A DNA stretch of 40,422 nt from a virus: IMG/VR virus record IMGVR_UViG_3300010885_042660, positions 1-40,422 of that record; one strand, written 5' to 3'. How positions within the stretch are numbered: the stretch's first letter is position 1; each line of letters opens with the position of its first letter. A model generated the notes under the pieces. It was not told where the DNA came from. It ran no database searches and saw nothing but the letters and a program-made list of their open reading frames with translations. Positions 1-40,422 of the stretch are shown here, piece after piece. The translations under genes were made by a program, and so were the position numbers.

Positions 1-663
1 AGCGCCGGCAAAGTAACCGGCGCTGACAAATGCGCCAGATGCTTGGTATCCGAGTCTGTAATTTATTGCACTGCCTAATGCATCAGTAATGATTTGACTG
101 TTTTGTCCGCCGGCGGTACTGTTGTAAAAGTACCATGATTCTAGGGTCCAAGTACTTAATGTGGCCAGCGATGTGCTGGCGTAGGCGTATTGTGAACTTC
201 CGTTGAATGATAAGTATCCACCATTGTTGCTACTGTAAGTAGGGCCGCCTGAGAGTGCAAACGTTTTGCCGCCTGTGGTATCAGTCCAGGTAGTGCCAGA
301 GCCCGGATAACTTGCAGGGTTTCCTGCGTCAAGACTCAGTACTAATCCTGTAGTAGGTGGTGCTATAAACTGTTCTGTAAAGTTGCCTGTGCCTGCTTGT
401 GCAGATGTTGCAGTACCTATTGCTACTGCTGTGAATCCGGTGCCAGTAATGGTCAAATAATTGCCCACTCCCACATAGATATACTTGGTTTCGTTGGCAC
501 CAACGGTTTCATTATTTTGGTATATGTTGCCCGCGGCAGGTTGATCACCCAACGCAGTGGCATACACTTGATAGGTCACAGCAGTACCTGTTGTAGAAAT
601 TCTACATTTGTCAGTGTACCATATTTGATTGGTTAGCGCGGAATTGTAAACTTGAATGGGCAT
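1..663 (-). CDS. LamG-like lectin tail-fibre/virion protein, 3' end cut by window
   Basis: An open frame of 221 codons runs from an ATG at 663 to the left edge without a stop, so the C-terminus lies outside. Residues 1-100 are a beta-rich N-terminal segment rich in Thr, Gly and Ala. From about residue 107 the sequence LVLSLDAGNP, then GTTWTD near 123-128 and YLSFNGSSQY near 150-159, is the typical opening of a concanavalin-A/LamG lectin domain as found in many phage fibre proteins. Such domains bind carbohydrate or act as structural modules; a role in adsorption is inference. It follows the carbamoyltransferase after a 42-nt gap, the largest spacing in this part of the window. I see no strong Shine-Dalgarno; GTAAATA lies shortly upstream but matches the late-promoter box poorly. 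Confidence 0.8.
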   Translation of the reverse strand, partial: MPIQVYNSALTNQIWYTDKCRISTTGTAVTYQVYATALGDQPAAGNIYQNNETVGANETKYIYVGVGNYLTITGTGFTAVAIGTATSAQAGTGNFTEQFIAPPTTGLVLSLDAGNPASYPGSGTTWTDTTGGKTFALSGGPTYSSNNGGYLSFNGSSQYAYASTSLATLSTWTLESWYFYNSTAGGQNSQIITDALGSAINYRLGYQASGAFVSAGYFAGA

Positions 664-705
664 GTGACATTTATTTACCAGACTGAAGGATTCTGAGACT
701 TAACT

Positions 706-2193
706 CTAACTGCAAACAGTCACTCCATACAACTGTTCAAAGCGATCAGCGTCTGCTCGATCGTTGACCATGGGTTCCCCACGTATATTCAAACTGGTGT
801 TGAGCAACATGGGACAACCAGTCATCACGTACCATTTCTCAAGCAGTTCCCTTATGCCCGAACCGTCCTGCGCCACAGTCTGTACTCGGCTGGTGCCATC
901 AACATGACATATAGCAGGAGTAAGGTCAGGCTGGCGACACCTAGCGACTGACTGCATATAAGGACTATGATGCCAACCGGCTGGCATATCAAAATAGTCA
1001 TTAGCCACCTCAGCCAATATGACCGGGGCAAATGGCCTAAACTGTTGACGACGTTTGATGTCATTTACTTTTTCCTTGATCGTGCTGCCTCTAGGGTCTG
1101 CAAGGAGGCTACGGTTTCCGAGTGCGCGGGGACCGAACTCGGCTCGACCTGAGGCAACCCCCACAATAGATTCAGTAAGTAACCGATCCAGAATGCCATT
1201 AACGGGATAAGGCCCAGGAATATCATGCCCGAGATAAGCACTGTGCCAGTTAATTCTATGTCCATGAGCCAAAGCGGCAGCACCAAGGCTACTGCCGGCA
1301 TCACCAGGACAAGGCATAATCCAAATATTCTCAAAGTATTCTCCTAGTACTCGGTTGGCTGTGCAGTTCAACGCCACCCCACCCATATATACCAGATTTT
1401 GACTAAAACTCTGGTTTCTAGCACGAATCATCACTTGTCGAATTAGATCTTCTGTGACCAACTGTGCCGCGGCTGCAATGTTTTCATTGCTGGAATATTC
1501 TAGAAACTTTGCACTCATGCCTGTGTGAAAGTTTTGTTTGAGTGTTATATCACGCTCATTGGCTATCACATGCTCACGCATGTCTTGGTACCAGATATTT
1601 CGACCCCAGGCAGCCATGCCCATGGTGATGTATTCTTCGTCTAGTGGGTGTAGGCCAATGCGGCTAGTAACTGCACTATATAACAGCCCAATGGAGTGCG
1701 GATAAACCTGTCTCCATAATCTACGATACTTTGCCACGCCTTTTGAATCATATTCTGCCCCCCAAATACTTATGGTATCCCACTCACCTATTGCGTCTAT
1801 CACAACCACTGTGGCTCGTTGGAACGGGCTGGTTTGAAAGCCTGCGGCCGCATGCGACAAATGATGATTGTAACTGAGCACACGTTCGGGTTCAATTTGT
1901 CCGCCCAGTTGTTGTTGTAATATTTGTCGGGTTGTGATCTTGTTCCATTCAATGCCTTGACCTGCGTACCATTGTCTGAATTGTTTGTTCCAAGGACGTT
2001 CGTAATAGGCCACAACTTCTGGGCCGTATTCTAACACTTCATCCAACAATCCTTGGCAAAAGTCAGCGTCATTTTTCTTTTTACTATAACGTTCACTATG
2101 TCCAGCAAACAGGATCTCCCCGTGAGGACTTATGACTGTGGCAGCCGCATCGTGAAAGCCTGCTGAAATGCCTAGGATGTTTGGTAATTTCAT
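706..2193 (-). CDS. NodU/TobZ-family O-carbamoyltransferase
   Basis: The 495-residue protein belongs to the carbamoyltransferase family (NodU, CmcH, TobZ), which moves a carbamoyl group from carbamoyl phosphate, through a carbamoyl-adenylate in characterised members, onto a hydroxyl of a sugar or antibiotic. The N-terminal Kae1-like domain begins ILGISAGFHDAA (6-17) and carries the metal-site motif HHLSHAA (110-116). MGGVALNC (270-277), EFGPRALGNRS (352-362), FRPFAPV (385-391) and NTSLNIRGEP (465-474) are the expected motifs of the family. Nothing essential appears missing and the length is close to normal, if slightly short. It ends the overlapping modification run, its ATG overlapping the stop of the 33-residue gene by 4 nt. 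With glycosyltransferases in the same run, a sugar acceptor is the likeliest guess; a nucleotide or protein acceptor is not excluded. Confidence 0.93.
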   Translation of the reverse strand: MKLPNILGISAGFHDAAATVISPHGEILFAGHSERYSKKKNDADFCQGLLDEVLEYGPEVVAYYERPWNKQFRQWYAGQGIEWNKITTRQILQQQLGGQIEPERVLSYNHHLSHAAAGFQTSPFQRATVVVIDAIGEWDTISIWGAEYDSKGVAKYRRLWRQVYPHSIGLLYSAVTSRIGLHPLDEEYITMGMAAWGRNIWYQDMREHVIANERDITLKQNFHTGMSAKFLEYSSNENIAAAAQLVTEDLIRQVMIRARNQSFSQNLVYMGGVALNCTANRVLGEYFENIWIMPCPGDAGSSLGAAALAHGHRINWHSAYLGHDIPGPYPVNGILDRLLTESIVGVASGRAEFGPRALGNRSLLADPRGSTIKEKVNDIKRRQQFRPFAPVILAEVANDYFDMPAGWHHSPYMQSVARCRQPDLTPAICHVDGTSRVQTVAQDGSGIRELLEKWYVMTGCPMLLNTSLNIRGEPMVNDRADADRFEQLYGVTVCS

Positions 2194-2291
2194 TTGTAGA
2201 TAAATGGATCGCGTTTGCGTAGTTCTCGTAACTTCTTGCGATAGCGTATTTCTAGAGCAATTCTATTGATAATTCTTCGTATCCAGTTCAT
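2190..2291 (-). CDS. 33-residue very basic small protein
   Basis: A short frame of 33 codons starts at the ATG at 2291 and ends with TGA at 2190. Its ATG overlaps the stop of the upstream gene by 4 nt and its own stop overlaps the ATG of the carbamoyltransferase by 4 nt, so it fits exactly between two accepted genes with ATGA junctions at both ends. The product begins MNWIRRIINRIALEIRYR, then KKLRELRKR, and ends DPFIYK. It has about 12 Lys/Arg against 3 acidic residues and could form one amphipathic helix. I recall similar short basic proteins ending in a DPFIY-like motif in marine T4-like phages, but cannot check this here. Function is unknown. Confidence 0.75.
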   Translation of the reverse strand: MNWIRRIINRIALEIRYRKKLRELRKRDPFIYK

Positions 2292-2959
2292 GATTGTTTT
2301 TCTGCCAGGTCAGGGTCATACAAAGGAACTGCACAGAAAGTCACAGTGTCCTTTGCCACAGTAACTGAACGTTTGAACGCTATCACTGTTTCCAAGTTGT
2401 AGTAATTGTAATTATGATCAATTGGTTGTGTCCATTGTAATCCTGTACCTATCCCTGTACCATCACGCACAGCATAGTTGGGTTCTACTAGGCCTGCAAA
2501 TTCATTCCAGTCTGCTGGCCAATCCAACAGATATGGCAAGATCAACAAGCGCCATCCTAGAGCCATTCTGGCTCGCCAGGGCCAGTGCAGTAGTTTTATT
2601 CTGTATTCATACAAACTTGGATCATCCACGGTCCAGCGTTGATCTCCAGTGCGAGCCCAGCGTGTGCCATACAACATGTCTGGGTGCAAGCGGCCGCGAC
2701 TGAAGTAGGTATCATAGCCAGTGAGTTGTTCGGGCAAGGGAATGGTATAGCCCAAGGTAGCAAGTCCTCTAAAGCCCAGGCAGTTTCTAATGGTCTGTTG
2801 TTCTGCTATGTCAATTTCTACCCGGCGAGCCTTTTGTTGCTTGAACCAGTCAGGCATGTGATTGCGCATGGGTGCGGGTGCGGCACAGTTCAAATACTGT
2901 ATGTTGGGATCTGTGCAATATTCCCAGGTCAAATAATCATTAACTTGTATGTCTTGCAT
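2288..2959 (-). CDS. Unassigned phage protein, 223 aa
   Basis: I do not assign a function. The protein is 223 residues, rich in Trp and Tyr, with no signal peptide or clear membrane segment. An N-terminal NCAAPAPMRNHMPDWFK stretch (24-40) is followed by a CLGFRGLATLGYTIPLPEQL segment (60-79). The pattern of a Cys, a short helix and then GY-x-IP resembles a group of phage proteins that sit beside glycan or hydroxylase genes; that resemblance is from memory and weak. The C-terminal half has HWPWRARMALGWRLLILP (about 124-141). It overlaps the 344-residue gene upstream by 20 nt and the 33-residue gene downstream by 4 nt, so it is embedded in the coupled modification run. Confidence 0.8.
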   Translation of the reverse strand: MQDIQVNDYLTWEYCTDPNIQYLNCAAPAPMRNHMPDWFKQQKARRVEIDIAEQQTIRNCLGFRGLATLGYTIPLPEQLTGYDTYFSRGRLHPDMLYGTRWARTGDQRWTVDDPSLYEYRIKLLHWPWRARMALGWRLLILPYLLDWPADWNEFAGLVEPNYAVRDGTGIGTGLQWTQPIDHNYNYYNLETVIAFKRSVTVAKDTVTFCAVPLYDPDLAEKQS

Positions 2960-3974
2960 CTAGTGCCCGAATTTGTTGCTGATCGTAATCTGGATCGCTC
3001 CAGTGGTAGTCATAAATGGCTGTGCAATCTGAAGTGCGTATTTGATACACATCCAACTTAGTGGATAACTGGCGCCATATTTGGTCATAAGACTGGGTGC
3101 CAAATGACCTGGAGAGATCAACTTGCCCGATGCAAGGATGGCCGATTGTGAGAGTCTTGTCCTCAGGGTCAAATCCATTCCCGGCAAGCCATTCTCGAAA
3201 TTCTGCCAGTTGCCGGATCTGCCACGGGTATGCGCCAGGATCACGGGCCCATTCAATATCAAAGTCACCAGCCGCTTGACTCTGTGTGCGTAGCCCAGTT
3301 GTAACCAGTTCTGAGATTCTGGAATCCCTACCTTCGTCTTGAAATACCTCCCAGTGATGCTTGCCCACTGCTTTGTTAACTCCCACATACACACCACCCA
3401 GCTTTCTATTGATTGTTTCTATGCCAAACAGTTCTAGATCTGCTGCTTCCAGTTCATAGCGTGGAGCACGTAGCCAGCACATCAACTGTGACGGTCTACG
3501 CCATTCCGGTGCCTGTTGAGCCTTTCGCATGGAAAGCACAAGACTTTCTAGTTCGTGACACAGGAGATTCAATTGACGTATGTGCCAACGTGTGTGATCA
3601 TCTGCGGCTGTATAATGCGGACTCATGGCACCTGCTGTGCCCTGTAGATCTTCAAAATATCTATGCAATTGATTCATTTTGTCATGATCAATGTCTAGAT
3701 CCGCTTGTATTACTGTGCCAGGGCTAAAGAAGTCTTGTATGCGATAATTCAAGCCACTGGCATTAATGGCCATGATTGATCTATTGATCTGTGTACACAA
3801 ATACTCTGCATTGCGCTTGCTTTCGGTCCAGCCCAGCCAGCAGTAGTTCTTTTCCAGGTGCAGTCCTGTACGAACGATATCATTTAGTGCCCCAAGCCAT
3901 TTGCGTGAGAGACTGTTATCATGCACATCTATGTACACTGTCAACATGCTGTTGTCTGCACCGCGCAAAATCAT
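2940..3974 (-). CDS. Unassigned phage protein, about 344 aa
   Basis: I do not recognise an enzyme family. The frame is open from an ATG at 4016, but that start would overlap the upstream gene by 32 nt and add 14 poorly conserved-looking residues. I prefer the ATG at 3974, 10 nt after the upstream stop; the ATG at 3947, giving MLTVYIDVHDN, is an equally possible start. Neither has a clear Shine-Dalgarno. The N-terminal part reads VYIDVHDNSLSRKWLGAL followed by LHLEKNYCWLGW, a pattern I associate with uncharacterised proteins of marine T4-like phages. The middle holds a long helical stretch, and the C-terminal part is rich in Trp, Asp and Tyr. It lies directly after the fifth radical SAM gene and overlaps the next gene by 20 nt. 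Confidence 0.75.
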   Translation of the reverse strand: MILRGADNSMLTVYIDVHDNSLSRKWLGALNDIVRTGLHLEKNYCWLGWTESKRNAEYLCTQINRSIMAINASGLNYRIQDFFSPGTVIQADLDIDHDKMNQLHRYFEDLQGTAGAMSPHYTAADDHTRWHIRQLNLLCHELESLVLSMRKAQQAPEWRRPSQLMCWLRAPRYELEAADLELFGIETINRKLGGVYVGVNKAVGKHHWEVFQDEGRDSRISELVTTGLRTQSQAAGDFDIEWARDPGAYPWQIRQLAEFREWLAGNGFDPEDKTLTIGHPCIGQVDLSRSFGTQSYDQIWRQLSTKLDVYQIRTSDCTAIYDYHWSDPDYDQQQIRALDARHTS

Positions 3975-3984
3975 TTCTATTGAA

Positions 3985-5274
3985 TCAAGCAATTTGCATC
4001 CACCATTTGAGTACATCTGGACGTGAGCCCAGGATATCGGTCATTGTTACCTTTTGTGTTCTTATTTGTTCTAGTTGTAGCACACGGGCTTTGCCTTTTC
4101 GCAAGCCCTCTTGATACTGATCCGGCCACTGTTCCGCAAACGTGGGCCGGGTCTTTAATTGTAGCAGTACATCACGCATGGCACCTGCGGAGCGGCCTGC
4201 TAGTTCGTCAACCCATGGATCCAACAACTCTCTGGGCAGAGCCAATGGACTCAAGACTATATCTGGACTGAAACTGAATATGACCTTGGCCAGTATTTCC
4301 ACTCCCAGTTCTGCGGCCAGACTATTCATAGCGTCAACTTCAGTCATGCCCGGCAGTGTGAGTGTAAAATCTAGACGCATCTGTCTGGCGTTTGTTGCTA
4401 TTGCCAAACCCTGACGGAAGTTCACAAGAAAGGAGGCATAAGATAAACCCGTTCTAATATATTCTCCCACGTCTCCTGTTCCGTCGAGGCTGGCGCAGAT
4501 TTGCCAGTCACGTATGTTTTTAAGAATATCACGGTAAAGGTCAACCCCACGATATTCAATCCTACTAAGATTAGTATTGTATCTAGCATAAAGATTCCCT
4601 CCATCTCCTAATTCTATTATTCTCTGCATGTAGCGCCAATGCTGTTCATACATCAGCGGTTCGCCGCCTACCCAGTATACTTCTTCTACCAGGTGTTGTT
4701 CCACAGCCGCACTAAATTCGGACTCAACTTGATCTTGCTGGAATGATTGTATTGTTCCGCGTATGTCGTTTCGCATCCAATTATTTTTTGGATCAGCCCA
4801 GTTGACCATGTTGTGTTGTTTCTGTTCAGTCTCCCAGGCACTTGAGAGCATGTCTCCGCAAGTACGGCATTTAAAGTTACACAAGTTGCTGAACCTATAA
4901 TCCCATGAAACAGGGCGCATACTAGTCGATCCATCTGGGTCAGTACTATTCCATACTTGATCAAGTCTTCCTCCGAACAAGTGCCCGAAATAATCGCGGT
5001 ATACAGCAACATTGAGTAACTTGTCATTACAAACCTCACATTCTGGCAGTGTTTCTCCGGCCATCATTCTGCGGCGCACACTCCGCATGTGCTCCGAATT
5101 CCAGTGTTGTTCCAGTGTGACTGGTGTGTACTTACCTGTGCCTGCGGCGGTATCAATATATTGCTCAAAGTTCTGTGCAGGTTCACGGCTGGCACAACAC
5201 ATTCTGCGTTCGGTCTGCGGGCTTAGATACGTATGCACCCAAGGTGCCAGGCACATGGTATCAGGTTTTTGCAT
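3985..5274 (-). CDS. Radical SAM enzyme with N-terminal twitch (auxiliary Fe-S) domain, copy 5
   Basis: The 429-residue protein has the radical SAM 4Fe-4S motif C132-NFK-C136-RT-C139, the SAM-binding GGEP at 203-206 and the usual barrel pattern after it. Before the barrel, C8, C26-C27 and C79-x2-C82 (CLAPW, MCCAS, CEVC) form the Cys set of an N-terminal twitch domain that should hold an auxiliary Fe-S cluster. Characterised radical SAM enzymes generate a 5'-deoxyadenosyl radical; proteins with SPASM or twitch domains often act on peptides or sugars. The substrate here is unknown. The C-terminus ends RPDVLKWW, matching a tail motif in the sister copies. It overlaps the upstream sister gene by 14 nt. 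Confidence 0.92.
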   Translation of the reverse strand: MQKPDTMCLAPWVHTYLSPQTERRMCCASREPAQNFEQYIDTAAGTGKYTPVTLEQHWNSEHMRSVRRRMMAGETLPECEVCNDKLLNVAVYRDYFGHLFGGRLDQVWNSTDPDGSTSMRPVSWDYRFSNLCNFKCRTCGDMLSSAWETEQKQHNMVNWADPKNNWMRNDIRGTIQSFQQDQVESEFSAAVEQHLVEEVYWVGGEPLMYEQHWRYMQRIIELGDGGNLYARYNTNLSRIEYRGVDLYRDILKNIRDWQICASLDGTGDVGEYIRTGLSYASFLVNFRQGLAIATNARQMRLDFTLTLPGMTEVDAMNSLAAELGVEILAKVIFSFSPDIVLSPLALPRELLDPWVDELAGRSAGAMRDVLLQLKTRPTFAEQWPDQYQEGLRKGKARVLQLEQIRTQKVTMTDILGSRPDVLKWWMQIA

Positions 5275-6472
5275 ATTTAATCAATTGAGCTAGTTCAGGT
5301 GCTACCTGTGCCAGATCAGTGTTGCGTTTGCGATCAAGATCAGCTATTTTCATACATGTCATTGCACCGTCAGTACTTGCACCACGCATCATGAAGTCTC
5401 TTATGCGATCAAATTCTGGTCGATAACAGGTTTCAATGCTGTCCAAGTATTCTGCTATGGCTGTTTTGGCACTATCGGGCAAGCAAGCAATTGAAAAATA
5501 CCAAGCATCATGCATCATGTTCCAGTACACAAAAGAGAATGATTCTTGATTCTTTTCCAGCCAGCCAGCAATATCACCTAGATAACGCACATTAAAGATG
5601 TTTACTGTGGTACACACTTGTAATTCAATGTTGGGATGGATCTCTTTTAAATCACGGAAACGATCCAGGTTCTCGCACACTCTGACCCATTCAGCATTGG
5701 TGCGCTGATATTCAAAACGCTCGCCCACATCATCCAGGCTGAATGCTATTTCCACAGATTTAAAATGACGCCATATGTCCGCGGCCTGTTCAGGGTACTG
5801 TGTGCCATTTGTGTTGTAGTGTATTTCCACTTGTGATGCAATGCCACGTGCCACCATACCTTGAAGCATCTCAAAGTGTTCCTCAATCATGAACGGTTCA
5901 CCGCCAGTGAATTCTATATAGCGTATGTCATTGAGCACTGAATCAATTTGGCTCCAGAATTGAGGATTGTCCCGTGGCCAAGCGCCTGCACGTAGCATGG
6001 TATAAGCGTGTGACTTTTTTTGTTCGTCTCGACGTGTCCATGCTATTTCTTCTGTGGCCGATTGGCTGCTACTCCATGATCCGCAAATGCGACATTTTAG
6101 ATTGCAGATATTGCCCAGCTTTAGGTCCAAGAACATGAGTGGTTTGGCATCCCGAGTCCATTCTTCGCTGATGCCCATGTGCTTGAGTCTGTCCAAGGTG
6201 TGCATGCGTTTTGAGGTGCGGCCTGCTCGTTCTTCCGACCAGCACTTTCTACATGTTTGTGGCTGTTCGCCCACTAGAAACTGTTCACGCAAGCGTGTCA
6301 TGTGCGCACTGTTTTGTATGTCTTGAAAATTGGCTCGGGACAGTTCAAACTTGTGTCCCTGTTCGTCTAGTATTTCATCATCAGCCAGGCAGCAAGGACG
6401 CACAGTGCCAATTGGACTGGCTTCTAGACTGACCCAAGGCAGTACACAAAATTTAGGGTGTGGTAGATTCAT
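5261..6472 (-). CDS. Radical SAM enzyme with N-terminal twitch domain, copy 4
   Basis: The 403-residue protein carries C123-NLK-C127-RI-C130 as the radical SAM cluster motif and GGEP at 190-193. The N-terminal cysteines C9, C27-C28 and C74-x2-C77 sit in CVLPW, PCCLA and CRKCW contexts, the same layout as copies 3 and 5 (PW/CC subgroup). The end of the protein, APELAQLI, corresponds to the shared xPEL tail. The ATG at 6472 overlaps the stop of copy 3 by 4 nt and the gene overlaps copy 5 by 14 nt. It is the shortest of the five, but no key residue is missing. Substrate unknown. Confidence 0.92.
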   Translation of the reverse strand: MNLPHPKFCVLPWVSLEASPIGTVRPCCLADDEILDEQGHKFELSRANFQDIQNSAHMTRLREQFLVGEQPQTCRKCWSEERAGRTSKRMHTLDRLKHMGISEEWTRDAKPLMFLDLKLGNICNLKCRICGSWSSSQSATEEIAWTRRDEQKKSHAYTMLRAGAWPRDNPQFWSQIDSVLNDIRYIEFTGGEPFMIEEHFEMLQGMVARGIASQVEIHYNTNGTQYPEQAADIWRHFKSVEIAFSLDDVGERFEYQRTNAEWVRVCENLDRFRDLKEIHPNIELQVCTTVNIFNVRYLGDIAGWLEKNQESFSFVYWNMMHDAWYFSIACLPDSAKTAIAEYLDSIETCYRPEFDRIRDFMMRGASTDGAMTCMKIADLDRKRNTDLAQVAPELAQLIKYAKT

Positions 6473-7752
6473 TTTAGTGCTGCCAATTCAGGTAGGGCAT
6501 GATACCATTTTTCATTTCTGATTTGATCCAATTCATTTGTTCGGCGCCAGAATGTGTCTATTAACTGTGTGTTGTCTGTTGCGTTCATAAAGGTAATGGC
6601 CGATTCAAAACCTTGCGTGGCGCGACCCAAGGGATCTCGATCGCTGAGCCAACTCAAATGATTCAAATATCGAGTGCTGAGTTCCTGTTTGTATTCTGCA
6701 GGAGCAATGTCTATTCTATAGTGCGGGGGATCTTGCAGAATATTTACATTGAAATCTTGTGGCTGAATCAATCCAGCCGCGCACCATTCTCGATGAAAAG
6801 ACGGCAGGTGTCGGGCATTTAATATGCTGAGTGTGGCACTGACGTAAAAGTCCACATCAGGACATGTTGCAATCATTTGGTGGCGATTCTGAACAACATC
6901 GTACCACCTGGTGCCTTTGCGTATGTATTCTGCGGCTGCACCCATTCCATCTAAACTGGCACCCACTGCCACACTTGAGAACTGCTTCCAGTATTCAAAT
7001 ACTGAACGGCCTTTGAGATCTGTGTGTGTAAAATTGGTGTTGTATATTAGCCTAACATCTGTGCGCCCACGCTTGAGTAATTCTTCTAGAATACGATAGT
7101 GTTCTTCCATTAGCAAGGGTTCGCCACCAGCAAAGTATATTTGCTCTACATAATCCAAATGTGGCTCCAGTTGTGCCCACATGTCTGTCTCTGTGCGGCC
7201 TGCATAGTTAAGCACTGTGTTTCGATCTTTCCATTCAGGACCTGCAAGTCGTGCTTGATCTTGATACCATTGTGAACTAAAGATATGGCCGCATGAACGG
7301 CATTTTAAATTGCACAAGTTACTGAAACGAATATCCCAGTAGGTCATTTCAAACTGTTCAAGAGATCCATCTACTCTAGTATTTGCTACTCGTTTGATAT
7401 GATGGCCATGGTGCTTGTTTGCTGATTTACGGCCACTAAAGAACCCTGACTCTTCCTGCTCATAACAGCGTGTGCAGGCAGGCATGGCTTCTTCTGTTAA
7501 CATAGCCAGCCTTAGGTTACGCATGGGAAGATCATTCCAGATCTCTTCAAGTGTATTTGTTCTACAGTTGCCCACAACTCCGGGCTTCATTTCAGCATGG
7601 CAACAAGGGTACGCTTCACCTGTGGGATAAGCGTGTAAATGGATCCAGGGATAGATACAGAATGTCTTAGAATCTTCCAATAAGAAACGCTCACGTTCAG
7701 TGAGTTCTGTTGGGCGCACTAGGTCTGTTGAATTATACTTGTATTGAGTCAT
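6469..7752 (-). CDS. Radical SAM enzyme with N-terminal twitch domain, copy 3
   Basis: The 427-residue protein has C147-NLK-C151-RS-C154 and GGEP at 209-212. A roughly 24-residue N-terminal extension rich in charged residues precedes the first twitch cysteine C32 (FCIYPW); C50-C51 (PCCHAE) and C93-x2-C96 (CTRCY) complete the auxiliary set. The segment YWDIRFSNLCNLKCRSC is nearly the same as the equivalent part of copy 5 (SWDYRFSNLCNFKCRTC), showing that these two are close paralogues. The protein ends LPELAALK. Its ATG overlaps the end of copy 2 by 20 nt. Confidence 0.93.
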   Translation of the reverse strand: MTQYKYNSTDLVRPTELTERERFLLEDSKTFCIYPWIHLHAYPTGEAYPCCHAEMKPGVVGNCRTNTLEEIWNDLPMRNLRLAMLTEEAMPACTRCYEQEESGFFSGRKSANKHHGHHIKRVANTRVDGSLEQFEMTYWDIRFSNLCNLKCRSCGHIFSSQWYQDQARLAGPEWKDRNTVLNYAGRTETDMWAQLEPHLDYVEQIYFAGGEPLLMEEHYRILEELLKRGRTDVRLIYNTNFTHTDLKGRSVFEYWKQFSSVAVGASLDGMGAAAEYIRKGTRWYDVVQNRHQMIATCPDVDFYVSATLSILNARHLPSFHREWCAAGLIQPQDFNVNILQDPPHYRIDIAPAEYKQELSTRYLNHLSWLSDRDPLGRATQGFESAITFMNATDNTQLIDTFWRRTNELDQIRNEKWYHALPELAALK

Positions 7753-9070
7753 ACCATTCTTTTAGTTCAGGGAAAGCGGCGCCAAAGTCTTTTGATCTAC
7801 GTTGATCGTACTGCGAATAAAACTGCCGGAAATCGTTCAATAACTTGGGGAGATCAAATGCTTCTGAATGCGGAGTCTTTACTACGTCTAAATAGTCAAT
7901 CAAGCGTTGTGTGTGATTTACTTCGTGTTCATGAATGAATTCAGAATCTGCCCAGTGCTCTAGCCATGTGATTAGGCGTTGACGATATACAGTACGCTGT
8001 GCGTCGGGCAGGATCAAAGGTGATTGAAAGCTGGGGAAGCGCAAGATATTTAGCGTAAAACTGATGGCATCACGTCCGTATTCCAGTTTCCAATTCATTA
8101 TGCATTCCAGCAATTGATCCAGACTGCTTAAACAAAGAGCATTAATAGTACACATCACATGTATGCCACGGAACTGTCCTGAATCCAACAAGCGTTCTAC
8201 GTTGTTGGCCCAGTCGTCCCAGACCAGCCCATCGCGTATGTACTCTGCTTGAGTTGAGATTGCTTCATTGCTGGTGTATAGGTCGATTGCCATTCCCTGT
8301 GTTGAGGCAAGCAGTCGGTCAATGTCAATGTCGGTTCCCAAGTTACTATTGATAGCCAACCTTGTATTACTGCGTCCCCGGTTGTCTCGAAACCAGTCAA
8401 CCAGTCGCCAGGTGTGCGCGGACATGAGGGGCTCTCCTCCGGTGATTCTGAGTTCGGTGAGGGTAAGATGTAGATCACTTTCCCACCAAGCAAAAAATGC
8501 GTCAATGTAGGCATTACTCTCCGTGATCTTAAACAGTTGACTAGCGTCATGAGTGTGAGTAAAATGGTTGCGCCCATCACTGACCAAATTTTGATAGGGT
8601 CCATTATTGCGTATGTCTTTAACCCAAGTTGTGCTAAAAGCAGGGTTACAGTAAGAGCAAGCAAACTGACAAGTGCGGTCAAAAGCAATTTCCAGCGTAC
8701 GGAGATTGACGTCAGCGTGGGGTAAAGTATTTCTGGCTTCATGCAGGACCTCTATGGGATATATCTTTGATTTGTACACACGGTCACTCACAGCGTCGCG
8801 ACCCATGTCTTCGATCTTCCAGCAGTATTCACAACCTGCAGGGCGTTCGCCTGCCAACATCTTGCGTCGATCTTCTTTCTTTTGATCAGTATTGTGCAGT
8901 AGCCTAGGGTTGGCCCGGACTTTATCAATGTCCACCAAATGGGCCGGCGGGTGATGGCAACTTGTGGTCATGCCACTACCCAGCCAGATGGTAGCATTGT
9001 ACCATTTTGCCGCACAAAAACTGGGAGATATATCATCTAATACTTGCTGTTTAAAGTCTAAATCGTTCAT
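7733..9070 (-). CDS. Radical SAM enzyme with N-terminal twitch domain, copy 2
   Basis: I use the ATG at 9070 (445 aa) rather than an in-frame TTG two codons upstream. The radical SAM motif is C134-QFA-C138-SY-C141 and GGEP lies at 211-214. The N-terminal cysteines C19, C38 and C80-x2-C83 occur in CAAKW, SCHHPP and CEYCW contexts. This AKW/CxHPP layout is shared only with copy 1, so the five genes fall into two subgroups. The protein ends FPELKEWY. The gene overlaps the GT10-like gene upstream by 20 nt and copy 3 downstream by 20 nt. Substrate unknown. Confidence 0.93.
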   Translation of the reverse strand: MNDLDFKQQVLDDISPSFCAAKWYNATIWLGSGMTTSCHHPPAHLVDIDKVRANPRLLHNTDQKKEDRRKMLAGERPAGCEYCWKIEDMGRDAVSDRVYKSKIYPIEVLHEARNTLPHADVNLRTLEIAFDRTCQFACSYCNPAFSTTWVKDIRNNGPYQNLVSDGRNHFTHTHDASQLFKITESNAYIDAFFAWWESDLHLTLTELRITGGEPLMSAHTWRLVDWFRDNRGRSNTRLAINSNLGTDIDIDRLLASTQGMAIDLYTSNEAISTQAEYIRDGLVWDDWANNVERLLDSGQFRGIHVMCTINALCLSSLDQLLECIMNWKLEYGRDAISFTLNILRFPSFQSPLILPDAQRTVYRQRLITWLEHWADSEFIHEHEVNHTQRLIDYLDVVKTPHSEAFDLPKLLNDFRQFYSQYDQRRSKDFGAAFPELKEWYDSIQV

Positions 9071-10136
9071 TGACAAATTGATAAAAACGGTTGGGGAATT
9101 CTTGTCTCACTTGTGAGCGTAACTGTGCGAGATGTTGTTGATTATATTTACATGTATTATAACACGCATCAAGGAAACTCACAAGATCTTGTTGGCATAG
9201 ATCTTCAACCACTGCGGCAACTCGTTCTAGACGTTCATCATTGTTGTCAATCATGTCAAACGATTCGTCAATTAGGTGCTCAAATGTTTGAAATCCCAAA
9301 TTGCGCATGTCTCTGTAATAGCCTCGATTGGCCACAGCTATCCAAGGGTGACCAATGGCCACAGGTTTCCATATTTTTTCTGTTCTAAAACTGTAGGGGT
9401 ATCTATGTACCGTTTCTGTCACCAGACTAAAATAGGTGTCAAGGTATGGATTGGCTTCCATGATTACGTCGCCCCAGACATTGTTTGGAAAAATTTTAGA
9501 CTTGATAAAAAATGTCTGATCATCGATATCAAAATCCACATTGAATTCTGCAACTTCATACTTGGATTGTAATTTTTTTAGTTTTCCATTGCCCTGAGAC
9601 AGGTTGGTCCAGATTGCACAATCCAATAGACTGTGCAGACGATCCAACATGTATTTTCTATGATATCTAGTGGCTCCGTTGAAAAACAAGAATTTATAAG
9701 GACGTTGTGTCTGATATAGGTCTTGATATTTTTGTATGGCCCGAAGATTTTCATCGTAGTCCAAAACCTTGGGCAAAAAACTTTCGTATTGCAAACAAGG
9801 CCAGGTGTCGTCCATGTCTCCCCCGCCTATCAATAAAATCTTGTTGTCCAGCACCAAGTCTGCAATACCATAATTGTGGCAATGATTCAGCAGAGTTTCA
9901 GAGCCTTCATGTGGGTTGCTGAACACTGCTTTTATGTTTGAATTATCGATCAATTGTCGAAATTGCTTGGCGTAGAGACGAATTTGTTCTCGACCGATCA
10001 CATACACAGCGCCTGGAACTGTTTGATTCTTGTTGATGTGCTGTTCAAGGTTCCAAAAAATGTCGTCAGCTGACTGCTTGATCATGCTGTAGATTTCGCT
10101 GTGAGTGTCCAGTATCAGTTTATGATTGCCGAGCAT
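9051..10136 (-). CDS. GT10-like glycosyltransferase (phage type)
   Basis: The frame is open from 10286, but the ATG at 10136 gives a sensible start (MLGNHKLIL) and a 17-nt overlap with copy 1, like the other junctions. The 361-residue product has a central FLFFNGATRYHRKYML segment (139-154) and, at 251-258, RTEKIWKP followed by HPWIAVANRGYYRDMRNLGF. A TEK-I motif followed by a hydrophobic strand and a G-Y pair resembles the nucleotide-sugar-binding C-terminal region of GT10 fucosyltransferase-like proteins seen in phage genomes. The family call is moderate; donor and acceptor are unknown. It splits the radical SAM array, lying between copies 1 and 2, which suggests a role in the same pathway. 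Confidence 0.65.
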   Translation of the reverse strand: MLGNHKLILDTHSEIYSMIKQSADDIFWNLEQHINKNQTVPGAVYVIGREQIRLYAKQFRQLIDNSNIKAVFSNPHEGSETLLNHCHNYGIADLVLDNKILLIGGGDMDDTWPCLQYESFLPKVLDYDENLRAIQKYQDLYQTQRPYKFLFFNGATRYHRKYMLDRLHSLLDCAIWTNLSQGNGKLKKLQSKYEVAEFNVDFDIDDQTFFIKSKIFPNNVWGDVIMEANPYLDTYFSLVTETVHRYPYSFRTEKIWKPVAIGHPWIAVANRGYYRDMRNLGFQTFEHLIDESFDMIDNNDERLERVAAVVEDLCQQDLVSFLDACYNTCKYNQQHLAQLRSQVRQEFPNRFYQFVNERFRL

Positions 10137-11499
10137 GATATTCACATTCGGCCCACCAAGAGGCCATTTCAGGAAAGGTCTGCAAAAAGTCTGTGCCACG
10201 ACGTCGATCATGTTCACTAAAGAATCTATAAAAGTCTGCTCGTGCTGGGCTGTGATCTTGAGCTTGTGCTGACCGCATCCAGGCAATGTCCCGATCCAGG
10301 CGGGCCACTTCGTAGTCTTTGAATCCGTGATAGGGACTGGTCTCTGTTGTCACGTGTTGGGACATCCAATCCCGGACCGACTCTAGTTTTTTTGCATAAC
10401 TCGCAGGCAGGATCTGCAGACTTTGCCAAGCAGGCTGGCGTAGTACAGGAGTATCAAACCACACACGTTGATAGGTTGTACTGTATTGCTGACGTAGTTC
10501 CAGTATGCCTTCCAGTAGACGTTGCAGGCTGCTCACACTCAGATTGTTCATTGTGACAATAAATGTCAGGCTATTGTAGGAAGGTACATCGGTCAAGTAC
10601 TGATTCACACGTGACCATACTAGATCGAAGTTCATGCCGTGTCGCATGTATTCGGCTTGTCTACCCCATCCGTCCAGGCTCACATACTGCATGAAGTGTT
10701 CTATGCGTCCGTCGCAAATGGCCTGCACATAAGTGAGATAACGATCAAACAAACTCTGTTCCACTGAGAAATTGCTTGTGACATTCAGGTGCAGTCCAGG
10801 ATTGGATATGGCCAGTACATAGTCAAACACTCTATAAGTGTTTTTATCCATCAGAGGTTCCCCACCGGTCATGCGGAAGTGTCGCAGTTGAGGGTATAGT
10901 GTGGGCCACCAGGACCAAAATGCTTCCACATATGGGTTATGATCCTTTACCGGAATAGGTCGATTGCGGCCAACAAAGTGACTAGGATCGTTATGAACAC
11001 GACCAGTCGGGTAGCCACCCCATCGATCAACTTCGGCTTGCCAGGTGCTGGAGAACTGCGGACTGCAATAACTACAAGCAAGATTGCAAGCGTGATTAAA
11101 ATTGACTTCGACATAACTAGGGACAACATCTTCTTCTCCTGTGGAATTCTTTATCATTTCAAAATCTATAGCTGCCCAGGGCTCGCCCGAACGATAGTGT
11201 CTGTCACTGAGTTTGCCCGCATCTTCCATGTTCCAGCAGTAGGAACATTCCTCAGGGCGTTCTTGACGCAACATGATTTGGCGTTGTTGCTTTTTGTGTT
11301 GGGTATTGTGTAACGCACTGGGATCAAATTTAATTTCTGCAGGATCAATAGCATGCAAAGGCGGATGATAGCATGAGTTGTTGAGTCCTGTGGGCAAGTG
11401 CAGGCTCACCTGCTTCCATTTGGCCAGGCACAGGGCCGGGCCTAATTTATCTTTCATTTGCTCTGCGGAGCTCATGAACGTGCTTTTATTTGTTGTCAT
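10120..11499 (-). CDS. Radical SAM enzyme with N-terminal twitch domain, copy 1
   Basis: The frame is open from 11550, but the ATG at 11499 (459 aa, MTTNKST) overlaps the upstream stop by only 14 nt and is preferred; an ATG at 11475 is also possible. The radical SAM motif is C138-NLA-C142-SY-C145, with TGGEP at 211-215. Twitch cysteines C24, C43 and C85-x2-C88 lie in CLAKW, SCYHPP and CSYCW contexts, as in copy 2. The segments HNTQHKKQQRQIML (64-77) and RPEECSYCW (81-89) also match copy 2 closely, so the pair arose by duplication. The protein ends with FPEMASWW and a short extra tail. Substrate unknown. Confidence 0.93.
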   Translation of the reverse strand: MTTNKSTFMSSAEQMKDKLGPALCLAKWKQVSLHLPTGLNNSCYHPPLHAIDPAEIKFDPSALHNTQHKKQQRQIMLRQERPEECSYCWNMEDAGKLSDRHYRSGEPWAAIDFEMIKNSTGEEDVVPSYVEVNFNHACNLACSYCSPQFSSTWQAEVDRWGGYPTGRVHNDPSHFVGRNRPIPVKDHNPYVEAFWSWWPTLYPQLRHFRMTGGEPLMDKNTYRVFDYVLAISNPGLHLNVTSNFSVEQSLFDRYLTYVQAICDGRIEHFMQYVSLDGWGRQAEYMRHGMNFDLVWSRVNQYLTDVPSYNSLTFIVTMNNLSVSSLQRLLEGILELRQQYSTTYQRVWFDTPVLRQPAWQSLQILPASYAKKLESVRDWMSQHVTTETSPYHGFKDYEVARLDRDIAWMRSAQAQDHSPARADFYRFFSEHDRRRGTDFLQTFPEMASWWAECEYHARQS

Positions 11500-12073
11500 A
11501 ATATTGATTACACAAGTCCAAAATAGGTGCCTGTGGTCCATGTTGTTCAAACATCAGTTGAGCAAAGTCAAATTCAGGGCACACGATGCTGTCTAATTCA
11601 ATTTGCATCATTTCAAAAAATTCTTTGAAGTTGTTATGGTCAACCACAGTGGCTGGTCCGGGACTCCATGGATATTGTTTGTAGTATGCATCGTGCCATG
11701 CTATTGTACTGAACGGTCCTCCCACTGAATGCTGATTACTGCTTATAAATTTTTGAAACAATGCCCATTGTCTGCGCAGACTTTTGACACAGTCAGTGTT
11801 GATAAAAAACACATCTTGTTGATTTTGCCAACATTCTGCAATCAAATCATAGTTGACACAGTGTGTGAATATCACCGGTGCAGATATCAATTGTGATTTT
11901 GTTTCGTCTGATGGATATCTGTTTGCAATAATCTGAAAGGGATTGGAACGATCATAACCTTTGTTTAATTCAAAATTGGTTTTTCCACGCATCCACTTGT
12001 AAAAACGATTGCCACCGCCACCAGGATAAAATGATATAATCACATTACCAGCCTTCTTGTTGTCTAATGACAT
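11486..12073 (-). CDS. Unassigned protein with Gly-rich N-terminal loop, 195 aa
   Basis: Function not recognised. The N-terminus VIISFYPGGGGNRFYKWM (11-28) is a beta strand, a PGGGGNR loop and a helix, reminiscent of nucleotide- or PAPS-binding loops of sulfotransferase-like proteins, but it lacks a Walker A lysine-Ser/Thr and the resemblance is only in shape. THC (71-73) and a later WHDAYY segment are the other notable points. No signal peptide or membrane helix is seen. It overlaps the upstream glycosyltransferase by 29 nt, the longest overlap in the run, and the first radical SAM gene by 14 nt. Its place suggests that it works with the glycosyltransferases; that is inference. Confidence 0.8.
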   Translation of the reverse strand: MSLDNKKAGNVIISFYPGGGGNRFYKWMRGKTNFELNKGYDRSNPFQIIANRYPSDETKSQLISAPVIFTHCVNYDLIAECWQNQQDVFFINTDCVKSLRRQWALFQKFISSNQHSVGGPFSTIAWHDAYYKQYPWSPGPATVVDHNNFKEFFEMMQIELDSIVCPEFDFAQLMFEQHGPQAPILDLCNQYYDNK

Positions 12074-12968
12074 CTATTTCTCTAACTGTCACGCCTCGAT
12101 TGCGCCAGTTTGAGCGATAGTGATATTTGAAAAATGCACTTTGTTCTGCTTCTAGTATGGCCATTGGCAGATCCAGTTGTGTGCCTATTTCGGGCCCCAG
12201 TTGATTGCTGAGTAGTCTAGGTTGTGAATTTTCCACTGTTTTCCATAATTCTGCCAGGGCATCAAAGTCTTTTACCAGTGTGTAGTCCCAGTTTGTGAGC
12301 ATGGTCATGTATGTGCCTTGACGTGCACCGGCTATGGCCCATTCGCCATGCTCTGCATCTGTACCCACATTGTGCCATATGGTCATGTTGTCAAGATTTC
12401 TCAGCACCTGATTTTTGAATTCTTCCACTGTGGGGCGACGTCCGCGTTGCAAACACATCTTGACACCTTCACGGAACCCGGCACGCCAGGCATGAAAAGG
12501 GCTTTGATTGGGATAGGTAGTTGAGTAACAGTCATGCATGGACCAATACAAGGGATCAAAACAAAACTCTACCACAGTTTCGTCACGCCCGTCTGTGTTT
12601 TCGTGTGTACGCATGTTCATTACAAATTGTTTTGTCCATGAACTCAATCCACCATTGCCATACATGAGTCCATTCACATGATTACGAGCCCGCCAGCGGA
12701 GCACCGCTTGTTCATGTTCCGGAGTAGGAAAATCCAGTGTTTGATTAAAAAAAGTCGGGTCCGGAAGATTGTCTCCGTCGATGAGAATAAATCTTTCAGT
12801 TGATGAAGATTCAGCTGCCGCTTTGTGTGCGGCATCCGAGCCCTTGACTCCGTCAATGCGTCGAGCCCAAGGCACCATGTTTTTGATCTTGATCCAAAAC
12901 TCTTCTTTGTTGGGTTCATCATAGCTCAGGTAAATGCAGTCTAGATCTGCGATGTCAATTGAATTCAT
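12045..12968 (-). CDS. GT-A-like glycosyltransferase, DGDN type
   Basis: The 307-residue protein shows the start of a GT-A fold: strand LDCIYLSYDEPN (9-20), then a region ending ERFILIDGDNLPDPTFF (58-74), where D64-G-D66 is the DxD motif that binds the metal and nucleotide sugar. The C-terminal half has WKTVENSQPRLL and a Trp/Arg-rich end. Sugar donor and acceptor are unknown. The gene is not closely similar to the paralogous pair at 13277-14855, so it is probably a separate glycosyltransferase family found in phages. It overlaps the 110-residue gene by 14 nt and the next by 29 nt. Confidence 0.75.
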   Translation of the reverse strand: MNSIDIADLDCIYLSYDEPNKEEFWIKIKNMVPWARRIDGVKGSDAAHKAAAESSSTERFILIDGDNLPDPTFFNQTLDFPTPEHEQAVLRWRARNHVNGLMYGNGGLSSWTKQFVMNMRTHENTDGRDETVVEFCFDPLYWSMHDCYSTTYPNQSPFHAWRAGFREGVKMCLQRGRRPTVEEFKNQVLRNLDNMTIWHNVGTDAEHGEWAIAGARQGTYMTMLTNWDYTLVKDFDALAELWKTVENSQPRLLSNQLGPEIGTQLDLPMAILEAEQSAFFKYHYRSNWRNRGVTVREIDVIRQQEGW

Positions 12969-13287
12969 GTGTTTTCATACTCCAGCATTGGTGTGGTTGG
13001 GACTCGGATACTACTATGGCCACGTTGCTGGGATGGCAAGGTGTTCCTGAATCTGAGTGTGCAAGTTTGTATACTGCTTGTTTTAACTTTATCAATTGAC
13101 CGTTTTGCACTCGAACATCTAACGATGCCAGAATAAAAGTTTCAGGGTCAATGTCAATGTATGCGCCTGGCAGGTGTTCCATACTGTAGGTTATGGGCCG
13201 GCCTTGATCATCATGATACAGGCGCCAGAATATGGGCCTGGGTTCTGGCATGGCTCGCAGTATTGACCAAAATTCATCAGAGGTCAC
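12955..13287 (-). CDS. Unassigned small protein between glycosyltransferases, 110 aa
   Basis: Starts at GTG 13287, overlapping the upstream glycosyltransferase by 11 nt; no in-frame ATG lies nearby, and an out-of-frame ATG just downstream is not usable. The protein has FWRLYHDDQGRPITYSMEHLPGAYIDIDPE (20-49), followed by a strand-rich segment with VRVQNGQLI, and a C-terminus rich in His, Ser and Cys. I recall this 'xxRLYYDDxGxPxxYSMExLPGxYIxID' layout from uncharacterised proteins beside glycan genes in T4-like environmental phages, but assign no function. It may be a structural or accessory component of the neighbouring glycosyltransferases. Confidence 0.75.
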   Translation of the reverse strand: MTSDEFWSILRAMPEPRPIFWRLYHDDQGRPITYSMEHLPGAYIDIDPETFILASLDVRVQNGQLIKLKQAVYKLAHSDSGTPCHPSNVAIVVSESQPHQCWSMKTHEFN

Positions 13288-14062
13288 GGTGCCAGTCCTT
13301 TATATGATAGTGAAATGCACCATGTTGCATCACAGTGTTTACTCGCAGTTCATAATTGCGATATTCCGAAATCATTTCTTCTGTCCAGGCATCGCGTTTG
13401 GCCGCTATGATATGACGCTTCATGTGTACAATTGTGGGATAACTGGCAAAAGGTAGAGTGCAGGTTTCTGGACCAACAATGTTGGCTGCCATGGCGTAAA
13501 CCACATCAGTGCTGGGCAGATCTTCGGGGAATTTCAATAACTTTTTAAAGTGTTCCCAGTTTTCAAATATCATGCGAACAGTGTCAAAAAATTCTTTGGC
13601 TGTTTGACTCAAGCGCCAGTAGGTGATGGCATTGTACACATCTGGCAGGTTGTTGGCATCAAATACCTTGCGATAATGACGTGATCGAGCACGTTGATCT
13701 TTCCAGTCTCTACAACCAGTTGATACCACCACATCTCTATGCTGTAACAGGTTCCACCAGTGGTCAATGTGACTGGTAACCAACATATCTGACTCCAATT
13801 TGATTGTTTCACGGAATGGTGTGGCATGAAACACCTGCCAATCATTGGCATAAGGATTGTCTTTATCAACAGGAAAAGGAAACTTGCGTACATGATCAAA
13901 CAACGGGCCAGCATCCACCTGCTGGTCGGTCAGCAAACATATTCGTGCATCAGGGTGCCAATACTTGATGGTTTTGGCCAAGGTCTCACTGCAATTCACA
14001 TAGTCTGTGCTGGCAGTATTGGCGGCCACTATCAAGTAGCCTTGTTCTTCAATGGGTTTCAA
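13277..14062 (-). CDS. GT-A-like glycosyltransferase paralogue with TTG start
   Basis: 261 residues from a TTG at 14062. No in-frame ATG occurs until about residue 93, a stop lies just upstream, and GGAGAG sits 7 nt before the TTG, so the TTG start is well supported. The N-terminus GYLIVAANTASTDYVN aligns with ALIFAFDNESTDYVT of the neighbour at 14049, and TIKLESDMLV (87-96) aligns with its TLVLDADYVV. Thus an ESD takes the place of the DAD/DxD metal-site motif. Further shared pattern: a T/N-D-x-x-(Y/L) stretch followed by NIVG or NIVNG. The two are tandem paralogues, overlapping by 14 nt. The first Asp of DxD being replaced by Glu may still bind metal. Confidence 0.75.
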   Translation of the reverse strand: MKPIEEQGYLIVAANTASTDYVNCSETLAKTIKYWHPDARICLLTDQQVDAGPLFDHVRKFPFPVDKDNPYANDWQVFHATPFRETIKLESDMLVTSHIDHWWNLLQHRDVVVSTGCRDWKDQRARSRHYRKVFDANNLPDVYNAITYWRLSQTAKEFFDTVRMIFENWEHFKKLLKFPEDLPSTDVVYAMAANIVGPETCTLPFASYPTIVHMKRHIIAAKRDAWTEEMISEYRNYELRVNTVMQHGAFHYHIKDWHRDL

Positions 14063-14855
14063 TTATTCTCTCCAGATGCTGTTTGCCCATGGCATGAAAG
14101 TCTTGATTGCGTATCATGGTCCAACGGGGTCGCTGGTCTTGGTCCTTATAATCTATTCTATAACAATCCTTGCTGAGTCTGGTCAAGGTGTGCTCAGGTG
14201 TAACTGTGCTCAGGTTCCAGGGTATTGAGTTATATTGCAAGGTCTGTCCGTTTACAATATTTAGAGCAATACTTAGTGCATGATCATTGCGAAATGTCAA
14301 ACCTGATATTTTATATAGATCTTTATAGTGTCGCCAATTGGCTCGAACCATTTTCATGCAATCAAATATCAATTCAGCATGTGCACCGCGCCGAAACATC
14401 ATTACCGTGGCCCAGCTCATGGGCATGCGGTATTCACCGTATTGATTGAGAGCCACAAAGTTGTCTTGACTTGTTATATCGTATGCCGCGGCATGTGCTA
14501 GGAAATCTTGATCGCTGTTTAATAGTATTTTCAACTGATCACTGGCCACCACATAGTCAGCGTCTAGAACAAGAGTGCGGTGCCATGGGGTAAGATCATA
14601 AGCCTCAGTTCTACCTGCGTTGTGCCAAGTAACAGACGCTTGATAATCCTCAAACCAACGTGTTCCTCCTGAGGCAGCATCTGCCGCAATGACGTGATCA
14701 AATCCGCTAACTCTAGGATCTCTTGGGCTAGCGTCTGTGACAATGGCCACTGGAATGTTGAGCCACCTACGAATGTTTCTAGCACTCCAGCCAGCCATGG
14801 TAACGTAGTCGGTCGATTCATTGTCAAAAGCAAATATCAGTGCACCTGTGGTCAT
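14049..14855 (-). CDS. GT-A-like glycosyltransferase with DAD motif
   Basis: 268 residues beginning at ATG 14855, which overlaps the stop of the small upstream gene by 4 nt. The N-terminal strand ALIFAFDNESTDYV (5-18), the strand IPVAIVTDA (34-42) and the TLVLDADYVV segment (94-103, D98-A-D100) are the layout of a GT8-like or related GT-A nucleotide-diphospho-sugar transferase. MPMSWATVMMFRRG in the middle and NDHALSIALNIVNG later fit the acceptor-side half of the fold. Donor and acceptor are unknown. The gene and its downstream paralogue open the glycosyltransferase part of the island. Confidence 0.75.
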   Translation of the reverse strand: MTTGALIFAFDNESTDYVTMAGWSARNIRRWLNIPVAIVTDASPRDPRVSGFDHVIAADAASGGTRWFEDYQASVTWHNAGRTEAYDLTPWHRTLVLDADYVVASDQLKILLNSDQDFLAHAAAYDITSQDNFVALNQYGEYRMPMSWATVMMFRRGAHAELIFDCMKMVRANWRHYKDLYKISGLTFRNDHALSIALNIVNGQTLQYNSIPWNLSTVTPEHTLTRLSKDCYRIDYKDQDQRPRWTMIRNQDFHAMGKQHLERIIETH

Positions 14856-15160
14856 CGGTTCTTGTTGAGATTTTCATGTTCCACACGCCAGGCATTCATT
14901 TGCTCTTGCCAGCGTTCATGCGATCGGGCAAACAATTCTGTTACGTTTACACGTACAGGAGTTTCATACAAGTCTAACAGCACTACATCCGTGTCTTGAG
15001 CACATGCCAACAGCACACATTGTAGTTCAGGGCCGGCACGCCACATGCCACCTGCGTGGGCAAACAGCATGCGAGCCTCATACTTTTCTTTTAGTGTGCG
15101 TCTGGCAGCCGCATGATCAAATCTGGCCCGTGCGTGGGCAACAAGTTTTTCAGTGTCCAT
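14852..15160 (-). CDS. Small conserved-looking protein at head of modification run, 102 aa
   Basis: The protein begins MDTEKLVAHARARFDHAAARRTLKEKYEARM and continues FAHAGGMWRAGPELQ, VVLLDLYETPVRVN and WQEQMNAWRVEHE. It is helical and charged, without membrane segments. I associate this layout (LYExPVxV..., QEQMNAW) with short uncharacterised proteins near neck and fibre genes in T4-like marine phages; no function is proposed. It is the first gene after the hairpin pair at 15177-15235 and is coupled to the following glycosyltransferase by a 4-nt ATGA overlap. Confidence 0.8.
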   Translation of the reverse strand: MDTEKLVAHARARFDHAAARRTLKEKYEARMLFAHAGGMWRAGPELQCVLLACAQDTDVVLLDLYETPVRVNVTELFARSHERWQEQMNAWRVEHENLNKNR

Positions 15161-15161
15161 A

Positions 15162-15169
15162 GATTTATT
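15162..15169 (-). promoter_or_regulatory. Weak candidate late-promoter box before the modification run
   Basis: AATAAATC lies 1 nt upstream of the ATG at 15160 and differs from the NATAAATA late box only at the last base. It is the only candidate I see between the terminator-like hairpins and the first gene of the modification run, but it is too close to the start codon to give a normal leader. Confidence 0.2.
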
Positions 15170-15176
15170 GTACAGG

Positions 15177-15202
15177 AAAAAGAGCTAGAGGTCTACCTCT
15201 TT
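15177..15202 (-). terminator. Hairpin plus U-tract at end of structural block
   Basis: On the minus strand, AGAGGT-AG-ACCTCT (15200-15187) can pair, or alternatively AAAGAG (15202-15197) with CTCTTT (15184-15179) around a 12-nt loop. A run of five U follows at 15181-15177. This lies in the 60-nt gap after the small fibre-like gene, where an intrinsic terminator would separate the structural block from the modification run. Confidence 0.6.
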
Positions 15203-15208
15203 AGCAAG

Positions 15209-15235
15209 AGTTCGGTCAGATTAGGCTACCGAACT
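15209..15235 (-). other. 8-bp hairpin overlapping a stop codon
   Basis: AGTTCGGT and ACCGAACT are perfect inverted repeats around an 11-nt loop, spanning the final codons and the TAA of the gene at 15221-16213. It has no U-tract of its own. It sits 6 nt upstream of the second hairpin and may protect the 3' end of the mRNA or assist termination. Confidence 0.55.
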
Positions 15236-16213
15236 GGCCACAGCAGGTGTTCCCCAACTGTTGGTTAGATAACTGGCGGATGGTGGCACAAATCTACAAA
15301 GCACAGCAGGTGCTGTACCAAATGCTGAGAATGGGCTGGTAGTATCTGTTCCGCCAGAAATGTCGGCACTTTGGCCTGCACCAGAGTTGGCTGTTTGGTT
15401 CCAAACCGTGGTCAAAGTTAATACAGTCGAACCAGCATTCACTGCGGCTTGTACTTGAATATAATCACCAGTGTATGGACTGACTGTGCTGTTCAACTGG
15501 AACAAAGTCGTAGCGGCTGCACCCGGAGTCAATGAATACCAGCCTGTTGTGGTCAAGTTAGGCGATGGTGTTCCTGATCCACCTGATCTAGTAAAACCTG
15601 TGTAACTGACACCTGCAATGGTTTGAGCCGCAGAGTTAACTCGACCACTCATGAATAGTGTGCCCACTGTGCCGACAAAGGTGTTCCAGTCAGCATCGAT
15701 ATCTGTACCAGTTGACGTTTTACTCATGTCCAAACGTACTAGGCCGCCAGCGTTCCAAAAATATCTTGCTTGATCAGCACTAGGGAATGTTATGGTCTGT
15801 GTCCAGGTAATGGTCCAAGCACTGCCACCAGAACCTGTAGCAGAGGTTTTGGCAATGGCTCCAGTCCAGGTACTGCTGATTGTACCGGATGCCGCCGCAT
15901 TGCCGCGGTTGGTAGTGACACTGGCGATGTCTGTGGACACAGCAGACAAAACACCAATTGTGGTACCTGCTGTGGGTGCGGATCTTGATGTGAGTGTTGT
16001 TGATGTTTGAGTTCCTGCTGTGGCCAGGTTGTTGACCAGGCTGGCCCATTGTGTTGCTGTCACAGTGCCACCGGTTGCGGCCGAAGTAAAAGCAGTCTGC
16101 CCCCAGCCTTTGTCACCGGACCCGGTGGCCCAGATATCGTTCAAACCACCCGATGTGGTAGTGAATGTGTTGTAATCTGATGCTTGTATTAATCCGCCGC
16201 TTGAATATGTCAT
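15221..16213 (-). CDS. Fibre-like virion structural protein, 330 aa
   Basis: The protein is almost entirely Ser, Thr, Gly and Ala with scattered Trp, typical of secreted or virion beta proteins. The N-terminal part, GGLIQASDYNTF (6-17), ATGSGDKGWGQT (29-40) and ATQWASLVNN (53-62), matches a recurring N-terminal module that I know from virion proteins of environmental T4-like phages (a DYNTF ... TGSGDKGYGQ ... WxSL pattern). The C-terminal half has alternating beta patterns and ends RFVPPSASYLTNSWGTPAVASSVA. Role as a fibre, a whisker or a head decoration cannot be decided. It begins 12 nt after the stop of the larger fibre gene and is followed by the hairpins. Confidence 0.75.
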   Translation of the reverse strand: MTYSSGGLIQASDYNTFTTTSGGLNDIWATGSGDKGWGQTAFTSAATGGTVTATQWASLVNNLATAGTQTSTTLTSRSAPTAGTTIGVLSAVSTDIASVTTNRGNAAASGTISSTWTGAIAKTSATGSGGSAWTITWTQTITFPSADQARYFWNAGGLVRLDMSKTSTGTDIDADWNTFVGTVGTLFMSGRVNSAAQTIAGVSYTGFTRSGGSGTPSPNLTTTGWYSLTPGAAATTLFQLNSTVSPYTGDYIQVQAAVNAGSTVLTLTTVWNQTANSGAGQSADISGGTDTTSPFSAFGTAPAVLCRFVPPSASYLTNSWGTPAVASSVA

Positions 16214-16225
16214 TAGTATCTCTGA

Positions 16226-17968
16226 TTAGTTCTTGATGGTTACAATTGCTTCAATTGTACCTGATTCAGGTGTGAGCTTGTCAACCAAGCTTCGTCCGAT
16301 TACATTAAATGACGTGGCTTCTCCGGATTGAGCTGCTCTGGCAATACCAGCACCTGCTGATACCAATCTGTCGCCTTTGTGTATCACACCAACCACTTTG
16401 ACCGGGACACGTCCAGTCATTGCAACTGGAGGATGTGTGTCGTCTTCGCCTGCACCACCGTTCATCAAGTATGCCGCTCTGGTACTTATCACACCGAATA
16501 CTTTATCGCTTAATTCAGTTGTTGATCTAGTAATTTCTTCTCGGCCGCCCAGTTCAACCACTGTGCCTGGCTCTAGATATTCATCTGCCGCAAAGCGTTC
16601 GGCAACGTCAGCGTAGAGTGCTGTGGTAGCAGTAGCAAACAGTCTATTGAAATAACTGCTTGAGCTGCCAATATTGCCCACAGCATTGGTACCGGTATGT
16701 GCGATACTTTGTGCGCTGAGCACGTTGGCATATACTGTGGTAGTATCAACCACAACTACGTTGGCAGTTCCGCCAATGTTGATTGACAAGTTACCACCGC
16801 TTGAATTGATACTGGCATTTGATGTGCCGTTTTCAATTTTGGTCACACTGACCGCAGCACTAACACCAGTCAACTGAGATCCGTTGCCCAAGATATATGT
16901 GCCAGAAATATTTGCGGCACTGGTAACGTTACCAGTCACACTGAGCAGACCGCCGCTACGCAAATTACCTGCATCTACGTTGCCAGATACACTTAAAAGT
17001 GTGCCATATACTGCGCCGCCGTTGATGTTGCCGCCGGTGATGTTACCCGTTACTGACACCACACTGCCCAAATGGCTTGTGCCTGTTATGGTACTGGCTG
17101 CTGATATTACACCACTGGTCAAAATGTTACCGCCGGTGATGTTACCAGTTGTTGAAACTGCACCACCCGCTGGTGGAATCACATTGCCAATAAAGTTTGC
17201 ACCGGTCACGTTGCCAGTGGCACTCACCACACCAGCTGTCAAAATATTACCACCAGTGATGTTACCGGTCACATTGCCGTATCCAACAATGTTGGCACCA
17301 GTACCAGTGGCTGTGAATGTTGTGGCTCCGCCTGCGCTGATAACCACATTGCCTGCACCCACCAAATTGCCACTCATGTTGGTACCGGTGGCGTTGCTCA
17401 TTGTCAATCCCTTGTACACTGTGGGGAATAAAGTCGAAACAGGAGCAGCCGCAGAAAAATTTGAATCATTGCTGACAATAGCCACACGAGCATTGTTTAC
17501 ATACAGTGTGGTCACATAGTGTGGAGTTGCTGTGTTGTCGTTGATTGTTTCAGGGATAGCACCTGCAGTGCCGGTTGAACTGGTATATGCAGGACCTACC
17601 ACCAAGAATGATGAGCCGGTATAGACTTTGACCTGCTGGTTAACTGTGTCGTACCAAAGGTCGCCTGTGACATTGGATGCTGGTTGTGTTGCGCTAGAAG
17701 TTGCGGCTGAAATTGTTTTGAATGTTGTGCCGTTGTAGACCTTGAGCAAAGTGTTGGTACTATCCCACCAAAGTTGACCTGTCAACGGTGCTGCCGGTGC
17801 AGTAGAATTTGCACCATTTTCCAGCAAGTGAATAAAGTTTGTGTCTAAAAATGCACCGTACCCTGCGTAGTTTTTTCCCACCAGGATCATACTACTAGAG
17901 GTGTTTGTAGTACCGTCCGCTATGGTAGCAAAAAGCGTTCCGTTAGTAAGATTGATTGTATATGCCAT
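16226..17968 (-). CDS. Tail-fibre-like protein with Gly/Asn solenoid repeats and conserved C-terminal domain
   Basis: 580 residues in three parts. Residues 1-125 are an N-terminal virion-attachment-like module with two PLTGQLWWDS / VTGDLWYDT repeats followed by LLKVYNGT / QVKVYTGS. The middle (about 200-400) is a solenoid of VTGNITGGNI-type units, probably a beta-helix. The C-terminal 130 residues, from YADVAERFAADEYLEPGTVVELGG through VFGVISTRAAYLMN and VPVKVVGVIHKGDRLV, match a C-terminal domain common in phage fibres, related to trimerising or self-cleaving (peptidase G2/IMC-like) ends; cleavage activity cannot be judged here. A TATAAATA late box lies 18 nt upstream of the ATG, and AGGG precedes the ATG as a Shine-Dalgarno. 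Confidence 0.85.
   Translation of the reverse strand: MAYTINLTNGTLFATIADGTTNTSSSMILVGKNYAGYGAFLDTNFIHLLENGANSTAPAAPLTGQLWWDSTNTLLKVYNGTTFKTISAATSSATQPASNVTGDLWYDTVNQQVKVYTGSSFLVVGPAYTSSTGTAGAIPETINDNTATPHYVTTLYVNNARVAIVSNDSNFSAAAPVSTLFPTVYKGLTMSNATGTNMSGNLVGAGNVVISAGGATTFTATGTGANIVGYGNVTGNITGGNILTAGVVSATGNVTGANFIGNVIPPAGGAVSTTGNITGGNILTSGVISAASTITGTSHLGSVVSVTGNITGGNINGGAVYGTLLSVSGNVDAGNLRSGGLLSVTGNVTSAANISGTYILGNGSQLTGVSAAVSVTKIENGTSNASINSSGGNLSINIGGTANVVVVDTTTVYANVLSAQSIAHTGTNAVGNIGSSSSYFNRLFATATTALYADVAERFAADEYLEPGTVVELGGREEITRSTTELSDKVFGVISTRAAYLMNGGAGEDDTHPPVAMTGRVPVKVVGVIHKGDRLVSAGAGIARAAQSGEATSFNVIGRSLVDKLTPESGTIEAIVTIKN
17021..17269 (-). repeat. Imperfect direct repeats encoding the VTGNITGGN solenoid
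   Basis: Three 30-nt units, at 17021-17050, 17120-17149 and 17240-17269, are near copies of each other at the DNA level; the last two are exactly 120 nt apart. They encode the VTGNITGGNI/L core of the fibre solenoid. Further weaker units flank them. Copy number could change by recombination, which would alter fibre length. Confidence 0.7.
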
Positions 17969-17986
17969 GTCTGTTCCCTGTTCCTA

Positions 17987-17994
17987 TATTTATA
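17987..17994 (-). promoter_or_regulatory. T4-type late promoter box TATAAATA before fibre gene
   Basis: An exact TATAAATA on the minus strand overlaps the stop codon of the 201-residue gene and lies 18 nt before the ATG of the 580-residue fibre gene. This is the T4 late consensus recognised by the gp55 sigma/gp33/gp45 system. The short leader then contains AGGAACAGGGAAC, a reasonable ribosome site. Confidence 0.7.
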
Positions 17995-18595
17995 CAGCGT
18001 TGATATTGCTCAAGGTCTGTATTCTAAGCGTGTAATCAATTTGAATCTGACGATTCAAGCTCTTTTGTACTGGGTGAAAAATCACGTGAGTAATCAAGCG
18101 CAAATTATCTGCGCTGCCATTCCAAGTTTTGAGTCCCAGCTCGTCAAACACATATTCGCCGTTGTAGTTGGTCGAATTGTCAAAAGCCTGCTGTTGTGGT
18201 GGTTCGCCGTAGTCCAGCAAACAAGTGACCAAAATATCAGTATAGACATTGCCTGCTGTGTGTAGCACAGTTATTTTATTATTTTCAGGATCTGTGTCAG
18301 CGGCCGAGTTGTCGTCAACCACTTTTTGATAGGTTTGATTGTACAGGTCAGCATTTTGTCCTGTGGTATTTGGGGGCAAATAGGTAATAACACCTGTGGG
18401 GTCTACTGAGCTGCCGCCGTTGCCAAATGCCATTTGATAGATATATCCCAGATTACGATCTGCCAAGCTCTGTGCCATGGCCACACTAATATTTTCATAA
18501 TGAATAGCATTATGGTCATTGTAGAATATTTCCCCATTGGCTGGGTCATAGATTTTCACATGCCCAGTAATTTTTGCTAGTCCAGGCTCAATCAT
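17990..18595 (-). CDS. Conserved virion/baseplate-type protein in gp8 position, 201 aa
   Basis: The protein begins MIEPGLAKITGHVKIYDPANGEIFYNDHNAIHYENIS, then has MAFGNGGSSVDPTGVITYLPPN and a C-terminal beta region ending YTLRIQTLSN. I know this layout (GHVxIxDxxTGExxxxxxNAIHYENM) from uncharacterised structural genes after the large wedge gene in T4-like marine phages. By position it could play the role of gp8, but the length (201 against 334 in T4) and the lack of recognised motifs make that uncertain. Its ATG overlaps the stop of the 49-residue ORF by 4 nt, and residues 7-30 resemble residues 26-49 of that ORF. Confidence 0.8.
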   Translation of the reverse strand: MIEPGLAKITGHVKIYDPANGEIFYNDHNAIHYENISVAMAQSLADRNLGYIYQMAFGNGGSSVDPTGVITYLPPNTTGQNADLYNQTYQKVVDDNSAADTDPENNKITVLHTAGNVYTDILVTCLLDYGEPPQQQAFDNSTNYNGEYVFDELGLKTWNGSADNLRLITHVIFHPVQKSLNRQIQIDYTLRIQTLSNINAV

Positions 18596-18741
18596 GCTCG
18601 TCTCTCCACATAAGTTTTTTGCGTTTTTGGATCAAATACTCTAAAGTATCCTTGCACATTGATGGTTCCAGTTTCGTTGGGTTTGCCGGGCTTTTGCTCT
18701 TTTTTGGGCTCAACTGATTGATTTTGTTGTGTATTTGACAT
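18592..18741 (-). CDS. 49-residue protein resembling N-terminus of the next gene
   Basis: A short frame from ATG 18741 to TGA 18592, 19 nt after the giant gene and coupled to the next gene by a 4-nt ATGA overlap. AAGGT lies about 14 nt before the ATG. The product begins MSNTQQNQSVEPKKEQKPGK (charged, probably disordered) and ends TINVQGYFRVFDPKTQKTYV and ERRA. Its second half resembles the start of the downstream protein: I/V-x-G-x-(F/V)-(R/K)-(V/I)-(F/Y)-D-P. Function is unknown; the overlap and the similarity together argue that it is real. Confidence 0.75.
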   Translation of the reverse strand: MSNTQQNQSVEPKKEQKPGKPNETGTINVQGYFRVFDPKTQKTYVERRA

Positions 18742-18760
18742 GATCTTTTATTTACCTTGT

Positions 18761-21700
18761 TTATAACCCACGCAAGAACCTTGCGGCCTGCGTATTTGTA
18801 TCTTGCAATGCCACTCCGTTGCTGGCTGTGTTCAATCCTGGTGCATACCAAGTGACCCCGTGACGTACCAAAATTGAGACTTCAGATCCGGCTGCAGGCG
18901 GCATCAATGGCGGATTGACTGAATTATCCACAACAAATTCCACAGCCAATGGACTGTAATCTGTTACAAAATACCGATACTGACTTTGTGCTGTGGTATC
19001 ACTATAGGCATATTGGCGTATTCCTCCCACATAAACCTCAATGGCCGGGGCTTCACTGCTGGAATCCAAGAAATCAGCAAATGCTATGTTGGGTGCGTAG
19101 AATGTTGTGGTACTGTCATCGCCCAGACTGGAATCGCTCACAATATAGTCTTGGAATTGTGTGGGCAACAAGTTGCCGCGACCTATGTCATAAACTGAGC
19201 TTGCTATGGTGTGACTGGCAGCGCCTGTTCCTGCTGTGCCTCTCAACAGTCCAGAAATTGTGTTCAATGAAGTATCCCTCATACGATACATAATACGCTC
19301 GCCGTTGATGGTGACTGCTCCAAACACACCCAGTTCAAGATTGGGTTCACTCAAACGTGAAGCATCAGTCACATAAGCAATATCAGCAGTGCTTGACAAA
19401 TCTTGTGACAATGTGGTGGTAGTGGCATCCGTGATTCTATAGGTTGCTTGTACTCCTCGCATGTCTTGGAATATGCGGAACGCCATGGCCTCTGGTACTA
19501 TGCTATTGGTAAATTCCTGGATGACCATGATCTGTGCAGGACCAATTGCTCCTTTGGCCAATATCAAATAATCGCCTTGAACAGTGTAATCTATACCTTC
19601 AAATAATCTGTATCCGTCCAGTGTAACCCACAATCTGCTTGGGTTGTTTAGACTTCTTTCTAGATAGAAATCGTTGGTGGATACAGAGGTTCCCAAGGCA
19701 TAGTCGTATGATCCCGATGTGTTATTTACGCTGGCTGAATCAAACAATGTGGTGTCGTATCCTTCGGTCAGTAACAGGCCTGTAACTACTGGGCCTTGGA
19801 ATACCAAGGTCAATGGCCATAATTGTGCTGTGTCATTCCAACTGGTAACTGCAAATATGTCATTCAAGTTTACAGTGGCCACAATTTGCAGTTGGTTTCC
19901 AATGATCACATAGTCTGACAATGTGTTGACTGTGATCAAAATTCTTGCACCGCTGACAGGAGGGTGTGTAAAAACCACCTGACGTCCTGGTGTGTTGCTG
20001 CCAGTGAAGTTGGTCACACTATACGTTCCTGCTGTGGCACCAACGTTTTGCGGTTGTAAAATATTATCCACCCAGACTTGTATATCTGTTGCAGGATTTA
20101 TAAGAGATTGACTGTATCCACCGCGTTGTGGTAGACCAAAGCTCACGCTGGAGTCGTCACCGATCCATTCAATGCCCTCAGCTGGTCTCAGTCTCAAACC
20201 GTTGCGAGTTACCACAGCATTGACCGAATTTGATCCTTGCATGCTGTTGGTCAATATTATGGTCTTGCTGGACACAATGCCAGCATCGGCTATGGTATAC
20301 TGTGTTTGTGGAGTGCTCCAGCTGTATGCTGTGGAGGCTTGTCCTGTGCCAGATCCAATGCCGGTGGCAACAAAACTCAATCCCAGTGTGCTTGATGCGG
20401 CACCAATAGCAGTCCAATTGGTTGTACCAACATTGGTAATTGTATATGATTTACCAATCACAAAATTTCCAGCATCAATTGTGCATGTTCCAAATGCAAC
20501 CAGTGCAACCCCGTCAGTGGCGCCAGGATCACGTCCAAGATCCACTAGACTTTGTTGTGCTGGCACAAATTCAAACCAATACAATGGATTGGTGATGTTT
20601 ACGCCAACTGCCACATCTTGCAACGCACGATAGTAATTGCCATTGTAATTCACAATGTCTAGTTTGTTGTACGTGTCCAAGATATTCCAAGGTATGCTGT
20701 CAACATAAGGAATCCAGGTGATTCCATTCACAATGCTACCGTTGATGAACACAGCGATGCTGGTAATTTCAGCGGCATTGACTGGAATAGTCACAGTCTC
20801 GCCAATGTCGGCTCCAACATAGTTGGCACGATACAATTGACTACCACCGCCTAATTCAAACACGTCGATTTGGAATTGATTTCCTGTGGCTACAGTCAAC
20901 AACGTCACTGTTTGATTTACCCAATCAATTGTGTAATTGACATTTCGAGTAAGGTTTCTGCCTGCTGTGATGTCAGATACCAAAACTTCCACTGGATGAT
21001 CAGTTATTCCGGCCCAGCTATATGCTATTTTAATAGCAGGGTTGTAGGTATAACGAATTGTGCTCCACTGGAAAGCATGCCCGTCTCTGGCCCAGTCAGC
21101 GCCAGGTCGAGTATACACACGAAAATCCAATGTGTCAAATTCTGCACCATTGACCAATTCTTCAGGCGAGTGTCCTTCATAAGGTCCGATGAATTGTCCG
21201 CCGTCTACATTGATATCTGTGGGCAAATCGCCCAAGGTTGTGTCTGTGAATGCACTGGTGTATTCTGCATCTATTACTGTTGGGTCGCTGAGGAAATAGT
21301 CGCCGTACACTTGTGGACCTGGATAATCAACTCCATCAATCAATAATGGCAATTCTAGTCCAGGCTGGTTGACACCCGGCACATAGTAACCCATTGTACG
21401 GTCAACGCCGGTTAGATTTTTAGCCGGGACCACGGTCCAATCTTCAAGATTGAATGTTGGTCCTATCACTGCGGTCGAGTCAACTGGGGTTGCTTGCCAC
21501 ACGCGATCGTCATAACGCACCAACATGCCAGACAAATATGTTCCATTTGGACTCCAGGGCATGACATCACTGAAATATTGGAATCGATCATACTTGATCA
21601 CTGTGCGGAAACTGCGAACCACATTGTTGAGCATTCTAGCATAGGCACGTGCTGACACTCCATTGCCGCCATCAAATGTAATAGTAGGAGTTTGACGATA

Positions 21701-24700
21701 TCCAGAACCGCTCTTGGTGACATTGACTGCCACAACTTGTCCAACACTGTTGATCACTGCTGTGGCTTCAGCCGGGTCAACTGCGTCGCCTGTGATTATG
21801 ACCACTGGTGGTTCCGTGTATCCTGAGCCACCATTGATAATTCCCACACTGTCCAGCATCAACAAATAGTTGTTGTACCATTGGCTGTATGGCCACGAAG
21901 TCCATACTGTGCTGGTAGAAGACAAATCACTTTGTGTAGTGAGTCCATATCCTGATGCATCGCTTTGAGCATATGGCAACAAGATCGGGCTGGTAAACTT
22001 GGCCACTGGCAAAGATGTGTTGTAGTAGGCTGGCAAATCAAAGTCTGTGAGATCACCAAAAAATTCATCAAATCCTGAATATTTCAAATTGAATTCACGA
22101 ATACTCACATGGTAAGGTTTGACTTCTTGAATATAGTCACTAACAAATTCTTGATTGTCACGCACATAGTTTTGGTAAGGAATCAGTTGACGAATTCTGT
22201 GATCTACATCGATCAAACTGGTTTTGACCAACCACTCAGGTGCAGAGAATTCACTCAACACAAAGTTGAATATCAGGACCAAGGCCTTGTTGCGCTGTAT
22301 TGCAAGATCATCTATCAACAGTTCTTCATTGATGGCTTGAATGATCTTTCTTGTTTCGACCACGGGCTCTTGGTCATAGTATTGTGCATCAAACACTTCA
22401 ACATCGTAGCCAAATCTTCCTAGAGCATAGTCCCAGAGTTTGGCAGAGAACGCAATGGTACCATCCTGTAACCCCACTCGTTCCCAACCTGTATCAATCT
22501 TTAAATAAATTTCAAATTTGCCTTGAGCATTGGCCGTGACTTTGACACTACTGCCCACTGGCACAGTCAAGGTGGTCAATGCTGAATATGTGGGAACCTC
22601 TGAAATAATCTTGGTGCTGGAATTATAGCCGGGAAGATACCAGTTGACATAGTCCCAGTAGTCTGGTGTGTTGTATCCTTGCACTTTGGTCAGCACCAGA
22701 ATTCTTGTGTTTACATCAAGTGGATTGGGCTCCACAGTATAAATGGTCCATAGTCCACGATTGCTACTGTCTGTGGTCACAAGATATTTGTAGCCCAATG
22801 GTATGCTGCCATCAGGGTTGGACCAGAATGGCGTTTGGAATCCCAGGATTTCCAAGTTGGCCACTTGTAGATTCCAATTGATAATGGTCCCGCCATCAAC
22901 TGTGACTGTTTGTGGGGGCAATGGTTCGCTACTGTTGAGTAGATTGAAAGTTCGGCTTTCACTGATAGGATACTGTGATAACACCGCGTTCACACGCTTG
23001 AGATAATTTTTCAGAGCCGCAAAACGATCCACAAACATCGATTGTCTTGGTCGGAATTGTACTCCATAACGTTCAGCCGGACTCAAGTTAGGATCAGGTA
23101 CCTTGTTACCAAATGTATCTACTCCACAGAAACTGTCTTGCAGTTTGCGATACAAGTTGTCGCTCAAGAAACCATCTGCACGGTCTTGAGGAATCAATTC
23201 GTATTCAACGTGTACATTGTCGTCAGTGTAGGCACGATCGTATTCAATACTGACAACAGTATCGCTGGCCATGATATAATCTGCACTGTTGTACAAGGCA
23301 ATGGTGCTGGCATTGATAGGTGCCATGTAAGCGATACCACTGGCCTTGGGATCAGCAATGTATGATGCCACTGTGCTGGCCGGCAAGGTTTTACCCAGTT
23401 GGGTTGCAGTCACAGTGATTCCGCGAACCCAGAAATAATAGTAAGTGGCAAAAGTACCATCTTGACTCAAACTCGAATTCACAGTGTAAGATGCTGTGTT
23501 TAGCGGTGTGCCTTCACCGGTATAGTTGGCAGGTGGTCGGTCACTTTGTATCCATTGATACACATCAACTTCACTGCCTGGGAACAACTGCGCCCAACGT
23601 CGGCTGGCATAAGTGATCGAATCTTGATTGGGATCGATAAAACGCACAGTACTGATATCCCACCAAATCTCTCCCACATGATCTGCAAACCAAGTGGTAC
23701 CATTTAGATTGGCCGGACCTGCATTATAAGAAGCAGGATCCACTGCACCGATATAATCAATGTTGGCGCGAGCCGCACCAAGTATTTTTCCCTGTAGCGG
23801 ATTGATAAAATCCAAGAACTCTGTTCTGGCACTGGTGATTCTATCATAAAAGAACACGCTGTTCAACAGTTGAATATCCACTGTGGGCTGTTGTATTTCA
23901 ACTACTGACCAAGCCGGAGCTCCTGAAGCATTTTCAAACACAAACACTGCACCATAGTTGGCTGCGCTATCGCCTGCATCATTCTTTGGTGCACCTGCCA
24001 TGAGCACACCCGAAGTGTAGTTCACCGCTGATCCAAATGTGTCGTACTGTGACACTTGGTTGTTGTTGATTTGCTGTCCAAAAACAAAGCGACCTGGGTT
24101 GGTTATGCTTAGGGAATTGCTGGGCAAATAATCAAAAGTATAAATTGCACCGCTTTGGATGATCACAGAGAAGAATATGGTACCGCCGGCATCAAAGTAA
24201 GTGGTACCATCATCAAATACTGTTTCAAGATACAAGGTACCACGTGGAGCACCAACCACTAGGTTGATTGCGTTGTCATTGATGCTGATGGCGCTGCCAA
24301 ATCCTGCGTATTCAACAGGATAGGGACTTTGAATACTTTGTGTCCAGGCAAATGTGTTGAAGGCCAGTGTGGCAAATGCTGTGCCTACACTGCCTGGTGC
24401 CACTTGTACTTTGTTGAATGGTGCGGCAGCATCAGGATTTTTAACGCTGATTGTGAGATAGCCTGCGCTGACTGTGGCCAACACATTTGGCACCTTGGTG
24501 TTGATTGCTGTGGCCAGACTGACCACGGTACCTGCAGAAGGAACTGCAACATCTATGTTGTTGACTCTCAGTGTATTGCCTGGTGTAAGTGAAGGATTGG
24601 CCACTGTGGCTGTGATTGTGCCATAGATGCGACTTTGATTTACAAAACGTTCAACCACACCGCCTTTGAACACTTGTTGACTGCTTTGTGGTTCACCCAC

Positions 24701-27700
24701 ATATAGACTACAGTTGTTGTCACAAATGGCCACTGCCTGACCAAAATTTGAGAAGTTGGCTGCTGTGTTCTGAGACACTGTTTGCAGGAGATTGAATTGA
24801 TTGGTTTCAATTTCGATCACATCTCCTACTTGCAGGTCTCCAAAGATTGTGACTGTGTTGCCGCTCACGGTGAAAGAATCAGGGGCATTGATCACACTGT
24901 TGTCTTGGTTGATGTAAAATTGGTTGTTGACAATCACACTCACAGGTGCAGTTGGAGCAGAGCCCAACACAGTGAAACTCACACTGGATGGATCTTCACC
25001 ATAGATAAATCTCTGAACATTGCGATCAAACACATACACACAACCAGCTTCAACATTGCCGCCCACTGTGGTATAAGGTGTTCCTACCATGACCTGACGA
25101 CCATCTGTGGTACAAGAAATGCTGTGTCCAAATCTATCTGTGGCACCAAGACCGGCCACGGTCAACGTGTTTGCATACTCAAAGTAACCTTCGGCCACAA
25201 TTACCACAATGTCTGTTATGCCGTGAATGCCAGGAAATGTTATTGTTGTACCAGAGAATGTGTAATCAATGTTGGGACGTTGTAGCACTTCATTGACTTT
25301 GACGCTGAACGAATATATATTTGTGGCAGTGAACAACCCGACTCTGTGCCCATCATTGTTGATGTCATTGGCAACATTATAGGTCAAGGCATTGTAAGGA
25401 ATTTGGAAACTGTTGTAACGTGCAAACTCAATCAGCACTGGCGCCAGTGCGGTACCAGTACCCGAGCCTATTCCGGTAGCAATAAATGTGACACCAACAG
25501 TGTTTGAACTAGCACCAATGGCAGTGAAATCAGTGGTGCCCACACTCAAAATTGTGTAAGTGGCGCCAGGTGCAAAACTACCAGCAGTGGTCACTCCAGG
25601 ATTGCTATTGAGAGTGACAATGTTAAAGTTGTTGTCAATGGTGTAGTCAACGTCAACAGTTTGTATTTGACCATTCAAGGTCACTTTCAATTGATATTTG
25701 TTGTTGATCTGTATAGTGCTGTTGATTGCAAACTTGGTGGTAGATCCATCAGCAATGGCTCTGATAAATTGCTTTTGCCAATCAACATATCCATAAGCAT
25801 GCACATTGTTCAAGCCCGGAGCACCAACGTACATCCAACGTTCGTCCTGACTCATGGCCACGCTGTAGCCAAATTCTCCTGCACCTGTTAGCAATGTACC
25901 GTATCCAGCAGGTTGGGTAAGCAACTGCCATTGGCCATAAGGAATAGATCCTGCCACACCCAGTTCAGGTGCACGATAAATCACACATGCATAGCCATTG
26001 TTGGCTTGGCCGCCTGCACCTAGACTGGCGCTTGCACCTGCCACTGCCCAGGATTGATTGCCAAAATCTATTGCATTGCCATATCCGCGCACACCGGTGG
26101 CATCTAGTGTTAAAATTGCATCACTAGCACCCAGCGGGCTTACAGGCACATATTGATCACCATAACCTTTGACGTACACATAAACAGCACCTTTGCTGGG
26201 GCCAGTTCCAAATCCAAAGTTTGGACTGCCCACAAAAGCAGCCAATTTATTTCTGGCCTGTGCAACACTAGCTCCGTATTGTTCGCCGGCATCAAGAAAC
26301 TTGGGATCCAAAGTAATAATACTTGAGAACACATTGTTCTTCTGTAATACTTCCCAAAGTCCGGCACCGTTGTCGTCAACCCAAACTTTGGCACCAGGCA
26401 AGATATTTAGAGTATAAGGCAAGTTATCAACATCACTGGCCTGGGACACACGCATGGTTTGCAAGGTAAATCCGAGACCTGACCCATTGGCCACTGAACG
26501 ATTTGAGATAAACGTGAATGCAATGTTCACTGTGTCAAGACTTGGCACACTCAACACCTGATACACCCCATTAATTTCAGTGTCAAAAAACTTGATGATT
26601 AATTTGTCGCCTGCTACCAGGCCATGCTGATCATTGAAAATCACACGGCTTGTGCCATTCAAATTGTCACATACGTGTTGAATTTGCCCGGGCACTGCCT
26701 GCGCACGATAAATGTTCCAGTCGTAATCGTTGACCTTGGCCACCCATATGGCAGTTCCTACCTTGATAGAATCAATATTGGCTGCTAGACTGGCAGTATT
26801 TGTGATATCAAATACTGTGATATCAACATCATCAAGGCTCACATAACCCGCAGTGGGCAATCCTATGTCTGTGGGTAATTTTGTTGTGGTAGGAAGTATA
26901 TCAGTGCTGGTCAGTTTGTAACTTGAACGCCACACATCGGTCAAGAAAATCTGTTGATCTGCTTGACTTGGTTGCTGTGGCACAACAACCTGTATCAATC
27001 CAGGATTAGAACTCAACAGTGCTCGATCCAATCGCAGTTCAAAAAAGCTTCGGTTGGCATTGGCGCCATATACTGCACGTTGCACTGCCCAGTTTTCGTA
27101 GATGCTGTAATCTGCGGCTTCTTTGCCTAGGTTGGCCGCCTTGAATAAATCAGCAGCCAAGATAGTGCCTTTGGTCTTCAAGAACTGTCGGTACACATTG
27201 ACTTGACTCACATCATCAAGATTCAATGCTGCCAGATACTGTCGGGGTTTGAATCCTATCAAGCCATACGCCAACAAATCATTATCAGACTGCAGGTTGG
27301 CAGCATTGATATTGTAACTGTTGGTCAATTGATCAGCTTTGTTGGCCAAGTTAGGCAACAACCCCAAATCAATTTGATTGTAGTTGCTTTGTGCCCAAAC
27401 ATTGAAATCAAACTTGGCACTGGGCTGTACAATGGTCAAGGCTTGCCAATATACATTTTTGTATTTGACAATTTGTCCTTTGGGGTAAGTTCTTAATCCT
27501 GACCACTCTTCCACATTGTTTTGATTTAAGATAAATCCAGGTGTGTCTACTGATCCGTTCCAGTCATTGGTGGTCACTGCCACCAGGTTCAGGCGGTTTT
27601 GTCTTGCACCTGTCACAGGATCATATATCAAATCACCAAACACACTCTTGTTACTCAACACAATCATGTGTTCAAAATTGGTAAATCTAAGATTTATGTA

Positions 27701-30700
27701 GCTGATACTTTGAGTGGTCAATGGCTGTATGCTGAATGTGTTGCCCAGACGAACTATGTTCAGTGAACGTGCAGATATCTCTGTTGAATTTTGATCCAGC
27801 AATAGATTTTCTGCAGTATCTGTCACAATGCCATCTACCACTGCACCCGGTCGAGTCACAGTCAATCCTGTGGCCAATGGATTCAAATTGATAATAGCAT
27901 CTGAGCTCCAGCCTTGTTGACTCCAGTACAAAAATTCAGTGACCATTCTTGGCCAATCCAGCACGTATCCATTTTCTATGTTGGTAAATGTTAGGCCTTG
28001 TTTTTCCAACAACTTGCCATAACTCAACAAGAAATCGCCCACTGCGGTTTCGTTCGCAAACACAAATCCATACGGGACTTGTACCACATTGTTTGAATAA
28101 AAAGTTGGAACACGTATGGTAATTCCGCCGGCACTGTAGTCTTGCAGTTTGCCCACGGCTTGACTTTGCAATATTTCAAAATAAGGTTGTGATGTACCGT
28201 ATCCAAACACTGCATACCCACCGCCACTGACTCGTTGCACTGCCACACTTGAATATTTGATTTGATCAAATGGTTGATTCTTGTACAACAAAATGTCATA
28301 GCTTTCTGCCGGAATCATCAGTGTTGTGTTGGTACTGTTGGGACTGGATTTTTCAGTGAACAGTTCAATGTATTGTTTGTCTGAATAACTGGCCATTCGA
28401 TAGCACAGTCTAACATCCAGTGCCTTGAGATCTGCGGCAAGCAACGCAGTACTGTCAATACCAGTTTGTCTGTTGTAGTCCACAATCCAATTGATATAAC
28501 TGGCTTTGCTTGTGCCATTGCCGTAGACTTCAACGCCGTTGGCATCCAATCTATAACGTCCGTTGTATAAAAATTGATTGTAATCTGTGTCAAATCGATA
28601 CAGGTCTCGATCAGCAAACAATGCAAAAAACTTGGCCGGACGTGTGACTGCCAATGCATGCATCACTGCAAAAGGATATCCGCTAGAGTTCCACCAGGCC
28701 GCTTCAACTGGACCGCCGTCGCCAACGGTCCAGCTTTTTTGGTACTTGGTACTGACGTTTTGATTTTGTGGCACACCACCTACCACACTGTTTTGCGGAC
28801 TCAGTAGTTCACCTTCGGGGCCAGTGGGAATCACTGATGCTAGACCTGGTCTGGCATATTTTGGTTTATAGTAAGGCGCTATAGGATCGGCCACTAGACC
28901 TGCTTCCAGGTCATCCCATAACACCAGGTTATCTGCTGTGTAAGGTGCTGGACCATAACGATTTTGCCACCAAGTGGGTTCAATTTGCAGTCCCAGCATT
29001 TCCCAAGGTGTGTAACTGGGCTGTTGTGTGTCGTAGAAGTAGCGGTAGATACCGCGCCAGGCGCCCAGTAGGTTTTGCTGGTCTAACTTGTTGATGGTAT
29101 TACTGTAGTTCCAGGTAAACTCATTGGTAGCACTGAATGTTTGTGTTTTGTAATCCAGTTTGTTCCATCCGCAGTAGCTCAACAGATCGGATCCAAGAAT
29201 GGTATTGATTTCTTCAAAACTGTATCCAGTATTTCTAAACTGTCCAGGTAAAACATTTTCAAATGTGAGCGGCACTGGATTACCGTCCAGTTTGATATTG
29301 TTATAAATTCTAGTTTCAAATTCCAACAACACCTGATCACGCACATCATTGAACACAGGGGTTTGGCTACCGTCATGTCCAATGATAAAATCACTGGTGC
29401 CATTTGACGTTACCAATGTTGTGATTTCAGGCTGCCAGGCTGGGTACAGGCCCATCTTGCTGGGAGTATTGGGAATAAAACTGCCATAGGTAGCACTGTA
29501 TTCATTGATGATCACTGTATCACCAATATTGAGAGTCACAGTCAAGGTCACTCGTGGCCCATCTGTGGCCACAACATAATCTTTGCCACGAATCAAAATT
29601 TGATTGTTGAGATATATGCAGAGACCAAGATAATTGGCCGACTTGTAGTTGTATACCTGTACTGTGTCAAAGGTTGGTCGAGTGGTTAGTCCTACTGTAT
29701 AGGTATTGCTATAACTGGTGACACCTTGCGGTATCATGTCGCTCCAATAGAATGGCTGAGTTTCAATTTTTCCCAGAGAAACATCTTGTATGGCGGTATC
29801 AAGTATTTCCGCTGTGGTTTTGAATGCGATATTGTTTTGCAATAAAACCACGTCCAACATCTGTGCCTTGAACTTGATGTATTCACGGCTGTTGTACTGC
29901 ATGGATGCAAATATGTTATAGGTTGGACTACGCATGAAATAGCCAGGCAAGATCAGCGGACTACTTTGTTGTAAAATTATTGAGCCATAAGGAACAATGT
30001 TGCCAAGATCTCGAGTGTTGTTGGCACCATTGATAGGTCCGCTCAGGCTCATGAGATTCTCACAAATACTTTCGTAATGAGTTCGAATAGTACCTAGCGT
30101 AAAAGCCGGACTATTTGCATTGAGTGGATTGCTTTGCAGATTGTTGGGCACTTGGTAAAAGGCCACATTGCTGGTTTGATCACTCAAGGCCAACACTTCA
30201 ATTGTGTCAGTTGGCAAGTAGGTATTTTTTAGTGTGATAGTTGTGTTGTCTGTGCCAACAATATAGGTGTACATGCTGGATTCAAGAAAAACACTACCAA
30301 CATAGATTTTTATTACAGGTATTGCAATTGATGTTTGCGGTACTACTGCAACATCTAGTTTTAAAGTTTGTCCAGTATATGTGAATTTGAATTGTTGATA
30401 AATCTGTTGCTCAACCACAGCAGTTTGCCAACCAATCAATTTGCGATAGGTCACACGATCGGTGTATTCTCTTGCGGCACCTGAGCTGATGTCACTTACC
30501 GTACTCACATTGTCAATGGTATAAGTGAATGTGTCAACATATAAATTGTTGTCAAACACAATATCACCCACGTTGTTGATGTTTAGATACTGCAAAGGAA
30601 ATTGCAACACAGGGTCAAGTATGGTAGTGTCGCCCACTGCATAGCTGAACAATTTGGACCCTGCAAAGTCACTGGATTGATATTTGGCTTTGTTTCCAAA

Positions 30701-33418
30701 GCTCACTCCGTCAACATCATAAACATTGTACAAAGGTGCTTGTTGTACTGAAGTTTTTTGTTGTGCTTGTATCCAATTGGTGCCATCGTACCAAAAAGTT
30801 TTTCCAGCAATAGTACTGCCATTCAGGCACACTGTGCATTCGTCCAAGACAACTGCACCGTCACTGGCCTCGGTCAATGTAATAATAGGTTGTGCTATCA
30901 AAGGAGCCACAGTGTCAGGAGTCGCGAAACTTACTACATAAATTTTGTTGCGCACCGAGGTGTCTGTGTCTGCCGCAAAAATGACTCTTGACCCTTCAAC
31001 CAAAGTATATCCATCTGTGGTATATCCAGTTGATCCTTCCACATTAGAAAATGCATCTTTTTCTGAAAAATCAATGATGTCGGCTGGTGCCTTGCCTTTG
31101 GTTCCCATGTTCCATAAACGTATGCCTGGACGGAATTGTATGATTGGTCGTTTGGCACGATAGTTGTTGTCTAACACCGCAACTGTGTTATTGTATTCTG
31201 CTGTGGCATTTAATACATCAACGTGAAACCAACGATTACTTCTTGACCATGCATTCAAATCTTTGCTGGCTCGACTGATTGTGAGATAATCAATAGTAGC
31301 CGGCTCAACTGCAATGGTGCTGTCGTTGTAATCTATAGCATAACTTTCAGGAACCACAAAATCACTCACAGGCAAAAGTTCGATTGCTGTGCCCACACCG
31401 TTTACATAATACTCATGATCGCTGATGGCAATTGCATTCATGGTACCTGATCCTGCTTGTAATATCACCGCAGGGCCGTTTAACACAGCACTCACTGTAA
31501 ATTTGATCCCGCTGGCTGCAATTGATCTCACATAGTAATTTTTGCCAGCCACTAGTCCACCCAGAGTGGGACTCAAGAAAACAATTTGTTGTCCTACATA
31601 CAAGTGTGCAGAATCGTAATAGGTAATATAGTTTGTGCCTGACTCAGTGGCAGTGCATTGAAAACTGCTGGTGCCAGAGCCATAGGCAGCTGGCACAACA
31701 TCACCAGTGAATCTCACTTTGAGACCATTGCTAAATGTCACTCCATTGGGACTGGTGTATGTTTTGCTACCGATAATGTTGTCAACATCGAGCACACTGC
31801 TGTTGCCTGGTTCAACCAGAACAATACGACCAAAAATTTCTGGATCAGTTCCGTCTTGATAATACAGTGTGTCTTGAATGGCTGTCAATAATGGAATCTG
31901 TTGGAATGTGCCAGTGGCATCCTTGTACCATTGTGTGTTGCTGTACTCTGTGCCATACACAATGGTAAATTTATCAAGTTCAGCAACTGTTGCTGTTTTG
32001 CTAAGGTTCAAATAGGTCACACCCGACACAGTCACATAAGTGATTGTCCAAATTTGATATCTGTCCTCTAGTGGTATGTCTGTTGTTTCACTATAGGTAG
32101 TGGTATCATAACTGCCGACCAGGCCATTGTTGGCAGTGCCAGCTGTGAGTGGATCGTAGTAGGTGGTGCGTTGCCAGCCGCCGTCTTGGGCATCTACAAT
32201 GGGATTGGTAAACACCAGTGTACGACCATTCAGATTGGTAGTGCCATCTATACCACCATAGGTGGCAATGAATTCAGCCACTGGTTGATTGTTGATTTGA
32301 CTGAATTGTAGTGTGGTCAGCAAATCAACTGAGCCAAGATTGTTCAAATTGTAGTAGAAACTCTGTGCAGTTTTTTGTGGCACGTTAAAAACAACTGTGC
32401 CAACATCTTGTCCATTGTTGCTTACACCATACACATCTCTACTGCTGATATTGGGAGTGGCTGGCATGGTGCCTGATACACCGGGGGCAGCCTGTATCCA
32501 AAATCCCGGGCCAGAGCCGGGCTGTGCATCAACAATATCAAATTGACCTTGCATGTTGGCTTGATTTTCACTGGCATAGTACAACACATCAGGTGCATCT
32601 TGCGGCACAGTGAAGGTTACCAATCCTGTGGTGGCACCATTGCGTGTGACTCCGGTGCTGTAAATGTCGCCTTTGCCTGTACTGGGCAAGGTTTTGATCC
32701 AGAATGGATACACCCCGGTCAATGTTAAATTGAAGGTATAGGTATTGCCGCGTTGCAAAGTCAGAGTGGGGTTGTTTTGGAAATTGATCACATAAGCAGT
32801 GATTCCAGAATTGGTCACACGATAGCTTATGGTTTCTTTGGTGTTTTGTGCCACTTGAAAAGTATAACTGCCGCCACGCACCAGTTCAATAATGGGGTTA
32901 TCCCCATTATGAGCCGAAAAGGTATAAACTCCATTGGCTCTCGTGACTTGATAATTGGCCGTGGTTGGTATGCCAGTGGCTGTGACATCTACCACAGCAG
33001 GTCCGCCAGGAACCCAGTAGTACTGACTGAAGTTTATGAACGCATCAAAATCAACAAATGGATCCCATGTATAGTATTCGCTCGAGTACAGTCTGTCAGG
33101 TTGTGTGTTTGTGCCGCCCTGAAATCCAATGGCATCATTCAGACCAGGGTAGGTGATGGCATTTTTAATAGTATTAGTATCTGGCACTAGACTCACAACA
33201 GCAGGCTCAAGCTGATAGTTGGCTCGTGTTTTTGTGGGCTCAATTACATATTTGTCGTTGGGGTTTACGCCAGGTCCCACTGTGCGGCCGATAAAACCTT
33301 GTGTCTTTTTAAAGTTAGGCTCTTGGATCAGTTGATCCAATGTGGCAGCCAAGAATTGTTTGTTGGCATCCGTCTGAAAAATTTCAGGAAGAAAATTTAC
33401 GCTACGTGCATTAGCCAT
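18761..33418 (-). CDS. Giant virion structural protein (baseplate/fibre, gp7 position), 4885 aa
   Basis: One unbroken frame of 14.7 kb. The N-terminus (FLPEIFQTDANKQFL, about 9-23; KTQGFIGRTVG, 38-48; YSSEYYTWDPFVDFDAF, 111-127) is the module opening the large structural gene after gp6 in marine T4-like phages. Residues about 165-297 are cupredoxin-like. Seven FG-GAP-type blades lie at roughly 2383-3140, three CBM5/12-like modules near 1969-2005, 3949-3995 and 4237-4285, two GTTDFTAIGA-type repeats near 2613-2660 and 4317-4360, and GSGY-xx-PP repeats near 3859-3926. The C-terminus ends QDTNTQAARFLRGL. The start overlaps the gp6 stop (TAATG) and a GCGGAG precedes it. By position it may do the work of gp7, but sequence similarity to T4 gp7 is not visible to me. 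Confidence 0.9.
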   Translation of the reverse strand: MANARSVNFLPEIFQTDANKQFLAATLDQLIQEPNFKKTQGFIGRTVGPGVNPNDKYVIEPTKTRANYQLEPAVVSLVPDTNTIKNAITYPGLNDAIGFQGGTNTQPDRLYSSEYYTWDPFVDFDAFINFSQYYWVPGGPAVVDVTATGIPTTANYQVTRANGVYTFSAHNGDNPIIELVRGGSYTFQVAQNTKETISYRVTNSGITAYVINFQNNPTLTLQRGNTYTFNLTLTGVYPFWIKTLPSTGKGDIYSTGVTRNGATTGLVTFTVPQDAPDVLYYASENQANMQGQFDIVDAQPGSGPGFWIQAAPGVSGTMPATPNISSRDVYGVSNNGQDVGTVVFNVPQKTAQSFYYNLNNLGSVDLLTTLQFSQINNQPVAEFIATYGGIDGTTNLNGRTLVFTNPIVDAQDGGWQRTTYYDPLTAGTANNGLVGSYDTTTYSETTDIPLEDRYQIWTITYVTVSGVTYLNLSKTATVAELDKFTIVYGTEYSNTQWYKDATGTFQQIPLLTAIQDTLYYQDGTDPEIFGRIVLVEPGNSSVLDVDNIIGSKTYTSPNGVTFSNGLKVRFTGDVVPAAYGSGTSSFQCTATESGTNYITYYDSAHLYVGQQIVFLSPTLGGLVAGKNYYVRSIAASGIKFTVSAVLNGPAVILQAGSGTMNAIAISDHEYYVNGVGTAIELLPVSDFVVPESYAIDYNDSTIAVEPATIDYLTISRASKDLNAWSRSNRWFHVDVLNATAEYNNTVAVLDNNYRAKRPIIQFRPGIRLWNMGTKGKAPADIIDFSEKDAFSNVEGSTGYTTDGYTLVEGSRVIFAADTDTSVRNKIYVVSFATPDTVAPLIAQPIITLTEASDGAVVLDECTVCLNGSTIAGKTFWYDGTNWIQAQQKTSVQQAPLYNVYDVDGVSFGNKAKYQSSDFAGSKLFSYAVGDTTILDPVLQFPLQYLNINNVGDIVFDNNLYVDTFTYTIDNVSTVSDISSGAAREYTDRVTYRKLIGWQTAVVEQQIYQQFKFTYTGQTLKLDVAVVPQTSIAIPVIKIYVGSVFLESSMYTYIVGTDNTTITLKNTYLPTDTIEVLALSDQTSNVAFYQVPNNLQSNPLNANSPAFTLGTIRTHYESICENLMSLSGPINGANNTRDLGNIVPYGSIILQQSSPLILPGYFMRSPTYNIFASMQYNSREYIKFKAQMLDVVLLQNNIAFKTTAEILDTAIQDVSLGKIETQPFYWSDMIPQGVTSYSNTYTVGLTTRPTFDTVQVYNYKSANYLGLCIYLNNQILIRGKDYVVATDGPRVTLTVTLNIGDTVIINEYSATYGSFIPNTPSKMGLYPAWQPEITTLVTSNGTSDFIIGHDGSQTPVFNDVRDQVLLEFETRIYNNIKLDGNPVPLTFENVLPGQFRNTGYSFEEINTILGSDLLSYCGWNKLDYKTQTFSATNEFTWNYSNTINKLDQQNLLGAWRGIYRYFYDTQQPSYTPWEMLGLQIEPTWWQNRYGPAPYTADNLVLWDDLEAGLVADPIAPYYKPKYARPGLASVIPTGPEGELLSPQNSVVGGVPQNQNVSTKYQKSWTVGDGGPVEAAWWNSSGYPFAVMHALAVTRPAKFFALFADRDLYRFDTDYNQFLYNGRYRLDANGVEVYGNGTSKASYINWIVDYNRQTGIDSTALLAADLKALDVRLCYRMASYSDKQYIELFTEKSSPNSTNTTLMIPAESYDILLYKNQPFDQIKYSSVAVQRVSGGGYAVFGYGTSQPYFEILQSQAVGKLQDYSAGGITIRVPTFYSNNVVQVPYGFVFANETAVGDFLLSYGKLLEKQGLTFTNIENGYVLDWPRMVTEFLYWSQQGWSSDAIINLNPLATGLTVTRPGAVVDGIVTDTAENLLLDQNSTEISARSLNIVRLGNTFSIQPLTTQSISYINLRFTNFEHMIVLSNKSVFGDLIYDPVTGARQNRLNLVAVTTNDWNGSVDTPGFILNQNNVEEWSGLRTYPKGQIVKYKNVYWQALTIVQPSAKFDFNVWAQSNYNQIDLGLLPNLANKADQLTNSYNINAANLQSDNDLLAYGLIGFKPRQYLAALNLDDVSQVNVYRQFLKTKGTILAADLFKAANLGKEAADYSIYENWAVQRAVYGANANRSFFELRLDRALLSSNPGLIQVVVPQQPSQADQQIFLTDVWRSSYKLTSTDILPTTTKLPTDIGLPTAGYVSLDDVDITVFDITNTASLAANIDSIKVGTAIWVAKVNDYDWNIYRAQAVPGQIQHVCDNLNGTSRVIFNDQHGLVAGDKLIIKFFDTEINGVYQVLSVPSLDTVNIAFTFISNRSVANGSGLGFTLQTMRVSQASDVDNLPYTLNILPGAKVWVDDNGAGLWEVLQKNNVFSSIITLDPKFLDAGEQYGASVAQARNKLAAFVGSPNFGFGTGPSKGAVYVYVKGYGDQYVPVSPLGASDAILTLDATGVRGYGNAIDFGNQSWAVAGASASLGAGGQANNGYACVIYRAPELGVAGSIPYGQWQLLTQPAGYGTLLTGAGEFGYSVAMSQDERWMYVGAPGLNNVHAYGYVDWQKQFIRAIADGSTTKFAINSTIQINNKYQLKVTLNGQIQTVDVDYTIDNNFNIVTLNSNPGVTTAGSFAPGATYTILSVGTTDFTAIGASSNTVGVTFIATGIGSGTGTALAPVLIEFARYNSFQIPYNALTYNVANDINNDGHRVGLFTATNIYSFSVKVNEVLQRPNIDYTFSGTTITFPGIHGITDIVVIVAEGYFEYANTLTVAGLGATDRFGHSISCTTDGRQVMVGTPYTTVGGNVEAGCVYVFDRNVQRFIYGEDPSSVSFTVLGSAPTAPVSVIVNNQFYINQDNSVINAPDSFTVSGNTVTIFGDLQVGDVIEIETNQFNLLQTVSQNTAANFSNFGQAVAICDNNCSLYVGEPQSSQQVFKGGVVERFVNQSRIYGTITATVANPSLTPGNTLRVNNIDVAVPSAGTVVSLATAINTKVPNVLATVSAGYLTISVKNPDAAAPFNKVQVAPGSVGTAFATLAFNTFAWTQSIQSPYPVEYAGFGSAISINDNAINLVVGAPRGTLYLETVFDDGTTYFDAGGTIFFSVIIQSGAIYTFDYLPSNSLSITNPGRFVFGQQINNNQVSQYDTFGSAVNYTSGVLMAGAPKNDAGDSAANYGAVFVFENASGAPAWSVVEIQQPTVDIQLLNSVFFYDRITSARTEFLDFINPLQGKILGAARANIDYIGAVDPASYNAGPANLNGTTWFADHVGEIWWDISTVRFIDPNQDSITYASRRWAQLFPGSEVDVYQWIQSDRPPANYTGEGTPLNTASYTVNSSLSQDGTFATYYYFWVRGITVTATQLGKTLPASTVASYIADPKASGIAYMAPINASTIALYNSADYIMASDTVVSIEYDRAYTDDNVHVEYELIPQDRADGFLSDNLYRKLQDSFCGVDTFGNKVPDPNLSPAERYGVQFRPRQSMFVDRFAALKNYLKRVNAVLSQYPISESRTFNLLNSSEPLPPQTVTVDGGTIINWNLQVANLEILGFQTPFWSNPDGSIPLGYKYLVTTDSSNRGLWTIYTVEPNPLDVNTRILVLTKVQGYNTPDYWDYVNWYLPGYNSSTKIISEVPTYSALTTLTVPVGSSVKVTANAQGKFEIYLKIDTGWERVGLQDGTIAFSAKLWDYALGRFGYDVEVFDAQYYDQEPVVETRKIIQAINEELLIDDLAIQRNKALVLIFNFVLSEFSAPEWLVKTSLIDVDHRIRQLIPYQNYVRDNQEFVSDYIQEVKPYHVSIREFNLKYSGFDEFFGDLTDFDLPAYYNTSLPVAKFTSPILLPYAQSDASGYGLTTQSDLSSTSTVWTSWPYSQWYNNYLLMLDSVGIINGGSGYTEPPVVIITGDAVDPAEATAVINSVGQVVAVNVTKSGSGYRQTPTITFDGGNGVSARAYARMLNNVVRSFRTVIKYDRFQYFSDVMPWSPNGTYLSGMLVRYDDRVWQATPVDSTAVIGPTFNLEDWTVVPAKNLTGVDRTMGYYVPGVNQPGLELPLLIDGVDYPGPQVYGDYFLSDPTVIDAEYTSAFTDTTLGDLPTDINVDGGQFIGPYEGHSPEELVNGAEFDTLDFRVYTRPGADWARDGHAFQWSTIRYTYNPAIKIAYSWAGITDHPVEVLVSDITAGRNLTRNVNYTIDWVNQTVTLLTVATGNQFQIDVFELGGGSQLYRANYVGADIGETVTIPVNAAEITSIAVFINGSIVNGITWIPYVDSIPWNILDTYNKLDIVNYNGNYYRALQDVAVGVNITNPLYWFEFVPAQQSLVDLGRDPGATDGVALVAFGTCTIDAGNFVIGKSYTITNVGTTNWTAIGAASSTLGLSFVATGIGSGTGQASTAYSWSTPQTQYTIADAGIVSSKTIILTNSMQGSNSVNAVVTRNGLRLRPAEGIEWIGDDSSVSFGLPQRGGYSQSLINPATDIQVWVDNILQPQNVGATAGTYSVTNFTGSNTPGRQVVFTHPPVSGARILITVNTLSDYVIIGNQLQIVATVNLNDIFAVTSWNDTAQLWPLTLVFQGPVVTGLLLTEGYDTTLFDSASVNNTSGSYDYALGTSVSTNDFYLERSLNNPSRLWVTLDGYRLFEGIDYTVQGDYLILAKGAIGPAQIMVIQEFTNSIVPEAMAFRIFQDMRGVQATYRITDATTTTLSQDLSSTADIAYVTDASRLSEPNLELGVFGAVTINGERIMYRMRDTSLNTISGLLRGTAGTGAASHTIASSVYDIGRGNLLPTQFQDYIVSDSSLGDDSTTTFYAPNIAFADFLDSSSEAPAIEVYVGGIRQYAYSDTTAQSQYRYFVTDYSPLAVEFVVDNSVNPPLMPPAAGSEVSILVRHGVTWYAPGLNTASNGVALQDTNTQAARFLRGL
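23985..26285 (-). repeat. Seven FG-GAP-like beta-propeller blades inside the giant protein
   Basis: Seven units share the pattern (F/Y)G-x-(S/A)-(V/I)...(V/A)G-(A/S/T/E)-(P/S). They start near nucleotides 26270 (YGASV...FVGSP), 26085 (YGNAI...VAGAS), 25880 (FGYSV...YVGAP), 25135 (FGHSI...MVGTP), 24743 (FGQAV...YVGEP), 24303 (FGSAI...VVGAP) and 24038 (FGSAV...MAGAP). Most are followed by a strand such as GxVYVFxR. Seven is the number for a closed integrin-alpha-type propeller, with long insertions between blades 3 and 6. Confidence 0.7.
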
Positions 33419-36400
33419 TAAACTACTCCGCTACCAGGTGCAGTACGCAAATTGGTACTGGTCAATGCATCAATTACTTCAATGTTGTTGATTGTGGCAC
33501 CATTGACAAATATTTCATTTGGTGCTGAACGTATTTCATACAAGTCACCAAAACTCTTCTGACTGTTGAGTGGCACCAAGACCACTGAACTGATAATTGT
33601 TCCTAGTTCTCTATGCAGATAAGCCGCAAGCTCTGAGAAATAAAATGTATCTCCAAAGTTCCATTTGTCTATACTGAAGTAAGTGTTCATTGAGGCTACC
33701 ACACTGCTTTTGATTTCGCTGTTGCTGGCAGTAGATCCTTGCGCCGCAATTACTTTGATTGTGGCACGTAATTCTTGTGCGGCTTTTTCGCCGAACAAAG
33801 GTTTAAATATTACTGAATTCAAAATGATATTATCACTTAGCATTTTGTAATTTTCGAGACCTTGGTACTCAGTCGACAATTCATCAATGGTTGGCACATC
33901 TGGTTCTACCACTGTACCAGTGGTATCACGAATCCAATTTTGATAGGCAGTGTAGTAACTCAAAGTCACCACATACAGATCAATAATATTGGTTGTACCC
34001 GGATCAATACGTGAAGTGAGTGGGGCATTATGGCGGTACTGGAAGTACAAGCTCTGACGACCGGTTCTAGCAATCCATTCTGTGGAAACATCAATCAAGG
34101 TTCTCAATCCTGTCACGCCCAATGACAACTGATAAAAAGCGCCTTGATCGTAGGCATAAAATACCTGTCCAGGTGTCCAGGCACTTTTTTGCAATTCAAT
34201 TTCGTCGTATGTGCCGTAGTCACTGATAACTGTGTCCGACTCTACCAATAGGTAGCGTTGTAAATTATCAAAGTCCACAGTCTTTTGAAGGTACACATAT
34301 TTCTGTGTTGAGTTTGTGTTTGGTGCAACAATCTCATTGAAGAAGTCTGGATTATCTGGCACACCATCATTGTCTGAGTCGCGGTAGCCAACTAATACTT
34401 GGAAATCATCCACATAGCCATCGCTTTCTACTGGCTGACCAATAATGGTCATGTAGATATCGCCGGGCAGATGATCTGTGGAGTCAGGCTGGGTGTTGAC
34501 TGCCAACACATTGATAAAGTCCTTGATCACCGAACCTGTGCGACTGTCGTAAATTTGTCCATTGCTGTAGTAAAAGAAACGTGTTTGTAGCACTGATCCA
34601 AATGAATAGGCCAGGCCACGGAATGTAATGGTATAGTTTTGATTCTGTACCACAAATTGAACCAGCCAAGAAGCATCCAGATTGGTACCACTTGTGTTGC
34701 CGGCATACTGTTGGCTCCAGGTGCTATCTTGTGCCAAATTGGTACTGGAGATCAGGTACCATGAATAAGGAGTACCTGTGATGTCGCCGTTGTTGTCATA
34801 GCCCAGACCAAAGTTGCGATTCAACAGTATTTGTTCAGCAATGCTTTGTTGCAGGGTCAGTGGCAAGTCAACCATAAACAACGGAATAATAGTATCAACC
34901 AATGCACCTGTGGGCACAAAGTTATTGAGTGCAACTGGCCCTGCTCCTGAACTTAGGTTACCAAGACCGTTGTTGTATCCTGAACCCACAATGCTGATAG
35001 GGCTGGCCCAGATTTCCAATTTCTGATCTGCTGAACTAGGCATGCCTTGTTGCAGTTTGTTGTTTTTGTCAAAGTAGTAGCCTGTGGGAGGCACAAATTT
35101 GATTAGACTACCAACAGCCACATACTTGAATGCTGTGGTTGTGGTTGATCCCACTGGGATAGGTGAACCAGTGGGCCAGGCAGTTGAGTACACAAAATTT
35201 TTAAAGTATCCAGTGGTTTCGTTGGCCAAGGTGGTACTTTGAGTCCAGCTGGCTCCTGGTACCCATGTGGTATTGCCGTATGCAGGCAATGTGGTAGCAG
35301 ATACTCTGGGGAAATTCTCGTAGTAAAACTGACGCATTGTGGTCTTCCCAATTGCGGGTTGTACTTTGTTTGTTACCACATCTGCAATTTCATTGCGATT
35401 GGTCCAGGAGAATAAAATGGTAGGAAGTATATTTTCTTCCCACAATCCGCCATCGCTGCCAAAAATGTTTGTGCTGGAATATTTGCCAGTGTTGTCAACC
35501 AGGTCAAGATAACGACTGGTACCGATACTTGCACGGTTCAAGGCTTTGCTTTTGACAATTGAGTTGTATTGTGTGTATGGGAAGAGATTGTAGTCCTCGC
35601 CGTTGACCATACGATTTTGTGTGTAGTAACGTGCTGGCGCACGTTGCTTGATGGCATCAATGGTTTCACGTGCTTGGCTGTTCGAAACAGGTTGAGTGAT
35701 ACCGCAAGTGAATGTTAATGTTTCAAGGTTGCCCGAGCGACTGATATAACTGATCGGGATTTGCACCGCCTGCATCTCAGCAGGATTAATAATGTATTGC
35801 AAACCGTTCGATGCACGAACATAAGCACGGAATGTGCCCACTGGAATTTCTGAGAACACCCCGTCGCCAAATACCATGGTAATCTGGTCATTGGTTCTGC
35901 TGGTGACTGAATAAATGGGACGTAGGTCTGTGGCTATTTGTTCTGCGCCAGCTGAATAAATGTTTTCAGTATAGGTCCATTCGCGACTGATGTTGCCCAC
36001 GTTGTCTAGCTGGAACAACCAGCGGTCTTCGTTGTTGACACCTTCAATGTTGATGTTTACTGTGCGATTGCTGACTTTTTCAGCCAGGTTAAAATCTTGA
36101 TTCTGCAACACACCTTGTTTGAACATAAAGAAGTAACCAGTGTTGGCTGATTGAAATCCAAGACTATCATTACGGAACAGTATGTTGAACGGTTGATTGG
36201 CCTGTGGCGGCGGTTCATACAAATAAGTCTCGCCGACCGAAGTAGATGTCATGGCCTCAAATGGCATGTTTACTCCATCTACTGTGGCAGTATAAGGTAC
36301 CACAGGCAAGTATCCAGGAACCAAGTTGATGCCATATTCACTGGTGACCACTCCCAGGATCGTTTGTTTGTTGCCTGGACGACCGACTTTTTGTGTGTCT

Positions 36401-36894
36401 ACTAGACTGGCGTTGATAACTGCTGTGAATTGTTCTTGCCAGTCCGGGTTGGTAGCATCTGCCCAGTTGATTGTGTAGTTGGCTAGATTTACACCTTGAT
36501 AGTCAATGACGTTTTCTGTTGTGGTAACTGAAAATACCTTGAGTAGACCTTGTGCGGCAATGTTGCGTTTGGCTGTGTAACTGACCAAGTTGGCCAGACG
36601 AACCACACTGTCACGACGCTCGGCCGTATCCATGTAGTTTTCTCTGGTATTTAGATCTGTACGGAAAGCCAGTGCCTGCCCCATGAACGCAATAACGTCC
36701 AAGAGAGCAATGTATTCTGACGATTCAATGTAGTCATTGAATGTTTCTGGATAGTACAAGCGCAGGTAATCAACAAAACTTTTGCGCAGAGTTTCAAAGT
36801 CATAGCTTTGAAAATCAGCTTCGCGATAGGTTTGATAGATTTGTTTCCAATCCTGTACACCAAATATCGCCGTTTGTCTAGTTGTTTTTGCCAT
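33418..36894 (-). CDS. 6: Baseplate wedge protein, gp6-like, enlarged
   Basis: The first 120 residues carry the gp6 signature: YLRLYYPETFNDYIESSEYI, LLDVIAFMGQALAFRTDLNTREN and AERRDSVVRLANLVSYTAKR. FGDGVFSEIPVGTFRAYVR (about 343-361) is the baseplate J/gp6 core motif, and NRMVNGEDYNLFPYTQYN follows. In T4, gp6 dimers form the ring joining the baseplate wedges. This copy has 1158 residues against 660 in T4; the extra material is mainly in the C-terminal half and includes DSDNDGVPDNPDFF (near 838-851), a calcium-binding type 3 thrombospondin-like motif. A CATAAATA box lies 20 nt upstream and AGAGG serves as Shine-Dalgarno. It directly follows gp25 and abuts the giant gene. Confidence 0.9.
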   Translation of the reverse strand: MAKTTRQTAIFGVQDWKQIYQTYREADFQSYDFETLRKSFVDYLRLYYPETFNDYIESSEYIALLDVIAFMGQALAFRTDLNTRENYMDTAERRDSVVRLANLVSYTAKRNIAAQGLLKVFSVTTTENVIDYQGVNLANYTINWADATNPDWQEQFTAVINASLVDTQKVGRPGNKQTILGVVTSEYGINLVPGYLPVVPYTATVDGVNMPFEAMTSTSVGETYLYEPPPQANQPFNILFRNDSLGFQSANTGYFFMFKQGVLQNQDFNLAEKVSNRTVNINIEGVNNEDRWLFQLDNVGNISREWTYTENIYSAGAEQIATDLRPIYSVTSRTNDQITMVFGDGVFSEIPVGTFRAYVRASNGLQYIINPAEMQAVQIPISYISRSGNLETLTFTCGITQPVSNSQARETIDAIKQRAPARYYTQNRMVNGEDYNLFPYTQYNSIVKSKALNRASIGTSRYLDLVDNTGKYSSTNIFGSDGGLWEENILPTILFSWTNRNEIADVVTNKVQPAIGKTTMRQFYYENFPRVSATTLPAYGNTTWVPGASWTQSTTLANETTGYFKNFVYSTAWPTGSPIPVGSTTTTAFKYVAVGSLIKFVPPTGYYFDKNNKLQQGMPSSADQKLEIWASPISIVGSGYNNGLGNLSSGAGPVALNNFVPTGALVDTIIPLFMVDLPLTLQQSIAEQILLNRNFGLGYDNNGDITGTPYSWYLISSTNLAQDSTWSQQYAGNTSGTNLDASWLVQFVVQNQNYTITFRGLAYSFGSVLQTRFFYYSNGQIYDSRTGSVIKDFINVLAVNTQPDSTDHLPGDIYMTIIGQPVESDGYVDDFQVLVGYRDSDNDGVPDNPDFFNEIVAPNTNSTQKYVYLQKTVDFDNLQRYLLVESDTVISDYGTYDEIELQKSAWTPGQVFYAYDQGAFYQLSLGVTGLRTLIDVSTEWIARTGRQSLYFQYRHNAPLTSRIDPGTTNIIDLYVVTLSYYTAYQNWIRDTTGTVVEPDVPTIDELSTEYQGLENYKMLSDNIILNSVIFKPLFGEKAAQELRATIKVIAAQGSTASNSEIKSSVVASMNTYFSIDKWNFGDTFYFSELAAYLHRELGTIISSVVLVPLNSQKSFGDLYEIRSAPNEIFVNGATINNIEVIDALTSTNLRTAPGSGVV

Positions 36895-36914
36895 TATACT
36901 GAGCCTCTATTGTT

Positions 36915-36922
36915 TATTTATG
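36915..36922 (-). promoter_or_regulatory. Late promoter box CATAAATA before gp6-like gene
   Basis: CATAAATA on the minus strand, one base from the T4 late consensus and fitting the NATAAATA form described for T4-like cyanophages, lies 20 nt before the gp6-like ATG in the 48-nt gap after gp25. Confidence 0.55.
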
Positions 36923-36928
36923 GATGTT

Positions 36929-36944
36929 AAAAACTGCTCAGTTT
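36929..36944 (-). terminator. Weak hairpin with U-run after gp25
   Basis: AAACT-GAGC-AGTTT on the minus strand overlaps the gp25 stop codon and runs into UUUUU. The stem is only 5 bp and A/U-rich, so it is a weak terminator candidate; it sits just upstream of the late box for gp6. Confidence 0.3.
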
Positions 36945-37320
36945 ATACATAACTTGCTGAACGTTCTTGAAGATTAAAGAAAATACTCAGCCTTTCTGCA
37001 TCCGTGCTCGGTACCACCGCAAGTTCGATTTGAATCAATATGCCATTTTCTTGTGGGAATACTTGTGTATCACTGATATAGATGCGTGGATCGCCGCCGG
37101 CCACACGCTGAACTTCTGTTACTATGCTATTTTGTAAATCTTCCAATTGGTTCTCAAACAAGAAATCCCATAGCACAGTACCGTATGCAGGACGGCCGGG
37201 CAATTGGCCTTGACGTATATTGAATGCGTTTAAAAGGTCGCGTTTGATCAGTGCAAAGTCCGTGAGAGTGAACTTTTTGTATTGATTTTGAGTGTTGAAT
37301 CCAATGAATGTTTGTGCCAT
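36943..37320 (-). CDS. 25: Baseplate wedge protein gp25 (gpW/gp25 family)
   Basis: The 125-residue length and the pattern LTDFALIKRDLLNAFNIRQGQLPGRPAYGTVLWDFLFENQLEDL match the gp25/gpW family, followed by EVQRVAGGDPRIYISDTQV and a C-terminal strand GILIQIELAVV. In contractile tails this protein belongs to the wedge core, joined to gp6 and gp53, and is linked to sheath initiation. The family name 'lysozyme-like' does not imply activity. It lies between the Ala/Gly-rich protein and gp6, in the order seen in marine T4-like phages. No Shine-Dalgarno is present; the ATG is only 4 nt from a CATAAATA box. Confidence 0.93.
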   Translation of the reverse strand: MAQTFIGFNTQNQYKKFTLTDFALIKRDLLNAFNIRQGQLPGRPAYGTVLWDFLFENQLEDLQNSIVTEVQRVAGGDPRIYISDTQVFPQENGILIQIELAVVPSTDAERLSIFFNLQERSASYV

Positions 37321-37324
37321 ATGG

Positions 37325-37332
37325 TATTTATG
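37325..37332 (-). promoter_or_regulatory. CATAAATA box immediately before gp25
   Basis: An exact NATAAATA box in the 17-nt gap between the 538-residue gene and gp25. Only 4 nt separate it from the gp25 ATG, so a transcript started here would be leaderless or begin inside the gene. It may thus serve the downstream genes. Confidence 0.4.
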
Positions 37333-37337
37333 GGTGC

Positions 37338-38954
37338 TTATTCACCTGTTCCGCGTCCTTCAATTTTCTGACTCAACACATACAATCTTTCTTTCTGCGA
37401 CGCAGAGAAGGCAGCCCCGGCTTGAATTTTTTCGGTTATAGAGTTGATACTAAATTCAGATGCTCGGATTGTTTTTTGCCCTTCAGCATCTAAGTTATTG
37501 TAGATGTCAACCAGTTCTTTGGCCTTGGGAATACCATTGATGTTGTAATTGTTGCGTATTGCATCGCGTTCACTGTTGAGTGCGTCATACTGCGCCTGGG
37601 TAATAGTTTGTTGGTTCTCTAAGGCTGCAAATTTTGGATCTAACGCCTGTAGTTTCTGAATAGAAGGGTTCAACCAATCATTAAGAAAAATTGTGGCTTT
37701 GTTGATGTAATCTTGCGTTGATCCTGACGGGGCTTTGTTCACATAACTAGGTACAGGTATCTTGGAATCGCCTACCACTCGAGTGCTGGCCGCATCCAGT
37801 GTGGCACGATTCACTGTGTCTATTTTGGGCACAGGAATATCTTGCTGTTTGAATGCAGTGGGTATCTTGGTATTGACCAAGTTCACTGCAAATGCACCAT
37901 CACGCACAGCACTTGAGAAAGCCGCTTGTACTGCACCAGTTGCATCGCCTGGGATGGGTAGGCCTTTGGCAAATGCTTCGGCGTTGGGAAGATTTTTTGC
38001 CGCATTCAGGGCCATGCCGGCGATGCCTTGACTTGACAAATTCTGCACAGGGACACCTACTGCACCCAGTCCGGCCACACCCTTGGTCATGAGATCCTGT
38101 TGTATTTGACTTTGTTTTCCAGCGTTGCCCAGCAGATCACCCACACTCTTGATGCCATCTTTACCAGTCCAGGCTGCTGGACTTTTGACCACGTTTGAGA
38201 ATAAACTTGCACCTTTGGCTGCCAGGGCCGCTATGCCAGGCTTAACAAAACCTGCTGTTTCCAATTGTTTTAGATCAAAGCCAAAAGAGCCAAGTCCTTT
38301 GGTGTTACTGACAGCATCAGGTGCTTGCCCCACAAGATTTTTTGCTTGGGCCAGTACCCCATTAACTTCCGGTATACTCATGGGACCAATTGCACTCACT
38401 GCACCGCCTACACCAGCAGCGACTTTTGAAAAATCAGCAGTGTTGATAGGATTGGTTATGGGAAAACCAGAAATTGTTTTGTTGATGGTCTGCACCACTG
38501 ATACCGCTGTGCTTCCTTGTATCACCGCCGCACTGACCAGGGGGTTCCCAACATTTTTGGCACCCAGAATATTGGAAAGTGCTCCTGTTGCCGCTGACAC
38601 CGCTGGACCCACTGCCGCAGTCAATCCGGCAGCAGTGGCAGCCAAACTTCCACCACCGGCGCCGCCAGCGGCACCAAGTGCTGTGCTGATTGATCCTAAC
38701 GGGGCGACGCTTCCCACACTACCAAGAGCACCTGCAAGACTGCTTTGTGCTTGTTGTAATGCACCTTGCGCACTTGCAAGTCCATCGGCTGCTTGTGAGG
38801 CCGCACTGAGACTATCTCCAGGCTTGAAACCTACCAATGCGCCTGTGGAATCTTGTTTTTTAAAGATTGCTTCGGCTTGATGTCTTGTGAGTCCTTCGGG
38901 CCCTTTTATGCTAAATGGTTTTCCGTCGCTACTGGTAAATGTAAATTCAGCCAT
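37338..38954 (-). CDS. Ala/Gly-rich virion protein between hub gp5 and gp25, 538 aa
   Basis: Residues 1-35 (FTFTSSDGKPFSIKGPEG then TRHQAEAIFKKQ) form a short module that recurs at the start of many phage structural proteins, with the pattern DGxxxxxxGPxG...QAxxIFxxQ. Residues about 50-360 are strongly Ala/Gly/Val-rich with many predicted helices (AGGAGGG, AAKGASLF), and 400-538 form a charged helical region likely to be coiled coil (SIQKLQALDPKFAALENQQ, AQYDALNSERDAIRNN). No enzyme motif is visible. The position, 1 nt after gp5 and 17 nt before gp25, points to a tail-tip or baseplate component. The exact role is unknown. Confidence 0.8.
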   Translation of the reverse strand: MAEFTFTSSDGKPFSIKGPEGLTRHQAEAIFKKQDSTGALVGFKPGDSLSAASQAADGLASAQGALQQAQSSLAGALGSVGSVAPLGSISTALGAAGGAGGGSLAATAAGLTAAVGPAVSAATGALSNILGAKNVGNPLVSAAVIQGSTAVSVVQTINKTISGFPITNPINTADFSKVAAGVGGAVSAIGPMSIPEVNGVLAQAKNLVGQAPDAVSNTKGLGSFGFDLKQLETAGFVKPGIAALAAKGASLFSNVVKSPAAWTGKDGIKSVGDLLGNAGKQSQIQQDLMTKGVAGLGAVGVPVQNLSSQGIAGMALNAAKNLPNAEAFAKGLPIPGDATGAVQAAFSSAVRDGAFAVNLVNTKIPTAFKQQDIPVPKIDTVNRATLDAASTRVVGDSKIPVPSYVNKAPSGSTQDYINKATIFLNDWLNPSIQKLQALDPKFAALENQQTITQAQYDALNSERDAIRNNYNINGIPKAKELVDIYNNLDAEGQKTIRASEFSINSITEKIQAGAAFSASQKERLYVLSQKIEGRGTGE

Positions 38955-38955
38955 G

Positions 38956-40422
38956 TTATTTTGCCTGTATTTCTATGCTAGGTGGAACCGGCTCAGCACC
39001 CGGAGGTGGACTGGGTTTGCCTTCTTCGAATGCAATCTCAACATCCACACCTTTGTTGTGATAAGGATAAGGTTCGTGTGTGGGCGCACGGCTCACTGTG
39101 CTTTCAAGTCCTTCGGGCTTGACTATCCAACCACGGCTGGTATTCCATTCAGTATCATCCAACAAAGTTGTAGTCAAAGGTTGTGGATTGGTCACTGTGC
39201 CTGCGGCCGGACCGTTAAGATCAATTCCTCCTGCTTGTAAGACCAGTGCGGATCCTGCACCCCATGATCCTGATGCGCTGTTTAGTGTGAGTGTGCCGTC
39301 TGATTTGACTCCAATTGTGCTTTTGCTGTACAAAGTGATATCATCCTGTGCCTGTACACTCAAAAATGTATCAGTCTCCAACTGCATGTCTTCCTTGCTT
39401 TTCATCTTCAAGTAACGTCCAGCAAACATATTGATATCACGATCAGCATGCAGGTTGATATCACCCTTGGTGCGAATGTTTACACTGTTTGTGGCATACA
39501 CATCTACTGTGCCTTCTACCCCAAACTCAATCCAGGTTTGTCCATTGGCATGAATAATGTAGAAAAAGTTGCCAGTATCACTCATGGTAATTTGGTGGCC
39601 TTTTGAGGTGCGTAATCTCAACAGAGCATTGTTGCCTTGGGTATCGCCGTCGTCCATCACAAAACTATGACCGCCCACCCGCCCAATTACTTTGGCGTCT
39701 CCTGGTTTGATTTCACCGGCATTGAGTTTGGCATTGATATCATTGGGCTTCATGCCGCCTTGATAGATGGCTGTGCCCGGAGTGCTGATGCCAAACACAG
39801 CACTGGGAGTTTCGCGCTGGCTGCTGGAATTGATAGTGCCACGTTCATTATCGGTTATTAAACCTTGTTGTAGCAGGGCCTGGGCCACCACGCTCTGCAC
39901 AGGCTTGATGCCGTCAAAAAATCTTGGATCGTTAAACAGTTCATTATTGTTGATGTTGATTTCTGTGACTGGTAGTCGTGTGGCATTTTTAAAATAACTT
40001 TGCTGGTTTTGATTTTGAACTTCAGCTTGAGATGTCTCTACAGAACCAATGGCCGGAACCATGCGACCTGTACCTTGTTCCGGGGCAACACCAATGTAAT
40101 AGCCTTGTGATCGGTCACCATTCACAAAGATACAAATAACAGTGACTCCCACATCCGGTGGAGTAAACCACATGCCGTAACTGTTGGGCGTGCCAGGATA
40201 GCCTCCATTGTCCAGAGTTTGCCCGTTGGTTGTGGTTTTTGGAGTGTTGCCGTAGAAAGGTGGCATATAACTCACTGTGGTCCACTTGGCGTCATTTTCC
40301 ATGCCCGCTTCGCCACCATCAGCAAATGCTTCAATATACACACGCAATCGGCCGCTACGAGTTGGGTCCACGGTGCTCATGACCACACCAGTAAACGGAC
40401 CAAACTCCGAAGGTACGCCGCC
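38956..40422 (-). CDS. 5: Baseplate hub/spike protein gp5-like without lysozyme domain, 5' end cut by window
   Basis: The frame continues without a stop past the GTG at 40386 to the window edge, and the extra codons (VPSEFGPFTGVVMSTVDP) complete the start of a gp5-type OB-fold, so the true start lies outside. The OB-fold continues with GRLRVYIEAF, MWFTPPDVGVTVICIFVNGD and GYYIGV. After a linker, RVGGHSFVMDDGD, LLRLRTSKGHQITMSD and WIEFGVEGTVDVYATNSVNIRTKGDINLHADRDINMFAG lead into a triple-stranded beta-helix needle of short repeats. The C-terminus has RAPTHEPYPYHNKGV, a motif I recall from cyanophage gp5. T4 gp5 has a lysozyme domain between OB-fold and needle; none is seen here. Confidence 0.88.
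   Translation of the reverse strand, partial: GGVPSEFGPFTGVVMSTVDPTRSGRLRVYIEAFADGGEAGMENDAKWTTVSYMPPFYGNTPKTTTNGQTLDNGGYPGTPNSYGMWFTPPDVGVTVICIFVNGDRSQGYYIGVAPEQGTGRMVPAIGSVETSQAEVQNQNQQSYFKNATRLPVTEININNNELFNDPRFFDGIKPVQSVVAQALLQQGLITDNERGTINSSSQRETPSAVFGISTPGTAIYQGGMKPNDINAKLNAGEIKPGDAKVIGRVGGHSFVMDDGDTQGNNALLRLRTSKGHQITMSDTGNFFYIIHANGQTWIEFGVEGTVDVYATNSVNIRTKGDINLHADRDINMFAGRYLKMKSKEDMQLETDTFLSVQAQDDITLYSKSTIGVKSDGTLTLNSASGSWGAGSALVLQAGGIDLNGPAAGTVTNPQPLTTTLLDDTEWNTSRGWIVKPEGLESTVSRAPTHEPYPYHNKGVDVEIAFEEGKPSPPPGAEPVPPSIEIQAK

Follow-up and report, generated by a model that had tools for sequence, protein, structure and literature searches.

Five radical SAM genes of one family lie in tandem in the 40,422-nucleotide stretch of viral DNA analysed here (the window; IMG/VR record IMGVR_UViG_3300010885_042660), and the same five classes recur, in almost the same order, in two lineages of phages. 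That the classes are orthologous between loci, keep a fixed order, form separate clades and are under purifying selection speaks for five functions, none of them redundant. A first-pass annotation, made from this single contig, had proposed that such a diverged five-copy array points to multi-step or multi-substrate radical chemistry, and the same evidence is indeed best read as several distinct steps. The array itself stands, and it has proved far more widespread and older than one contig reveals. We tentatively favour the reading that the enzymes carry out five separate radical oxidations within one glycan-tailoring pathway, with a predicted substrate.

Five classes of one radical SAM family

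The five genes are as follows.

c1: 10120–11499, minus strand, N-terminal-twitch radical SAM, class 1 (AKW...CYHPP); NF033640, 309 bits
c2: 7733–9070, minus strand, N-terminal-twitch radical SAM, class 2 (AKW...CHHPP); NF033640, 288 bits
c3: 6469–7752, minus strand, N-terminal-twitch radical SAM, class 3 (YPW...CCH); NF033640, 405 bits
c4: 5261–6472, minus strand, N-terminal-twitch radical SAM, class 4 (LPW...CCL); NF033640, 334 bits
c5: 3985–5274, minus strand, N-terminal-twitch radical SAM, class 5 (APW...CCA); NF033640, 280 bits

In a profile search all five products match a single family over their full length, NF033640 (NCBIfam, N_Twi_rSAM, twitch domain-containing radical SAM protein), with 280–405 bits against a curated cut-off of 170 bits, so the copies were not assembled from unrelated enzymes. 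The five reading frames are intact (c2 starts at the ATG at 9070, an alternative TTG at 9076 being possible), and each contains the CX3CX2C and GGEP motifs that had been picked out at first sight. The N-terminal cysteines number four in c1 and c2, while c3–c5 have a fifth, adjacent one (CC), and this agrees with the original division into two subgroups, c1–c2 with AKW...CxHPP and c3–c5 of the CC type. The four cluster cysteines and the three of CX3CX2C are anything but variable among homologues: all seven are 97–100% conserved in each class, across 75–83 orthologues from the window's lineage, 59–68 from the second phage lineage, and bacterial orthologues.

Within the window's lineage there are 80 orthologues of c1 (67–83% identity), 80 of c2 (64–92% identity), 80 of c4 and 74 of c5; c1 orthologues also occur in the second phage lineage and in Bdellovibrionota. 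Each of the five classes is under purifying selection (dN/dS 0.08–0.11). From 12968 down to 2288 adjacent genes overlap by 4–32 bases after start correction, an arrangement that resembles a single transcription unit; a scan for promoters and terminators gave no clear excess over shuffled sequences.

A C-terminal tail shared by all five proteins had been taken as a dock for a common partner or substrate. This idea is not supported. The NF033640 profile itself extends to position 388–398 in all five proteins, and the tail is therefore mostly a family-wide feature. Its P-E/D-L/V element is not retained in c5 orthologues (QDNEIYGWW, ARSDVLKWW), and only the arginine of LDxxR is near-invariant. A common docking tail was thus rejected.

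Distribution in phages

All five classes are present in 70 of the 80 loci of the window's lineage (73 if the window and two whole genomes are added). A second phage lineage, of marine type, has them all in 56 of its 68 loci, in almost the same order. The loci of both lineages were collected with c3 as bait, and the incomplete ones all end at a contig edge, except for one rearranged locus (L206). In a sample drawn with a baseplate gene, all four contigs that reach the array site carry array members there. Related contigs that extend far enough have the array. MAG contigs L203–L207 bear bacterial labels but were counted as phage, since the phage structural genes are present on them and similarly ordered. 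The locus lies among tail and structural genes in both lineages, with a structural gene directly upstream.

The window's lineage consists of T4-type jumbo phages with 11–21 NF033640 members per near-complete genome. Some of these members are inserted singly between replication genes. A gp23-type major capsid protein was found in six of seven large relatives and in three of eight second-lineage fragments (the window ends short of this gene), and an IscU gene in all seven relatives of at least 320 kb. The INPHARED set contained no phage with the module, its distant matches (21–27% identity) being to Vibrio phages K566 and K567 and two partial ones.

The statement that single genes of this kind are known in marine phages understated the case: phages rich in radical SAM genes had already been reported. 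One 183-kb T4-like genome, TARA_ERS488813_N000010, is described with twelve such genes (PMC5332604) and Aeromonas phage 332-Vera with eight (PMC12390700), and radical SAM cassettes are described in the host-recognition clusters of pelagimyophages (PMC7029224). In their available parts these reports resemble the window: many radical SAM genes share one phage genome, where they sit with structural or host-recognition genes and, in part, with glycosyltransferase and Fe-S assembly genes. Compared by description only, those parts count genes, whereas five orthologous classes, a fixed order and a bacterial counterpart are not defined there. The NF033640 model shares the N-terminal twitch, CX3CX2C and GGEP, but leaves classes, array and function undefined. 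The family itself is known; none of the papers that we found describes its five stable classes or the module.

Linked genes and bacterial counterparts

The surrounding genes are listed below.

706–2193, minus strand: NodU/TobZ/GdmN-type O-carbamoyltransferase (PF16861 164.9 bits, PF02543 128.5 bits; phrog_1601)
2288–2959, minus strand: variable-slot gene (phrog_7084)
2940–4016, minus strand: core gene of the window's lineage, overlapping c5 (73 loci)
9051–10136, minus strand: GT-like gene between c1 and c2, C-terminal TEKIWKP motif (start ATG at 10136)
11486–12073, minus strand: rare variable-slot gene (3 loci; no family match)
12045–12968, minus strand: conserved partner with a DGDN motif, possibly a GT-A-fold enzyme (76 loci in the window's lineage)
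12955–13287, minus strand: conserved small protein of the block (68 loci)
13277–14062, minus strand: GT-like paralogue pair, member 2 (phrog_1903, function unassigned in PHROG)
14049–14855, minus strand: GT-like paralogue pair, member 1 (same cluster)
15221–16213, minus strand: Thr/Ser-rich structural protein upstream of the module, tail-fibre-like by sequence alignment; candidate target
16226–17968, minus strand: virion structural protein (phrog_14394)
18761–33418, minus strand: giant virion structural protein of 4885 aa, upstream (phrog_10938, 973 bits)
33418–36894, minus strand: baseplate wedge protein (phrog_10646), 33–34% identical to its counterparts in jumbo phages CBB and Atu_ph07

The constant partners of the array in phages are GT-like genes, the DGDN gene and the carbamoyltransferase. 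The DGDN gene is present in 67 of the 68 second-lineage loci, the family of the GT-like pair in 64, and a homologue of the tail-fibre-like gene in 59. Both Carbam_trans domains of the carbamoyltransferase score above cut-off, its PDB matches are novobiocin carbamoyltransferase, GdmN and TobZ, and a gene of this type lies downstream of the array in both lineages. The variable slots hold genes for an epimerase/GDP-mannose dehydratase, a GHMP kinase, a DegT aminotransferase, an FkbM methyltransferase, a halogenase and an AGAT/StrB1-like amidinotransferase, and one second-lineage copy adds DegT and a PIG-L deacetylase. The core gene that overlaps c5 has no PDB match despite a good AlphaFold2 model (pLDDT 82).

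The gene between c1 and c2 had been called GT10-like. It does interrupt the array at this point, but the label has to be dropped: the gene has no Pfam match, PF00852 included, and a GT10 fucosyltransferase identity is therefore unsupported. It is fast-evolving (orthologues are 22–57% identical) and essentially confined to the window's lineage, with two occurrences among the 68 second-lineage loci. Profile searches of PDB and Pfam with the GT-like genes returned nothing significant, and a motif suggests that the paralogue pair may be glycosyltransferases, the profile match being non-significant. For the DGDN gene, Pfam and PDB searches yielded no noteworthy match, and hhalign against GT2 gave a weak match (P=0.0048 only) in which the DxD region is aligned.

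The phylogeny that the first-pass annotation had asked for places each class in a separate clade, with chromosomal copies from Bdellovibrionota branching beside it, and one Bacteriovoracaceae chromosome (L209) carries all five classes within about 8 kb. These class-specific clades and their bacterial neighbours indicate that the classes diverged before phages possessed them and that they travel as a set. Among 241 Bdellovibrionota genomes the DGDN gene occurs in 15, all of them within the 73 that bear NF033640 genes (Fisher 5.5e-9, in a test that ignores relatedness); it is absent from the other 58 of these, and in 10 genomes it lies at most 4 kb from an NF033640 gene. The Bdellovibrionota islands thus resemble the phage module in the five classes on one chromosome and in the DGDN gene adjoining family members. 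They differ in usually having more and other classes and in that no linked carbamoyltransferase was seen; between the enzymes of the L209 array we recognised neither a GT nor a carbamoyltransferase gene. We found no paper on these islands.

Possible chemistry and substrate

The N-terminal domain has a sole significant PDB relative, BtrN (E 8e-4), with the four cluster cysteines aligned. BtrN, the 2-deoxy-scyllo-inosamine dehydrogenase of the butirosin pathway and thus an aminocyclitol dehydrogenase, has a twitch domain with four cysteines in common with c1–c5, although its twitch follows the radical SAM barrel whereas theirs precedes it. We found no NF033640 member with a known reaction. A Foldseek search with the AlphaFold2 model of c3 (pLDDT 89) retrieved the general radical SAM barrel; the best matches, a sactipeptide enzyme, SkfB, anSME, BlsE and viperin, mix substrate classes, and the search was discarded as a substrate clue. 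Prokaryotic viperin was also rejected (NF038283, cut-off 180 bits; best score 36.3 bits, for c4).

We envisage a T4-type phage pathway of five non-redundant enzymes, encoded in the host-recognition region by the tail and structural genes. The [4Fe-4S]-SAM site of each enzyme would generate a 5′-deoxyadenosyl radical, and the BtrN-type auxiliary [4Fe-4S] cluster, held by the four N-terminal cysteines, probably takes up an electron. With this cluster as acceptor, each enzyme would most likely catalyse, in net terms, the radical oxidation of a C-H/C-OH position, or else an epimerisation there. A glycan made by the linked GT-like enzymes probably provides the substrate, in the form of a sugar or aminocyclitol-like residue. 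This glycan would later be capped by the linked O-carbamoyltransferase and lineage-specific tailoring genes, and would end up either on the tail fibres or on the surface of the host. We infer that the five enzymes correspond to five steps of one pathway. Several points weigh against this reading: the lack of a family member with a known reaction among those found, closest solved folds that do not point to any one substrate class, a putative GT identity of the partners that comes from motifs and a weakly matching profile, the L209 array with no recognised GT or carbamoyltransferase gene between its enzymes, and the DGDN gene's absence from 58 of the 73 Bdellovibrionota genomes with NF033640.

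Peptides are frequent substrates of SPASM/twitch enzymes, and it is conceivable, if rather unlikely, that the five instead work like SPASM peptide maturases and modify residues of a structural protein of the phage, by epimerisation, oxidation or cross-links, for example in the product of 15221–16213. The SPASM model PF13186 matches c3–c5, the best Foldseek matches of c3 include the sactipeptide enzyme, SkfB and anSME, and a structural gene lies directly upstream of the array in both lineages. However, c1–c5 all score far below the cut-offs of every SPASM peptide maturase (RiPP) equivalog model, no precursor-like peptide was noticed among the neighbours of the array, and both constant and variable neighbours are of sugar type. 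It seems improbable that the genes serve to make an aminocyclitol- or aminoglycoside-like small molecule in the course of infection, either diffusible or aimed at the host, with which competitors might be suppressed or the host altered. The amidinotransferase, carbamoyltransferase, DegT aminotransferase and halogenase do recall antibiotic tailoring, and an adenylate-forming ligase was named by eye, but the locus lies among tail and structural genes in both lineages and no transport or resistance genes were noticed. Interchangeable or selfish paralogues accumulating in phages are very improbable: the 11–21 members per genome, some single between replication genes, would fit such an expansion, but the array classes form separate clades in fixed order in two lineages under purifying selection, and the single copies found elsewhere are diverged family members distinct from these five.

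A phage with five oxygen-sensitive enzymes that all consume SAM bears a considerable burden, and still the set is kept in order in two lineages. The benefit must be strong and, judging by where the genes lie, is probably in host recognition. If glycan tailoring is correct, this would be a radical route to a novel surface sugar, for which we found no phage precedent. On a wider and unlikely reading, aquatic T4-like phages and Bdellovibrionota would share the five-step radical SAM pathway, with an oxidised, carbamoylated sugar or aminocyclitol-like surface residue serving in cell recognition, on the tail fibres of the phages and on the predator-type bacterium. The bacterial counterpart, being genetically separate, provides another system in which the product can be sought. 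Lastly, c3 and c4 each have a class-specific invariant cysteine (C297 and C287, respectively), and these are possible hydrogen-atom donors.

The gene block and its family

The IMG/VR record of the window is linear, with 40,422 bases. On its minus strand, baseplate genes are followed by a 4885-aa structural protein, other structural proteins and a tight gene block that runs to the window end:

18761-33418, minus: one ORF of 4885 aa, assigned by PHROG as a virion structural protein
14049-14855 and 13277-14062: GT-like pair
12045-12968: DGDN gene, a conserved partner
10120-11499, minus: radical SAM gene c1
9051-10136: gene between c1 and c2
7733-9070, minus: radical SAM gene c2
6469-7752, minus: radical SAM gene c3
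5261-6472, minus: radical SAM gene c4
3985-5274, minus: radical SAM gene c5
2940-4016: g2940, overlapping c5

The five radical SAM genes reported by the first-pass annotation are all genuine: each ORF has CX3CX2C and GGEP, and a profile search with the N-terminal twitch model, as that annotation had proposed, places all of them in NCBIfam NF033640 (N_Twi_rSAM) at 280-405 bits, above the 170-bit cut-off. In c3-c5 the N-terminus also matches Pfam SPASM (PF13186). The GT10 label is dropped for the gene lying between c1 and c2, as the profile does not match it. With starts corrected, adjacent genes from 12968 to 2288 overlap by 4-32 bases, an arrangement like that of a single transcription unit.

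One stretch of the 4885-aa ORF resembles baseplate hub/lysozyme and head-closure families. For g2940, a core gene of the window's lineage, the fold is predicted confidently (pLDDT 82), and a PDB search returned no match.

Conservation in two phage lineages

With c3 as query, a search of viral contigs turned up 201 relatives, from which 80 loci, 71-86% identical, were retained. This array count, likewise proposed earlier, found orthologues of all five classes in 70 of the 80 loci (60-92% identity to the window copies); the remaining 10 end at a contig end. Since c3 had been the bait, a second sample was taken by a baseplate gene: of nine long contigs tested, four reach the array place (L109, L120, L138 and L150), and array members are there in all four. 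Near-complete relatives (320-353 kb) carry 11-21 family members each, and gp23 capsid genes occur in 6/7. The window baseplate protein is 33-34% identical to counterparts in Atu_ph07, CBB and similar jumbo phages. From the gp23 gene, genome size and baseplate likeness we assign this lineage to the T4-type jumbo phages; the phage collection searched held no cultured member. Every one of the seven relatives that reach 320 kb has an IscU gene, in line with the Fe-S demand of the enzymes.

A scan of bacterial genomes returned true chromosomes and phage contigs filed in MAGs (L203-L207), in part from marine TMED and Pelagibacter bins. These phage contigs, binned as Pelagibacter, Verrucomicrobia, Betaproteobacteria, Flavobacterium and Rickettsiales, look like T4-like phage fragments placed there in error. 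Searching viral contigs with the L203 copy yielded 63 loci; together with L203-L207 this second lineage has 68, and all five classes are present in 56 of them. The order is mostly structural gene, GT-like pair, DGDN gene, c1, c2, c3, c5, c4, carbamoyltransferase and second DGDN gene; the core common to both lineages excludes g2940 and the gene between c1 and c2.

Median dN/dS is 0.08-0.11 for all five genes, with dS often saturated, and the seven cluster cysteines are 97-100% conserved in all groups. Across loci, distances for the five genes correlate with one another (Mantel r 0.28-0.68, c3 weakest), as expected of a co-inherited yet recombining block.

Bdellovibrionota and the origin of the classes

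In the proposed phylogeny with phage and bacterial homologues (169 proteins, quick mode, midpoint root), each class forms its own clade uniting both phage lineages (SH-aLRT 89-99). Bdellovibrionota copies branch beside the class clades, firmly for c1, c2 and c5, less so for c3 and c4. The Bacteriovoracaceae contig L209, which by eye also has ObgE- and L27-like genes, reads c2, c5, c4-like gene, c3, c4, c1, second c2 orthologue, with about 8 kb from the first c2 to c1 and 36-52% identity. The five classes thus separated before phages carried them, and the set moved as a unit.

Of 241 Bdellovibrionota genomes sampled, 73 contain NF033640, and one genome gave 50 first-look candidates. Chromosomal islands (L285-L286, L287-L288, L289-L290, L294 and L301) hold many NF033640 genes and other radical SAM families; we found no paper describing this expansion in the open-licence literature.

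Partner genes, putative chemistry and related phages

Three partners are constant across the two phage lineages: the DGDN gene, the GT-like pair and an O-carbamoyltransferase, which among solved structures is closest to novobiocin carbamoyltransferase, GdmN and TobZ. In the variable slots lie genes for NAD-epimerase/GDP-mannose dehydratase, FkbM methyltransferase, DegT aminotransferase, tryptophan halogenase, GHMP kinase and an amidinotransferase akin to AGAT and StrB1, together with additional radical SAM genes and many genes for SGNH-like proteins, both named by eye. Of the 241 Bdellovibrionota genomes, 15 have the DGDN family, and all 15 are among the 73 NF033640 carriers (Fisher 5.5e-9, in a test that ignores relatedness); in at least 10 of them it lies within 4 kb of an NF033640 gene. 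Its profile aligns DGD to the DxD of family-2 glycosyltransferases (P 0.0048), which is no more than suggestive.

The c3 model (pLDDT 89) has an N-terminal domain followed by the radical SAM barrel. BtrN is the sole significant match to the N-terminal-domain profile (E 8e-4), with the cysteines aligned. BtrN oxidises an aminocyclitol alcohol with the help of an auxiliary cluster that is fully ligated by Cys. The first-pass annotation, which pointed to multi-step or multi-substrate radical chemistry, is supported in part: the family, conservation and linkage of the five enzymes are shown; reaction type, substrate and membership in one pathway we infer. Because of the BtrN match and the chemistry of its auxiliary cluster, we propose that the five enzymes would act in turn on sugar-type substrates, by radical oxidation or by epimerisation.

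Radical SAM genes have been described in other phages, e.g. 12 in a T4-like genome, where phage Fe-S assembly genes are discussed (PMC5332604), eight inside the structural cluster of Aeromonas phage 332-Vera, termed ‘highly unusual’ (PMC12390700), and cassettes in the pelagimyophage host-recognition cluster, whose glycosyltransferases are suggested to alter the host O-chain (PMC7029224). The five classes are not defined in any of these three papers. The conserved five-class module, of putative function, is new as a module within a family already known.

In one large relative genome (G027), an IscU scaffold gene and then an A-type-carrier-like gene lie near a radical SAM gene (G027:C1:291406-292102). 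Lone NF033640-type genes also sit among its T4-like replication genes (190119-294230; L175-L180): between gp47-like and gp46-like genes, after primase-like, helicase-like and UvsW-like genes and near a UvsX-like gene, all named by eye. These sites are reminiscent of homing-endonuclease insertions. With five distant radical SAM genes inside 33 kb of its 255-kb genome, the isolate Vibrio phage K566 (L202) is a potential laboratory model.
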